A DNA stretch of 50,044 nt from Deltaproteobacteria bacterium. GTDB taxonomy: Bacteria > Desulfobacterota > DSM-4660 > Desulfatiglandales > HGW-15. Shown piece by piece: positions 1 through 50,044 of this stretch. The notes beneath the pieces were generated by a model, which had not been told where the DNA came from, did not search any database, and worked only from the letters and a program-made list of their open reading frames with translations. Position 1 is the first letter of the stretch, and each line of letters begins with the position of its first letter. The translations under genes and the position numbers were made by a program. The stretch spans positions 1 through 50,044 of the forward strand of contig JAFGFM010000042.1 in the NCBI GenBank assembly GCA_016931115.1, written 5' to 3'.

Positions 1-509
1 CTTTCCATGAGCCTTAAAACCTGTATTTCTTGTGATGAGTAAACAAGGATTACCCTTGAAAAGATATCCTGCATACCCCCCTCTATTAAAAGCGGGATAA
101 CAGCAAGGATGATTGCCCTTTTGTCACGGGATATGGCCTCTCCTGTTAAGCTGATAAATTCATCCCAGATATATGGATGTGTAAAGGATTCAAGCCTTTC
201 TCTTTTAACAGGATCATTGAATATAACCCCGGATAATCTCTTTCGGTTTATTGTCATGTCAGGGTTTAATATCTCTTTACCAAAAAACCCGGTTATCAGC
301 TCATATGATTTACTGCCTGGTTCAACCACCTTGCGAGACAGTATATCAAAATCGATAATAACAGCCCCGAGTGCCCTGAATATTTCAGCTACAGTGCTCT
401 TACCTGTGGCAATGCCACCTGTCAGTCCGATTAGTATTGATTCAGAATCTCTGAGGACATTTTCAAGGGCAGCATGGATACTTTTCTTTATATGATCAGG
501 TTTTTTCAT
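1..509 (-). CDS. coaE: Dephospho-CoA kinase (partial, C-terminus outside window)
   Basis: This enzyme phosphorylates dephospho-CoA in the last step of coenzyme A synthesis in the cytoplasm. Reading leftward from the ATG at 509, the frame stays open to the window edge (about 169 codons). After a short extension it shows ILIGLTGGIATGKST, a P-loop of the form G-x4-GKS/T that fits the CoaE family, then the VIIDFDILSR segment where CoaE carries its conserved Asp, and a THPYI motif about 60 residues later that also fits CoaE. The family is usually about 200 residues, so only the last 30-40 are missing. The N-terminus has about 20 residues before the P-loop strand, slightly longer than usual. The next gene to the right is also leftward, but 252 bp with repeats lie between, so they are probably separate units. 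Confidence 0.88.
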   Translation of the reverse strand, partial: MKKPDHIKKSIHAALENVLRDSESILIGLTGGIATGKSTVAEIFRALGAVIIDFDILSRKVVEPGSKSYELITGFFGKEILNPDMTINRKRLSGVIFNDPVKRERLESFTHPYIWDEFISLTGEAISRDKRAIILAVIPLLIEGGMQDIFSRVILVYSSQEIQVLRLME

Positions 510-586
510 CTCTTGTTTTATTTCCAGGGTTTATATGATTGGCATATTACCAAAAGCATTTATTTACAGCAAGCGCCTTTGTATAT

Positions 587-614
587 GTAGCGACGGGTTC
601 TTGTCCGTCTCTAC
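587..614. repeat. Short inverted repeat of the GTAGAGACRGGTT family
   Basis: The arms GTAGCGACGG and CCGTCTCTAC pair with one mismatch around an 8-base loop. The arms resemble the perfect palindrome at 15396-15424, so this looks like a dispersed intergenic palindrome. It sits between coaE and the MFS gene; no T-tract follows, so a terminator role is uncertain. Confidence 0.5.
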
Positions 615-680
615 AGGGCATCAGGTATAAACCCTTTTCAATAATAGTACGACAGGTTAATGATAAGCCCTCTATCTTTT

Positions 681-757
681 ACAAAGAAAAAAACATTTTG
701 CCTGTTTCATGATTTTAGTGGTAATACACATCAAAAAGCCTGACCTATAAAAAACAC
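681..757. repeat. Dispersed ~76-bp repeat, copy 1
   Basis: This stretch matches 35275-35356 almost base for base over about 76 bp (about 73 identical by eye), including CATTTTGCCTGTTTCATG and CAAAAAGCCTGACCTATAAA. It lies just beyond the stop codon of the MFS gene. The matching copy lies just beyond the DUF429-like gene. It has no evident coding potential. Confidence 0.75.
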
Positions 758-761
758 ATTT

Positions 762-2267
762 CTAATCTTTTTCCCCTTCTCGAATAAGCAGGCCGGAAAC
801 AAGGGTCAGGAGAGCAGCCCCGAAAACTATCCAGAACACTGTTGAGATGCTGCCAGATACAGCGTTCTGAAGGATCAACTTAATCTCCTGTGAAAGAGGT
901 GTGAAAAAATCCGTCTTGAAAATATTTTCTATGTTTTCTGATACCTGTCTGAAAACCTCCGCCGGGATTACATCTCCAGCCGATTTTAGTTTTGAAACAA
1001 GGCTTGAGGTTGCTATTGCACCGGCTATGGCAACCCCTATTGTTGCTCCCAGTGTCCTGAAGAACTGCTGGGATGATGTTGCCACCCCAAGGTCTCTGGG
1101 AGGTAAAGCATTCTGTACAACAAGCAGGGTACAGATTGAAACAAATCCCATTCCAAGACCGATAATTATAAATGCAATAAGGCATTCAACCATGGTTGTT
1201 GAAGGTCCGAATGTAAGCAGATAACCGCTCCCTGCAGTAAGCAGGAGCGCGCCGGTAATGATGGCTGCCTTATTATTTATTTTATGCAGGAATCTTGTGA
1301 GTAATATTGGCCCGCCTGTCCATCCTAAACTCATGGTAAGCATTGCATAGCCCACCTCCATGGGATTTTTTCTTAACGCACCCTGAATAAAGAGCGGGGC
1401 ATAGGCAAAAAGGCTGAAGACCCCGAAACTGGAAAGAAATGCGGCACCATTACCAAGAATAAATCCCCTGAACCTGAAAAAATTCAGGCTTATTACAGGC
1501 TCCGGTGAATGGTTTTCAGATATCAGGAAACCAGCCATAAATATGATGGTGACAATGGCAAGAAAAATGGATTGGGGCGATACCCAGGGAAACTGCTCAC
1601 CGCCTGATAGGATCAGTATTAAAAGGCAGAATACCCATCCGCAAAGGGTGATAGCGCCCTTGATATCAAGGTTAACAGCCCTTTTCTTGACACGGGTCTC
1701 TTTAAAAAGGAGCGCAATGCCTGCTAATGATATGAGGCCTATGGGCACATTAATAAAGAATATCCAGCGCCATGACATGTAAGTTGTGATAAAACCACCA
1801 ACAGAAGGGCCTGCTACGCTTGAAAAGCCCCATATGAAACTGCCAAGGGCCAGTGTTTTTGCCCTGTTTTCAGGTGCGGATACATCTGAGAGCACAATAT
1901 ACACCAGGGCCATGTTTCCACCGGCCCCAAACCCCTGAAATGCCCTGGCTATAACAAGGAAGAGCATGCTGTTTGAAAGGCCTGCAGCAACAGATGCAAT
2001 TATAAAAAAGCCTATGGAGATGATAAAGAGTTTTTTGATATCATAAAGGTCTGCGAGCTTCCCGATAATAGGCAATGTAACTGCATTTGTTAAAGAAAAC
2101 CCTGAATATGCCCAAGCATAGAGCTCAAGGCCTCCCAGTTCCATAACGATAGTAGGCATGGCAACAGACATGATAAGGGCGTCCATTGCACACAAAAAAA
2201 GGGCGATCAGGACTGCACCTATAATATAGTTTCTGTTTGTGTAACCTGATGAGTTATCTTTTTTCAT
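762..2267 (-). CDS. MFS multidrug exporter, DHA2 (14-TM) family
   Basis: This is a predicted inner-membrane proton-driven exporter of small hydrophobic compounds. At 501 residues with about 14 hydrophobic segments it has the usual length of the EmrB/QacA type. Near residue 70 it shows the motif A-like loop GKLADLYDIKKLF, and near residue 115 FQGFGAGGNMALVYIVLSD. The motif C-like segment around residue 150 (GFSSVAGPSVGGF) is typical of antiporters. No membrane-fusion or outer-membrane partner gene is adjacent, so it may act alone. A good sigma-70-like promoter lies at 2315-2343 on the same strand. The substrate cannot be read from the sequence. Confidence 0.85.
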   Translation of the reverse strand: MKKDNSSGYTNRNYIIGAVLIALFLCAMDALIMSVAMPTIVMELGGLELYAWAYSGFSLTNAVTLPIIGKLADLYDIKKLFIISIGFFIIASVAAGLSNSMLFLVIARAFQGFGAGGNMALVYIVLSDVSAPENRAKTLALGSFIWGFSSVAGPSVGGFITTYMSWRWIFFINVPIGLISLAGIALLFKETRVKKRAVNLDIKGAITLCGWVFCLLILILSGGEQFPWVSPQSIFLAIVTIIFMAGFLISENHSPEPVISLNFFRFRGFILGNGAAFLSSFGVFSLFAYAPLFIQGALRKNPMEVGYAMLTMSLGWTGGPILLTRFLHKINNKAAIITGALLLTAGSGYLLTFGPSTTMVECLIAFIIIGLGMGFVSICTLLVVQNALPPRDLGVATSSQQFFRTLGATIGVAIAGAIATSSLVSKLKSAGDVIPAEVFRQVSENIENIFKTDFFTPLSQEIKLILQNAVSGSISTVFWIVFGAALLTLVSGLLIREGEKD

Positions 2268-2314
2268 TTCTATTGATCATATCCTGCAATTATTAGGGTT
2301 TTCAAAATTGGTGA

Positions 2315-2343
2315 ATCCTATGTAAATGTATACTCAATGTCAA
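2315..2343 (-). promoter_or_regulatory. Predicted sigma-70-type promoter for the MFS gene
   Basis: On the minus strand TTGACA (2338-2343) and TAGGAT (2315-2320) are separated by 17 bases, about 48 bp before the MFS start codon. The -35 box is perfect and the -10 box has four of six consensus bases. Confidence 0.5.
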
Positions 2344-2430
2344 GCTGCCAAAGATGAATTTTGTTTTGACCATTCATATTCTCTGGAGTAGAAGAACCTA
2401 TTTAAATTTACAGGTTTAAATACAATAATT

Positions 2431-3327
2431 ATGCTTAATCTATTTCAAAAATGGGCCTCCCCGATAGCGATCATCATAGGGATATTATGTTACAGGCCTC
2501 TTGATCACATCTCATTTTTACTTCCGGGTCTGCTCTTTCTGATGATATTTTTTGCCTATTGTAATATGTCCATTAAAGAGATGCGGTTCAGCAGCATGCA
2601 TCTTGTCATGATATCCCTGCAGATTGCCATTGGCGTATCAGTATATTTTTTCATAAGACCATTCAGCGTGCCAGCGGCTGAAGCCATGCTGATATGTATA
2701 ATAGCCCCGACAGCAATCGCTTCAACTGTGGTGCTCTCAATGATAGGGGGCAACATGGCTTTATTAACCCTCTACACCCTGATAGGAAATGTGCTTATTG
2801 CCCTGCTTTTGCCTGTTCTGCTCCCTTTACTGGGCATCAGCGCTGATCTCTCCTATATCAGATCAATATTTTATATTTTGAAACAACTGTTTCCCATGCT
2901 TGTTGTCCCGCTTTTTTTGGCATTATTACTTTCCAGAATCTTGCCGAAGGTTCCGAATGCTATTCGTAAAAGGCCCTTCATATCATTTTATCTCTATTTT
3001 ATTGCCTTTGCAGTGTTGATAGGTCGATCGGTCGGTTATTTTATGGACTATGATGGTGGAAAATATACAGAGGTTATCATTATAGCAGGCGGGTCATTAA
3101 TCGCCTGTATTTTCCAATACTGGCTTGGCCGCAGGATAGGAAACATATATGGAGAGAGAATAACAGGTGGACAGGCAATGGGGCACAAGAATACTATTCT
3201 GGCTATCTGGATAGCACAATCCTTCCTGCACCCGCTTGCATCAATTGCCCCTGTTGCATATATCATCTGGCAGGCTGCTTTTAACGGCTACCAGATCTGG
3301 ATGTGTCAGCGTCGGGGCGCGCTCTGA
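2431..3327 (+). CDS. BASS-family (bile acid:sodium symporter-like) membrane transporter
   Basis: This 298-residue integral membrane protein has about nine to ten hydrophobic segments and fits the bile acid/arsenite/riboflavin (BAAR) transporter group of sodium-coupled carriers in length and layout. The GQAMGHKNTILAIWIAQ segment near residue 248 resembles the crossover region that binds sodium and substrate in this fold, although the match is not strong. It is divergent from the MFS gene and 155 bp upstream of an SDR that has its own promoter. The substrate is unknown; another transporter of the same general fold is possible. Confidence 0.6.
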   Translation: MLNLFQKWASPIAIIIGILCYRPLDHISFLLPGLLFLMIFFAYCNMSIKEMRFSSMHLVMISLQIAIGVSVYFFIRPFSVPAAEAMLICIIAPTAIASTVVLSMIGGNMALLTLYTLIGNVLIALLLPVLLPLLGISADLSYIRSIFYILKQLFPMLVVPLFLALLLSRILPKVPNAIRKRPFISFYLYFIAFAVLIGRSVGYFMDYDGGKYTEVIIIAGGSLIACIFQYWLGRRIGNIYGERITGGQAMGHKNTILAIWIAQSFLHPLASIAPVAYIIWQAAFNGYQIWMCQRRGAL

Positions 3328-3369
3328 AGGATAATCTCTTTGTTGCTGTTTTATTATAGAGGAGATGGC

Positions 3370-3399
3370 TTGACAAAGAGCTGTCGTTAAAAATATTAT
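3370..3399 (+). promoter_or_regulatory. Predicted promoter for the SDR gene
   Basis: TTGACA (3370-3375) and TATTAT (3394-3399) are 18 bases apart, about 84 bp before the SDR start. The -35 box matches the consensus fully. Confidence 0.5.
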
Positions 3400-3482
3400 C
3401 CTGCCTTAAAATAATAATTCAGGTGGCTGCATTGATTTGGCATGACCTGATCAATCAACAGAATAAACAAAAGGGGAATGAT

Positions 3483-4286
3483 ATGACAGATAAAAGCATA
3501 TTTGATTTAACAGGTAAAGTTGCTCTTGTTACAGGGGCCAGCAGGGGCCTGGGAAGGGCAATATCAACTGTCCTGGCCGAATATGGTGCCAATGTTGCCT
3601 GTGTGGGTCGCGACATGAAGGCATGCGAGATAACCCTTGAACAGGTTCGCTCCCACGGCAGAAAGGCCGTGCCACTCAAGGCGGATATGACATCTGAAGA
3701 TGATATTAAAAGAATGGTGAATGATGCAATCGCTGAATTTGGCAGGATTGATATCCTCGTAAACAATGCAGGCATTGCCGCAGGATTTGGCAGGATACAT
3801 GAGATCAATACAGGCGAATGGGACTTTAATATTGATGTAAATCTCAGGGGACCATTCCTTTGCATGAAATATACTATTCCTCACATGCTTAAGAATAAAG
3901 GTGGCTCCATAATAAATATCTCATCTGTTGCCAGCATAAGGGCAGAGATGCCTGAGATAGGTTCTACCTCATATGGCGCTTCAAAGGCGGCAATAAACAA
4001 CCTGACACAGGTGGCTGCAATGCAATATGCAAAGGATAATATCAGGATAAATGCTATTGCGCCGGGCATGCACAGGTCTGAGATTGGCAAGTCAGGTAAA
4101 ACCGAAGAGGAAATAAGGGCACTGGATAAATGGATTGATGATTACTGTGCTCAATGGATACCAATGGGCAGGATAGGGGAGGCAGAAGAGCTTTCAGGGC
4201 TTGTGCTTTTGCTCGCTTCAAATGCGTCCAGTTATATTACAGGCCAGATCATATGCCAGGATGGCGGTAAGACTGCTAGGCAGTAA
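3483..4286 (+). CDS. Short-chain dehydrogenase/reductase (SDR), classical type
   Basis: This is a predicted cytoplasmic NAD(P)-dependent oxidoreductase of 267 residues. The cofactor-binding TGASRGLG lies at residues 17-24, NNAG at 94-97, the structural Asn in VNLRG near 120, the catalytic-region Ser in INISS near 147, and the YxxxK pair at Tyr164 and Lys168. The C-terminus YITGQIICQDGG is typical of FabG-like and gluconate/polyol SDRs. The start at 3483 is chosen because AAAAGGGG precedes it closely; an upstream in-frame ATG would add 20 unrelated residues. It appears monocistronic with its own promoter. The substrate is unassigned. Confidence 0.85.
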   Translation: MTDKSIFDLTGKVALVTGASRGLGRAISTVLAEYGANVACVGRDMKACEITLEQVRSHGRKAVPLKADMTSEDDIKRMVNDAIAEFGRIDILVNNAGIAAGFGRIHEINTGEWDFNIDVNLRGPFLCMKYTIPHMLKNKGGSIINISSVASIRAEMPEIGSTSYGASKAAINNLTQVAAMQYAKDNIRINAIAPGMHRSEIGKSGKTEEEIRALDKWIDDYCAQWIPMGRIGEAEELSGLVLLLASNASSYITGQIICQDGGKTARQ

Positions 4287-4320
4287 AAAGGGTTTGATTT
4301 TATGGAGTCCTTTCACCTTA

Positions 4321-4392
4321 AGCCTTCAATTTTCAGCAATAATTCAATAACAGGGTTTTTTGCTGAAAGCTGAAGGCTGAAAGCTGAAAGCC
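4321..4392. repeat. GCTGAAAG-type palindromic repeat after the SDR gene
   Basis: AGCCTTCAATTTTCAGCAA (4321-4339) pairs with TTGCTGAAAGCTGAAGGCT (4360-4378) with two mismatches, giving a long stem, and further tandem GCTGAAAG units follow. Related sequence occurs at 16719-16792, 31341-31367 and 34330-34354, always between genes. It may help end transcription of the SDR gene. Confidence 0.6.
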
Positions 4393-4459
4393 AGACATTC
4401 TCTTCGTGAAAAGATAAACTCCTGGAGTGTATATTAGTTTCAGAGAGCTTTAATTTTTT

Positions 4460-4861
4460 CTATTTGGATTCAAGCCATGCCTTTGCTGCGTCTACGGAAT
4501 TAAACACCTCGACAGTTACACCCTTTTCTCTGTATTCCTTTACAAACCGGTTGATTTGCAGGCTGCCCATGGCGCTTGTCGGCATAACAACAGCCCAGTA
4601 CTTGAACCCCGCCTTGATGACCCTTGTTGCCCAGACCTTGTCACCCCATTCTGCATCATCTTTTGTGATGGCAACGACATTGGAGTCATCAGACAACCAT
4701 TTTATCATTTTGTATTTCTCAAGATAATCAGCTCCCATAGAAAGCAGCTTCTCAAATGCGCCCTTTGGGAGGCTCTTTTTTATTTTATGGTGTACATATT
4801 TTGACGCCGGGTCATACCATAATCCCATGCATTCATCATTGATAAGCTCTGTTTCTTTCAT
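4460..4861 (-). CDS. Small cytoplasmic protein, STAS/SpoIIAA-like fold (putative)
   Basis: This 133-residue protein has no signal peptide or membrane segment. The pattern of strands (VVAITKDD..., KYWAVVMPTS), a helix of charged residues and the C-terminal VEVFNSVDAAKAWLESK resembles SpoIIAA-like/STAS proteins, where the last helix typically reads F-x-s-x-x-e-A-x-x-W-L. The fold assignment is an inference from this pattern only. The start is supported by AAAGGAG seven bases before the ATG at 4861. It stands alone, convergent with the SDR gene. Function is unknown. Confidence 0.6.
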   Translation of the reverse strand: MKETELINDECMGLWYDPASKYVHHKIKKSLPKGAFEKLLSMGADYLEKYKMIKWLSDDSNVVAITKDDAEWGDKVWATRVIKAGFKYWAVVMPTSAMGSLQINRFVKEYREKGVTVEVFNSVDAAKAWLESK

Positions 4862-5115
4862 CTTCTTCTCCTTTGTTATATTTTTTTGAATATTTAATAA
4901 AAAACAGCCACAGCATGATTACTCTTGTTATCTTTTATATTAACTTTATTGTTTATATGCAAAATCAAGGCCACAAAGGGAAGGTAAATCAAATAATTCT
5001 CTGTATGCTGCCGTATCCCTCATGCTTGACACCTTTAAGGATTTTCTTTACCGTGTGCCTTGATTAATTATTATATATTTTCAGTGGAATCCTGGGAGCT
5101 TTAACCTTTTATCGG

Positions 5116-5571
5116 ATGTTTATTATGAATAAAATAATGGTCTTTACACTAATTCTATTTATTATATGTTCAACCCTGTTTGCCCAGACTGACACAGGCA
5201 AATCAAATACTGCTTCCGGTACCTTTACAAGGATTTTAAAAAATCAGGATTATGGCCTCTCAATAACAAGGCTTATCCTTGACCTGGGAGAGGGTTCAGC
5301 AATAAATAAAAATGATATCAGGGAAGATTTATTTATTGTCTCACTTTCACCTGATACAGATAAATCTGCTGTAAGAGTAAAAGGGATTGCTGTTACCGAT
5401 AAATTCGGTGATGCAGTTGATTCAGACCGATATGTTACTATTGATCTCGATTTTGGCCTTGATGCAGATATGTCAATGGGCTCTTCATATATTGTTACTC
5501 TAAATCAGGATCTGGGTATTTTTATAAAAGGGTCTCAATTTATTCAGAAGGGTAGAACCATAAGAAAATAG
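5116..5571 (+). CDS. Secreted orphan Ig-like domain protein, possibly a truncated esterase
   Basis: This 151-residue protein has an N-terminal signal peptide ending in STLFAQ. The rest (ITRLILDLGEGSAINKND..., AVTDKFGDAVDSDRYVTIDL) matches the pattern I associate with the Ig-like N-terminal domain of bacterial EstA-type esterases, where a beta sandwich precedes an alpha/beta hydrolase. Here the gene stops after the beta domain, and no GxSxG hydrolase frame follows in the next 400 bp, so it is either a free-standing domain or what remains of a larger gene. An alternative start is the ATG at 5125. The family assignment is inferred. Confidence 0.5.
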   Translation: MFIMNKIMVFTLILFIICSTLFAQTDTGKSNTASGTFTRILKNQDYGLSITRLILDLGEGSAINKNDIREDLFIVSLSPDTDKSAVRVKGIAVTDKFGDAVDSDRYVTIDLDFGLDADMSMGSSYIVTLNQDLGIFIKGSQFIQKGRTIRK

Positions 5572-5651
5572 TTTTTAAAAAGATTTGCTGGCTTCTGAAT
5601 AAGAATCATAGGCCTTTGTTTATCTAACCTGCCTCTCTGCATAAATTTAAC

Positions 5652-5680
5652 TTGACACATAAAGGGCATTTCCCTATAAA
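5652..5680 (+). promoter_or_regulatory. Strong predicted promoter upstream of the TonB-dependent receptor
   Basis: TTGACA (5652-5657) and TATAAA (5675-5680) are separated by exactly 17 bases. If used for the receptor gene at 5995 the transcript would carry an untranslated leader of about 300 nt. I see no recognised riboswitch consensus in that leader; it is rich in T runs. Confidence 0.55.
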
Positions 5681-5994
5681 AATTTGGTCAAATAGTCTTT
5701 TCTTACAAGAAGCAAAAAAAAATTTCTAAAAGGATGTTTTTTATCTGGCCATACTTGTTGAATCACTCTCTTAAGGCAGGTTGGCAGATATAGCAGTTTT
5801 ACTTTAATAGTTTTTTGCATCACCTTTGTTTCAGTAATTCATTTTTTAGTTTTCAGATTTACCCTGTTTTTCAGTCGCATTGCGGCTTTTTAATAGGTCT
5901 TTTAATCTCCATTTTATGGTCATTTTCAGAGGGTGGCCATGCCAGTGGGTTTTAAAAGGCCATATAACCTAACTTTTTTATCAGGGGGGATTTT

Positions 5995-8568
5995 ATGAAA
6001 GCATTAAACCGGATTACCTTGTTCAAACACATTTTGTTAATTTTACCTGCCTTAAGCCTGCTTTTTTTCTGCGGGACAGCATTTGGGCAGGAAGAAAAAA
6101 AGGCTGCTGAAGAGGAATTCACACTTGAAGAGATAGTGGTAACAGCAGAATTCCGTGAAAAGGGATTACAGTCCACACCTCTATCTATAACCGCTGTTAA
6201 CGCTGATACGCTTGAGATGAGAAACCAAACCAACCTTGCAGAGATATCCATGCAGGCACCCAATGTTTCATTAAGGCCAGGGAACGCCTCTTATGGAAGC
6301 TCGCTTGTCGCCTACGTTAGAGGGGTTGGTCAGACCGACTTTAACCCGTCTGTAGAGGCTGGTGTAGGTATTTATGTTGATGATGTGTATTACTCAACCA
6401 TTACCGGAAATATTCTTGACCTTGTTGATCTTGAAAGGGTTGAGATCCTGCGCGGTCCACAGGGAACCCTTGCCGGTCGTAATGCTATCGGCGGCGCTAT
6501 TAAGTTGTTTTCTAAAAAGCCTGATGATCAAAACGAAGGTTTTTTATCTCTGACAATGGGAGATTTTGGCAGAATTGATCTTAGAGGTGCAACCGATTTT
6601 ACAATTACAGATAAGCTTTTTGCGCGTATATCAGGCGCCTCTCGTAATAAAGACGGTTATGTAAAAAGTTATGATTATGCCTGTTACAATAACCTTTCGG
6701 CACCAGGTACTGCTGGCGGATTACCAACCTATGTTTCAATGCCACGTGAGTGTGAGATTGCAAAAGAGGGCGGTCAGAGTTATACGGCAGGGCGATTGGC
6801 ATTGCGCTATGTCCCGAATGATAATTTTGAAATAAATTTTTCAACAAATATAGTGAGGGACAAGTCAGAAGCACAGCCCAATGTCCTGGTTGCTGCAAGG
6901 GATAATTATAGATCGAGTATTTTTAACGAAACAAACCCGACTCCTTCCGGTGCCATGGTTCCGATCTATTATGATAACGGGAATATATGGGACGGGGAGA
7001 TGCAGATCGGGTGGGCTGGCCAATATGATCCTGGTGTTGATATTGGATACGATAGCCGATTCGTTACTGGCGGCACCTATATGAACTATTCAACCTATAT
7101 GGATGACGGCAAAAGTACGCCGGATGCGGCTTTTCAGGGCGGCAACCCTGGCCAGGATATTAGTATTTATAAACCCACAACCGTACCGAGGATTAATTAC
7201 CTTGATTCAGAGGATTATAACCTTAGTTTCGATTGGCGCATATCTGAGGATGTGTCTCTGAAATCTATCACTTCTTACCGAGAGTACACGAACACATTTG
7301 GGGATGACGCAGACGGCGCTCCGCTTGCATTGCAGCAATTGCTTCAGAGGATGGTGCATGACCAGTGGACACAGGAAGTTCGTCTCAATGCCGGGCTTTT
7401 TGATGGCTTTGCAGATACCACCATTGGAATCTTTTATCTTGATCAGCAGACCGATGAGGATGCACGTGTAGACATTAACTATTCTGCGCTTGATTTCGCC
7501 CATGGTCCTGATACTGTACCGGCAAAAAGCAAGGCAGCGTATGGCCAGGCTGTCCTTCATTTAACGGATCTCTCAAATCTGACCCTTGGCCTGCGCTATT
7601 CAGAGGATGAAAAGACTTATACCTTCCAGCGCCATAACCCTGATGGGTCAGCAGTTCAGCCACCAGCAGGTTTTTTTATTATGGCCGGGAACCCTTCAAA
7701 TAGCGGGGTTTTTGGAGTTAATGATCTGTCAAGCCCTTCATCCAGCGAACGCTGGGACTGGCGCGCGGCTTTTGACTATAAGTTTACTGAAAAAATAATG
7801 GGCTACGCCCAGATAGCAACAGGTTACAAGGCAGGCGGGAGTAATGCCCGTCCATTTTATCCGGGCCAGATACACGCCATTGATCCTGAAGAACTAACTA
7901 ACTATGAGATTGGTGTAAAAAGCACCCTGTTTGATCAACTCCGTTTGAATGCCTCTGTGTTTTATAATGATTATAAGGATATCCAGCTGCCTGTTAACAG
8001 GTGTGTATGGGCTCCCGGCGAGGAACTCCCCTGCGCAGCTCAGACAAATGTGGGGGATGCAGAGGTTAAGGGTTTTGAACTTGAGGGTGTATGGCGGCCA
8101 AACACAGAATTTTTGGTTGATTTTTCCTATGCCTATCTTGACTTTGAATATACAAAGATAGATGAAACCCTGGCAGATCCATCTGTGGGCGCAACTGTTA
8201 CCCTTGATATGACCACTCCTTATACGCCTGAAAATAAATTCAGCATTGGCGCGCAGTACAGGTTTGACCTCGGTAACATGGGAGACCTTACTCCCCGCAT
8301 CGATTATTCATATCAGAGCAAGACCTATTCAACGGCAGTAAACACGCCTTTGAATAAAATAGATAGTTATGGCCTGGCCAATGCACGCCTCACATGGAGA
8401 TCAGAGGATATTAAATGGCAGGCGAGCCTGGAAGTAACAAATATTACAGATGAGTATTATTACCTGACAATATACGATCTGTATGATGCTGCTGGCTATA
8501 TAAGTGGTCAGCCAGGACACCCGAGGGAATGGGCTCTTACAATCAAACGTACATGGTATTTTGATTAA
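5995..8568 (+). CDS. TonB-dependent outer-membrane receptor
   Basis: This 857-residue outer-membrane beta-barrel would import a large or scarce substrate using TonB energy. A signal peptide ends near residue 32 (FCGTAFGQ). The TonB box EEIVVTAE follows near residue 44, then a plug domain with YVRGVGQTDFNP, VDDVYYS and VEILRGPQGTLAGRNAIGGAI, all typical of plug domains. The barrel ends in an aromatic-rich segment (KRTWYFD). The sequence style resembles receptors of sphingomonad catabolic clusters rather than classical siderophore receptors, but the substrate cannot be assigned. The start has a strong GGGGGG ribosome binding site. No TonB/ExbBD genes lie in the window. A clear terminator follows at 8581-8616. 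Confidence 0.93.
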   Translation: MKALNRITLFKHILLILPALSLLFFCGTAFGQEEKKAAEEEFTLEEIVVTAEFREKGLQSTPLSITAVNADTLEMRNQTNLAEISMQAPNVSLRPGNASYGSSLVAYVRGVGQTDFNPSVEAGVGIYVDDVYYSTITGNILDLVDLERVEILRGPQGTLAGRNAIGGAIKLFSKKPDDQNEGFLSLTMGDFGRIDLRGATDFTITDKLFARISGASRNKDGYVKSYDYACYNNLSAPGTAGGLPTYVSMPRECEIAKEGGQSYTAGRLALRYVPNDNFEINFSTNIVRDKSEAQPNVLVAARDNYRSSIFNETNPTPSGAMVPIYYDNGNIWDGEMQIGWAGQYDPGVDIGYDSRFVTGGTYMNYSTYMDDGKSTPDAAFQGGNPGQDISIYKPTTVPRINYLDSEDYNLSFDWRISEDVSLKSITSYREYTNTFGDDADGAPLALQQLLQRMVHDQWTQEVRLNAGLFDGFADTTIGIFYLDQQTDEDARVDINYSALDFAHGPDTVPAKSKAAYGQAVLHLTDLSNLTLGLRYSEDEKTYTFQRHNPDGSAVQPPAGFFIMAGNPSNSGVFGVNDLSSPSSSERWDWRAAFDYKFTEKIMGYAQIATGYKAGGSNARPFYPGQIHAIDPEELTNYEIGVKSTLFDQLRLNASVFYNDYKDIQLPVNRCVWAPGEELPCAAQTNVGDAEVKGFELEGVWRPNTEFLVDFSYAYLDFEYTKIDETLADPSVGATVTLDMTTPYTPENKFSIGAQYRFDLGNMGDLTPRIDYSYQSKTYSTAVNTPLNKIDSYGLANARLTWRSEDIKWQASLEVTNITDEYYYLTIYDLYDAAGYISGQPGHPREWALTIKRTWYFD

Positions 8569-8580
8569 TATTTTTAAGTA

Positions 8581-8616
8581 AAAAAAGCGGGGGTAACTAA
8601 TTACCCCCGCTTTTTT
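8581..8616. terminator. Bidirectional rho-independent terminator
   Basis: The stem AAAAAAGCGGGGGTAA pairs perfectly with TTACCCCCGCTTTTTT around the 4-base loop CTAA. It lies between the convergent receptor gene and the UroD-like gene and would terminate both. Confidence 0.93.
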
Positions 8617-8658
8617 ATATTCTGGTTCTGAGGTTTTTGCAGGGTCAGGATAAACACC

Positions 8659-9678
8659 CTACCTGTAATACTGTTTGCTCAGCTTTTCCGCCTCATCAAC
8701 AATAACCGAGTTTATCCTCTGTACATCAGGGTCTTTAAAATTTAGAGATTTTACACCGCCATTAAACATGAATCCACCATCAGCTGCAAGCATATCAAAG
8801 GTCTTTTTGACCTCATTTCTAACCTCTTCCTCATCAAATGCAGGCCATGTGTCAGGCATATAGTATTCAAAACCGCCATTAATGGCAAGACTGCGCCCGA
8901 ACCTCTTTTTAATGGCAGGCAGGTCATTCATGGTCTGGGCAGGGTCCCATACTGCAACACCTATCTCTACCATAGAGGGCAGCAGTTTTTCGCATTTACC
9001 ACAGTTATGGTAGAAAATCGGTATTCCTGCATCCCTTGCAATATCAAGACATTTTTTATACCTGGGCACAAGCAGTTCTTCAAACAGCGCCGGGGATATA
9101 AATGAATTCATCTTGGTGGCTGTATCGTCAAGAAGATAGTAGCCATCAGGTTTATAATAGTGGACAATATTTTTTGTGATATAAAGTGCATGCTCAAGCA
9201 TGTGATCAAACAGCGCCTCAACCTCTTCAGGCTCCTCATATAATGCCATAAGGGCCTGTGTAAAACCCATCATGCCCACAAACTGCTGAAAAAGATCTGC
9301 AAATCCGCTTATGGTAAGAGATGTTACATCAGGGTCTTTTATATACTTAGCCCAGTCCGCCTTTGCAGCGGCCTCCCAGTCAAACCCTGAATAATCAGGG
9401 GCCTTTATTACATCCCTCCATTTTGTAATATCGGTGAGAATAAAATCACTCGCCTTTGGCATTGCTGTAAAATCTACTGCACCGCTCACAACAAAGGGTA
9501 CACCCCAGGGATCAAAACCGCCCTTTGGGCCGCGAAATTCACCTATTATAGCAGGGTCACAGATCGCCATAAGGGGTGGATCATTAAATGATTTTTTAGA
9601 TACAACGGGCACATACTCAGGCATTTCACCCCTGGCCACCCGCAAAAAATTTTCCTTTTCTGTCAAATGTACTGCCAT
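8659..9678 (-). CDS. Uroporphyrinogen decarboxylase/MtaA-CmuA-type protein
   Basis: This 339-residue protein belongs to the URO-D superfamily, which includes haem-pathway decarboxylases and zinc-dependent cobamide:CoM methyltransferases (MtaA, CmuA). The HNCGKC motif near residue 223 gives the His-x-Cys zinc-ligand pattern of the methyltransferase branch. The N-terminal Arg-rich substrate motif of true HemE is not evident, so haem synthesis is unlikely. A methyl-transfer or demethylation role is an inference. GGAGG lies just before the ATG at 9678. It is convergent with the receptor gene and shares its terminator. No corrinoid protein is encoded nearby. Confidence 0.8.
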   Translation of the reverse strand: MAVHLTEKENFLRVARGEMPEYVPVVSKKSFNDPPLMAICDPAIIGEFRGPKGGFDPWGVPFVVSGAVDFTAMPKASDFILTDITKWRDVIKAPDYSGFDWEAAAKADWAKYIKDPDVTSLTISGFADLFQQFVGMMGFTQALMALYEEPEEVEALFDHMLEHALYITKNIVHYYKPDGYYLLDDTATKMNSFISPALFEELLVPRYKKCLDIARDAGIPIFYHNCGKCEKLLPSMVEIGVAVWDPAQTMNDLPAIKKRFGRSLAINGGFEYYMPDTWPAFDEEEVRNEVKKTFDMLAADGGFMFNGGVKSLNFKDPDVQRINSVIVDEAEKLSKQYYR

Positions 9679-9801
9679 TAAAACCTCCAGGTAAACTACT
9701 TTTATTTACAACATAATACTATCGAGTATAATTCAATCTCTTGATAACACACCTGTTCACACAAAAAAAGCCAATAATATTCAAATAACACTGCCACTGC
9801 T

Positions 9802-10467
9802 TTACTTTTCAAGATTTGAAATAAAGCTGTTTGATGTCGCTATTGAGTCATTCATCTTTGCAATCAGTTTGTCTATCTCCCCCTTTAATGTCTTGAATTC
9901 AATGCGCAAAGAACCGATTGCCTGAGCATTAAGATTGTGTTTCAGATACAGCACATTGTCGCGGAATGTACGCAGAACCGGGGCCATGCTGGATTCAGCC
10001 TTGATCATGCTTTGAAGCATTTTATTATACTGTTCCTTTGTTTTAAGCAACTGGGTTTTACTGGATTTTTTTAGCTCAACGCTTTTATATAATTCAAGCT
10101 CCTCTTCCCATTCCCTGAAAAGGGCATCAGCAACAGATTTTACCTTGTTTATACGATCAGTAACATTATTTGCTGCTACTTCGCTCTCTTCATACTCCGA
10201 GTTGAGCTTTTCATAGGCTGTTTTCAGGTTTGTGTTATCAATTTGTATTACTGAACTGAATTGTTCAAGTGCTGATTTAAACTGGGTCTGGGCCTCTGCC
10301 TGGGCATCCCTGGCATCCTCAACCCGGTCAATTAGGATATCCCTTTTATGTATGCCCATCTTTTCCATGGCGCCATAGTATGCAGTGGAACAGCCATTTA
10401 AGATGGAAATAAGAAGAATAAAAAATAAAAAATATACTGCCAGTTTTTGGGATTCTATTCTATTCAT
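9802..10467 (-). CDS. DUF2959 family lipoprotein
   Basis: This 221-residue protein has a lipoprotein signal (LLISILNGC, lipobox Cys26). It then follows the recognisable DUF2959 pattern: YYGAMEKMGIHKRDILIDRVEDARDAQ, QFKSALEQFSSV and a long helical, probably coiled-coil body. The predicted place is the periplasmic side of a membrane. The function of the family is not known to me. It reads in the same direction as the UroD-like gene downstream but 123 bp away, so joint transcription is possible. Confidence 0.85.
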   Translation of the reverse strand: MNRIESQKLAVYFLFFILLISILNGCSTAYYGAMEKMGIHKRDILIDRVEDARDAQAEAQTQFKSALEQFSSVIQIDNTNLKTAYEKLNSEYEESEVAANNVTDRINKVKSVADALFREWEEELELYKSVELKKSSKTQLLKTKEQYNKMLQSMIKAESSMAPVLRTFRDNVLYLKHNLNAQAIGSLRIEFKTLKGEIDKLIAKMNDSIATSNSFISNLEK

Positions 10468-10819
10468 AATGTCTCCTTCTTATTGGATGTATGGAATATC
10501 GACTGCATGCAATTTATCTCTTTATTTGAATTGTAAATCAAGGGTCTTCTTTAAAAAGTAACAGGTATGACTGTATCAAAATATTATTAACCTAATACCA
10601 GAAAAACCATCTTGTCTTGATAGAATGAGAGATTGAAGAAATAAATTCATCATTAAATTCAAACAAATATTGACAATAGAAGTGAAAAAGTATAGCTCAA
10701 ATCATAGCTTTTCGATTTACCTTTGGGGCTAACCCATAAAAGTTTTCACATAAATTAACTCAGATATAAATGTTTACATGTATTATGATATATTTAAGCA
10801 TAAAATAGGAGAAATAGGC
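10468..10819. other. 352-bp intergenic region between divergent genes
   Basis: An A+T-rich region separates the DUF2959 gene and the large secreted-protein gene. A TTGACA at 10670-10675 lacks a well-placed -10 box (TATAGC at 15-base spacing). I see no other structure or coding frame. Confidence 0.5.
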
Positions 10820-13800
10820 ATGGCAAAGCTAACCGCGCGAGTTTTTTGGGTCCTGATTTTTTGTTTTTTAACTGTTTTCCTTTCAACTGCAACCCATGCA
10901 GATATACCCAGCATTAATTCTATTAATCCTGCCCAGGGTACAGTAACCAGCTCGCTTGATGTGGAGATAACTGGTACAGGTTTTGATGCAAACACCCGTG
11001 TTTCCATGTATATGGATTCAGGTAATAAGAGAAAACAGGTCGGGTTTCTGGATTTTTTGGCGAATATAAGTATAACAGGTCTGGCTATATCAGGTAATTA
11101 TGCATATATCTCTGCTCAAACAGATGATGCGGGTGCACTCTATGTAGTGGATATCAGCAACCCTTCAGATCCTCAGATTACTGGCACAGAACCTATACCT
11201 GCTCCGGCGAAGGATATTTCAATATCTGGAAATTATGTATACCTGACAGCAGATGACAGTGATGACACAAACAGCGGGCTTTATATAGTAAATGTAAGTG
11301 ATCCTTCAAGCCCCGAAATATCAAGTTATGCGCCTATCAGCAACGCAAACAAACTGGTTGTTTCCGATAATAATGCCTATGTCGCAGTAGACAATGCTTA
11401 TTATACAGTTAATGTCGCTGACCCTTTAAATCCGGTTGCATCAGGCCCTGTCACTATTATACCGCCTGAAGACTATATTTTTAGCATAAATGAATTATCC
11501 ATTTCAGGTGGTTATATATACATAGTTGGAAGGCAGAGAACTCCTGATAATATTTTTGGTGGGACTACAACTCTTTATATAATAAATCTCAGTGACCCTG
11601 CGAGTCAGGTTTCATTAAACATTTGTGATGTCTTTTTTTCAACTTATAGTGATATAGATATATCGGGTGATACTGCATATATTACCAGCGTTGATTATCT
11701 AGATTCTATTTATAATTATTATGCAGGTAATATATATGTGGTCAATATCAGTGATCCATCAAACCCTTCAGTCACAGGTAACATGGTTATCCCCGGAGCC
11801 CCATCTGATATATATGTTTCAGGAAGTACTGCGTATGTGGCAGAAGTAAATGGTGCGTTACATGCCATTGATATTATCGTTCCATCAAACCTTGAAATTA
11901 TAGGAACTTTCAAATCAGATGGTGGCGTTAACGTTTCAATTTTCGGAAATTATGCCTATATCACTGGGCAACAGGCATTAATGGTATTTGGTATTTCAAA
12001 CCCTGAAGAAGTTCAGGTTACTGAATCAATTGACACCCCTGGCTCTGCCGGCAATACTGTTATATCCGGCGATTACGCGTATGTAGCAGATGGATACTCC
12101 GGTCTTCAGATTATTAATATAAGTAATCCATTAGACTTACAAATAGCTGGGTCTAGCCTCACATCTGATCTTGCCTATGATGTTTCTGTATCTGGTGATA
12201 CTGCTTATGTCTTTGACCGAAATTATAGTAAGTTACAGATGGTAGATATCAGTAATCCCACAAACCCTCAACTTGGTGAATCTATAAATTTATCCTCTAT
12301 AGCCTATCCAGCAAGTGGGTCAAATGGCAGCATTACTGCTAAAAATAATTATTTATATATAGGAAGAAGTAATTACTCTCCTCAACGAGGTTCTCTTAAT
12401 ATTATAGACATCAATAACCCATTATCTCCTGTTATTGTGGGTTCCCTTGAAATTGACATAATTAGTTATGTCAGTAAAATTATTATTTCTGGTAACTATA
12501 CAATTATTTCGGGATATAAATATGTTGACTCAAACTATGTGTATACCTTGTGTGTGATCAACATAAGTAATCCGGCATCTCCCCAGCCTATCGGGTCAAT
12601 AGTAACTCCATATTATATGTACGATATCACTGTGAGTGGCAATTATATTTATACTGTCGGGACTGGTTTTCAGACTATTGATATAAGCAACCCATCAAAC
12701 CCTATAATGGTAGGGACTGTTCCAACGACTTTAAATGCAAAGGGAATAGTAGTTTCAGGTAATTATGCGTATGTTTCTGTTTTTGGTAAAGGTCTTTATA
12801 TGATCGATATAAACGACCCTGCAAACCCCGTATTGATAGGATCGGTTGACACACCCGGCCTGGCAAATGATGTCTTTATTTCAGGAGGTTATGGCTTTAT
12901 TTCTGATGGGGATAATGGCATTGTCAGGGTTCCGCTTCCTGTTGAGGTATCCCCGGTTACTGTAGATAATGCAAACACCATTTCAGCCACATTACCCGGC
13001 CCAACAGTTCAAGGATATTATACCTTAAAGGTCTTTAACGATGAAGGAAGTGACGAGCTGTTCGGGTCTGTTAGATATGATTATTCTGATCAGGATGATG
13101 ATGGAATTCCTGATTATATAGAAGACTCAACCTGCACAGATATTATTGACACGGATAGTGACGATGACGGTATCCCGGATGGAGTAGAGGATGCCAATAA
13201 GAATGGAGTTGTAGATGCAGGAGAAACAAACCCGTGCGACTCTGATACTGATGGAGACGGAATTCAGGACGGAACGGAGCTAGGGTATACACTTGCTCAG
13301 ATCGGCCCTGATACAGCTACAGGCGTTTTTATACCTGACCTTGATCCATCTACAACAACTAATCCCATAAATGAAGATAGTGACGGTGATAACCTGACAG
13401 ATGGAGAGGAGGACAAAAATCATAATGGTAGGTTGGATTCAGGGGAGACCAACCCGTGTGATACAGACACTGATAACGATGGGCGCAGTGATTCCACAGA
13501 GGTTAATGATGCTAGTTATCCCACGGATCCAACAGACCCCGACAGTGATGATGATGGTGTTAACGACGGACTGGAAGTGAATAGCTGGACAAATCCGCTT
13601 GATACAGGTGATTATCCTGCCCATGGTACAATAACTGGAACTATACATGACAGCACAGGGTCTCTTATAACCGGCACATCAATTGAGGTTACAGCCTATT
13701 ATTCCACATCCTCATGCAGCACCAGTTCAATAATGGCAACAGCTATGTCCGATCCTGTTACCGGAATCTTTACAATAACCGGGCTCCCCGCAAATGATTA

Positions 13801-15373
13801 TTATATTAAGGCAATGGACAGCAGTAGTAATTATGCAACTGAATATTATAATGCTGATCCTGATGATCCCAGCAACTGGAATTGTAATGAAGGGGTATTG
13901 GTCACAGTAAATTCTGGAGAGACCAAGAATGCTGTAGATTTTAAACTCGGACCTGGAGCAACTATAACAGGCCGGGTGACTGACTCAGAAACAGGGCTTG
14001 GAGTTGTTGATATGCGTATCTATGCATACAATGAGCAGTGCAATCCTTCTTATTCTTGGTCTGCAGTAACTGACTATAGGGGTAACTATACTTTTACCGG
14101 CCTTCCGGCAGGTGAAGCTGTATACCTGAGATCAATTACTACAATATTCGGGTTTTCCGGCTCAGGGTTTTACTGGCATTTTTTTGATTACATAAGTGTA
14201 TGGCATGATGGAAGTTATGCATATCTATGCAATGGCGTAAACCCTGTTGTTCTGGAAAAAGAAAACATAATTGATTTTGAGCTGGAGGTCGGCAGCACCA
14301 TAGAAGGCAAAGTGACAGACCAGGAAACCGGTCTTGGAATTGCTAATGCATTTGTAATGGTCTATACAGATCAGTGTGATGGGCAGGCTCTTCATTATGG
14401 CATAGCTTCATCAGATGGGGATTATACTATCAAAGGCCTTCCCCCTGGCGAATTATTCTATGTGAAGGTAATACAGGCCAGCAAAGGTGAAATTATTGAT
14501 AACTCTTATGTCACTACCTATTTTGTAAATGAATTTTATGATGATATAAGGATTGATTTATGTGATGGCGCCATACCGGTTAGCGCCCCGTCATCCGGCA
14601 TTGATTTTGAACTTGAGGCCGGTGGATCTATTAAGGGCCGTGTAACCGATTCAGAGACCGGGATGGGAATTTCGAACATATATGTCGAGGTATGGACAGC
14701 TCAGTGCGGTGGAACACAGTTAAATTTTGACATAATAGTTGCTACCAATTTTGAAGGATACTACACATTGCAGGGGCTTCCGACTGGGGAATCATATTAT
14801 ATTAAAACGAAGCAATCCTCTTCTACTTCATCAGATTATATACATGAATGGTACGGAGGGGCAGGAGTGGATACCTGCGATGGAGCTGTGCCTGTTGTTG
14901 TGTCATCAACTAATATTGATTTTGTTCTGCAGCAGGATACTGACGGAGATGGAATATATGACAGTATAGAGAATGCAGGTTGTTTAGATTCTAGTGATGC
15001 AGATACAGACGATGACGGCATACCGGATGGTGTTGAGGATGCCAATAAGAATGGTGTTGTGGATTCAGGCGAAACGGACCCATGTGACTCTGATACAGAT
15101 GGTGATGGCATTCAGGATGGCACAGAAAAGGGGTATACCCTCAGTGACATAGGCCCTGATACAAATACAACCTATTTCAAACCAGACCTTGATCCCTCTA
15201 CTAAAACTAATCCACTGAATACTAACAGTGATGGAGACAGTCTGACAGACGGGGAGGAGGACAAAAACTATAACGGCAGGGTGGATACAGGGGAGACGAA
15301 CCCCAATGATAAAAACAGCCCGGAAGATTTTCCATGGGAGCTCTTCTATCCGGCATTTATGAAAAAACAGTAG
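10820..15373 (+). CDS. Large secreted multidomain protein: IPT/TIG, LVIVD propeller, TSP3 calcium repeats, carboxypeptidase-regulatory-like domains
   Basis: This 1517-residue exported protein probably acts at the cell surface or outside the cell in adhesion or matrix binding (inferred). After a signal peptide ending near ATHA, an IPT/TIG domain covers about residues 30-70. About 13 LVIVD-type propeller repeats (DISNPSDPQITG and variants) run to about residue 700. An Asp-rich thrombospondin type 3-like block (DSDDDGIPDGVED, DTDGDGIQDG) follows at about 755-925. Four carboxypeptidase-regulatory-like domains (GRVTDSETGLGV) lie at about 935-1370, then a second TSP3 block very like the first, and a tail ending WELFYPAFMKKQ. 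The start at 10820 is chosen for AGGAGA seven bases upstream; an in-frame ATG 42 bp earlier lacks one. Confidence 0.85.
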   Translation: MAKLTARVFWVLIFCFLTVFLSTATHADIPSINSINPAQGTVTSSLDVEITGTGFDANTRVSMYMDSGNKRKQVGFLDFLANISITGLAISGNYAYISAQTDDAGALYVVDISNPSDPQITGTEPIPAPAKDISISGNYVYLTADDSDDTNSGLYIVNVSDPSSPEISSYAPISNANKLVVSDNNAYVAVDNAYYTVNVADPLNPVASGPVTIIPPEDYIFSINELSISGGYIYIVGRQRTPDNIFGGTTTLYIINLSDPASQVSLNICDVFFSTYSDIDISGDTAYITSVDYLDSIYNYYAGNIYVVNISDPSNPSVTGNMVIPGAPSDIYVSGSTAYVAEVNGALHAIDIIVPSNLEIIGTFKSDGGVNVSIFGNYAYITGQQALMVFGISNPEEVQVTESIDTPGSAGNTVISGDYAYVADGYSGLQIINISNPLDLQIAGSSLTSDLAYDVSVSGDTAYVFDRNYSKLQMVDISNPTNPQLGESINLSSIAYPASGSNGSITAKNNYLYIGRSNYSPQRGSLNIIDINNPLSPVIVGSLEIDIISYVSKIIISGNYTIISGYKYVDSNYVYTLCVINISNPASPQPIGSIVTPYYMYDITVSGNYIYTVGTGFQTIDISNPSNPIMVGTVPTTLNAKGIVVSGNYAYVSVFGKGLYMIDINDPANPVLIGSVDTPGLANDVFISGGYGFISDGDNGIVRVPLPVEVSPVTVDNANTISATLPGPTVQGYYTLKVFNDEGSDELFGSVRYDYSDQDDDGIPDYIEDSTCTDIIDTDSDDDGIPDGVEDANKNGVVDAGETNPCDSDTDGDGIQDGTELGYTLAQIGPDTATGVFIPDLDPSTTTNPINEDSDGDNLTDGEEDKNHNGRLDSGETNPCDTDTDNDGRSDSTEVNDASYPTDPTDPDSDDDGVNDGLEVNSWTNPLDTGDYPAHGTITGTIHDSTGSLITGTSIEVTAYYSTSSCSTSSIMATAMSDPVTGIFTITGLPANDYYIKAMDSSSNYATEYYNADPDDPSNWNCNEGVLVTVNSGETKNAVDFKLGPGATITGRVTDSETGLGVVDMRIYAYNEQCNPSYSWSAVTDYRGNYTFTGLPAGEAVYLRSITTIFGFSGSGFYWHFFDYISVWHDGSYAYLCNGVNPVVLEKENIIDFELEVGSTIEGKVTDQETGLGIANAFVMVYTDQCDGQALHYGIASSDGDYTIKGLPPGELFYVKVIQASKGEIIDNSYVTTYFVNEFYDDIRIDLCDGAIPVSAPSSGIDFELEAGGSIKGRVTDSETGMGISNIYVEVWTAQCGGTQLNFDIIVATNFEGYYTLQGLPTGESYYIKTKQSSSTSSDYIHEWYGGAGVDTCDGAVPVVVSSTNIDFVLQQDTDGDGIYDSIENAGCLDSSDADTDDDGIPDGVEDANKNGVVDSGETDPCDSDTDGDGIQDGTEKGYTLSDIGPDTNTTYFKPDLDPSTKTNPLNTNSDGDSLTDGEEDKNYNGRVDTGETNPNDKNSPEDFPWELFYPAFMKKQ

Positions 15374-15395
15374 TTTTATTTGGAGGTTATAAGGT

Positions 15396-15424
15396 GTAGA
15401 GACAGGTTTAAAACCTGTCTCTAC
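15396..15424. repeat. 29-bp perfect palindrome after the secreted-protein gene
   Basis: Two 14-base arms, GTAGAGACAGGTTT and its complement, flank a single A. A diverged relative lies at 587-614. It sits 23 bp after a stop codon and could act as a weak terminator, but it looks like a dispersed intergenic element. The rest of 15425-15699 holds no gene I can support. Confidence 0.6.
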
Positions 15425-15699
15425 TATTTATGTTGGTGAAATAGGTGCCATTGCCAATCTGCGGGTGAGGCTAATTTCATTATCAGGCATTGATAAGATA
15501 ATAATCAACCATATCAACCATTGTCACTCCTGTTCATGATTATTTCCGGCTATTTGCCTTGACAGGGTATGGTTATCTTCCTATACTCCGTGGCCAGCAG
15601 GTAGCCGACCCTGTGGTTAGCCTGTTGTCACCTTCTGAATAATTTTCTGATCAATAAAAAGAGGTATTTTTAATTAAATATCATAAAAGGAGATAATTT

Positions 15700-16713
15700 A
15701 TGCTTAAAAAAACTGTTCTGTTGTCATGTTTCTTTTTTATGTTTTCGATCTTTTTGTTCGGAAATGCCAGCGCAAAAGAGTGCGACCGGGCCTGTCTTGA
15801 AAAATATATAGACAGGTATATGGATGCAATGCTTAATAATGATCCGAGTCTTGATCTCTTTGCGCGGGACTGTAAATTCACAGAAAACGGTGTAAGGCTT
15901 CCCCTTGGTAATGAAGGTCTCTGGGTAGGCATGTCAGGGATTGGAACATATAAATTTTATGTGCCTGATATTGAGGCTCAGCAGGTGGCATTTATCGGCA
16001 CTGCCCGTGAAGGTGCAGCCGGTAAAGACGGGCAGAGTCCCCTTGTTGCGGTAGCCATACGTCTTAAGATTGTTAATGATAAAATTACAGAGGCAGAGCA
16101 GCTTGTTATACGCCCTGAGACTAACTCTATGGGCGGAGGGCAGGGTGGCATGTCATTTCCTCCGACAGGGGAGAGCGTGGAGAAGCTCGGAAAGCCTCAT
16201 GAGGTATATTTCCAGGTAATACCGGAAGATAAACGCCCTTCTCGTGAAGAGATGATCATAACCGCAAATTATTATTTTTCAGGGATGCAGAAGAATGATG
16301 GCAAGGGCTATTATCCCTTTAGTGATGACTGTCACAGGCTTGAAAACGGGATGCCCAGCACGAATGTGCCTGTGCTGGCAGGGCAGGAGCGCCCTGACCC
16401 CAAGACATCAAAGATGTATTCTGCATCATGGGGATGCAAGGAGCAGTTTGAGTCCGGTCTTCTCAATTTTGTTACCCGTATCAGGGACCGCAGGTTTGTT
16501 GCTGTGGACCGTGAGCGCGGGATTGTCTTTGCATTCGGCTTTTTTGATCACCAGGATATAAACTGGACATGGCAGCTTGCAGAGCTCTTCAAGGTAGAAA
16601 ACGGCATGATCCGCAGGATAGAGGCTGTATTTCACCGAAGCGCCTATGGTATGAATTCCGGCTGGAGCACCTATGAGCAGGGCATTTCAGACCAGATGCA
16701 GATAGTGAGGTAG
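15700..16713 (+). CDS. Secreted protein, DUF8021-like (NTF2/SnoaL-type fold likely)
   Basis: This 337-residue protein has a signal peptide ending near residue 25 (GNASA). The mature part begins CDRACLEKYIDRYMDAM, then KFTENGVRLPLGNEGLW and a second half with TWQLAELFKVENGMIRRIEAVFH. The combination FTENG, LG-x-x-GLW and RIEAVFHRS resembles proteins I know as DUF8021, which have an alpha+beta cone typical of NTF2-like folds. The two halves may be repeated domains. The enzymatic role is unknown. The ribosome binding site AAAGGAG is seven bases before the ATG. It lies 385 bp before the AOR operon with a promoter between, so it is a separate unit. Confidence 0.65.
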   Translation: MLKKTVLLSCFFFMFSIFLFGNASAKECDRACLEKYIDRYMDAMLNNDPSLDLFARDCKFTENGVRLPLGNEGLWVGMSGIGTYKFYVPDIEAQQVAFIGTAREGAAGKDGQSPLVAVAIRLKIVNDKITEAEQLVIRPETNSMGGGQGGMSFPPTGESVEKLGKPHEVYFQVIPEDKRPSREEMIITANYYFSGMQKNDGKGYYPFSDDCHRLENGMPSTNVPVLAGQERPDPKTSKMYSASWGCKEQFESGLLNFVTRIRDRRFVAVDRERGIVFAFGFFDHQDINWTWQLAELFKVENGMIRRIEAVFHRSAYGMNSGWSTYEQGISDQMQIVR

Positions 16714-16718
16714 TGCTC

Positions 16719-16792
16719 AACTTTCAGCTTTCAGCCTTCAGCTTTCAGCCATAAGTACACTCAAATTGGCTGATTGCTGATAGCTGAAGCCT
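16719..16792. repeat. GCTGAAAG-type palindromic repeat
   Basis: Tandem TTTCAGC units (16721-16750) face GGCTGATTGCTGATAGCTGA (16769-16788) and can fold into a stem-loop. This is the same family as 4321-4392. It directly follows the DUF8021-like gene and may attenuate read-through. Confidence 0.6.
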
Positions 16793-16925
16793 CAAAAATT
16801 ATCAAATTACCTGTTTTTAAACAAAAAATGAACCTCTTCGTTAACATCCAGTCAAAGTCTGCTCAAAATTTTACTTTCAAAGTGATTTTTTAGCCGGAAT
16901 ATCCGCATATTCAGAAATTATTGTC

Positions 16926-16954
16926 TTGACACAGGCTATACATATTTTTATATT
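16926..16954 (+). promoter_or_regulatory. Strong predicted promoter of the Tat-ferredoxin/AOR operon
   Basis: TTGACA (16926-16931) and TATATT (16949-16954) are 17 bases apart. The start codon lies at 17113, giving a leader of about 150 nt in which I recognise no riboswitch. The leader carries the GGAGGT ribosome binding site at 17100-17105. Confidence 0.6.
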
Positions 16955-17112
16955 AACATAACTTGAGATAGGGATTTATTAATTATGGTGCCGAGTTTCC
17001 TGGCTAATTTATGCTGTGTTTGAAATACCCTGGGTATTTTCTGAACCGGTTGTATGTTAGTAATTAATTCAGGTTATTGGCGCTACTTAAGCGGTCATAG
17101 GAGGTATTGTTA

Positions 17113-17841
17113 ATGGCTAAAGACAAAAACAAGGTACCCGATAATACAGAGAAAAAGGAATTCTCAAGACGCGATTTTCTGACCATTGGAGGGGCCGCAG
17201 TAGCTGGTGGCGCCTTTGCCGTTTGTGCCCCACTAACGAGTGAGGCGCAGGAAAAAACAGAATATCCGCTGTCAACAAAGTATTTGATCTGCGATAGTAA
17301 AAACTGCGCAGGGTGCTATGGATGCATGATTGCATGTTCTATTGTTCATGAAGGACAGGCAAACCTTTCACTTTCCAGGATACAGGTCCACAGGTCAGTT
17401 CTTGAATCATACCCTGCTGATATCCAGATAAACACATGCAGGCAGTGTCCTGAGCCTTTGTGTGTAATTAACTGCCCTACAGGCGCATGTCATATCAGCA
17501 AAGAAAATGGCAATGTCCGCATGGTCAACGCTGATGAGTGTATTGGATGCAAGACATGCATAAACTCATGTCCTGTTATTCCCCACAGACCCATATGGAA
17601 TCATGTTACTGGAAAGGCAATTAAATGTGATCTGTGTACTGATACCCCCTATTACAATAAAAAAGGCGGTGTCAATGGTTCACAGGCATGCGTTGAGGCC
17701 TGTGTTGCAAATGCCTTAAAGGTTGTGACTGAACTCCCGGATCAGAAAGACATAAGCGGATATGACCGGAATCTTCAGCCGCCCAGGAAGCCCATGCCGA
17801 ATTTTATGGGGGCTCCTAAAGCCAAGGCTACTCACGAGTAA
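17113..17841 (+). CDS. Tat-exported four-cluster ferredoxin-like electron-transfer subunit
   Basis: This 242-residue protein has a twin-arginine signal (FSRRDFL near residues 18-24, then a hydrophobic stretch ending TSEAQ), so it is predicted to fold in the cytoplasm and cross to the periplasm. Its cysteines fall into four groups: CAGCYGCMIAC, CRQCPEPLCVINC, CIGCKTCINSC and CDLC plus CVEAC. This suggests four [4Fe-4S] clusters, as in DmsB/NrfC-like subunits and YdhX/YdhY. The AOR gene starts 17 bp downstream, so the two very likely form one complex. The ATG at 17113 is preferred to a TTG at 17107 because it is seven bases from GGAGGT. Confidence 0.88.
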   Translation: MAKDKNKVPDNTEKKEFSRRDFLTIGGAAVAGGAFAVCAPLTSEAQEKTEYPLSTKYLICDSKNCAGCYGCMIACSIVHEGQANLSLSRIQVHRSVLESYPADIQINTCRQCPEPLCVINCPTGACHISKENGNVRMVNADECIGCKTCINSCPVIPHRPIWNHVTGKAIKCDLCTDTPYYNKKGGVNGSQACVEACVANALKVVTELPDQKDISGYDRNLQPPRKPMPNFMGAPKAKATHE

Positions 17842-17858
17842 AGGAAAGGAGAATTAAT

Positions 17859-19958
17859 ATGACAACGCCAGGATACGGTGGAAAGATATTATTAGTAAAT
17901 TTGACAAGCAAAGAAATAAAGGCGCTGGATACAGAAAAGTATGAGCCTTACGGTGGTGGTCATGGTATGGCTACAGCCCTTTTCTGGGACTACTGTGTCG
18001 CACCAGGAGACTGGGATCTCCAGGATGCATTCAACCCTAAAAACATGATCGCACTTATGACAGGCCCTTTAAGTGGCACAGGGGTTCCATGGGGCGCAAG
18101 GACAAGTGTTTCAGGTATGTCACCCCAGTGCTATCCGATCCAGTGGTTTTCACACAGTAACTTTGGAGGCATGTTTGCTGCCTTTATGAGGATGGCCGGG
18201 TGGGATGGTGTGGCAGTAATAGGCCGCGCCGAATCACCTGTTTATATCAATATCGTAGATGATAAAGTTACTATAGAAGACGCAAAAGACCTCTGGGGGC
18301 TTGATTCATGGAAATGCCAGGAGCAGATATGGAAAAAGTCCGGTATACGCTATGGCAAGGAATGGCAGGAGATTGATGACAGGTATACACTTCAGAGGCC
18401 TGCTATCGTTACCATTGGGGCTGCCGGTGAAAACATGACAAGGGTTGCTTCACTGATTCATGGCGGTGGAAGCGGGGCCGGACAGGGTGGTTTCGGAGGC
18501 GTGTTCGGATCAAAGAATCTAAAGGCGGTCGCGGTTATCGGTACAAAGGGTATTAAAATTGCTGACCCCAAAGCATTAAGGGATGCCAGGGAATGGGTTG
18601 AAAAGAACTGGCCTTCAGGCCCCGGTTTTGGTGGGTTTGGGCCTGCATCTGTTGGTTCAGCCTGTATCGGATGCGGTCATCAGAGAAAATGCCATAATCG
18701 TGACCGTGCCCACAGCCAGGATTCTGATGATTGCGCCGAGTCAACATGGTTTAGTCTTACCCCCCAGGATGCTAACGGCATGGACAGGGATACCATGTCC
18801 AAGCTTAACCAGAAGGGTACTGATATCATCCAGAAGCTGGGCATAAACGGCATGGAGACCTGCTTTATGGGGCCGATGTCATTTCCAACTAGTCATAATC
18901 CATCATTCCCTATTCAGCCTGAGGTGCCTGCATACTCGGCCCTTGGCTGGTACATGAAAAAGATGCATGATATGGGCATTATCGGGCCTAATACCAAAAT
19001 TGATATGGCCCCGCTCAATATGAAAAAGTTTGCAACAGAGGAGTTCATGGAGATCTACGGGATCGCCCTTGCAAGAAGGTCCGGCATTGGGGATCTTCTG
19101 GCTGAGGGGACAGCACGCTTCTGTGAAAAACTTGGCAGGACCGCTGATTTCGACACCCTTTGCAGACAGACACCCTGGGGTTTTATGGACCACTGGTCAA
19201 TGCCGGGCGTGGACTGGGCATATGGAAATCTGCTGGATTCAAGGGATATAAACAGCCATGATATGGGTATGGCAAGTCCATCAGGAGGCTTTGGCGGAGG
19301 TGGGGGTAAAAAATGGACATGTGAAGATTATGTAAAGGTCCTTGCCGAGCGGACAACAGGCAACAACCACTTCTGGTTTGATTTTTCCTGGGAAGGAAAA
19401 CAGGCATTTGAAACCGGGGTATTCTCAAAGCATAAGGCGGAATTCGTAGCATGGCGTATGCATTACTGGACCTACTATAAAGAGTCTATTGGCTTCTGTG
19501 ACTGGGGTTATGCAAAGCTCTTCAGTGCATCCCATCCAAAGGGATATGGGCATACACCTGAGGCTGAACCAAAATACCTTAATGCCATAACAGGTAGAAA
19601 TCATACCTTCCAGGATGGCCTTGAGATAGGTCGCCGTGCATGGAATCTTAAGCGTGCGATTTTTGCTTTGCAGGGCAGGCATAAGAACATGGAGAATTTT
19701 AACGGATACTACTACAGGCCCGGCGCATCATATTGCGGATTTGATGCAGAGAAACCCATATTTGATGGAAAGAACTGGGACTGGAAGAACTGTAAAGAGC
19801 TCTATTTAACAAAAGAGGGTGTGGAGCAGTTCAAAAACTATTACTATGAACTTGAAGGATGGAACAAGGAATCCGGTTACCCAAAAAAGGCTACGCTGGA
19901 AGACCTCGGTATAAAAGGTGTTGCAGAGGTGCTGAAATCCAAGGGTAAACTGGGCTAG
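17859..19958 (+). CDS. Aldehyde:ferredoxin oxidoreductase-family tungsto/molybdoenzyme (YdhV-like)
   Basis: This 699-residue enzyme of the AOR family should carry a bis-pterin tungsten or molybdenum centre and one [4Fe-4S] cluster. The N-terminal AOR domain has MTGPLSGTGVPWGAR and the HSNFGGMFAAFMRMAGWDGV segment. The likely cluster ligands are Cys269, Cys272 and Cys278 (ACIGCGHQRKC), with further cysteines such as Cys292. AOR enzymes are about 605 residues; the longer form resembles E. coli YdhV (about 700), which is also encoded with ferredoxin subunits. It has no signal peptide although its partner has a Tat signal. The substrate is unknown; a carboxylic acid/aldehyde or an acyl-CoA-type reaction is possible. 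Confidence 0.88.
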   Translation: MTTPGYGGKILLVNLTSKEIKALDTEKYEPYGGGHGMATALFWDYCVAPGDWDLQDAFNPKNMIALMTGPLSGTGVPWGARTSVSGMSPQCYPIQWFSHSNFGGMFAAFMRMAGWDGVAVIGRAESPVYINIVDDKVTIEDAKDLWGLDSWKCQEQIWKKSGIRYGKEWQEIDDRYTLQRPAIVTIGAAGENMTRVASLIHGGGSGAGQGGFGGVFGSKNLKAVAVIGTKGIKIADPKALRDAREWVEKNWPSGPGFGGFGPASVGSACIGCGHQRKCHNRDRAHSQDSDDCAESTWFSLTPQDANGMDRDTMSKLNQKGTDIIQKLGINGMETCFMGPMSFPTSHNPSFPIQPEVPAYSALGWYMKKMHDMGIIGPNTKIDMAPLNMKKFATEEFMEIYGIALARRSGIGDLLAEGTARFCEKLGRTADFDTLCRQTPWGFMDHWSMPGVDWAYGNLLDSRDINSHDMGMASPSGGFGGGGGKKWTCEDYVKVLAERTTGNNHFWFDFSWEGKQAFETGVFSKHKAEFVAWRMHYWTYYKESIGFCDWGYAKLFSASHPKGYGHTPEAEPKYLNAITGRNHTFQDGLEIGRRAWNLKRAIFALQGRHKNMENFNGYYYRPGASYCGFDAEKPIFDGKNWDWKNCKELYLTKEGVEQFKNYYYELEGWNKESGYPKKATLEDLGIKGVAEVLKSKGKLG

Positions 19959-19979
19959 TACTACATATAAAATAAAAAC

Positions 19980-20027
19980 AAAAAGGCCTGCCTCTTCTTA
20001 TAAAGGGAAGGGGCAGGCCTTTTTTTA
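19980..20027. terminator. Rho-independent terminator between convergent genes
   Basis: AAAAAGGCCTGCC (19980-19992) pairs perfectly with GGCAGGCCTTTTT (20012-20024), followed by more T. It ends the AOR operon and could serve the convergent glycosyltransferase gene. Confidence 0.92.
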
Positions 20028-20044
20028 TTATTTGCTAAATCAGG

Positions 20045-21484
20045 TTATGCAGCCTTTGAAACCAGATCACTAACACCATGAGCCTGAGGCACACTGATCG
20101 TTTTTTTAGGGTCAGGAGTGATAACTGTCTCACGTGTCAGCCAGCCTGTTCGGGACGCGGTTATAAGCCCCCAGAGAGGTATCCAGCTCAAGGCAAATAT
20201 CCAGTAAAAAGCGAAGGGCAGGGCCCACTGCCAGCCAAACATGCTGTGATATTGCCTCTGATAAACAATAGATGGCAGAATGGCGCTTGCCAGGCAGCCA
20301 ATAGATATAAGTGCTAGAGTCGGAACCGGGTTCATCAGCATCTGTGCAAGGACTGCAAATTTGCAGGCCTCCCCAAATGTCAGGCGGAACAGTTGAGTTG
20401 CACTGAACAAACGTATCCAGTTGCTTCCTGAGTCATAGGGTCGGAAACGTTTTGTTATGAATGAAAACATAACAAGGTTTTCCCTGACATTGCTGCGGGC
20501 CCATCTGAGCAGCATCTTTCTTAACCCTGTATATGCAGAAGGTATCTTGGTATTTACTACTGCCTTCCTCTGATAGACCACACGATAACCCATACGAAGG
20601 ATCAGGTTTGTAAGCGCCCTGTCTTCTCCAATAGTGGCACGTTTGCCCATGAAGGTCTGATTGATCCATGTGGAGAGGTTTGCCCTTACTACATCAGCAC
20701 GATATGCTGAAAGTGCGCCTGGTGTGCAGAAAACGCCACCATATACACTCTGCCCTGAACGTATAAAGTCAAAGGCATAGGCGAATGATACCTCAAGCAT
20801 CTTGGGAATATGGCTTTCGGCTGTATTCAGCACCCGGACATTACCGGCTACTCCACCAACGCGAGGGTCAAGGACAAACGGGCTTACCATATGACGAAGG
20901 GTGTCAGGTAAAATCTCAGAGTCAGAATCTATGGTAACAAATACCGACCCTTTACCATTAATAAAGCCCTCCCTCAACGCAAGCCTCTTCCCGCTGTTAA
21001 AGGGCTGCCTTATCAGCTTTACCCTGTGAGGGAATTCCTTTTTGGCCTTCTGCATCCATTCCCATGTATCATCCTTTGAGCCGTCATCCACGCAGATGAT
21101 CTGCATCTTTTCAGGGGGATAATCACTGGCTACGACAGATCTTACAGTGTGTAAGACCTGTGCCCCCTCATTATAGGCAGGAATAATAACTGTTACTGAT
21201 GGCAGTTTTTTATCGCATACAGGTTTGTATGGTTTGTAATGCCATGCAAACCAGATCCTTATTCCTATTAAAGTGATGGTCCATAAGGTTACGCCAATGG
21301 CGAGAATACTTTTTGTGGGCAACAATTTGCCCATGACCTGTTCATTGTAGTTTTTTACCAATTCATCTGTATTATAATTGAAATGATACCACACAAGCAT
21401 TAGAGATATTATTAACGTTATGCAAAGTACCCAAGGGTAAAATATATCAGAGTTAAATTTCGATAAACCATTATTTTTCTTCAT
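20045..21484 (-). CDS. Membrane glycosyltransferase family 2 (NodC/hyaluronan-synthase-like)
   Basis: This 479-residue inner-membrane enzyme is predicted to polymerise and probably export a polysaccharide. Two N-terminal membrane segments precede a GT-A catalytic domain with VTVIIPAYNEG, VDDGSKDDT and the metal-binding DSDSE. The acceptor motif GED follows in ATIGEDRALT, and a product-binding LLRWARS stands in for QxxRW. About four membrane segments follow. This is the layout of processive GT2 enzymes such as NodC, HAS and PgaC. No other polysaccharide genes are adjacent, so the sugar cannot be named. Confidence 0.88.
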   Translation of the reverse strand: MKKNNGLSKFNSDIFYPWVLCITLIISLMLVWYHFNYNTDELVKNYNEQVMGKLLPTKSILAIGVTLWTITLIGIRIWFAWHYKPYKPVCDKKLPSVTVIIPAYNEGAQVLHTVRSVVASDYPPEKMQIICVDDGSKDDTWEWMQKAKKEFPHRVKLIRQPFNSGKRLALREGFINGKGSVFVTIDSDSEILPDTLRHMVSPFVLDPRVGGVAGNVRVLNTAESHIPKMLEVSFAYAFDFIRSGQSVYGGVFCTPGALSAYRADVVRANLSTWINQTFMGKRATIGEDRALTNLILRMGYRVVYQRKAVVNTKIPSAYTGLRKMLLRWARSNVRENLVMFSFITKRFRPYDSGSNWIRLFSATQLFRLTFGEACKFAVLAQMLMNPVPTLALISIGCLASAILPSIVYQRQYHSMFGWQWALPFAFYWIFALSWIPLWGLITASRTGWLTRETVITPDPKKTISVPQAHGVSDLVSKAA

Positions 21485-21581
21485 TTTATTACTCAGTTAA
21501 ACCATTATTATAAGTTGTTAAATCGTCCAAAAAAAAATTCAGTAATGTCACAATATTCCTGCCTGAATGTCAATAAAAAAA

Positions 21582-21635
21582 TTCCATTGATTTTATTTGC
21601 ATCTGCATGAAGCATGCAGCATAAGACCAATGGAA
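21582..21635. repeat. Two-tier stem-loop between esterase and glycosyltransferase genes
   Basis: An outer stem, TTCCATTG with CAATGGAA, encloses an inner stem, CTGCATG with CATGCAG. It lies downstream of the leftward esterase gene and may end its transcript; on the minus strand only a weak T tract follows. Confidence 0.5.
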
Positions 21636-21694
21636 CTTTTATATTGTTAAGACACCGTTATTTTATAAAACTTCACTCAAAATAGATTTATCTT

Positions 21695-22879
21695 TTATTT
21701 GAATAATTCAGGTGTGAATTCAACCAGATAATCACGCCATTTGGCCCAGGTATGGCCGCCGTCCGTCTCATTGTAAACAGGTGAAAACCCGTGCTTATTT
21801 AACATCTCTACAGATGCCCTGGTTGTTTCTATTAAAAAATCCTCTTTTCCTGTTGCAAACCATATCAGTTTAAGACCCTTTTTCATATCGCTGTTATCAA
21901 GCATGGCCCTGTGCTCATCTTCCCAGTTTGGAGACTGGCCCTGTCCGGGTGTGGCACTTCCAGGGCCGAATATGCCTGAGCTGAATACACCGATATATGC
22001 GAATTTACCCAGGTCTTTCATCGTAATATCAAGGGTCTGCATGCCACCCATGGAAAGCCCTGCTATTGCCCTGTTTTCCCGGTCTGTTAAGACCCGGTAA
22101 TTATTTTCCACATAGGGCATGATCTCATTAATAAAGTCTTTTGAAAAATCATCAACCATAGCGCTTACACTGCCGCCCATACTGAAATCCCCGGTGGTAT
22201 GGCCGGCAGGCATTACCACAACCATTGGTTTTGCCTTTATATCATTAATAAGATTATCAATTATAAATCCTGCCCGGCCAACTGTACTCCATGAGTCATC
22301 ACAATCCATTGCGCCATGAAGAAGGTAAAAAACCGGGTATTTTTTGCTGCCTGACTCGTATCCCGGAGGGGTGTATATGTGCATGCGGCGGTGTATTCCA
22401 AGGGTTTTTGAGTAGTAGTAAACCTCTGCAACAGCACCGTGGGGTACCTGTTTCATCTCCATAAAATCTGCGCCAGGCACATAGGCCAAGCTCCAGACAT
22501 TATTGTTTGACTCACTTATTGATGTGTTATTCGGGTCAACAACAGATGCCCCGTCCACAGTAAATGTGTACCTGTAGGCCCCTGGAACAAGAGGCCCAGT
22601 CTTTCCTTCCCACACACCTTCACTGTTTTTAGTAAACTTGATATTTCCAGTGGTCATTCCAAATATGTCTGAACTCTGTAACCCCACCTTTGTAGCCTCA
22701 GGGGCCAGTATCCTGAATGTTATACTTTTGTCTGAAAGCACTTCAGGTGAATTAATTACCGGCGCCTGCGGAAATGCAGGCTTTTTGGCCTGGGCATAAA
22801 TGTTGGCAGAGAGTGATAAAATCACCATAGCCACGATCAATGTAATGATTATTTTCATCAATGAATTTTTACGTTTCAT
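21695..22879 (-). CDS. Secreted esterase, CE1/enterochelin-esterase-like, with N-terminal E-set domain
   Basis: This 394-residue exported serine esterase has a signal peptide ending ANIYAQ. An early-set/CBM48-like beta domain follows (SITFRILAPEATKVGLQ ... VWEGKTGPLVPGAYRYTFTVDG). The alpha/beta hydrolase domain has YPVFYLLHGAMD, the nucleophile elbow GLSMGG and the catalytic His in DGGHTWAKW. This is the common layout of secreted feruloyl/acetyl-xylan or IroE/Fes-like esterases. The start at 22879 is chosen because AAAGGGGG lies just upstream; earlier in-frame ATGs would spoil the signal peptide. Substrate unassigned. Confidence 0.87.
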   Translation of the reverse strand: MKRKNSLMKIIITLIVAMVILSLSANIYAQAKKPAFPQAPVINSPEVLSDKSITFRILAPEATKVGLQSSDIFGMTTGNIKFTKNSEGVWEGKTGPLVPGAYRYTFTVDGASVVDPNNTSISESNNNVWSLAYVPGADFMEMKQVPHGAVAEVYYYSKTLGIHRRMHIYTPPGYESGSKKYPVFYLLHGAMDCDDSWSTVGRAGFIIDNLINDIKAKPMVVVMPAGHTTGDFSMGGSVSAMVDDFSKDFINEIMPYVENNYRVLTDRENRAIAGLSMGGMQTLDITMKDLGKFAYIGVFSSGIFGPGSATPGQGQSPNWEDEHRAMLDNSDMKKGLKLIWFATGKEDFLIETTRASVEMLNKHGFSPVYNETDGGHTWAKWRDYLVEFTPELFK

Positions 22880-23073
22880 AAATACCCCCTTTATTAGTAG
22901 GTTACACTTCATTGACTCCTGTAAAAACATGGGCATCAACTGTTAACAGTTTTAAAACTTTAAATTAATCAGCAGGAAATGCAACAGGAAAGAATTTTAT
23001 TTACTATAAAACTACCAAAGAAGGGTTTCTGAATGCTCTATCTGGCTTATAAAACATATGAAGAATGATTTGG

Positions 23074-23102
23074 TTGACAAAAAACAGATTACTTCTTAAA
23101 AA
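23074..23102 (+). promoter_or_regulatory. Predicted promoter of the VOC/ADC-like gene pair
   Basis: TTGACA (23074-23079) is followed 17 bases later by TAAAAA (or TTAAAA at 16). It lies about 96 bp before the VOC start. The -10 box is weak. Confidence 0.4.
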
Positions 23103-23197
23103 TAGTTTTAAGTTCAGGTCATTTCTAGAAAATAGTAGTAAAGCAAAAAGTATTGTATCGTTTAAGAGCATCAATAAACTTTTCTAAAGGATTTAAA

Positions 23198-24097
23198 ATG
23201 AAAAATGTTACAGGTCAGTGTTTTAAGGTAATTCTTTTACTCTTCTTACTATTAACAACATCTTATGGACAGACTGCCATGCCAGTAAAAATAGAATCAG
23301 CCAAACCTCTTTTTGTTCAACCTTCCATGAATGTTTTCAGACGTTTTGAAGCAGAGCCTGAGGTCATGTATAATTTTTACGGAAAGGTGCTGGGTTTCCA
23401 GCAACTGATGACATTCAATGTTGGCGCAAAGACCGATGTGGCAAGGTTCCAGGTGGGTGACTCCCAGCTAAAGCTTTCAGGTATTGTACCAAACCGAACC
23501 TATAAGCGTGGTGAAATAAAGGATGCAACCGGTGTACGTCTCCTGACATTTTATTTTACAGACAGGCATGCCCTTGAAGAGAGGTTCAGGTCTCAGGGGC
23601 TCCCGGTCCCGGTCTTCAAACCCATAGCCGGAACATCCAGAAATCACACTTTCTTAAAAGACCCTGACGGTCAGTGGGTTGAGCTTGTTATTGTACCCGA
23701 TTCAGAGAAGGCAGCCTGCATGGGGATTGAGGTCGGGTTATCGGTTTCAGATATTGAAAAGAGCAGGGCCTTTTACATGGAATTTGTGGGTCTTGAAGAG
23801 ATGCCACCAGAAGATGACCCTGTTTTTAATGTGATAAAATACTCCTATAGACACGGTTCTACCATAATAAGCCTTCGCTGTTTCGGTCCAGGTCTGCCTG
23901 CTGATACAGGCAGTGGTGGCATACAGTATGTTGTCTCTAACGCTGAAGCAGTACAAAACCTTGCAAAAGAACGCAGTATTACTATTGATCAGCCGCTTAG
24001 CACACTTCCAGGGTTTTCACTTATAACAGTATGGATTGATGACCCTGATGGCATTACCAATTATTTTGCACAGGTAGGTGTAGCTGAAAAGAAATAA
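23198..24097 (+). CDS. Exported VOC (glyoxalase/dioxygenase-fold) protein with two modules
   Basis: This 299-residue protein has a signal peptide ending SYGQ. It then shows two vicinal-oxygen-chelate modules: the first from about MYNFYGKVLGFQQL to HTFLKDPDGQWVELV, the second from VGLSVSDIEKSRAFYMEFVGL to DDPDGITNYFAQ. Each ends with the D-P-D-G signature. A paired-module chain is usual for extradiol dioxygenases and some lyases, but their full metal-ligand set is not obvious here. The start at 23198 has AAAGGA upstream; the frame opens earlier only with a TTG. The ADC-like gene follows 43 bp on, so they are probably co-transcribed. Confidence 0.82.
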   Translation: MKNVTGQCFKVILLLFLLLTTSYGQTAMPVKIESAKPLFVQPSMNVFRRFEAEPEVMYNFYGKVLGFQQLMTFNVGAKTDVARFQVGDSQLKLSGIVPNRTYKRGEIKDATGVRLLTFYFTDRHALEERFRSQGLPVPVFKPIAGTSRNHTFLKDPDGQWVELVIVPDSEKAACMGIEVGLSVSDIEKSRAFYMEFVGLEEMPPEDDPVFNVIKYSYRHGSTIISLRCFGPGLPADTGSGGIQYVVSNAEAVQNLAKERSITIDQPLSTLPGFSLITVWIDDPDGITNYFAQVGVAEKK

Positions 24098-24140
24098 ACA
24101 CAGGTTGAATTATTAACCATTAAAAAAGGGGGGTTTAGTA

Positions 24141-25022
24141 ATGAGAATCAGGAATACAAGTTTTGTATTAACCGCTGTTTTTACTCTTATTGCCTTTTCT
24201 TTAACAGTGTTTGCACAGGATAAAAAGGATACGCCGAAACGGGCCGATTTTATCCCTTCACCGATTTTTTCACCTGTATATCCGCCTCTGCCTCACCATT
24301 TCAGTGATGTCCACACTATACAGATACTGTGCAAGGCGCCTAAAGGGGCGCTCAAAAGGGCGATTATGCCGCCAATGGAACCAGCCGGTGATGAAGAGAC
24401 CTTTGTGCTTCTGCTTGCATGGACACCGGATGTGGAAAAAATGGGTTTTAATGTCCATGAGGTGGCTATCAACGCCCCTGCCAAATGGAAGGATAAGGTC
24501 GGTAACACCACGCTTATAGAGTATATTGATAGCGACATGGGGCTTATTGCAGGTCGTGAGGTCTATGGCTGGCCAAAGAAGATGGCTGAAATCACCTGGA
24601 CAAAAACCCTGACAGGATGGATGGTTGTAGTTAACAAGATGAAGGATCAGGGTAATGTCCCTCTTATGAAGATAGAATACACTGTATCCAAAACTACACC
24701 TGAGGTGAAATGGCCTGATATGGGGCCGGTACTTCTTGTAAGGCGCATACCTCCTGCATCATTATCAACACCTTCAATAAACCAGATGATCTGTCTTGGC
24801 TGTGACACACCCCAGGGCAGTGTGGGGCCGCTTGAGGCGAAACCAGGGGAGAATGATACAAATGGAACGGCAACAGTCCAGTTCTTTGACGGCCCGCATG
24901 ACCCTCTTACATTTTTAGGTCCAATCAAGGTACTTGATGCAAAGATGAGCATTATGAAGGGTGATATGCCTTTTGGGCTGGGCCTGGATGGGACGGAGGT
25001 AGTTGAGCAGTGGGAGGAATAA
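24141..25022 (+). CDS. Exported acetoacetate-decarboxylase-like protein
   Basis: This 293-residue protein has a cleavable signal ending TVFAQ. It carries the ADC-family core, including IAGREVYGWPKKMAEI, the segment that matches the GxPKK region of acetoacetate decarboxylase and related lactonases/hydratases. ADC enzymes use a Schiff-base lysine; whether the equivalent is kept needs an alignment. Export is unusual for this family. It follows the exported VOC gene, suggesting both act on a compound outside the cytoplasm. The ribosome binding site AGGGGGG is strong. Confidence 0.82.
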   Translation: MRIRNTSFVLTAVFTLIAFSLTVFAQDKKDTPKRADFIPSPIFSPVYPPLPHHFSDVHTIQILCKAPKGALKRAIMPPMEPAGDEETFVLLLAWTPDVEKMGFNVHEVAINAPAKWKDKVGNTTLIEYIDSDMGLIAGREVYGWPKKMAEITWTKTLTGWMVVVNKMKDQGNVPLMKIEYTVSKTTPEVKWPDMGPVLLVRRIPPASLSTPSINQMICLGCDTPQGSVGPLEAKPGENDTNGTATVQFFDGPHDPLTFLGPIKVLDAKMSIMKGDMPFGLGLDGTEVVEQWEE

Positions 25023-25031
25023 TGTAATCAT

Positions 25032-25072
25032 GGATGGATCAGGGTGTCATTGCATGACAATTTGATCCATCC
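25032..25072. terminator. Stem-loop after the ADC-like gene
   Basis: GGATGGATCA pairs perfectly with TGATCCATCC, with an inner stem TGTCAT/ATGACA. It starts 10 bp after the stop codon. The lack of a long T tract makes factor-independent termination uncertain. Confidence 0.55.
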
Positions 25073-25120
25073 TGTTTCATGGGTTTTGAATCTTACAATA
25101 TATTGTTTTAAGAAAAGAAA

Positions 25121-25156
25121 TTTTACCACGGAGGACACGGAGAGCACGGAGAAAGG
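25121..25156. repeat. CACGGAGGACACGGAG-type low-complexity intergenic repeat
   Basis: A purine-rich segment, ACCACGGAGGACACGGAGAG, lies between convergent genes. I recognise the pattern as common intergenic repeat material in related bacteria, an impression from memory that only a genome-wide search would confirm. Confidence 0.35.
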
Positions 25157-25184
25157 CTTTTTATTATTTTATCAATAATAATTT

Positions 25185-26591
25185 TTACCAGTATTCCTGT
25201 AACCCCATTTGTGGCTCTTCCATAGAGGCAATACCGGCCCATTTCTCAGATGCGGGTTGAGGGGTTTTTGTAGTAGACCTTTCAATAAATCTATCTAAAA
25301 ATAAAAATTTATCATCTCCAGTAAGTTCAATATCCGGCATGGTTCGCCAGCGTTCAGCAGTGATCTTTTTCCTGCTGTTGAGTTTTATATCCCTGAATGG
25401 GTTTCTGTATGATGTAGACTCATTCAGTGTTGAATCAAAATAGGAGATAGTTACAGGAATATTCACTGGAATATATTTAAGTATCTGGCCCTTGAATGAA
25501 AATCGTTCTGATTTGGGGTCATAAAAAAAGGATTTACCAGGCTCATGATCTTCCTTTATGGCAGCTATTATATTGTCTATCTCTTCCTTTGGTATTATTG
25601 CAGAGATGGTGCGGATCATCCCTGCACTGGTAATCTCTTCAAATGGTTTGACCATATAGGGTGCTACCCTCTCGCGAGCCCTTATCCTCTGAAAGTTGTT
25701 TCTGTAAACATACGAACAGTAGTTGATCGGGAGCTTTATGCCTGAATCAGCCGCTGACTTAATAATGTTTAAGGCGGTGAGCTCTGACTCAAGCACTGTT
25801 GCATCAGGGCCATGAAGAAAGGTATATCCCCTTTCCCTGAATTTATTAAAGTTATAGGGTGTGCACCTGAGCTGATGCAGGTTCAGGTATTTAACCCCGC
25901 TTTCAACCAGTTGAGGTAAAAGGGTGCACAACCTTTCATAATCCTCCGGTATTGCAGGAATCTCCACTGTTACAATATCTATATACCCTGATGCTATCCT
26001 GATCTTATCCAGTTTATACCCTTGCGCAACCAGGTTGAAGCGTATCTCATTAAGCCCTGCATCCTTAAGCCTGCCCAGTATCTCCTCTGTAATCAGTATG
26101 CCGTTTGTATAGAGCCATTTATGTATTCCATCACCAAAACGGGCGGTTACAGCAGACAGAAATTTCACGGATCTGTCAATAGTCAACAGCGGTTCACCAC
26201 CGCTTATGCTGACCCCCTTTATTCCCAATTTTTCTATATAATCAAGGTAATCCTCAGGATTTGTGAAAAGAAGGGTGTTTGTAACAGGCTCGCCTGTCTC
26301 ATCCTGTTCTGAAGGGCAGAAAAAACAGTTGCCATTGCACCTGCCATTGATAAAGAGGCATGACCATGTGCCTTCACCGCAGTGGCGGCATCCTGGGGAT
26401 AAATCCATATAATAGGGCTTTGTGTTGCTGTATGCTGATAAGAGTTGATCCCTTAAAGATGCAACAATCTCTGCACGAACTGTCTCTGCTTCCTGAGCCT
26501 CATTATCTGTAACCCATTTAAAATTTGAGTATTCTTCATTGTATTTTTTTTGAAGAGATTCGCATATCTTTATTTTTTCTGTTTCCAGCAT
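25185..26591 (-). CDS. Radical SAM enzyme with extra N-terminal cysteines
   Basis: This 468-residue cytoplasmic radical S-adenosylmethionine protein has the cluster-binding motif CNGNCFFC (Cys85, Cys89, Cys92) and SGGEPL at 130-135 for SAM binding. Just before the motif lie Cys68, Cys71 and Cys78 (GCRHCGEGTWSC), which could hold another metal or cluster. The C-terminal third is not a recognisable SPASM domain. It lies 83 bp downstream of the MacAB-type exporter operon on the same strand and may be co-transcribed. The substrate is unknown, and I see no precursor peptide gene beside it. Confidence 0.82.
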   Translation of the reverse strand: MLETEKIKICESLQKKYNEEYSNFKWVTDNEAQEAETVRAEIVASLRDQLLSAYSNTKPYYMDLSPGCRHCGEGTWSCLFINGRCNGNCFFCPSEQDETGEPVTNTLLFTNPEDYLDYIEKLGIKGVSISGGEPLLTIDRSVKFLSAVTARFGDGIHKWLYTNGILITEEILGRLKDAGLNEIRFNLVAQGYKLDKIRIASGYIDIVTVEIPAIPEDYERLCTLLPQLVESGVKYLNLHQLRCTPYNFNKFRERGYTFLHGPDATVLESELTALNIIKSAADSGIKLPINYCSYVYRNNFQRIRARERVAPYMVKPFEEITSAGMIRTISAIIPKEEIDNIIAAIKEDHEPGKSFFYDPKSERFSFKGQILKYIPVNIPVTISYFDSTLNESTSYRNPFRDIKLNSRKKITAERWRTMPDIELTGDDKFLFLDRFIERSTTKTPQPASEKWAGIASMEEPQMGLQEYW

Positions 26592-26674
26592 CTATTAACT
26601 CTTTTAAAAAAGATTGCTAATCTATTCACTTGGATATGCATTGTCAAATGATTCTATGCTTCTCCCATAACTCT

Positions 26675-27412
26675 TCAGTTTCTCCTTATGTCCTCTGTAA
26701 TATTGCCATCTCTTATTTCCACCTGGCGCGGCGCCCTCTTTGCGAGTGCCGGGTCATGGGTGATAACCAGAATGGTACGCCCCTGTTCCCACAGCTCAAT
26801 AAAGAGGTTCATGATGTCGCCTCCAGCGCCTGTGTCAAGGTTTCCGGTAGGTTCGTCCGCAAGGATAATATCAGGGTCCATTGCGAGCGCCCTGGCAATA
26901 GCCACACGCTGCATCTGCCCCCCTGAAAGCTCTGTTGGCTTATGGTCCATACGTTCTGAAAGCCCTACACGTTCAAGTAAATCCATAACCCTTTCCTTCC
27001 TGTTTTTTTTCGGCATGCCTCCGAAAATAAGGGGCATCTCAACATTCTCAAATGCGGATATCTGTGGCAAGAGGTTAAAGCTCTGAAAGATAAACCCCAC
27101 ACGCCTGTTCCTGATGCTGGCGAGCGCTTCCCTGCTCATGCCTGAGACCTCTTCCCCGCGCAAAAGGTAACTCCCTGAAGTGGCAGTATCAAGGCAACCG
27201 ATAAGGTTCATGAGTGTGCTCTTGCCTGATCCGGATGGGCCGGTAATTGCTACCATCTCACCGGAATAAACCGCAAGGTCTACACCTCTCAATGCTTCCA
27301 CCTTGACCTTTCCTGTATCATATACCTTTGATAGCCCCTTAAGGCTTATTACCCCATCATTTTCTTTTTTTTGATTATTCTTCTGTGTATTAAAAAAACT
27401 GCCCAATATCAT
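26675..27412 (-). CDS. ABC transporter ATPase, MacB/LolD-type
   Basis: This 245-residue nucleotide-binding subunit energises the two permeases encoded upstream. Walker A is GPSGSGKS (58-65), the signature is LSGGQMQRVAIARA, and Walker B is DIILADEPTGNLD, the hallmark of the MacB/LolD/FtsE group. The start at 27412 is preferred because GAGG lies just before it and the preceding permease stops 7 bp upstream; a longer frame would run into that gene. It is the last gene of the four-gene operon. Confidence 0.92.
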   Translation of the reverse strand: MILGSFFNTQKNNQKKENDGVISLKGLSKVYDTGKVKVEALRGVDLAVYSGEMVAITGPSGSGKSTLMNLIGCLDTATSGSYLLRGEEVSGMSREALASIRNRRVGFIFQSFNLLPQISAFENVEMPLIFGGMPKKNRKERVMDLLERVGLSERMDHKPTELSGGQMQRVAIARALAMDPDIILADEPTGNLDTGAGGDIMNLFIELWEQGRTILVITHDPALAKRAPRQVEIRDGNITEDIRRN

Positions 27413-27419
27413 AATTTCC

Positions 27420-28679
27420 TCATTCGTAGCGGAGTGTCTCCGCCGGATTAATTGATGCTGCGCGTCTTGCAGGAAAATAACCGGCTGCAAGACCGATAAA
27501 ACCCAGTATAGCCGCAGATACAAGGCCAATAGGCACAGATAATGTTGGTTTACCGAGCATGGCCAGCGCCTCATTGCCTTCTGTCGGTATACACCCCAGA
27601 AGCACGATTGCAGCCATTGCCATTAACAGACCGATAGCGCCTCCAAGTAACGTATATAACATCCCCTCAATAACTACAGGGCCTGTAATCCATGATCTTC
27701 GGGCGCCAAGGGCCATTTTAACCCCTATCTCCCTGGTGCGTTCCTTTACAACTGCATACATGATATTTGCGACACCCACACCCCCTATAATGAGAGTAAG
27801 CGCCCCTATGATCCCTAAGAATATCTTTAGTCCGGTCATGGTATTGCGCTGACTTTTTGATGATTCCACTGTATCCCATGTCCCAAACACCCGTTTATCA
27901 GCCGGGTCAAACCCGTATTTTGTCCCGAGCACCTTATTCACACCTTCAAGAACAGCGCCCATTTCTTCAGGGTGATCCGGCCTGATAATTAACGTATGCA
28001 ACCTGTCCATCCCGAACTGTGCCTTGAATGTGGTAATGGGAATACATATCTGGTCTTTGTCCATGCCATTGTAATTTCCCATCATGACCTTGGGCATCAT
28101 CACACCGATCACGGTGTAAGGGATCTTTTCAATCAGAAGCTCTTTACCAACAGGGTCAACATTACCATAAATCTTTTTTGCAATCTCGTCGCCCAGAAAG
28201 GCCACCCTTCTTCGCAGCCTTTCATCCATGGGGTCAATAAACCTGCTGCCCGGAGCGGGAATATGGTTTCGGAGTTCACCAAATCCCCAGGTGACCCCCT
28301 TGACAGTTGCATTGGTTCCAATTTTGCCATATTTTATAACAGCACTGTATCTCTGTATTTCACCTGCCGCACCGAATAGACCTGGCACCCTTTTATTAAG
28401 AAGATCTATTACCTCAATCTCCGGTCTGACAGCTCTTCCAGGAGGAAGCCCCTGCCATACGAGGCTTGTAGTCCCTGGCCATAAGACAGCAATATCCTTT
28501 CCTATACCCTGCATGGCTGTGGATGTTGAAATGCCGATCCCCTCACCAAAGGCAAGAAGCAGAAGCAGCGAGAGGGTCCCCCATGCAATAGATGCAACAG
28601 TCAGTATGGCCCTTTTCTTTTGAACGCGGCTTGAATTTAAAAACAGGTAAATTATCAGTCCTATTCTAGGGTTATGCAT
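27420..28679 (-). CDS. MacB-type ABC permease (second of a pair)
   Basis: This 419-residue inner-membrane protein has one N-terminal membrane helix, a periplasmic MacB_PCD domain (VKGVTWGFGELRNHIPAPGSRFI, RVAFLGDEIAKKIYG) and a C-terminal FtsX domain with three helices (VGVANIMYAVVKERTREIGVKMALGA). Canonical MacB fuses this to the ATPase; here they are separate. It starts 10 bp after the paralogous permease and has AAGGAG upstream. The two together presumably form a heterodimer. Confidence 0.9.
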   Translation of the reverse strand: MHNPRIGLIIYLFLNSSRVQKKRAILTVASIAWGTLSLLLLLAFGEGIGISTSTAMQGIGKDIAVLWPGTTSLVWQGLPPGRAVRPEIEVIDLLNKRVPGLFGAAGEIQRYSAVIKYGKIGTNATVKGVTWGFGELRNHIPAPGSRFIDPMDERLRRRVAFLGDEIAKKIYGNVDPVGKELLIEKIPYTVIGVMMPKVMMGNYNGMDKDQICIPITTFKAQFGMDRLHTLIIRPDHPEEMGAVLEGVNKVLGTKYGFDPADKRVFGTWDTVESSKSQRNTMTGLKIFLGIIGALTLIIGGVGVANIMYAVVKERTREIGVKMALGARRSWITGPVVIEGMLYTLLGGAIGLLMAMAAIVLLGCIPTEGNEALAMLGKPTLSVPIGLVSAAILGFIGLAAGYFPARRAASINPAETLRYE

Positions 28680-28689
28680 ATAAGGCTCC

Positions 28690-29913
28690 TTACATCTTCA
28701 TTGCAATTACAGGGTCCAGATTGGCAGCTGTACGTGCAGGAAAATAACCTGAAATAAAACTGATCAGACCCAGGACTGCTGCTGTAGCTGCGGCTGAAAT
28801 TGGCGACAGCCTGGGGTCTCCTACCGTATCACTCAGGTTCAGGGCAGGGAAGGTCATACATATTAAAAATGTGATTATTATGCCGATGATCCCGCCAGCG
28901 ATTGAAAGGGCAAGTGTTTCAAACAGGAACTGAACCATTATAGATCCAGGTTTTGCACCCAGTGCCAATTTTATACCTATCTCCCTTGTACGTTCCTCAA
29001 CAACTACACTCATGATGTTTGAAATGCCTATTCCTCCAACAACCATGGTAAGGCACCCTATCCCTCCTAAAAATATCCTGAATGCCAGCATGAGGGTATT
29101 GATAAACTTTGCATTTTCCGATGTGTCCCAGAAGCCTATTGCCTCTTCATCATCAGGGCTGAACCGGTGCCTGGCCGCCATAATATGCCTGACATCTTTT
29201 ATCAATGCACCTGTGTCCCTGACATTATCAGCGGCAAATACAAGGTTGCTTACAAATTTCTGACCGGTCATCATCTTTAAGGTTGTAGCCGGTATAAAGA
29301 CCTTTCCCTTGTCTGAGCCATTATAGTTTGAGTTCTGTTGCTTTTTTTTCATCACACCCACAACCAGGAAAGGGGAACCATGCAGGTTTATGGTTTGTCC
29401 AACAGGTGATACATTCCCGAAAACCTGTTCAGCCAGTTCATCCCCCATAAAAAGCACACGTCTCTTCATCTGAAGGTCAAGGTGGTTAATAAACCTTCCC
29501 CCTTCCTGCGGTATCAGATTGCGTATTTCACCATATTCAGGCTCTATGCCTGTAACCCCCACTGCAAGAATTTTTGTCTTGTAATGGAGTTTATACTGCG
29601 TCTGGTACTCACTTGAGATATAGCTTAAACCAAGTGCCTTTTTTCTTATAAGGCCTATATCCTCATCATCAACCAGGATATAGCGGCCTTTATTCAACCC
29701 GTCATATGGCATTGACGTGCGTGAAGGCCAGCCTATAACCACACCATTTCCTATGCCGGCAGATTCCTTCGCAAGCTGCTGATGAAACCCTTCTCCAAAA
29801 GCTAATAGCAGGCTCACGGCAGTGGTGCCCCATATCATGCCGAACAGTGTAAGAAATGTGCGGAGCTTCTGGCTCTTTGTGTCTCGGATAAGCTGGCGTA
29901 TAATACTTAACAT
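28690..29913 (-). CDS. MacB-type ABC permease (first of a pair)
   Basis: This 407-residue paralogue has the same N-helix/PCD/FtsX layout: VTGIEPEYGEIRNLIPQEGGRFI in the periplasmic domain and IGISNIMSVVVEERTREIGIKLALGA before the last helices, ending in the SGYFPARTAANLDPVIAM tail typical of the family. It starts 12 bp after the adaptor gene. With the partner permease it should form the membrane part of a mechanotransmission exporter acting on periplasmic substrates. Confidence 0.9.
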   Translation of the reverse strand: MLSIIRQLIRDTKSQKLRTFLTLFGMIWGTTAVSLLLAFGEGFHQQLAKESAGIGNGVVIGWPSRTSMPYDGLNKGRYILVDDEDIGLIRKKALGLSYISSEYQTQYKLHYKTKILAVGVTGIEPEYGEIRNLIPQEGGRFINHLDLQMKRRVLFMGDELAEQVFGNVSPVGQTINLHGSPFLVVGVMKKKQQNSNYNGSDKGKVFIPATTLKMMTGQKFVSNLVFAADNVRDTGALIKDVRHIMAARHRFSPDDEEAIGFWDTSENAKFINTLMLAFRIFLGGIGCLTMVVGGIGISNIMSVVVEERTREIGIKLALGAKPGSIMVQFLFETLALSIAGGIIGIIITFLICMTFPALNLSDTVGDPRLSPISAAATAAVLGLISFISGYFPARTAANLDPVIAMKM

Positions 29914-29925
29914 ATGAGTCGCACC

Positions 29926-31035
29926 CTATCCTGTGATCTCTCTGGGAGGCCTCTGCACAAGTTTCTGGCCTTCATTAATGCCTGATACAACCTCTACATT
30001 GAGGCCATCTGAAAGCCCTACTGTTACAGGCACCTTTTTGGGTTCTGCCTCAGGTGTTTCTCCTTGTATTTCAACAAAGCTCTTTGCGCCCTCATCCTCA
30101 AATATGACCAGCCTTTCAGGTATAAGCAGTATATTTTTCTTTTCACGGATAATAATATCGGCGTTTGCGGAGTAACCGGCCCTGAGGGTTATATCTTCAA
30201 ATGAATCAAGCGCAATCTCAACCTCAAAGAGTTTTGCATTATCTTTTTCAATGGCCTGGGGGGCAATTTTGCTCAATCTGCCTGTGACCGTTTTATCTGG
30301 CATGGCGCCGATTTTTATCTGGACAGGCATGTCAGGTTTAAGTTTGCCCACATCAATCTCATCTACTGTCCCTTTGAAAATAATATCACTCATGTCAGCA
30401 AGGGTTGCCAGCTCAGTGCCTTCCTGGTAACTTGTAAGCGGCACCACAGGATCTCCGGGGTTTACGAGACGCTGTAAAAGAATTCCCTTTGATGGCGCCC
30501 TTACTATTGTCTCCATGTTTTTACCCCTGCCGCTTACACGGCCATCCTGTATGAGCTGCAAGCGGTCCTTTGCCCTGGTAAACTCTATCCCTGCGCGCTC
30601 ATATGCCTCTTCCTGAACCTCCCTGCTGTTTATTGATTCTATCCCCTCACTCGCAAGTTCCTGTGAGTGTTCCCAGTCTTTTTTTGCACGGTCAAAGGAT
30701 ATCTGCGCGGTTTTTACAAGGTGCTCAGCCTCAAGCAGTTCATCAGGGGTGGGGTCAGGGCTGATCTCTATAATCGGGTCACCCGTATCAATCGTATCCC
30801 CAACCTCAGCCGGGCATCTTTTTACAATGCCTGAGATCTTTGATTTTATATGATATTTCTGTCTTGGCTCTATCTGACCTATGGCAACTGCCTTTTCGGT
30901 TATATCTCCCTTTACTGCATCCACAAGAACAAACCCCTGGTCAGCGGGTTTGCGATTCTTTATCCATGAGTAACCTCCAACAGCAATTACTGAAATAAAG
31001 ATTAATAAGAGGAGAACCTTTACAAACTTCTTCAT
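29926..31035 (-). CDS. MacA/HlyD-type periplasmic adaptor
   Basis: This 369-residue membrane-anchored adaptor would link the MacB-like permeases to an outer-membrane channel. An N-terminal anchor (VLLLLIFISVIAVGGYSW) is followed by a biotinyl-lipoyl-like half motif (KSKISGIVKRCPAEVGDTIDTGDPI), an alpha-helical hairpin (about residues 110-165), the second lipoyl half and a beta-barrel (GRLSKIAPQA). It is the first gene of the operon, with GGAGGT before its ATG. No TolC-like gene is in the window. Confidence 0.9.
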   Translation of the reverse strand: MKKFVKVLLLLIFISVIAVGGYSWIKNRKPADQGFVLVDAVKGDITEKAVAIGQIEPRQKYHIKSKISGIVKRCPAEVGDTIDTGDPIIEISPDPTPDELLEAEHLVKTAQISFDRAKKDWEHSQELASEGIESINSREVQEEAYERAGIEFTRAKDRLQLIQDGRVSGRGKNMETIVRAPSKGILLQRLVNPGDPVVPLTSYQEGTELATLADMSDIIFKGTVDEIDVGKLKPDMPVQIKIGAMPDKTVTGRLSKIAPQAIEKDNAKLFEVEIALDSFEDITLRAGYSANADIIIREKKNILLIPERLVIFEDEGAKSFVEIQGETPEAEPKKVPVTVGLSDGLNVEVVSGINEGQKLVQRPPREITG

Positions 31036-31291
31036 TCAATACCTCCGGGATTTAAAAATTTTTATATTGTGACGCTTAAGCATTTATCATACCAGAATAT
31101 TGATATGCTTAATTAATTTGAAAAATCAATATGATACATTGAAGTTCGCAATTCCGGCATTGGCCGGATAAGCCTTTTCATAGCAATTTTTACACATGAC
31201 TGGTTAATGCAGCCATGAGGTATATGTATGTATAGTCTGAAAAAGGCAAATGGTTACATCTAAAAAGGCGCTATTGTATTTTATTTGCTAT

Positions 31292-31367
31292 TTAGTGTCC
31301 ATCCGGGAAGTATCAACTATTTCTTTGTGTTGAATGCCTTTTGCTGAAAGCTGAACGCTGAAGGCTT
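31292..31367. repeat. Intergenic repeat: TTAGTGTCCATCC plus GCTGAAAG units
   Basis: The 545-bp region 31036-31580 has no gene. It holds TTAGTGTCCATCC (31292-31304), whose inverse GGATGGACACTAA occurs at 34379-34391, and GCTGAAAGCTGAACGCTGAAG (31343 on), of the same family as 4321-4392 and 34330-34354. Together the two repeated blocks bracket the flavoprotein/ferredoxin pair. Confidence 0.5.
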
Positions 31368-31580
31368 ATTTTTGTTTAATCATCAAATTAATATTTTATA
31401 TTTTTAAAACTTTCTATATACTGCCCCACTGGAAGAGGGTTCTTCTCAACTCGACCCTGCACATTTTTAAAACAGGTATTTTGGCGTTCATGACCCGCGG
31501 TTAATCCATCTGCTCCATGCTCCTGGTGCCCGCGCTTCATGGAATACTTCTTACAACCTCTATTCTAATGGAGAGTAAAA

Positions 31581-33512
31581 ATGACAACATGGCATGATTA
31601 CTTAAAAAAGACAGGTCAACCTCCAAGTTGGCCCTATCCGATTCGTTTTGAGCAGGAACAGGAGATCGATGCAGATGTACTTGTGATCGGTGGCGGTATT
31701 GCAGGCTGCTGGGCTGCTATTTCCGCTGCGAGGACAGGTGTAAAGGTGGTGCTGCTTGAGAAGGGCGACACTGTAAGAAGCGGTGCAGGGGGACCAGGTT
31801 GTGATCACTGGTGTAATGCACCTGCAAACCCCCATTCCAGGGTCAATCCTGATGAGTGGGCAGAACACATGGCAGATGTGCCCTGGAGCTGCGGGATCGG
31901 CCTTCAGATTCAGTGCAGGGAAGACTGGGATACGCTCCTTGAGATGGAGCAGATGGGTGGAAAGATCAGGGATACCAATGATGAGTATGTAGGTGCTGAT
32001 GGCAGGTACGATGATACTAAACTCATGTTCTCGCCCAGGTATGGCGTAAAACACAACCTCTGGCCTGAACCGGGTGCAGGCGAGCCGGGCTTTAACCCGC
32101 CTGAAAAGAGATCAAACGTAGTTATCAGGATATGGGGATCAACCTTTAAACCTGCCCTGAAAAGGGAGTGCAAACGCCTGGGTGTAAAGGTCATGGACAG
32201 GGTTGCAGGCACAAGCCTGTTAACAGAAAATGGTGTGCAGGGGGCGCGTGTTATCGGCGCAACAGGGCTTAACAGCAGGACTGGTGAGTTTGTTATTGTA
32301 AAGGCCAAATCAACCATTATTACCACGGGCGGCTCAGGCGATCTGTGGCTCATGAACTCGGAACTCTGCGGCATGTCAAGCATGCACCCAAGGACATGGA
32401 CAGGTGAAGGGCTTGTAATGGCATACAGGGCGGGCGCAGAGATTGCCAACCTTGAGGTGAGCATGCCGATAGGTATAGCAACAGGCTTGAAACACAAATG
32501 GTATACAGGGGCTGGTGATGCAAGTTATGAGAATGTGCCTCTCGTAGACGCAAACGGCAAAAGGGTCCCTTTACCCATTCAGGGCTGGGAGGATGCAGGC
32601 GCCATGATACCCTTCCCCGATGTACAGGCAAAGGTACTGGAAGAGGTTAAAAAAGGGAATTTTGCCCTGCCATTTTATGGCGACTGGCCATCAATGTCTG
32701 ATGTGGAAAGAAGGGCTACATGGGACCTTATGCTTGGAGAAGAGTCCACAACAAAGATCATTATAGATACCTTTAACAAGGCAGGTTTTGACGGAAGCCG
32801 TGACCTTCAGCAGAGTTACAGATTTATAGAAGGGGCAGGTATGCCGCAGTGGAGGAATGGCGGTGGTAACTTCATGATGGACTGGAACCTTAAAACCAAC
32901 CTGGATGGACTGTATGTAGCAGGCACACAGCTCTTAGGCGGTCAGGATCACAGTTACTGCGCTGCAACAGGACGATATGCCGGTAGAAAGGCCGCTAACT
33001 ATGCAAAAGAGATAGCACAGGGTAAGATCTCACGTGACCAGATACAGAAGGAAAAGGATAGAATTTATGCCCCGGCCCGCAGGGATAACGGTATCGAGTG
33101 GAAGGAGTTCCATGCAGGGATGGCAAGGATCAACCAGTATTACAACAGTGAATTCAAGACAGAGAACCTTTTCAAGATCGGGCTTTACGCACTTGAAAGG
33201 ATGGAAAAGGAGTTTGCACCTCAGCTCTATGCGTGTGACCCTCATAAGCTCCTGAGGACCATTGAGGACCTCACCATGCTGGAACACTCAAAGATGATCA
33301 TGCAGGCATCCATGGCCAGAAAGGCGAGCCGCATGGGATTTCAGCGTATAGATTACCCTGAGATGGACCCGCCTGAGTGGAACAAGTTCCTTGTGGCAAG
33401 GCTTGTAAATGACAAATTTACAACAAGGCTCCAGGAACAGAGATTCTGGGGAAACATGAAGAAAGAGTATGAGGCCCATAACAGGGATTACAAAGGGGTG
33501 TATGAGAAATAA
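31581..33512 (+). CDS. AprA/fumarate-reductase-type FAD flavoprotein
   Basis: This 643-residue cytoplasmic flavoprotein has the FAD-binding motif VLVIGGGIAGCWAAISAA at residues 34-51. The glutamate of VVLLEKGD follows, and NLDGLYVAGTQLLGGQDH comes near the end of the FAD domain. It then has a helical C-terminal domain as in AprA and SdhA/FrdA. It pairs with a two-cluster ferredoxin 176 bp downstream that resembles AprB, so a dissimilatory-type oxidoreductase is likely. I do not see enough conserved active-site context to call it adenylylsulfate reductase, and the usual aprBA order is reversed; a different substrate is possible. The start is supported by GGAGAG upstream. Confidence 0.8.
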   Translation: MTTWHDYLKKTGQPPSWPYPIRFEQEQEIDADVLVIGGGIAGCWAAISAARTGVKVVLLEKGDTVRSGAGGPGCDHWCNAPANPHSRVNPDEWAEHMADVPWSCGIGLQIQCREDWDTLLEMEQMGGKIRDTNDEYVGADGRYDDTKLMFSPRYGVKHNLWPEPGAGEPGFNPPEKRSNVVIRIWGSTFKPALKRECKRLGVKVMDRVAGTSLLTENGVQGARVIGATGLNSRTGEFVIVKAKSTIITTGGSGDLWLMNSELCGMSSMHPRTWTGEGLVMAYRAGAEIANLEVSMPIGIATGLKHKWYTGAGDASYENVPLVDANGKRVPLPIQGWEDAGAMIPFPDVQAKVLEEVKKGNFALPFYGDWPSMSDVERRATWDLMLGEESTTKIIIDTFNKAGFDGSRDLQQSYRFIEGAGMPQWRNGGGNFMMDWNLKTNLDGLYVAGTQLLGGQDHSYCAATGRYAGRKAANYAKEIAQGKISRDQIQKEKDRIYAPARRDNGIEWKEFHAGMARINQYYNSEFKTENLFKIGLYALERMEKEFAPQLYACDPHKLLRTIEDLTMLEHSKMIMQASMARKASRMGFQRIDYPEMDPPEWNKFLVARLVNDKFTTRLQEQRFWGNMKKEYEAHNRDYKGVYEK

Positions 33513-33516
33513 GGGG

Positions 33517-33675
33517 TCCAGGGGCCGAGGGGTCGGGGAGTCAAGGTTTTCAATTCAAGATTCAAAATTGAAAATTCAAGATTAAAAGCGCAAGTAAAAA
33601 ACCCTTGAACCTATGACCCCTAGAATCCTTGAACCCTTAATATTGAACCTTGAATTTTGAATTTTTAATTTTAAA
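33517..33675. repeat. TTCAAGATTCAAAATT-type low-complexity repeat between flavoprotein and ferredoxin genes
   Basis: The stretch contains GGGGTC-rich segments, then alternating TTCAAGATTCAAAATTGAAA units, then CTTGAACC and TTGAATTTTGAATTTTTAA, so its two ends are near complements. It looks like a mobile-type intergenic repeat lodged inside a two-gene operon. Confidence 0.5.
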
Positions 33676-33688
33676 ACGGAGGCTAAAC

Positions 33689-33982
33689 ATGTCCGAAAAA
33701 ATATTTGCCATGACCAATGTTGTCACGCCAAACCAGCCGGTTATTTTTGACCCTGATTACTGTACCGGGTGTAATAATTGTGTGGAGACATGCCAGGTGG
33801 ATGTATATATCCCTAACCCTGAGGCAGGTATGCCGCCCATTATACTGCATCCTGATGAGTGCTGGTATTGCGGATGCTGTGTAAACGACTGCCCGTCAGA
33901 AGGGGCCATAAGGTTCAACTGGCCGCTTCAGTCCAGGGCATACTGGAAGAATAAGAAGACAGGGGAGATAGGGCAGGTTTAA
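33689..33982 (+). CDS. AprB-like ferredoxin with two [4Fe-4S] clusters
   Basis: This 97-residue electron-transfer protein has two cysteine groups, CTGCNNCVETC and CWYCGCCVNDCP, each giving C-x2-C-x2-C-x3-C, and a C-terminal tail (FNWPLQSRAYWKNKKTG) like the AprB wrap-around extension. It is the evident partner of the flavoprotein upstream. The start at 33689 is chosen for ACGGAGG seven bases before; an earlier in-frame ATG falls within the repeat sequence. A clear terminator follows. Confidence 0.88.
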   Translation: MSEKIFAMTNVVTPNQPVIFDPDYCTGCNNCVETCQVDVYIPNPEAGMPPIILHPDECWYCGCCVNDCPSEGAIRFNWPLQSRAYWKNKKTGEIGQV

Positions 33983-34005
33983 GGTAAAACGCTATTTATT
34001 GGTTC

Positions 34006-34038
34006 GATAAAAAAGGCTGGAGCCCGGCCTTTTTTATC
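34006..34038 (+). terminator. Rho-independent terminator after the flavoprotein/ferredoxin pair
   Basis: GATAAAAAAGGC pairs perfectly with GCCTTTTTTATC around a 9-base loop, 24 bp after the stop codon. Confidence 0.88.
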
Positions 34039-34133
34039 AGTAATTGTGCTGGCATATTTTAAAAATCAACCAGTTTTGTTCTATGAAACCTGTATTGGTG
34101 ATTTACTACATGATTATTGTAAATTTATAATTG

Positions 34134-34217
34134 TCGTCATTCCCGCGAAGGCGGGAATCTATTTGTTTTTTATTTTCAAATACATAAAGTGGATCCCCGC
34201 CTTCGCGGGGATGACGA
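34134..34217. repeat. REP-like palindrome (GTCATTCCCGCGAAGGCGGGAA type)
   Basis: Two 25-base arms, starting TCGTCATTCCCGCGAAGG and ending in its near complement GCGGGGATGACGA, pair with two mismatches. Each arm also contains the smaller palindrome CCCGCGAAGGCGGG. I recognise this as a widespread dispersed bacterial intergenic repeat. A shorter relative lies at 49931-49957. Confidence 0.75.
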
Positions 34218-34329
34218 TTAAGTCGAAATGCCTGTGCGGTTTTCTTAAGTCAACAGTATTAGGTTTTACACCCCACCGAAAAAGAGGTGGCATATAATCC
34301 GCCGTCGCACAAAGCTATGGCGGGACAAG

Positions 34330-34391
34330 AAGCTGAACGCTGATTGCTGACCGCTTGAATCTAAAAACGATTGTTTTTGGATGGACACTAA
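34330..34391. repeat. GCTGAACGCTGA and GGATGGACACTAA repeat block
   Basis: AAGCTGAACGCTGATTGCTG (34330-34349) is related to the GCTGAAAG family, and GGATGGACACTAA (34379-34391) is the exact inverse of 31292-31304. It lies directly before the DUF429-like gene. Confidence 0.45.
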
Positions 34392-34396
34392 TTAAT

Positions 34397-35191
34397 ATGC
34401 CTCAATCACACAAACCCGCCTTTAAACGGTATATCGGTATTGACTACTCCGGTGCAGAGACAGCAGAATCAAGCCTGAAAGGTCTCAGGGTCTATCAGGC
34501 GGATAACACAAATTCGCCTGTCGAGGTTCCTCCGCCGAAAGGACGCTTCAAGTATTGGACAAGACGTGGTCTGGCTGAATGGCTTATAAGTATATTATCT
34601 GAAGATATCCCTACCATGGTTGGTATTGATCACAGCTTTTCATTTCCGTTAAAATACTTTGAGGCTCATCTTGTTGAGCATGACTGGCCCGCATTTCTTG
34701 ATGACTTTCAGAAACACTGGCCCACTGATGAAAAGTTTACCTGTGTTGATTTTATTCGTAATGGTTCAAAGGGTAATGGAAAGGCCAGAACAGGTAATGC
34801 ACGCTGGAGGCGGATTGCCGAGGTGCGGGCCGGGGCAAAGTCTGTATTTCATTTTGATGTGCCTGGCTCAGTGGCAAAGTCTACCCATGCAGGTATAACG
34901 TGGCTGCGTTACATAAGAAAGAGATTGGGAAACAAAATACATTTCTGGCCCTTTGATGGATGGGGTATTCCTGAAAATAGCTCAGCTGTTTTTGAGGTCT
35001 ACCCATCAATGTGGAGCAAGGATTACCCGAATGAAGGTAGAACACCTGACCAGCATGACGCCTTTGTTGCTGCCGCATGGATGAAAAAGGTTGATAATGA
35101 TGTCAGCTTAAAGAAGTTCCTTAAGCCTGACCTGCTACCGGAAGAGTATCCTGTTGCTCTGGTAGAGGGATGGATTCTTGGTGTTATGTAG
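34397..35191 (+). CDS. DUF429-like predicted RNase H-fold protein
   Basis: This 264-residue protein begins, after a short lead, with YIGIDYSGAETAESSLKGL. This resembles the first strand of RNase H-like folds, where an early Asp binds metal; further acidic residues occur in MVGIDHSFSFP and near the end in TPDQHDAFVAAAW, the latter resembling the last acidic motif of DUF429 proteins. Function is uncertain: a nuclease is one possibility. The ATG at 34397 is tentative because no good ribosome binding site is seen. It is the last gene before the CRISPR locus. Confidence 0.6.
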   Translation: MPQSHKPAFKRYIGIDYSGAETAESSLKGLRVYQADNTNSPVEVPPPKGRFKYWTRRGLAEWLISILSEDIPTMVGIDHSFSFPLKYFEAHLVEHDWPAFLDDFQKHWPTDEKFTCVDFIRNGSKGNGKARTGNARWRRIAEVRAGAKSVFHFDVPGSVAKSTHAGITWLRYIRKRLGNKIHFWPFDGWGIPENSSAVFEVYPSMWSKDYPNEGRTPDQHDAFVAAAWMKKVDNDVSLKKFLKPDLLPEEYPVALVEGWILGVM

Positions 35192-35274
35192 AAACCCTTT
35201 CTATCAGGATCAATAAACCGAGACAGCCATAAAGCTGTCGAATAGCATAAAAGCATGGGTGCTCCATCTTTACA

Positions 35275-35356
35275 CAAAGAAAAAGAAAAAAACATTTTGC
35301 CTGTTTCATGTTTTTAGTGGTAATACAAATCAAAAAGCCTGACCTATAAAAACACA
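35275..35356. repeat. Dispersed ~76-bp repeat, copy 2
   Basis: Near-identical to 681-757, with small changes such as CATGTTTTTAG for CATGATTTTAG and an extra AAAAG at the left. It begins about 85 bp after the DUF429-like gene. Nearby, GACAGC/GCTGTC (35222-35239) forms a small hairpin. Confidence 0.75.
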
Positions 35357-35385
35357 AAAAGCCATGATATTGACTTTTGATTATG

Positions 35386-35427
35386 CCATTTACCGATTTT
35401 GGCAACGTTGCCAAAATCGGTAAATGG
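35386..35427. repeat. 42-bp perfect palindrome upstream of the cas operon
   Basis: The left half, centred before base 35407, ends GATTTTGGCAAC and the right half begins GTTGCCAAAATC; all 21 base pairs match with no spacer. It lies 219 bp before the fossil cas3 start and 368 bp before cas3. It could be an operator, a cruciform or part of a small mobile element. Confidence 0.9.
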
Positions 35428-35463
35428 GTTTGAAATAAAAAATATTTTCACCCTGAATCAGCT

Positions 35464-35501
35464 ATTTGGGGATTTTGGCAATATTGCTCATTTCCCCAAA
35501 T
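35464..35501. repeat. Second, imperfect palindrome of the same core
   Basis: Arms of 19 bases around the centre 35482/35483 match at 15 positions. The left arm contains GATTTTGGCAAT, nearly the core of the perfect palindrome, whose centre is 76 bp upstream. Confidence 0.65.
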
Positions 35502-35645
35502 GCTAAAAAATGCAGCCTGTTTTTTCATAAATATTTAACGGTAGTTTAATATGTAGCTATTATTTTTACCATTCATGCTGGATGGTATTGGTTCCATGAT
35601 GTCATTAGAAGTTCTTGATAGGAACATGGCTTTTGGTGAGTTCAT

Positions 35646-35774
35646 ATGAGTTAAGAATATTATGCGCATAACATACAAGCATTAGAAGAACATCTTCATG
35701 GTGTTGCGGAGCTTGCTAAAAAAGATGCGGAAAAGATTGGGATGGGTAATTATGGAGAATTGCTTTGGGCCTGA
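35646..35774 (+). pseudogene. Fossil 5' end of an earlier cas3 gene
   Basis: Reading ATG AGT from 35646 gives a TAA stop as third codon. The same frame then continues for 39 codons as EYYAHNIQALEEHLHGVAEL...GELLWA to a TGA at 35772. The order YYAH, then L-EEHL, then VAELA is the standard start of the Cas3 HD domain, in which the first His and the EH motif are conserved. The intact cas3 begins 22 bp later with its own, quite different N-terminus, so this is not simply its upstream extension. GGTGAG lies before the fossil ATG. I read it as the remnant of a replaced cas3. Confidence 0.75.
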
Positions 35775-35795
35775 ACGGTTTTGAAAAGGTGATAA

Positions 35796-38009
35796 ATGGA
35801 ATTTTATGCTGATGGAAATAAGAGGCAGAAGCTTATTACACATATTGTCGGCGTGAGGAATAATGCAGCTTTATTCACCAAAGATATTTGTTGTGAATCT
35901 TGGGGCGCATTATTAGGTGACTGGCATGATTTGGGAAAATTTATGGAAGCTTTTCAGAAGTATATGCTTGAAGATGAAGCGCGTATTGAACATGCTATCG
36001 TGGGAGGTAGATATGCAACAGATCAATTTAATGATCCTCTTCGTAAACTGGCCTTGCAGTTTACTATTTCTTGTCACCATACCGGACTGCAAAATAGTGA
36101 AACTCTCAGAAAACGATTAGTCAACGCGGCACAATTGGTATGCGATGCTATCAAAAATGTACCGGATGATTTGTTGGATAGAAAGCTTCCTGAGTGGCCA
36201 GCTTGGTTGATCCCTCCATCTACAACTGCTGAAGAAAAGGAAATAGATGTCTGGAAGAGGTGCTTGGAATTTTGGATACGAATGCTTCATTCCTGTCTGG
36301 TTGATGCTGATTGGCTTGATGCTGAGAAACGAGATCCCGATGCACCGAAAAGACCTGAGTTCCTTTCAATTGAAAAACTTAGAGATAAACTGGATGGATA
36401 TATTGATGCAAAAGTTTCAGATGCCACAAAGCACAATTGGACACCAGTAAATGCTCAAAGAAAAAATGTACTCGATGCTTGCAGGGAGTCTGCAAAAACT
36501 AAAACAGGATATTTTTCATTAACAGTTCCTACAGGAGGTGGGAAAACACTTTCAGGAATGTCCTTTGCTCTAAATCATGCAGTAGAAAATAAAATGAAAC
36601 GTGTGATTGTTGTCATCCCATATACAAGCATTATCGAACAAAATGCATCTGTTTATGCAGAGGTTCTTGGTCAAGAAAACATAATTGAGCATCACTCAAA
36701 TATTGATCCTGAAAAAGATACAGTAAGAAATCACCTAGCAGCAGAGAATTGGGATGCGCCTATCATTGTCACAACGAATGTTCAATTTTTTGAATCATTG
36801 TATGCAAACAAAAACTCCAGACTTCGGAAACTTCATAACATTTCCAGAAGCGTCATATTTTTAGACGAAGTACAATCACTACCTCCGGTGTTGTTGTATC
36901 CGATATTGGATGCAATACGGGAATTACGTGATCATTATGGTTGCTCTATCGTCCTTTCGACGGCAACTCAACCAGCCTTGAAAAAACGCAAATCATTTGA
37001 TTGCGGGTTTGATGCAGTGAAAGAAATCATCCCGGATGCAATGAAGCTGTCGAAAGATTTGGCTCGTGTGAATATTGAATGGGAAACGATGAATGCGATA
37101 GAATATCGAGATATTTCAGAACGTATCCTAAAAGAAAATATACAAAGAGTTTTAGTAGTTACATATAAACGTAAAGATGCCCGAGCGCTTGCGGGGTTAC
37201 TACCCGATGATACTTATCATCTTTCGGCATCAATGTGTCCGTCGCACCGGAAAGATACTCTTAATAAAGTAAAAGAAGAGTTGATGAAAAATAAATCCTC
37301 GACAGTTCGGTTAGTGAGTACTCAATTAATAGAAGCGGGTGTAGATATTGATTTCCCTGTCGTTTTTAGAGCGTTAGCAGGGCTGGACAGTATTTCGCAG
37401 ACAGCAGGGCGGTGTAACCGTGAAGGTAAAAATGTTAATGGAGGTCGCCTAATTGTGTTTCGCGCACCAACAGAACCTCCTGTGGGAGTTTTACGTTTGG
37501 GAAAGGCTATTACTGAAAGTATACTTAATTCCAGTGCGAGTGAATTTGACGGCGTTTTACGGGACAAAGATGGTTTTTTGGATTTAACGTCCCCCGCAAT
37601 TTATGATACATACTTTCGCTTGCTTTATTCTGGCGTTCAACTAGATGGGGCAGGGGTTCAAAATGCCCGCACTAACTTCGATTTTCCAGAAGTTGCTAAG
37701 CGTTTCTGTATGATCGATAGCGCTACATATCCCGTAGTTGTTCCTTACAAAAATGGGTATGACATACTGGATGGTGTCCACGTTAAATTCAAACCATCGC
37801 GGGATGATTTCAGATCACTCCAGCCATTTATTGTCCAGATATACTTCCATGAACTTGAGGTACTGAATAATATAGGCGCACTTGGGTCCATACATGAGAA
37901 ATCATTCTATTATTTAACAACGCCATATGAACGACTTTATGATGATCGTTTTGGTTTAGTGATATCGGAAGAGAATCTTTTCCCTGATTATTCAAAGCTT
38001 AATGTATGA
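35796..38009 (+). CDS. cas3: Cas3 helicase-nuclease, type I-C
   Basis: This 737-residue effector unwinds and degrades DNA marked by Cascade. The N-terminal HD nuclease domain has His16, WHDLGK (His44-Asp45), His66 and the pair His94-His95. The SF2 helicase has Walker A PTGGGKT (245-251), DEVQ (357-360, in place of DEVH), STATQPAL, then STQLIEAGVDI and the arginine motif QTAGRCNREG. HD-then-helicase order and length fit type I-C. AAAAGGTG precedes the ATG. It overlaps the cas5c region by ATGA. Local G+C looks lower than in cas1 and cas2. Confidence 0.95.
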   Translation: MEFYADGNKRQKLITHIVGVRNNAALFTKDICCESWGALLGDWHDLGKFMEAFQKYMLEDEARIEHAIVGGRYATDQFNDPLRKLALQFTISCHHTGLQNSETLRKRLVNAAQLVCDAIKNVPDDLLDRKLPEWPAWLIPPSTTAEEKEIDVWKRCLEFWIRMLHSCLVDADWLDAEKRDPDAPKRPEFLSIEKLRDKLDGYIDAKVSDATKHNWTPVNAQRKNVLDACRESAKTKTGYFSLTVPTGGGKTLSGMSFALNHAVENKMKRVIVVIPYTSIIEQNASVYAEVLGQENIIEHHSNIDPEKDTVRNHLAAENWDAPIIVTTNVQFFESLYANKNSRLRKLHNISRSVIFLDEVQSLPPVLLYPILDAIRELRDHYGCSIVLSTATQPALKKRKSFDCGFDAVKEIIPDAMKLSKDLARVNIEWETMNAIEYRDISERILKENIQRVLVVTYKRKDARALAGLLPDDTYHLSASMCPSHRKDTLNKVKEELMKNKSSTVRLVSTQLIEAGVDIDFPVVFRALAGLDSISQTAGRCNREGKNVNGGRLIVFRAPTEPPVGVLRLGKAITESILNSSASEFDGVLRDKDGFLDLTSPAIYDTYFRLLYSGVQLDGAGVQNARTNFDFPEVAKRFCMIDSATYPVVVPYKNGYDILDGVHVKFKPSRDDFRSLQPFIVQIYFHELEVLNNIGALGSIHEKSFYYLTTPYERLYDDRFGLVISEENLFPDYSKLNV

Positions 38010-38026
38010 GTTTGAAAGGAGGAACT

Positions 38027-38752
38027 ATGAACAAAAGGAGAGGCCCGACATTGAGTCTTCGGGCAAAAGGCCCGCTTGCTATGTTTACACGGCCTGAACT
38101 TAAAACAGAACGGGTGAGTTATGAGGTTCCAACTCCTTCTTCTGTACGTGGAATATTTGAAGCCATTTGCTGGAAGCCCGCTATTCAATGGCATGTGGAG
38201 CGTATTTATGTATTTAATGCAATATCCTTTACCGCGATAAAACGGAATGAACTGAATGGCAAAGCCATACCGCCTTCAAAGCAGATGATGGATCGCGGTG
38301 TGAGAGAATTTACGTATGGGATATATGGCATAAATATAGAAGATGAACAGACGCGAGCACAGCGGAACACATTGGCCTTACGAAATGTGGACTATCAGTT
38401 CGAGGCATTTTTTACGCTTACTGACAAAGCTGGGCCAGATGATAATATCTACAAATTTATCGATATGTTCACCCGTCGGGTGGATAATGGACAGCATTTT
38501 TACCAGCCCTATTTCGGTTGTCGGGAGTGTATTGCTCAAGTTCTATCCCCCATAGAATCACCTGAAGCGCACGCGATCTCCATATCCAAAGAACTTGGAA
38601 TTATGCTTTGGGATGTTGAATTTGGAGGAGACGAGACAAAGAAGAACACGCCTCTTTTTTTCAACGCAAAAATCGAAAATGGAAAAATTGATATCCCATT
38701 GTATCCAATCGGTCGAGAGGAGGTGTCGTATGATATTGAAAGCGCTTTTTGA
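38027..38752 (+). CDS. cas5c: Cas5c, crRNA-processing endoribonuclease/Cascade subunit
   Basis: This 241-residue RAMP protein in type I-C replaces Cas6: it cuts the repeat and then stays bound at the crRNA 5' handle. The early AMFTRPELKTERVSYEVPTPSSVRG is the typical Cas5 N-terminal ferredoxin-like motif with basic and Tyr/Lys residues of the active region. The start at 38027 is chosen for AAAGGAGG at 38015-38022; an ATG at 38006 overlaps the cas3 stop and would add seven residues. Its end overlaps the cas8c start by 23 bp. Confidence 0.92.
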   Translation: MNKRRGPTLSLRAKGPLAMFTRPELKTERVSYEVPTPSSVRGIFEAICWKPAIQWHVERIYVFNAISFTAIKRNELNGKAIPPSKQMMDRGVREFTYGIYGINIEDEQTRAQRNTLALRNVDYQFEAFFTLTDKAGPDDNIYKFIDMFTRRVDNGQHFYQPYFGCRECIAQVLSPIESPEAHAISISKELGIMLWDVEFGGDETKKNTPLFFNAKIENGKIDIPLYPIGREEVSYDIESAF

Positions 38753-40721
38753 TTTGGCACAAAGAGAAGACCTTTTACCAGATCCTGATTTTGAAATTAA
38801 ACCTATCTCTTGGGTTATTCGAGTGGGTGACAACGCACGCTTTCTAAGTATTGAACCGCTGAAACAGACAGAAAAGCTCACTGTGGGCTCAAAGAAAAAG
38901 CCGAAAATGTTTGGCACGCCAAAAACAGTTCCTAAGCAACAACCAAGTCGTTCCGGGAAAGACCCTGAGCCTGAATTTCTAGTCGATAATCCATTGTATG
39001 CTTTGGGTAAATCAATACCTTCAAATAAATATAACATTTCTGTGTGCAAAAAGCGTTTGCGTATGTTTGCAGCAAAAATAATCTTGTGCGGACATAAGAC
39101 AAAAGATGTTGGTGCGGTGAGTGTTGGCCGCTTTCTGAGAGATGTAAATAGAGGCAGCCTTCAGATTGAAACACCTCAAGAGATGAAGGGGAATGATTTA
39201 ATTGCGTTCTCTTATCAGATGGAAGAAACATTTGTACATGAGAGACCGGGTATTGTTGAATATTGGAGAAAGCTCAAGGCAGATAACCAAAAATCGAAAG
39301 ACGATATCATATGCCTAATTACTGGTGATTTCTGCACACCTGCCAAAAAGCATAAGAAACTAAAAAACGTTCCTCAAAAGAAAATTGGCGACATAGCATT
39401 GGCACCCTGTAACCAACCTGCTTTTGAAAGTTATGGATGGGAAAAAGGTGAGAATGCTGTAATAGGAGAGAAATCTTCCGATTTCGCAATGACTGCATTA
39501 AATCGCCTTTTGCATCCCAACTACCCTGATCCGCAAGATCCGAATCTTACCTTATCAAAGCAAAATGTACATTTAAGCTCAGATACAGTGGTTTGTTATT
39601 GGACACGGAATAAAAGTATATTATCTGATTCTTTTGGTCTAGCCATTGAGGTTGATGAAGAAAAGATCGAAACAAAGCCAGCACAGGTTGCGGAAATGTA
39701 TAAAAGCCTTTGGAAAGGCATCCCCTATAAATTAGACAAGCCCGACCAGTTCTATTCATTGGTTCTTTCTGGTGGACAAGGGCGGGCAACAATACGGGAT
39801 TGGATAGAGTCGAACACCCAGCATGTCGTGGATAGTCTGGCGCAATATTTTGCAGACTTGAGAATTGAGCGCTGCTGTCCTCCCCCCAAAAAAGGTAAAC
39901 ATCCCGAAAGCTTTTCGCTGCCTTTATTACTTGAATCGTTAGCTGACCCAAAAGACCGCAGGAAAGAAGGCATTCCTTCTGCCATCAGTGCACAGTTCTA
40001 CCGTGCATCAATTGACAATAGATTATTATTCCCACAGCCAGCATTTAGCCGGGCAATTTATCGTTATAGAGCTGAACTGGGTAAGGAAAGCGATGAAAAA
40101 AATGGATGGGTGCACAAGAATTGGAATGATGCCCGATCAGCAATCATTAAAGCGTATTTAAATCGAAAATATCGAAAAGAATTTAAAAAAAAGGAGGTGT
40201 TAGAAAAAATGAATCCAAATTGTGAGGATAAAGGGTATTTGCTTGGACAACTTATGTCCGTACTTGAAAAATTGCAAACAGAGGCTTTAGGGAGTGTTAA
40301 TGCGAGTATTATTGATCGCTATTTTCCAGGAGCATCTGCCGCTCCGAAGAGCGTTTTTGGCTTTTTACTTAGAAACGCACGGCACCATGCACGCAAAGCT
40401 AAAGATGAGTCAAAAAACAAAGGGCAAATATTTAATCTGGAAAGATTAATTGATCAAATTTGTAGCCAATTTGATGTTTCCCTGAATAAAACAGAAGATC
40501 CCAAAACTGTTTATACGAATGGATTCCCTTCATATCTTTCTCAAGAGCAACAGGGAATGTTTGTTTTAGGATACCATCAAATGCGCAAATGGCTATGGAT
40601 GACTAGCGATGAGAGGGTTATCTGGAATAAAGCGCATTCTGATGCCGCTCGTGCTTATTTGTGGAGCAAGAAGGAAAATGATTTAGGAAATTCAACTGTA
40701 GAAAAAGGAGAAAACCAATGA
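38730..40721 (+). CDS. cas8c: Cas8c (Csd1), large Cascade subunit
   Basis: This 663-residue large subunit recognises the PAM in type I-C Cascade. It begins MILKALFDLAQREDLLPDPD, typical of Csd1, and its last third (VFGFLLRNARHHARK ... SYLSQEQQGMFVLGYHQMR) is the Csd1 C-terminus. The start at 38730 follows GAGAGGAGG; a longer frame would lie wholly within cas5c. It contains an internal start for Cas11c at 40209. It overlaps cas7c by ATGA. Confidence 0.93.
   Translation: MILKALFDLAQREDLLPDPDFEIKPISWVIRVGDNARFLSIEPLKQTEKLTVGSKKKPKMFGTPKTVPKQQPSRSGKDPEPEFLVDNPLYALGKSIPSNKYNISVCKKRLRMFAAKIILCGHKTKDVGAVSVGRFLRDVNRGSLQIETPQEMKGNDLIAFSYQMEETFVHERPGIVEYWRKLKADNQKSKDDIICLITGDFCTPAKKHKKLKNVPQKKIGDIALAPCNQPAFESYGWEKGENAVIGEKSSDFAMTALNRLLHPNYPDPQDPNLTLSKQNVHLSSDTVVCYWTRNKSILSDSFGLAIEVDEEKIETKPAQVAEMYKSLWKGIPYKLDKPDQFYSLVLSGGQGRATIRDWIESNTQHVVDSLAQYFADLRIERCCPPPKKGKHPESFSLPLLLESLADPKDRRKEGIPSAISAQFYRASIDNRLLFPQPAFSRAIYRYRAELGKESDEKNGWVHKNWNDARSAIIKAYLNRKYRKEFKKKEVLEKMNPNCEDKGYLLGQLMSVLEKLQTEALGSVNASIIDRYFPGASAAPKSVFGFLLRNARHHARKAKDESKNKGQIFNLERLIDQICSQFDVSLNKTEDPKTVYTNGFPSYLSQEQQGMFVLGYHQMRKWLWMTSDERVIWNKAHSDAARAYLWSKKENDLGNSTVEKGENQ
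40209..40721 (+). CDS. cas11c: Cas11c small subunit from an internal start in cas8c
   Basis: Type I-C systems are known to translate a Cas11 small subunit from inside cas8c. Here AAGGAGGTG (40191-40199) is followed by an in-frame ATG at 40209, Met494 of Cas8c, giving a 170-residue product MNPNCEDKGYLLGQLMSVLE and onward, mostly helical. The ribosome binding site is among the strongest in the locus, has no other use in mid-gene and sits where the internal start is expected. Cas11c would form part of the belly of Cascade. Confidence 0.8.
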   Translation: MNPNCEDKGYLLGQLMSVLEKLQTEALGSVNASIIDRYFPGASAAPKSVFGFLLRNARHHARKAKDESKNKGQIFNLERLIDQICSQFDVSLNKTEDPKTVYTNGFPSYLSQEQQGMFVLGYHQMRKWLWMTSDERVIWNKAHSDAARAYLWSKKENDLGNSTVEKGENQ

Positions 40722-41848
40722 GTGGAGCTATTAAAAATCGTTATGAGTTTATTTTTCTGTTTGATGTAAAAAATGGAAATCCCAATGGAGACCCTGATGC
40801 AGGGAATGCGCCTCGTCAGGACTACGAAACAGGGAAAGGGTTAGTTACTGATGTTTGTCTTAAGCGGAAAATTAGAAACTATGTTGATATTACGAAAAAT
40901 AACCAGGCTCCTTACGAAATTCATGTGAGAGAAGGAGCTTTTCTTTCCGAACATCATAAACGTGCTCATCTGGCAATTGAAAATGAAACTATACAGTTGG
41001 CAGTTCCTATGGATTTGGTAGATGAATTCAAAGCATATGAATCATATCCAGATGGAATTACTTTCTCAGATCAAAATGCGCGACCATGCTTGATCTTGTC
41101 TTTAGCTGGATTGGAAGAAACTGAGAAACAGGTGAAAGATCTAAAGGAGAAAAAGAAAAAAGAAGATACTGAAAACAAGAAGCTGATATCGCCTGCTGCA
41201 AAAGCAAAACTTCGTGAACTGTTTATTGACTCAAAGGAAAAAAAAGCGGCTCAGTGGATGTGTAAAAATTTTTTTGATGTTCGCACGTTTGGAGCAGTTA
41301 TGTCCACTGGAGATATGCGTTGCGGACAGATTAGAGGGCCTGTTCAATTTGGATTTGCGGAAAGCGTTGATTCAATTATTGGGAAAGAAATACCAATGTC
41401 ACGGACGGCCGCTGTAAGCGTCGATGACCCTGATCAAAAAGGTTTAGGTGCTCGAAAGTCAATTGTCCCTTATGGGTTGTATCGGGTTCATGGATATATT
41501 TCTGCACATTTAGCAAGTCAAACGAACTTTACAGAGGATGATTTGGCAATGCTGTGGTCTGCCCTGTTGAATATGTTTGATCAAGATCCCGCTGCTGCTC
41601 GAACTGGGATGCATGCACAGAAGTTGATCGTTTTTAAACATATCGGGCTTGAAATAGAAGAAAAGCAAAAAGAAAACCAAGCAAAATTAGGATGCGCACC
41701 AGCTCAAAAATTATTTGAAATGGTAAATGTTGAATTAATAAATAAAGATAAGCCCCCACGTTCTTTTGATGATTATAAAATGAACGACTTTTCGGATATA
41801 AAATCTAAGGCACTTGCTTTGGGCGTTGAAGCAATTGAAATGCTGTAG
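40718..41848 (+). CDS. cas7c: Cas7c (Csd2), Cascade backbone, with inserted charged segment
   Basis: This 376-residue RAMP protein coats the crRNA. Conserved features are FLFDVKNGNPNGDPDAGNAPR near the N-terminus, GLVTDVCLKRKIRNY, and NFFDVRTFGAVMSTG (185-198) followed by GQIRGPVQ. The family is normally about 290 residues; the extra length lies mostly at about residues 80-175, including a Lys/Glu-rich helix at 132-156. The C-terminus (PRSFDDYKMNDFSD) differs from the usual family end. ATGA overlap with cas8c and AAAAGGAG upstream show coupling. Confidence 0.93.
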   Translation: MSGAIKNRYEFIFLFDVKNGNPNGDPDAGNAPRQDYETGKGLVTDVCLKRKIRNYVDITKNNQAPYEIHVREGAFLSEHHKRAHLAIENETIQLAVPMDLVDEFKAYESYPDGITFSDQNARPCLILSLAGLEETEKQVKDLKEKKKKEDTENKKLISPAAKAKLRELFIDSKEKKAAQWMCKNFFDVRTFGAVMSTGDMRCGQIRGPVQFGFAESVDSIIGKEIPMSRTAAVSVDDPDQKGLGARKSIVPYGLYRVHGYISAHLASQTNFTEDDLAMLWSALLNMFDQDPAAARTGMHAQKLIVFKHIGLEIEEKQKENQAKLGCAPAQKLFEMVNVELINKDKPPRSFDDYKMNDFSDIKSKALALGVEAIEML

Positions 41849-41897
41849 TTATGAAAGAAGCCGGTGTGTCGGAATAGGATATGGTCAAATAGTATAG

Positions 41898-42053
41898 GTA
41901 AAAAGAAAAACCGGTCCTGAAAAATCAGCAAGAGAATTCGCTGATTATGAGGTTCTGATTGACAGGAATAATCTTCCTTCAGGAGTTACTATTGAAGAGA
42001 AAGTTTAGCAATATCGGTAAAAATGCCAGCGCTGGCTTTTTTACCGGAATAGC
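41898..42053 (+). pseudogene. Fossil 3' end of an earlier cas7c gene
   Basis: Starting just after an in-frame TAG at 41895, the frame reads VKRKTGPEKSAREFADYEVL then IDRNNLPSGVTIEEK. This matches, from memory of the family, the usual Cas7c C-terminus (V-x-RK-x-G ... F-x-DYEV-x-x-D-x-x-x-LP-x-GVT). It has no start codon or ribosome binding site. A run of four A after GTTATT-type codons carries the frame past the expected end to a stop at 42051; removing one A would give EEKV and a stop at once, like the family end. It is clearly not part of the intact cas7c, which stops at 41848. Confidence 0.7.
42016..42047. terminator. 32-bp near-perfect palindrome after cas7c
   Basis: CGGTAAAAATGCCAGC is followed directly by GCTGGCTTTTTTACCG; 15 of 16 pairs match. 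The T run in the right arm and the place downstream of the effector genes suggest a terminator or a processing hairpin separating the effector and adaptation halves. Confidence 0.65.
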
Positions 42054-42146
42054 GATGAGGGAGCTTGTAACATTATGAAATAATAGGGAATAGCTGAAAA
42101 TTAGCTTTTCCTGAATAGCATGTTTTTAGATGGAAACGAGGTAACC

Positions 42147-42731
42147 ATGCACGATCAAAAAGACAATGATTCATTAAAGCTTATCCCGGCACACGGCGGA
42201 TACCGTGAACTCAAGTCTTACCAGATGTCCGAAATTGTTTATGATGCCACTGTGGCCTTTTGTGACAGGTTTATCTCAAAGTTTTCACGCACCCATGACC
42301 AGATGGTGCAGGCAGCTCGCAGCGGTAAGCAGAATATTGCTGAGGGATGCATGGCCTCAGGCACATCAAAAAAGACAGAACTTAAACTCGTGAATGTTGC
42401 GCGAGCAAGCCTTGAGGAATTGCTTCTGGATTATGAAGACTTTCTCAGGCAAAAGGAGTTGCCGCTCTGGGCTAAAGAAAACCCTGTGGCAAAAAAGGTT
42501 AGGGGGCTTTGCTACCAGGAGAATAGGTCTTATAAGACCTATAGGATTTATATTGAAGTTGATTCTGAAGAGGTTGCGGCCAACACCATTGTCTGTGTTA
42601 TCCACCAGACCAACTACCTGCTTGACCAGCAGTTACGAACCCTTGAGAAGGATTTTGTTAATGAGGGCGGTTTTACAGAGCGGCTATACCGTGTAAGGAC
42701 AGAGGCACGTAAATGGAACAAGACCAAATAA
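42147..42731 (+). CDS. Four-helix-bundle protein (S23/bAvd-like, with suffix domain) inside the cas operon
   Basis: This 194-residue helical protein of the 23S rRNA-intervening-sequence/bAvd four-helix group carries the typical KSYQMSEIVYDATVAFCDRFISKF start, then QMVQAARSGKQNIAEGCMAS and LVNVARASLEELLLDYEDFL. A C-terminal extension (TIVCVIHQTNYLLDQQLRTLEKDF) resembles the four-helix-bundle suffix domain. The start at 42147 is preferred for GAGG just upstream. It overlaps the cas4 start by 19 bp, so the two are translationally coupled. It is not a standard type I-C component; a basic pentamer-type bundle could bind nucleic acid or proteins (inference). Confidence 0.8.
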   Translation: MHDQKDNDSLKLIPAHGGYRELKSYQMSEIVYDATVAFCDRFISKFSRTHDQMVQAARSGKQNIAEGCMASGTSKKTELKLVNVARASLEELLLDYEDFLRQKELPLWAKENPVAKKVRGLCYQENRSYKTYRIYIEVDSEEVAANTIVCVIHQTNYLLDQQLRTLEKDFVNEGGFTERLYRVRTEARKWNKTK

Positions 42732-43381
42732 TTTACTCCGAGGATGATCTTTTGCCCCTTTCAGGATTGCAGCATATTATCTTCTGCAAGCGGCAGGCGG
42801 CCCTTATCCACATTGAGCAGGCATGGGCAGAAAACATGCTTGCTGCCGAAGGCAGGGTCATGCATGACAAGGTGCATGAAGGCGGAAGCGAATCAAGGGG
42901 AGATGTCCGGGTTGAATATGCCATGCCTTTACGTTCTTTAAGGTTGGGGTTAATAGCCAAGGCTGATGTTGTTGAATTTCACAGGGTAAATAATCAGGGA
43001 GAAAGTCAGGTGTTAAAATGGCAGCCCTTTCCTGTGGAGTATAAGCATGGTAAGCCTAAAAAAGATAATTCTGATAAGGTGCAGTTATGCGGCCAAGCCA
43101 TATGCCTTGAAGAGATGCTTAATGTCAGGATAGTGCAGGGTGCCCTGTTTTATGGGGCCATCAGGCGGAGAGAGGATGTTATTTTTGATGATGAACTAAG
43201 GCAATTCACCCAGGGTGTGGCAAGGGAGTTCCATGAGCTTATTGCCGGTGGCATTACACCAAAGGCGGTGTATTCAAAAAGATGTGATAACTGCTCCATG
43301 TATGAATTATGCCTGCCAAAGACAGTTGGTAAAAGCCGAAAGATAACAAACTATTTAAAGGACATGGTGATTGAGAAATGA
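42713..43381 (+). CDS. cas4: Cas4 exonuclease
   Basis: This 222-residue RecB-family nuclease with a [4Fe-4S] cluster trims prespacers and checks the PAM in adaptation. Cluster cysteines are Cys25 and the C-terminal Cys191, Cys194 and Cys200 (CDNCSMYELC). Nuclease motifs are His51, Asp84 and PVEYKHGK with Glu109 and Lys111. It overlaps the four-helix gene upstream and cas1 downstream. Confidence 0.93.
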   Translation: MEQDQIIYSEDDLLPLSGLQHIIFCKRQAALIHIEQAWAENMLAAEGRVMHDKVHEGGSESRGDVRVEYAMPLRSLRLGLIAKADVVEFHRVNNQGESQVLKWQPFPVEYKHGKPKKDNSDKVQLCGQAICLEEMLNVRIVQGALFYGAIRRREDVIFDDELRQFTQGVAREFHELIAGGITPKAVYSKRCDNCSMYELCLPKTVGKSRKITNYLKDMVIEK

Positions 43382-44409
43382 AAAAGCATTTGAACACCCT
43401 GTTTGTAACAACCCAGGGGGCTTACCTCAACAAAGAGGGTGAGACAGTGGTTGTGAATGTGGAGAAGGAGGTAAAGCTCAGGCTCCCCATACACACCATT
43501 GGTGGAATCATCTGTTTTGGCAATGTGATGTGCAGCCCTTACCTGCTGGGCTTTTGCGCTGAAAAGGATGTTGCTGTCAGCTTCCTCACTGAAAATGGCA
43601 GGTTCCTTGCCAGGGTTCAGGGGCCTGTATCAGGGAATGTACTCTTGAGAAGAGAACAATACCGAAGGGCGGATAATCCGGAGGCAACAGCTCATATAGT
43701 GAAATCCATATTAACCGGAAAGCTTGCCAACTGCCGGACAGTGCTCAAAAGGGCATTAAGGGATCACCCTGATAAAATTGATGTAGAGGCAGTAAAAGAA
43801 GTTGCAGACAAATTAGGATACTCTCTTGATCGTTTGCAGGAAGATCTCCACCTTGATGTGTTAAGGGGTATTGAAGGCGAGGCTGCAAAGGCATACTTTA
43901 GAGTGTTTGATCATCTGATAATTGCTCAAAAACAGGATTTTTATTTCAGGGAGCGCAACAGGAGGCCGCCTCTTGACCGTGTCAACTGCCTGCTTTCATT
44001 TATCTACACAATAGTGATGCATGATGTGAGGTCTGCCCTTGAGACAACCGGGCTTGACCCGGCAGTAGGTTTTTTGCACAGGGACAGGCCAGGAAGGCCA
44101 GGTCTGGCGCTTGATATGATGGAAGAATTCAGACCATTCTTGGCAGACCGAATGGCTCTATCGCTGATTAATCTCAACCAACTAAGGCCGGAAGGTTTTA
44201 CCACAGTAGAGTCAGGCGCGGTAATCATGGATGATGAAACCAGAAAGACACTGCTTACCACTTATCAGAAGAGAAAACAGGATACCATTGACCACCCCTT
44301 TTTAAATGAAAAGGTGAGTATCGGCATTTTGTTTTATACTCAGGCCCTGCTTATGGCGAGATTCTTACGCGGTGATATAGACGGGTATCCGCCATTTATA
44401 TGGAGGTGA
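43378..44409 (+). CDS. cas1: Cas1 integrase, type I-C
   Basis: This 343-residue integrase inserts new spacers with Cas2. The metal ligands fit Glu166 (GIEGEAAKAYF), His234 (VGFLHRDRPGR) and Asp246 (LALDMMEEFRP). The beta-strand N-terminal domain and helical C-terminal domain have the usual length. It overlaps cas4 by ATGA and is followed at 4 bp by cas2. Confidence 0.96.
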   Translation: MKKHLNTLFVTTQGAYLNKEGETVVVNVEKEVKLRLPIHTIGGIICFGNVMCSPYLLGFCAEKDVAVSFLTENGRFLARVQGPVSGNVLLRREQYRRADNPEATAHIVKSILTGKLANCRTVLKRALRDHPDKIDVEAVKEVADKLGYSLDRLQEDLHLDVLRGIEGEAAKAYFRVFDHLIIAQKQDFYFRERNRRPPLDRVNCLLSFIYTIVMHDVRSALETTGLDPAVGFLHRDRPGRPGLALDMMEEFRPFLADRMALSLINLNQLRPEGFTTVESGAVIMDDETRKTLLTTYQKRKQDTIDHPFLNEKVSIGILFYTQALLMARFLRGDIDGYPPFIWR

Positions 44410-44413
44410 AAGT

Positions 44414-44704
44414 ATGCTTGTGGTGGTTTGTTATGATGTGGATACAACCGACCCTGAAGGGCCTCGCCGGTTAAGGCGTGTCGCAAAGACGTGCAAGGAT
44501 TATGGGCAGAGAGTACAGTTTTCTGTTTTTGAATGCCAGGTCGACCCGGCACAGTGGACAGCGCTTAAACAGAAGCTGATAGATAAAATAGATGAGAATA
44601 CAGACAGCTTGCGGTTTTATTTTTTGGGAGCAAACTGGCGAAACAGGGTGGAGCAGGTGGGGTTGAAAAAATCCTATGACCCTGATGAACCGATGATTGT
44701 TTAA
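44414..44704 (+). CDS. cas2: Cas2, adaptation protein
   Basis: This 96-residue partner of Cas1 has a ferredoxin-like fold. It starts MLVVVCYDVDTTDPEGPRRL with the conserved Asp8, and RVQFSVFEC marks the third strand. GGAGGTG precedes the ATG. The array leader follows. Confidence 0.95.
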   Translation: MLVVVCYDVDTTDPEGPRRLRRVAKTCKDYGQRVQFSVFECQVDPAQWTALKQKLIDKIDENTDSLRFYFLGANWRNRVEQVGLKKSYDPDEPMIV

Positions 44705-44931
44705 TGGCTTTGCGAACCTGTAGCTCAAAAAAAGGGATAATGATGAAAACCCTTGAGGAGCAAGGATCTGAACGGTTTTTATAAGAGAGTGTTTCGCAAG
44801 GGAAAATAGGCTGTAATATTAACTGGTTATTGGTAAGCTCTTTGAAAACTGAATATTTTTTTGCCATTATTTAAAGGGTTCGCAAAATATGGTTGTATAT
44901 TAATGAAATATCAGTAGTTTATAGTTGTACA
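44705..44931 (+). promoter_or_regulatory. CRISPR leader
   Basis: The 227-bp A+T-rich region between cas2 and the first repeat has no gene. Near its end it carries TTTAAAGGGTTCGCAAAATA, similar to the region before the first repeat in other type I-C leaders (from memory). It should hold the array promoter and integration signals. Confidence 0.7.
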
Positions 44932-46534
44932 GTCGCTCCCCCTGCGGGAGCGTGGATTGAAACAGCTTGCCCCTTGTAGCCGCGTTAACGATATAAGCGT
45001 CGCTCCCCCTGCGGGAGCGTGGATTGAAACAAGTGAAACGCCTTGCGATAGGTGGTTTGGTCAGGGTCGCTCCCCCTGCGGGAGCGTGGATTGAAACATT
45101 AATAAAACGGTTGCCCCCTGATATGAGGGCACGTCGCTCCCCCTGCGGGAGCGTGGATTGAAACTCATTATTAGCCCCTGCTAACTGCCTGATTTTGTCG
45201 CTCCCCCTGCGGGAGCGTGGATTGAAACAGAGTTCACTGTTGAGCGTAAAGAAATTATTAAGTCGCTCCCCCTGCGGGAGCGTGGATTGAAACTCACCAT
45301 AGTATGCGCTGTCGCTTGCAAGCTGCAGTCGCTCCCCCTGCGGGAGCGTGGATTGAAACACGTGTTTATGGCTCCCGTGCATGGCCTGTGAAGGTCGCTC
45401 CCCCTGCGGGAGCGTGGATTGAAACTTGCGCTGATTGGCGAGTCAGGGGATACTTTGGCAGTCGCTCCCCCTGCGGGAGCGTGGATTGAAACATTTTCCA
45501 GCATGTGCATGATGTCCCTTAACCGCTGGTCGCTCCCCCTGCGGGAGCGTGGATTGAAACAGATTTCTATATTATAACCGTTAGCACATTCAGGTCGCTC
45601 CCCCTGCGGGAGCGTGGATTGAAACTGGGTCTCCGCCCTCTCCCTGATCCAGCCGAATGGTCGCTCCCCCTGCGGGAGCGTGGATTGAAACTTTTAACCG
45701 CTCCATACAGTTGCGGAATCATCTGTCGCTCCCCCTGCGGGAGCGTGGATTGAAACTTGTCGATATCATTGAAAAGCATGAAGGCTTTAGTCGCTCCCCC
45801 TGCGGGAGCGTGGATTGAAACACCTGATCCGATATGAACTTAATGACCACCTCCGTCGCTCCCCCTGCGGGAGCGTGGATTGAAACATTAAACTGAACGC
45901 CTACTCTGCTTAATGCGCCTAGTCGCTCCCCCTGCGGGAGCGTGGATTGAAACCGGCCATTGCTGCCTTAACACCGCCCAGGGCGCCGGTCGCTCCCCCT
46001 GCGGGAGCGTGGATTGAAACATTAACCTGTCAATACAATTGCCCTTGCCATGATGGTCGCTCCCCCTGCGGGAGCGTGGATTGAAACAATAAACGGTTTG
46101 ATAAGAGCTTGTTTGCCATGTGTCGCTCCCCCTGCGGGAGCGTGGATTGAAACTGATAATATCGCACCTGTAAACCACAAAGGGCGGTCGCTCCCCCTGC
46201 GGGAGCGTGGATTGAAACGCTCCTTAAAGGGCACATATGAGGCCCAAATATTGTCGCTCCCCCTGCGGGAGCGTGGATTGAAACTGGTAATCTGAATCTT
46301 AGCCCAGCCGGTGACATTGGTCGCTCCCCCTGCGGGAGCGTGGATTGAAACCATGATATCCATCCCATATCTTTAGAAATCTGTTGTCGCTCCCCCTGCG
46401 GGAGCGTGGATTGAAACGGACGCTCAAGGTCAAGAGCTATAACTCCAGACGCGTCGCTCCCCCTGCGGGAGCGTGGATTGAAACCCCTTCAGGTTTCAGG
46501 TCTCCACCCTCAGCCTTCGGTCGCTCCCCCTGCG
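44932..46534 (+). CRISPR. Type I-C CRISPR array, 24 full repeats and one truncated
   Basis: The 32-bp repeat begins GTCGCTCCCCCTGCGGGAGC and ends GTGGATTGAAAC; GCTCCC and GGGAGC form the hairpin stem and ATTGAAAC gives the crRNA handle. I counted 24 intact copies starting at 44932, 44999, 45066, 45133 and so on to 46453, and a 25th copy at 46520 cut after 15 bases. The 24 spacers are 32-36 bp, mostly 33-35. All full repeats read identical by eye. The leader is on the cas2 side and the damaged repeat at the far end, as expected for the oldest end. Confidence 0.98.
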
Positions 46535-47062
46535 AGTGAATAAAAGGGGACAATAATAAAAAACTTCTAAGATGATGTAATACCAAGGCTGTTTAAGGTT
46601 ACTAACTTTGACCGCCTTGTTATTTTGATGGGATGGTTGAAGAAAAAACAGATATCATTTATTAATCAGTGGTCATAATTTTCGGCAATAAGAGGCGGAG
46701 CGTCAAATCAGATGTTTCCACAGTGACCATAGGAATGAGAAAATCACCACATGTAGGGGAGAATAATTATTTGCTCCTACTGGAACGTCGATTGTAAAGA
46801 GAGGGCACAGGGGAAAAGGAAAAAATGAACATCCAACATCGGACTCTGAACAATTAACATCGAATGAAAAGCAAATAAACAGGATAGAGGGCACAGGCGC
46901 TGTGCCCCTACGTTGCTTGGTACTCTCCTTCTTCGTGGCTTTGCGGCTTTGTGTGAACTTTATATTGACATCTCGTGGGATGCATGGATTGAAAAAAGAA
47001 TTAACCGCGAACAGCGCGAACTGCACGAACGTTGATTCCCCTTCGGGAGAGTGAATTCAAAA
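46535..47062 (+). repeat. Decayed CRISPR-like sequence beyond the array
   Basis: After the truncated repeat, three stretches resemble the repeat. 47031-47062 (GTTGATTCCCCTTCGGGAGA and on) matches 24 of 32 positions without gaps. 46971-46995 ends GCATGGATTGAAAA. 46771-46798 has GCTCC, CTG, GAACGT and GATTG in order. The last two ends are 67 bp apart, the array period. The second stretch overlaps another dispersed repeat, so it is weaker. Confidence 0.5.
46577..46660. repeat. Flanking repeat, left copy
   Basis: About 80 percent identical by eye to 49742-49823, sharing AAGG, TTGAAGGTTA-like core, CGCCTTG and GGGATGGTTGAAG. CAAGGC and GCCTTG inside it can pair. The two copies bracket the AbiE/SLOG block. 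Confidence 0.6.
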
Positions 47063-47400
47063 ATCTTTATGGCTTCGTGACTTTGTGTGAAATATATTTT
47101 GACCCCATCGTTGATACAGAAGAGCGAGGTTAAAGGAGCAGGGCGACGGGCGCAGGGTTTTCATCCGGAAACCTGTGGGATATGAAAAGGTTTTTTGAAG
47201 AATACTGCGAAATTAAAAACTGCGACAGCTTGTCGCAGAATTCCATGGGGACACAACCTGTTTTAACTAATAAAAGCAACTATCATGTGGAAAATTAATA
47301 TTATGATTTGACTTTTCATCTGTATTCAGTTTATTAATTGCTGATCAAAACAACTCTTTTTTTGACACAAATAGCTATGTATATTTGGGTCTAAAATATT
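47063..47400. other. Intergenic region before the AbiE genes
   Basis: It holds CTGCGACA/TGTCGCAG (47220-47238), a perfect 8-base stem with a 3-base loop, and TTGACA at 47362-47367 with no -10 box at normal spacing (TATATT is 12 bases away). No gene is seen. AbiEi-type antitoxins repress their own promoter, so these inverted bases could be a distant operator, which is speculative. Confidence 0.4.
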
Positions 47401-48018
47401 ATGACAAAACACGCTCAAAGCATTGATAATAAAGTAATAAGCCGTATTTTTGGACACGGCAGGGGTTGGGTCTTTACCCCTGTCCATTTTTCAGACCTTG
47501 GGAGCCGTGACGCCGTTGCTTCTGCCTTAAGGCGTGCCAGGCAATCAGGTATAATCCGCCAGCTTGCAAGGGGGCTTTATGATTATCCCCGCAATGATAA
47601 GGAGTTTGGAATACTCTCTCCATCGACTGAATCAGTAGCACGTGCCCTGGCAGGCAGGGATGCGGTTCGTTTACAGCCATCCGGTGCCTATGCTGCCAAC
47701 CTGCTTGGTATTTCAACTCAGGTCCCAATGAAGATTTTATACCTGACTGATGGCAGCTCAAGAAAGGTAAAGATCGGTAAAAAAGAGATAACCCTTAAAA
47801 AGACCACACCATTGAACATGGCAACAGCAGGCAGAAAAAGCGGGCTTGTTATCCAGGCCCTGCGGCATATGGGCCAGAAACATGTTGATGAGGATGTTAT
47901 TGTTAAAATCGATAGCCAGCTTGACGCTAATTCTAGGAAGCAGATGTTGAAGGATGTACGTTTTGCTCCTGCATGGATCGCCGATATAATGCGACGGCTT
48001 TCAAAAAACGAGGAATGA
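47401..48018 (+). CDS. abiEi: AbiEi-type antitoxin (DUF6088 family)
   Basis: This 205-residue protein has an N-terminal winged-helix region (GHGRGWVFTPVHFSDLGSRDAVASALRRARQSGIIRQLARGLYDYP), the standard AbiEi start, and a C-terminal antitoxin/repressor domain. It would neutralise the toxin encoded 7 bp downstream and probably represses the operon. The family acts in phage abortive infection. The ribosome binding site is weak. It is placed between array remnants and the toxin gene in a defence neighbourhood. Confidence 0.88.
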   Translation: MTKHAQSIDNKVISRIFGHGRGWVFTPVHFSDLGSRDAVASALRRARQSGIIRQLARGLYDYPRNDKEFGILSPSTESVARALAGRDAVRLQPSGAYAANLLGISTQVPMKILYLTDGSSRKVKIGKKEITLKKTTPLNMATAGRKSGLVIQALRHMGQKHVDEDVIVKIDSQLDANSRKQMLKDVRFAPAWIADIMRRLSKNEE

Positions 48019-48025
48019 AACTGGT

Positions 48026-49054
48026 ATGAATACCTTCCTGTCCATGTCTGATGAAAGAAGGAGACTTATCTGCGAACAGGCACAGGATAAACTTGGCCTG
48101 CCACCAGCAACAATTGAGAAGGATTTCTGGGTTTGCTGGATTTTGAAAAATTTATTCGAATTGCCCCTCTGGGGAGATAAGCTGGTATTTAAAGGCGGGA
48201 CTGCGCTTTCAAAGGGCTGGGCTCTTATAGAAAGATTTTCAGAGGATATTGATATTGTTATTAATCGTGATGCACTTGGCTTTGGCAATGATAATGCGCC
48301 TCACCGCGCTACCAGCAGGAAACAAGCACGAAAACGTCTGGATGCCCTTAAAGAGGCAAGTCAAGGATGTATAAACAAGATCATGCTTCCATTGCTCAAG
48401 GAGTCGATATCGTATAAATTACCAGTAGATTTATCATGGAAGCTTACTTCTGATACTTTTGATCCTGATGGACAAACACTTGTTTTTTCATACCCGACAA
48501 CCTTTAATGTTCAGATCGCCTACCTCAGACAGGAGGTAAGGATTGAAATGGGTGCACGCTCTGATACAGAGCCGACACAGGAGATAGAGATCAAACCTTA
48601 TCTCGCAGACGCTTTTCCTGATCTTTTTCAGCAAACCCGCTTTTCGGTCAGAGCAGTCTCCCCAGAACGTACCTTTTGGGAAAAGGCCATGCTATTACAT
48701 GAAGAAACCTTCAGGCCACCTGATAAAAAACGTAAAGCAAGAATGGCAAGACATTATTATGACCTGTTCTGTTTAATAAAAGCTGGTATTGGAGATAGAG
48801 CATCCATGAATCAAGACCTGTTTATTCGTATCGCCGCACACCGACGAGTCTATTTCCATTATTCCTGGGTCGATTATGACACATTACGCCAGGGGAACCT
48901 GAGACTGATTCCACAGGGAGAGCAACTTGAAGACTGGAGAAGGGATTATGTAGCCATGAAGGACGAGATGTTCTTTGGCGATCCTCCTGCGTTTGATGAT
49001 ATTATTGAAACTGTCCGGGAGTTTCAGGATATGTTCAACAAGAAAACACGATGA
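48026..49054 (+). CDS. abiEii: AbiEii/AbiGii-type nucleotidyltransferase toxin
   Basis: This 342-residue toxin of the AbiE type IV toxin-antitoxin family has the nucleotidyltransferase motifs EKDFW (31-35), VFKGGTALSK (54-63) and FSEDIDIVI, giving the Asp74-x-Asp76 metal pair. Later regions include RTFWEKAMLLHEE and KKRKARMARHYYDLFCL, typical of the family. AbiEii members modify nucleic acid ends or tRNA when the antitoxin fails. It is full length and seems intact. Confidence 0.93.
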   Translation: MNTFLSMSDERRRLICEQAQDKLGLPPATIEKDFWVCWILKNLFELPLWGDKLVFKGGTALSKGWALIERFSEDIDIVINRDALGFGNDNAPHRATSRKQARKRLDALKEASQGCINKIMLPLLKESISYKLPVDLSWKLTSDTFDPDGQTLVFSYPTTFNVQIAYLRQEVRIEMGARSDTEPTQEIEIKPYLADAFPDLFQQTRFSVRAVSPERTFWEKAMLLHEETFRPPDKKRKARMARHYYDLFCLIKAGIGDRASMNQDLFIRIAAHRRVYFHYSWVDYDTLRQGNLRLIPQGEQLEDWRRDYVAMKDEMFFGDPPAFDDIIETVREFQDMFNKKTR

Positions 49055-49221
49055 GGTGTAAGTTTTGATATGATATGTGAAAACGATACCGCTGATTTGC
49101 CAGGCGGGCTCAGCGGAAGCCTTTGCAGGTTCTTCTACCTCTGGTAGATAACAGACATATTTTCGGCATCGATTGTTATAAAGTCAAGACTTAATTTGAC
49201 ATCATCAATGGTGTTAAAAGA

Positions 49222-49683
49222 ATGATTGTTTCATCACTCGGAAACAAAGATATTCTAAAATTACACAAAACCGCATTCCTGTGTAGCAGGGATATCCCTG
49301 CCTCTATAGTGCTGAAATGCTATGACTGGGCGGTAGAAGAGCGCGATAAGGGTACATGTGTTATAGGTGGTTTTCACTCAAGGATCGAAAAGGACGTATT
49401 CCATTATCTGCTGGCAGGAACACAGCCTGTGATTATGGCATTAGCCCGAGGGATGAAAAAAAGAATAGAGCCTGAATTAAAAAAAGAAATAGATAAAGGC
49501 CGATTACTGGTTGTAACCCCATTTGAAAAAGAAATTGAATATGTAACCTCAAAAACTGCTGAGGTAAGAAATAGGTTAATGATTGAGTTGGCAGATAAGG
49601 TTGTTATAGGGTATGCAAGTAAAGGAGGTATGCTGGAAAACCTTATTTTAGAAATAGATGTAAATAAACTAAATACATTATAA
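49222..49683 (+). CDS. DprA/SLOG-like Rossmann protein
   Basis: This 153-residue protein contains VIGGFHSRIEKDVFHYLLAG, MALARGMKKRIEPELKKEID and VRNRLMIELADKVVIGYASKGG. Together these resemble the nucleotide-binding core of DprA/SLOG proteins (GGxxSxxE/D, a middle GR-like motif, NR-x8-D). It lacks the extra domains of DprA. In defence regions SLOG proteins often bind nucleotide signals or DNA, which fits the AbiE and CRISPR neighbours. It is 167 bp after abiEii and so may be a separate unit. Confidence 0.75.
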   Translation: MIVSSLGNKDILKLHKTAFLCSRDIPASIVLKCYDWAVEERDKGTCVIGGFHSRIEKDVFHYLLAGTQPVIMALARGMKKRIEPELKKEIDKGRLLVVTPFEKEIEYVTSKTAEVRNRLMIELADKVVIGYASKGGMLENLILEIDVNKLNTL

Positions 49684-49741
49684 TCCACAGTATCCAAGTA
49701 GGGTAAAGGGGGCATAAAAAATTAAGAAACTCTGTAATTCA

Positions 49742-49823
49742 CTAATGCTAAGGCGGTTGAAGGTTATTATCTTTGGTCGCCTTGCTTTTTTATGAGATGG
49801 TTGAAGCAAAATAAGATATTATT
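49742..49823. repeat. Flanking repeat, right copy (terminator-like)
   Basis: Matches 46577-46660 at about 80 percent. AAGGCG pairs with CGCCTT and is followed by GCTTTTTTAT, so this copy may also terminate the SLOG gene. Confidence 0.6.
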
Positions 49824-49929
49824 CGAAGTGCAAGGCGCAAGGTGTGAGGAGCAAGGGGAAAGGCGCGAAGAATGAACGTCTAAAATTCTACATCGAACAT
49901 CAAATAAAATAATACAGTGAGGAAAACAC

Positions 49930-49957
49930 TGGATTCCCGATCGAGTCGGGAATGACG
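49930..49957. repeat. Short REP-like palindrome
   Basis: ATTCCCGA and TCGGGAAT pair around TCGAG, followed by GACGA, as in the REP-like element at 34134-34217. The remaining bases to the window end repeat sequence found at 46984-47014 (TTTAACCGCGAACA). Confidence 0.55.
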
Positions 49958-50044
49958 ACTGTTTAGGAATGGATTTTGATTTTGTTCGTGTATTTCGTGT
50001 GGTTGGTGGTTAATGAGGTTTGAAAAAAGATTTAACCGCGAACA

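Follow-up and report, generated by a model that had tools for sequence, protein, structure and literature searches.

Gene remnants at both ends of a probably exchanged effector module in a type I-C CRISPR-Cas locus of a Deltaproteobacteria bacterium

In situ exchange within CRISPR-Cas loci has been described as a process in which the adaptation genes and the array remain fixed while the effector genes are swapped, often for those of another variant of the same subtype, and it has been linked to the escape from anti-CRISPR proteins (Koonin and Makarova 2019, PMC6452270). The 2025 classification (PMC12669027) estimates such exchange by pairing close Cas1 proteins with distant effectors. In the window analyzed here, meaning the whole stretch of 50,044 nucleotides, a broken cas3 start stands directly before the intact cas3 gene of a type I-C locus. 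This fossil very probably represents the 5' end of the cas3 gene of a displaced I-C module, the leader, the adaptation block, and the array having been kept while cas3-cas5-cas8-cas7 was exchanged by recombination.

As judged from NCBIfam and PADLOC profiles, the locus is a complete type I-C CRISPR-Cas system (Table 1). The Cas8c/Csd1 signature, the Cas5c, Cas7c, and Cas1c profiles, an HD-bearing Cas3, and a repeat of the I-C type were all found. For the intact Cas3, the HD profile TIGR01596 scored 77 bits (cut-off 43.45), and the helicase core TIGR01587 reached 100.1 bits, just under its cut-off of 102.45. The 24-base core of the repeat occurs in 24 exact copies within the array, and the repeat consensus is near-identical to that of the other I-C loci examined.

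Table 1. Features of the type I-C locus in the window; the terms resident, incoming, and displaced follow the probable exchange of the effector module.
Feature	Positions	Strand	Evidence and remarks
Operon leader of the resident locus, probably kept; contains two large palindromes	35296..35645	+	82% DNA identity to G001 I-C operon leader (L060 5948-6322), running into the stub to 35669
cas3 5' stub (fossil)	35646..35774	+	Stop at codon 3, 39 open codons, second stop
Remains of the old cas3 (HD-x-G-K codons, decayed), merging into the Shine-Dalgarno-like stretch of the new cas3 (GAAAAGGTGATAA)	35775..35795	+	Five new-type loci aligned with intact relatives
Intact cas3 (737 aa), part of the incoming new-type I-C module	35796..38009	+	PADLOC Cas3c E 6e-196; 84-85% identical in four other species
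cas5c	38030..38752	+	TIGR01876 132.5 bits, cut-off 85
cas8c	38730..40721	+	TIGR01863 269.9 bits, cut-off 218.65; likely start inside longer ORF 38595-40721
cas7c of the incoming module	40718..41848	+	TIGR02589 287 bits, cut-off 182
cas7 3' stub of a displaced canonical I-C module (VKRKTGPEKSAREFADYEVLIDRNNLPSGVTIEEKV, then stop)	41898..42008	+	Last ~36 codons; 51-53% aa identity to canonical Cas7 C-terminus
IVP-like four-helix gene, resident adaptation block	42120..42731	+	92% aa to G001; PF05635 below its cut-off
cas4, resident	42713..43381	+	86% aa to G001
cas1c, resident	43378..44409	+	98% aa to G001; TIGR03640 523 bits, cut-off 385
cas2, resident	44414..44704	+	99% aa to G001
CRISPR array, 32-nt I-C repeat GTCGCTCCCCCTGCGGGAGCGTGGATTGAAAC	44932..46484	+	G001 repeat differs at one base

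Some parts of the locus deserve mention in their own right. The Cas7 of the window has 376 aa, compared to about 280-320 aa in most other I-C Cas7 proteins compared, the extra length apparently being due to an inserted charged segment of at most about 90 aa. The palindromes of the leader lie at 35386-35427 (a perfect 42-bp inverted repeat) and 35464-35501; in the leader of G001, a genome of the same genus, palindromes are located at the same places and differ on both arms, which suggests a conserved hairpin or operator. A small dispersed repeat of ~75 bp, present in five genome copies with 89-100% identity, was found at the edge of the cas leader (35282-35356) and at 683-758. The IVP-like gene (23S rRNA intervening-sequence, four-helix) is common among I-C loci of the phylum (L055, L058, L060, L062, L071, L072, L158, L160, L162, and L163), where it follows cas7 and precedes cas4, often overlapping the latter.

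The fossil translates as MS, a stop, EYYAHNIQALEEHLHGVAELAKKDAEKIGMGNYGELLWA, and a second stop, and corresponds to a decayed Cas3 N-terminus. With the 39-residue stub, searches against Pfam and NCBIfam gave no match and the PDB search gave nothing usable; the PADLOC profiles matched as Cas3c (E 3e-4) and Cas3 (E 8e-3). In the phylum-wide genome search, the top match was the N-terminus of a Cas3 of ~825 aa encoded in genome G368 (E 2e-10), with 69% amino acid identity over 36 ungapped residues and an identical run, KIGMGNYGELL. The similarity extends to the DNA, since positions 35688-35764 are 75% identical, over 77 nt and ungapped, to positions 6143-6219 of L080, which carries this long-type cas3 of G368. 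A second long-type Cas3, from genome G536 (L155), matched the stub at 69% identity; taken together, the ungapped long-type matches range over 65-69%. Furthermore, a Cas3 N-terminus HMM scored the stub at 38 bits, the controls (reverse strand, downstream 1 kb, and ten shuffles) reaching at most 4.1 bits. The first-pass annotation, which had noticed a broken cas3 start at this place, was thus borne out, except that the spacing to the intact gene is 21 bp (35775-35795) and not 22 bp. A sub-threshold mini-stub (MKEFFAHSKENC) was also observed directly 5' of the intact long-type cas3 of G368, at about 6040-6100 of L080.

Being located directly before cas3 in the same orientation, the stub might be taken for a tandem copy of the present gene that has decayed, but this is extremely unlikely: it shares 33% of its residues with the adjacent Cas3 at 17.3 bits, versus 53.5 bits for the Cas3 of L080/G368 and 49.3 bits for that of L155/G536. 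The long-type Cas3 proteins form a clade of their own in an 84-protein tree, apart from the new-type clade, which comprises the Cas3 of the window and those of four other species. The stub, single-copy within its genome, groups with the long type and not with its new-type neighbor, and is therefore no duplicate of the present cas3. Two N-termini only distantly alike and replacement rather than duplication had been proposed from the sequence beforehand, with a closest Cas3 from another branch named as the supporting outcome, and the searches agree with each of these points.

The exact parentage of the stub is limited by its length of only 39 residues. Its first eight codons follow G001 and not the long type; a G001-type gene was discarded as parent of the entire stub, as the DNA similarity stops at codon 8. 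A canonical I-C Cas3 parent (G058-like, as in L025 and L022) was overturned by the ungapped match to the long-type Cas3. The intact HD motif is absent from the stub. Alignment to intact relatives revealed that the 21-bp gap, once shifted by 1 nt, still contains an HD-x-G-K stretch in decayed form, and the fossil therefore extends to a few bases before the new start codon. By its sequence, the stub is a remnant and not an enzyme.

The comparison with G001, the only other genome of the genus compared, which encodes an ordinary I-C operon, indicated how far the replacement reaches. At the DNA level, window and G001 are 82% identical over 35296-35669 (leader and first eight stub codons) and over 42131-46351 (IVP gene, cas4, cas1, cas2, and array), and no comparable BLAST match was obtained across cas3-cas5-cas8-cas7, except for two short stretches of 87 nt at the cas7 start (78%) and 107 nt inside cas3 (71%). 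The proteins follow the same pattern: only 33% (Cas3), 39% (Cas5), 26% (Cas8), and 40% (Cas7) amino acid identity were found for the effectors, versus the high values of the adaptation block (Table 1). Since the flanks are kept and the interior is unrelated at the DNA level, the whole effector module was exchanged, and not cas3 alone; this swap also argues against a tandem duplicate. The shared place is proven for the operon-internal flanks only, DNA beyond the leader not being shared in the G001 stretch examined. It had been suggested that sister strains could reveal the full-length ancestor of the fossil; G001 supplied the shared leader and adaptation genes next to an unrelated effector set, which likewise favors replacement, and no genome was found with this leader before a complete long-type cas3.

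The first-pass annotation had proposed the replacement of an earlier cas3, which is supported but too narrow, as cas5, cas8, and cas7 were exchanged too and a cas7 remnant is left at the right end. Although the fossil itself is just a cas3 piece, it is highly improbable that cas3 alone was replaced beside resident cas5-cas8-cas7 genes: Cas5, Cas8, and Cas7 of the window are 71-85% identical to those of the new-type set in L061, L062, and L063, compared to the 26-40% obtained for G001, and beyond the intact cas7 there is a cas7 tail of foreign origin.

This tail is located between the stop of the intact cas7 (41848) and the IVP gene. It was matched to the canonical Cas7 C-terminus of genome G013 (51% over 39 aa, E 3.6e-9), and the Cas7 C-terminus HMM scored it at 29 bits, reverse-strand and shuffle controls reaching at most 3.6 bits. 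The canonical Cas7 (G013, 53%) is far closer to the stub than the Cas7 of G001 or of the long type; in a loose look, the stub was missed by the G001 and long-type queries and detected with the canonical Cas7. It accordingly comes from a third module, neither the incoming new type nor the long type. Similar canonical cas7 tails were detected directly 3' of the own cas7 in the long-type operons L070, L157, and L161, of which L070 comes from the family to which the window genome belongs.

The left stub (long type) and the right stub (canonical) thus derive from different modules, and therefore two events or a hybrid resident operon are needed. The effector genes would have been exchanged at this locus at least once and probably twice. 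In an earlier round, a long-type module would have displaced a canonical one, leaving the canonical cas7 tail; this round is suggested because long-type loci elsewhere carry the same tail. In the later round, the divergent new-type module would have displaced the long-type one, with the left joint falling at the HD-x-G-K codons of the resident cas3, the front of which would have been left as the stub. This order is the simplest reading that the two stubs suggest. The route would have been either an insertion beside the resident module followed by a deletion or a double crossover, the data favoring neither.

The new-type module was also found in four other species. Across the five species, Cas3, Cas5, Cas8, and Cas7 are 68-95% identical, versus 55-76% for the comparable adaptation proteins, and since the effectors are closer than the adaptation proteins, the effector module moved unaccompanied by the adaptation genes. 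All five new-type loci share a common joint, in which HD-x-G-K-like codons are followed by GGGAGATAAATGG, or by GGTGATAAATGG in the window. The stub types preceding this joint vary: the long type is found in the window, and a canonical G058-like N-terminus in L025 (open) and L022 (broken), of which only the last 23 residues are left in L023 and almost nothing in L024. Two explanations fit: the joint is carried along with the module, with crossovers in the conserved HD-motif codons, or a joint at this place arose more than once.

The same five loci bear on the question of whether the stub is kept for a function, be it that of a leader peptide, of translational coupling, or of an RNA element that controls the new cas3. 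In L025, the open stub frame runs over the new start codon, and the joint sequence gives the new cas3 a good Shine-Dalgarno-like stretch (AAGG). A conserved peptide or coupling function is nevertheless very unlikely because the window stub stops at codon 3, and others have lost the start codon (L022, which has no in-register start and an internal stop) or nearly all of their length (L023 and L024); stub length also varies widely among loci. Most likely, the stub is decaying and non-functional, and the Shine-Dalgarno role is a reason why the last bases before the new cas3 may be kept.

The prevalence of such stubs was surveyed by running the Cas3 N-terminus HMM over the 1-kb upstream regions of 89 cas3 genes of the phylum. 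Stubs were found at 14 distinct loci, with scores from 11 to 94 bits. A gene cut by a contig end and a second copy of the L081 locus gave one more hit each and were set aside; none of the controls (reverse strand, 1 kb downstream, and ten shuffles each) exceeded 4.1 bits. The best match of every surveyed stub was another Cas3 than the downstream gene. Long-type or new-type cas3 genes were preceded by a stub in 11 of 24 cases, versus 3 of 57 for all others (Fisher p 4e-5), fraction and p-value being indicative only, since sampling followed similarity to two Cas3 types instead of being random, and closely related rows are non-independent. The G335 locus was fetched through its stub, and its omission strengthens the contrast (p 1e-5). 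In new-type loci, the stubs extend as far as the HD motif, whereas their end points at other loci fall before or after it. An assembly or binning artefact joining two cas operons might be considered for a draft of 240 contigs, and most of the surveyed loci are draft genomes or MAGs, but the same joint in five species from separate projects and stubs at 14 loci render it barely credible.

One genome may illustrate how an exchange proceeds. In G568, a single-contig genome of 8 Mb, two complete and different I-C effector modules stand in tandem with one cas4-cas1-cas2 (L154 4374-16377, minus strand), in the order canonical cas3-cas5-cas8-cas7, divergent cas3-cas5-cas8-cas7, and cas4-cas1-cas2. 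This arrangement is plausible as an intermediate of exchange, and a deletion between the two cas3 genes would yield a stub before an intact cas3. In plasmid searches, only weak matches were obtained, and none in a scan of viral contigs.

Other loci showed related arrangements. Truncated extra copies of the IVP gene, cas4, or cas1 beside intact ones were observed at L058 11421-11733, L072 6297-6470, L161 10141-10377, and L066 1927-3201, representing scars that other I-C loci carry in their adaptation blocks. In L065 (G066, 5270-9949), an adaptation block of the same IVP-cas4-cas1-cas2 type is linked to a distant effector set that includes a Cas3, an arrangement that suggests exchange across more distant type I sets.

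As a tentative and rather doubtful generalization, I-C effector sets might be exchangeable cassettes without adaptation genes of their own, docking via the conserved 5' end (HD motif) of the resident cas3 and the conserved 3' end of the resident cas7 as homology arms. The stubs would then be products, and perhaps tools, of repeated exchange, and several effector generations could be read at one locus.

The exchange process itself is already known, while its readable double-ended record and the recurrence of this record appear to be new; no report of cas3 front or cas7 tail stubs as exchange scars was found in the open-access literature. Exchange has until now been inferred from gene trees. The stubs make effector exchange mappable: from them, the recombination joints can be located and the displaced module identified, and an order of events is suggested. 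Scanning for cas3 front and cas7 tail stubs could measure the frequency of exchange and the joint sequences.

Compared to the canonical I-C operon cas3-cas5-cas8-cas7-cas4-cas1-cas2, the locus of the window shares the gene order, the I-C profiles, and the repeat. It differs in its divergent effectors, with Cas3 at most about 45% and Cas8 about 28% identical to most other I-C sets (39% for the Cas8 of G661), and in being flanked by foreign stubs, from a cas3 on the left and from a cas7 on the right. A stop-bearing cas3 fragment is also a feature of degraded cas loci with cas pseudogenes; in contrast to these, everything else in the present locus is intact, and the fragment stems from another operon than the intact genes. 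In line with the criterion of the 2025 classification (PMC12669027), window and G001 pair a close Cas1 (98%) with distant effectors (Cas8 26%). Whereas known cases of in situ exchange were inferred from discordant gene relationships, orphan gene ends at both ends of the exchanged segment here locate the joints and suggest in which order the events occurred, and they are found again at other loci.

Follow-up and report, generated by a model that had tools for sequence, protein, structure and literature searches.

A four-helix-bundle gene with a suffix domain accompanies the adaptation genes of type I-C, I-E and I-G CRISPR loci

To our knowledge, few accessory factors of spacer acquisition are known apart from Cas4 and a handful of host proteins. 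A standard type I-C locus comprises the interference genes cas3-cas5c-cas8c-cas7c and the adaptation genes cas4-cas1-cas2 with a repeat array. The locus described here likewise has all of these intact, and differs in an additional gene, coupled to cas4 and lying between the interference and adaptation modules, that encodes a four-helix-bundle protein (hereafter the bundle gene and bundle protein). The protein shares its four-helix-bundle core with the S23, or 23S rRNA intervening-sequence, proteins (2gsc, 2rld), from which it differs in carrying an additional helical suffix (about residues 141-193) and in being encoded outside any rRNA gene. It is a clear member of the TIGR04258 (four helix bundle suffix domain) proteins, most copies of which sit elsewhere in a genome, unlike the CRISPR-associated clade described below; in that clade the linker has a near-constant length of 43-48 residues, as against 12-83 in other TIGR04258 proteins. 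Avd and S23 proteins belong to one four-helix-bundle superfamily, and the bAvd proteins of diversity-generating retroelements have both the bundle and a basic charge in common with the protein studied here, which differs from them in having neither a reverse transcriptase (RT) partner nor an Avd family match. An association of this general kind has been noted before: the legend to Fig. 6B of Altae-Tran et al. 2023 (PMC10910872) places "23S rRNA IVP" among adaptation-module associations and gives no function for it. Going by the legend, this is a candidate match to the bundle gene; the text of that legend names no subtype, suffix subfamily or clade structure, and no restriction-operon link or evidence of module swaps. 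Our literature search found no paper that deals with the suffix clade or with what it does.

A type I-C locus with an additional gene between its modules

The window (the whole 50,044-nucleotide stretch of DNA analysed, from a Deltaproteobacteria bacterium) contains a complete type I-C locus at 35796-46484 (Table 1). All four interference genes are full-length open reading frames (ORFs), with model matches that cover almost their entire length. An earlier note on this DNA had spoken of effector fossils at this place, which does not fit the intact cas3, cas5c, cas8c and cas7c; what it had in mind was probably the relic Cas7 tail that lies beyond cas7c. The hairpin that follows the relic is strong and occurs once in the genome, and may be a terminator between the modules; Rfam returned no match at the bundle locus. 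Shortly past the CRISPR array, at 47401-49054, the window also carries an AbiE-type toxin-antitoxin pair (DUF6088/AbiEi-like and AbiEii).

Table 1 Features of the type I-C locus in the window.
Feature	Position	Strand	Evidence
cas3	35796..38009	+	intact HD and helicase; Cas3c model E=6e-196
cas5c	38006..38752	+	intact
cas8c	38730..40721	+	intact; TIGR01863 1-585 of 588
cas7c	40718..41848	+	intact; end of swapped-in interference block
Cas7 relic, C-terminal part of an earlier copy (VKRKTGPEKSAREFADYEVLIDRNNLPSGVTIEEKV, then stop)	41898..42008	+	best tblastn match to L132 Cas7 tail, E=1e-8
palindromic hairpin with T-run, between Cas7 relic and bundle gene	42008..42053	.	-20.3 kcal/mol, z -3.9
ribosome binding site region of bundle gene, GGAAACGAGGTAACC	42131..42146	+	common to window and G001; homology to G001 begins here
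four-helix-bundle and 4helix_suffix gene	42147..42731	+	TIGR04258/TIGR02436; AF2 pLDDT 90; start and ribosome binding site conserved in G001
cas4 (Cas4c)	42713..43381	+	begins within bundle gene; PADLOC Cas4c E=5e-84
cas1 (Cas1c)	43378..44409	+	TIGR03640 523 bits
cas2	44414..44704	+	profile matches
CRISPR array, 24 copies of the 32-nt repeat GTCGCTCCCCCTGCGGGAGCGTGGATTGAAAC, then a decayed terminal copy	44932..46484	+	

The bundle ORF extends over 42120-42731 and can open at 42120; we place the start at 42147 because the ribosome binding site ACGAGGTAACCATG and the start codon are both conserved in the sister genome G001, which gives a protein of 194 aa (MHDQKDND...). The 3' end of the gene overlaps cas4 by 19 bp (42713-42731), and the overlap is likewise 19 bp in G001 and in locus L037. 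The earlier note's description of an intact gene with a good ribosome binding site, coupled to cas4 inside the CRISPR operon, is therefore borne out. Across most loci measured, the distance from the stop codon of the bundle gene to the start codon of the next adaptation gene lies between -25 and +21 nt, and the dN/dS of the bundle gene is 0.087 for the window against G001 and 0.06-0.28 in six other pairs. By these measures the gene is under purifying selection and translationally coupled.

Among NCBIfam models, the protein matches TIGR04258 (4helix_suffix) with E=7.7e-23 and 80.2 bits (cut-off 40) over model positions 2-49 of 49, and TIGR02436 (four helix bundle) with E=1.4e-7 and 31.7 bits (cut-off 24). 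Its match to Pfam PF05635 (23S_rRNA_IVP; E=1.4e-6, 28.9 bits) lies below the gathering score of 33.8, and marks it as a divergent relative of that family; no PADLOC model matches it. Structure prediction of the protein alone, proposed in the earlier note, gave an all-helical AF2 monomer model with a pLDDT of 90 from a 70-sequence alignment, to which the closest solved structures in a fold search were, with weak E-values, the S23-family proteins 2gsc (TM 0.80 by target) and 2rld. The protein is thus an S23-type four-helix bundle (TIGR02436) with a 4helix_suffix C-terminus, and of the label "S23/bAvd-like" given to it earlier only the S23 half holds, bAvd being related at the level of the superfamily and no Avd match having been obtained. 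The calculated pI is 8.6, the median for cas-linked bundles being 9.4.

Distribution of the bundle gene and its relatives

We searched 84,980 species genomes with six cas-linked bundles as queries and obtained 80 loci, picked on sequence similarity irrespective of context. Trees built from 109 and then from 76 sequences placed 46 in one clade (SH-aLRT 96, then UFBoot 100 and SH-aLRT 98), which bears the signature L(Q/K)SYQM and spans at least four phyla: Thermodesulfobacteriota, Nitrospirota, Planctomycetota (Brocadia, Scalindua) and Acidobacteriota. All but two of the 46 lie beside the first adaptation genes of a CRISPR locus. Specifically, 40 adjoin cas4 or cas1 in type I-C loci, three belong to type I-E loci, where they precede cas1e (L066, L077 and L038, the last with a cas4 remnant), and one, L055, precedes a Cas4-Cas1 fusion of type I-G. 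The two members without an adjacent cas gene in the available sequence are L072, which adjoins an argininosuccinate-synthase-like gene, and L151, which is near a contig end. The association reaches well beyond the genome of the window, with the coupling kept, and the clade, far from being equally present at random places, is dedicated to the position before cas4 or cas1; both ways of refuting the link that the earlier note had named thus turn out in favour of it. Several further TIGR04258 copies occur in the genome of the window, some of them fragmentary or cut by a contig end, and none lies beside cas genes within the available sequence.

Bundles from outside the clade also occur at CRISPR loci. 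In L061 a non-clade bundle precedes cas4 while the clade bundle lies between cas4 and cas1, in G025 (L032) a distant bundle precedes cas5, and in L112 a bundle lies beside I-E repeats; all three are independent arrivals. We note that the L032 locus (6202-15949) is I-C-like with the order cas5-cas8-cas7-cas3, and that the bundles preceding its cas5 and its cas4 are distantly related to each other. In L105, a Desantisbacteria I-C locus, a second, suffix-less S23-like four-helix-bundle gene (8318-8695) lies between cas4 and cas1.

An even sampling of the phylum (247 genomes) served to estimate frequency; it held 51 suffix copies in 32 genomes and 49 genomes with Cas1c over the cut-off. Ten of the 51 copies lie just upstream of cas4-cas1c on the same strand, about 0.65-1.3 kb 5' of cas1c, and all ten fall among the 30 best Cas1c loci. 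Under random placement (~3,000 genes per genome) about 0.003 would be expected on a rough estimate, and we therefore reject chance adjacency. In the sampled phylum the bundle is present in about 10 of 49 I-C loci (about 20%), about four fifths being without it, and on a Cas1 tree of 39 loci with and 20 without the gene, a set enriched for bundle loci, its presence changes 13 times. Adaptation accordingly does not require the bundle.

Elsewhere in the family, bundle genes are found repeatedly in type I restriction-modification (RM) operons, usually before hsdR and often with an ATGA overlap. Of 26 suffix loci listed from the phylum sample, eight are in type I RM operons and six in I-C loci. The gene immediately 3' of the bundle is hsdR in seven loci (L016, L149, L160, L161, L162, L166 and L067), hsdM in L152 and L168, and hsdS in L159; in L076, hsdR is by sequence the next detected gene. 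Further arrangements are ERCC4 nuclease - bundle - RecQ-like in L099 and L101 and bundle - AddA-like in L114 (RecQ and AddA named by eye). The RM-linked bundles are scattered on the tree and do not form a clade. Five non-CRISPR bundle-suffix proteins (L017, L018, L019, L025 and L034) carry, by eye, an additional C-terminal topoisomerase-like zinc ribbon (CPxCGKxMxxR...GCSDYPxCxG). Type I-E is a subtype without a cas4 of its own, and the presence of the bundle before cas1e in I-E loci, together with that of the family in RM operons, makes it unlikely that its activity is peculiar to Cas4.

The boundary between interference and adaptation modules

Comparison of the window with G001, from the same genus, shows that the two share the ribosome binding site, bundle gene, cas4, cas1, cas2 and array, from 42131 onward, at 82% nucleotide identity, with Cas1 proteins 98% identical, whereas the interference proteins of G001 are only about 25-58% identical to those of the window. 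The cas3-cas7 block of the window is instead 83% identical in nucleotides to L062, which belongs to a different lineage, and the breakpoint lies between cas7 and the bundle gene. This split in identity, with the Cas7 relic in between, indicates a replacement of the interference genes in which the bundle remained with the adaptation genes; the relic is the scar of that swap. In L126 and L127, from another genus, homology too starts at the start codon of the bundle. When these two loci are compared with the bundle-less L125 (genus g78), homology resumes only inside cas4, so this genus offers no clean excision boundary.

Several I-C loci carry partial duplications at this position. A 5' fragment of cas4 precedes the bundle in L041, L047 and L053, and a 5' fragment of the bundle precedes a YoeB/YefM pair or a Bro-N gene in L031, L051, L063 and L068. 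Identity between fragment and intact downstream copy is 73-90%, and where checked the shared stretch begins at the gene start, on which grounds we reject a simple transposon of the kind that makes target-site duplications. The fragments look instead like what one-sided homologous recombination with donor DNA would produce. Interference and adaptation modules meet at an active exchange point. Opposite-strand YoeB/YefM pairs interrupt the I-C operons of L051, L063, L068 and L075, separating the bundle either from a bundle fragment or from cas1. A Bro-N (DinD-like) gene is found in L031, L033, L044 and L105, placed either 5' of the bundle or within the set of adaptation genes of the I-C locus.

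Mantel tests (n 23-36 loci) related the divergence of the bundle to that of Cas proteins. Bundle distances correlate with those of Cas1 (r 0.38-0.48, p 0.001-0.004) and Cas4 (r 0.26-0.47), and are uncorrelated with those of Cas7 (r 0.03-0.05) or Cas3 (-0.14); Cas4 and Cas1 diverge together far more closely (0.8) than bundle and Cas1 do. At the level of sequence comparison, the bundle is tied to the adaptation module by clade, position, coupling, purifying selection, co-divergence and co-movement.

Possible roles of the bundle protein

The linkage of the bundle to CRISPR is real and evolutionarily meaningful; its mechanism we infer as follows. A lineage of S23/4helix_suffix proteins would have taken up its place directly 5' of the first adaptation gene, apparently in a single event, and would since have moved with cas4-cas1-cas2 (in the window also with the array) among I-C, I-E and I-G loci, interference genes being exchanged around the bundle and adaptation genes during such moves. 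The basic, probably oligomeric bundle may bind nucleic acid or adaptation proteins and tune spacer acquisition, either assisting substrate handling by (Cas4-)Cas1-Cas2 or restraining acquisition, with stoichiometry in the case of restraint kept through coupled translation. Such a property would also explain the relatives directly 5' of hsdR, which encodes the DNA-cleaving subunit of type I restriction. That the bundle gene serves the adaptation module as an optional accessory we consider about as likely as not, and a part at the adaptation stage is its most likely role, at that same evenly balanced confidence. This reading is weakened by the optional nature of the bundle and by sister lineages that work outside CRISPR, in type I RM and ERCC4/RecQ neighbourhoods.

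These relatives could mean that the bundle is a general cofactor or guard of defence operons, repeatedly recruited beside dangerous DNA-processing subunits (HsdR, Cas4/Cas1, ERCC4/RecQ, AddA-like) whose synthesis or activity it controls, for example through RNA-binding autoregulation of the coupled downstream cistron. The frequency of RM operons among the suffix loci, the seven cases of hsdR directly downstream and the position before cas4 or cas1 in all three CRISPR subtypes are consistent with such a role, whereas some copies precede hsdM, hsdS or housekeeping genes and the RM-linked copies are no clade; we regard it as possible, if on the unlikely side. A further proposal, somewhat unlikely in our view, is that one protein family provides a cofactor common to CRISPR spacer acquisition and type I restriction that would license or restrain the enzyme translated next (Cas4/Cas1 or HsdR), one lineage having become specialised for CRISPR adaptation across three subtypes. 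The bundle might also be a passenger or selfish gene that recombines into gaps before the start codons of mobile operons and hitch-hikes on transferred adaptation modules, as the several copies per genome, the varied contexts, the duplicated 5' fragments beside inserts, the YoeB/YefM and Bro-N cargo found at this position and the two different bundles in the L061 operon might suggest. This we consider unlikely: one clade keeps one position across at least four phyla and three subtypes under strong purifying selection, one-sided recombination of donor DNA would also leave partial duplications, and no transposase or terminal repeats were found. The family was absent from 50,697 phage records, gave no confirmed hit in viral contigs and occurred once among 72,556 plasmids, from which we also reject a phage- or plasmid-borne gene or anti-CRISPR. 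Finally, the PF05635 match and the superfamily shared by Avd and S23 might suggest that the bundle acts like bAvd, as the partner of an RT, an analogy drawn in the earlier note. It proved weak: no RT was noted in the ORF lists of the window or the listed neighbours, and the best 50 fold matches listed returned S23 proteins and no Avd. We reject this partnership as very improbable.

On the preferred reading of an adaptation-stage accessory, a widely conserved, subtype-crossing bundle gene at the boundary of interference and adaptation is a concrete candidate for an accessory factor of acquisition. The gene marks the site of CRISPR module swaps, and if its relatives in restriction operons act alike, one small protein would link the control of innate and adaptive prokaryotic defence.
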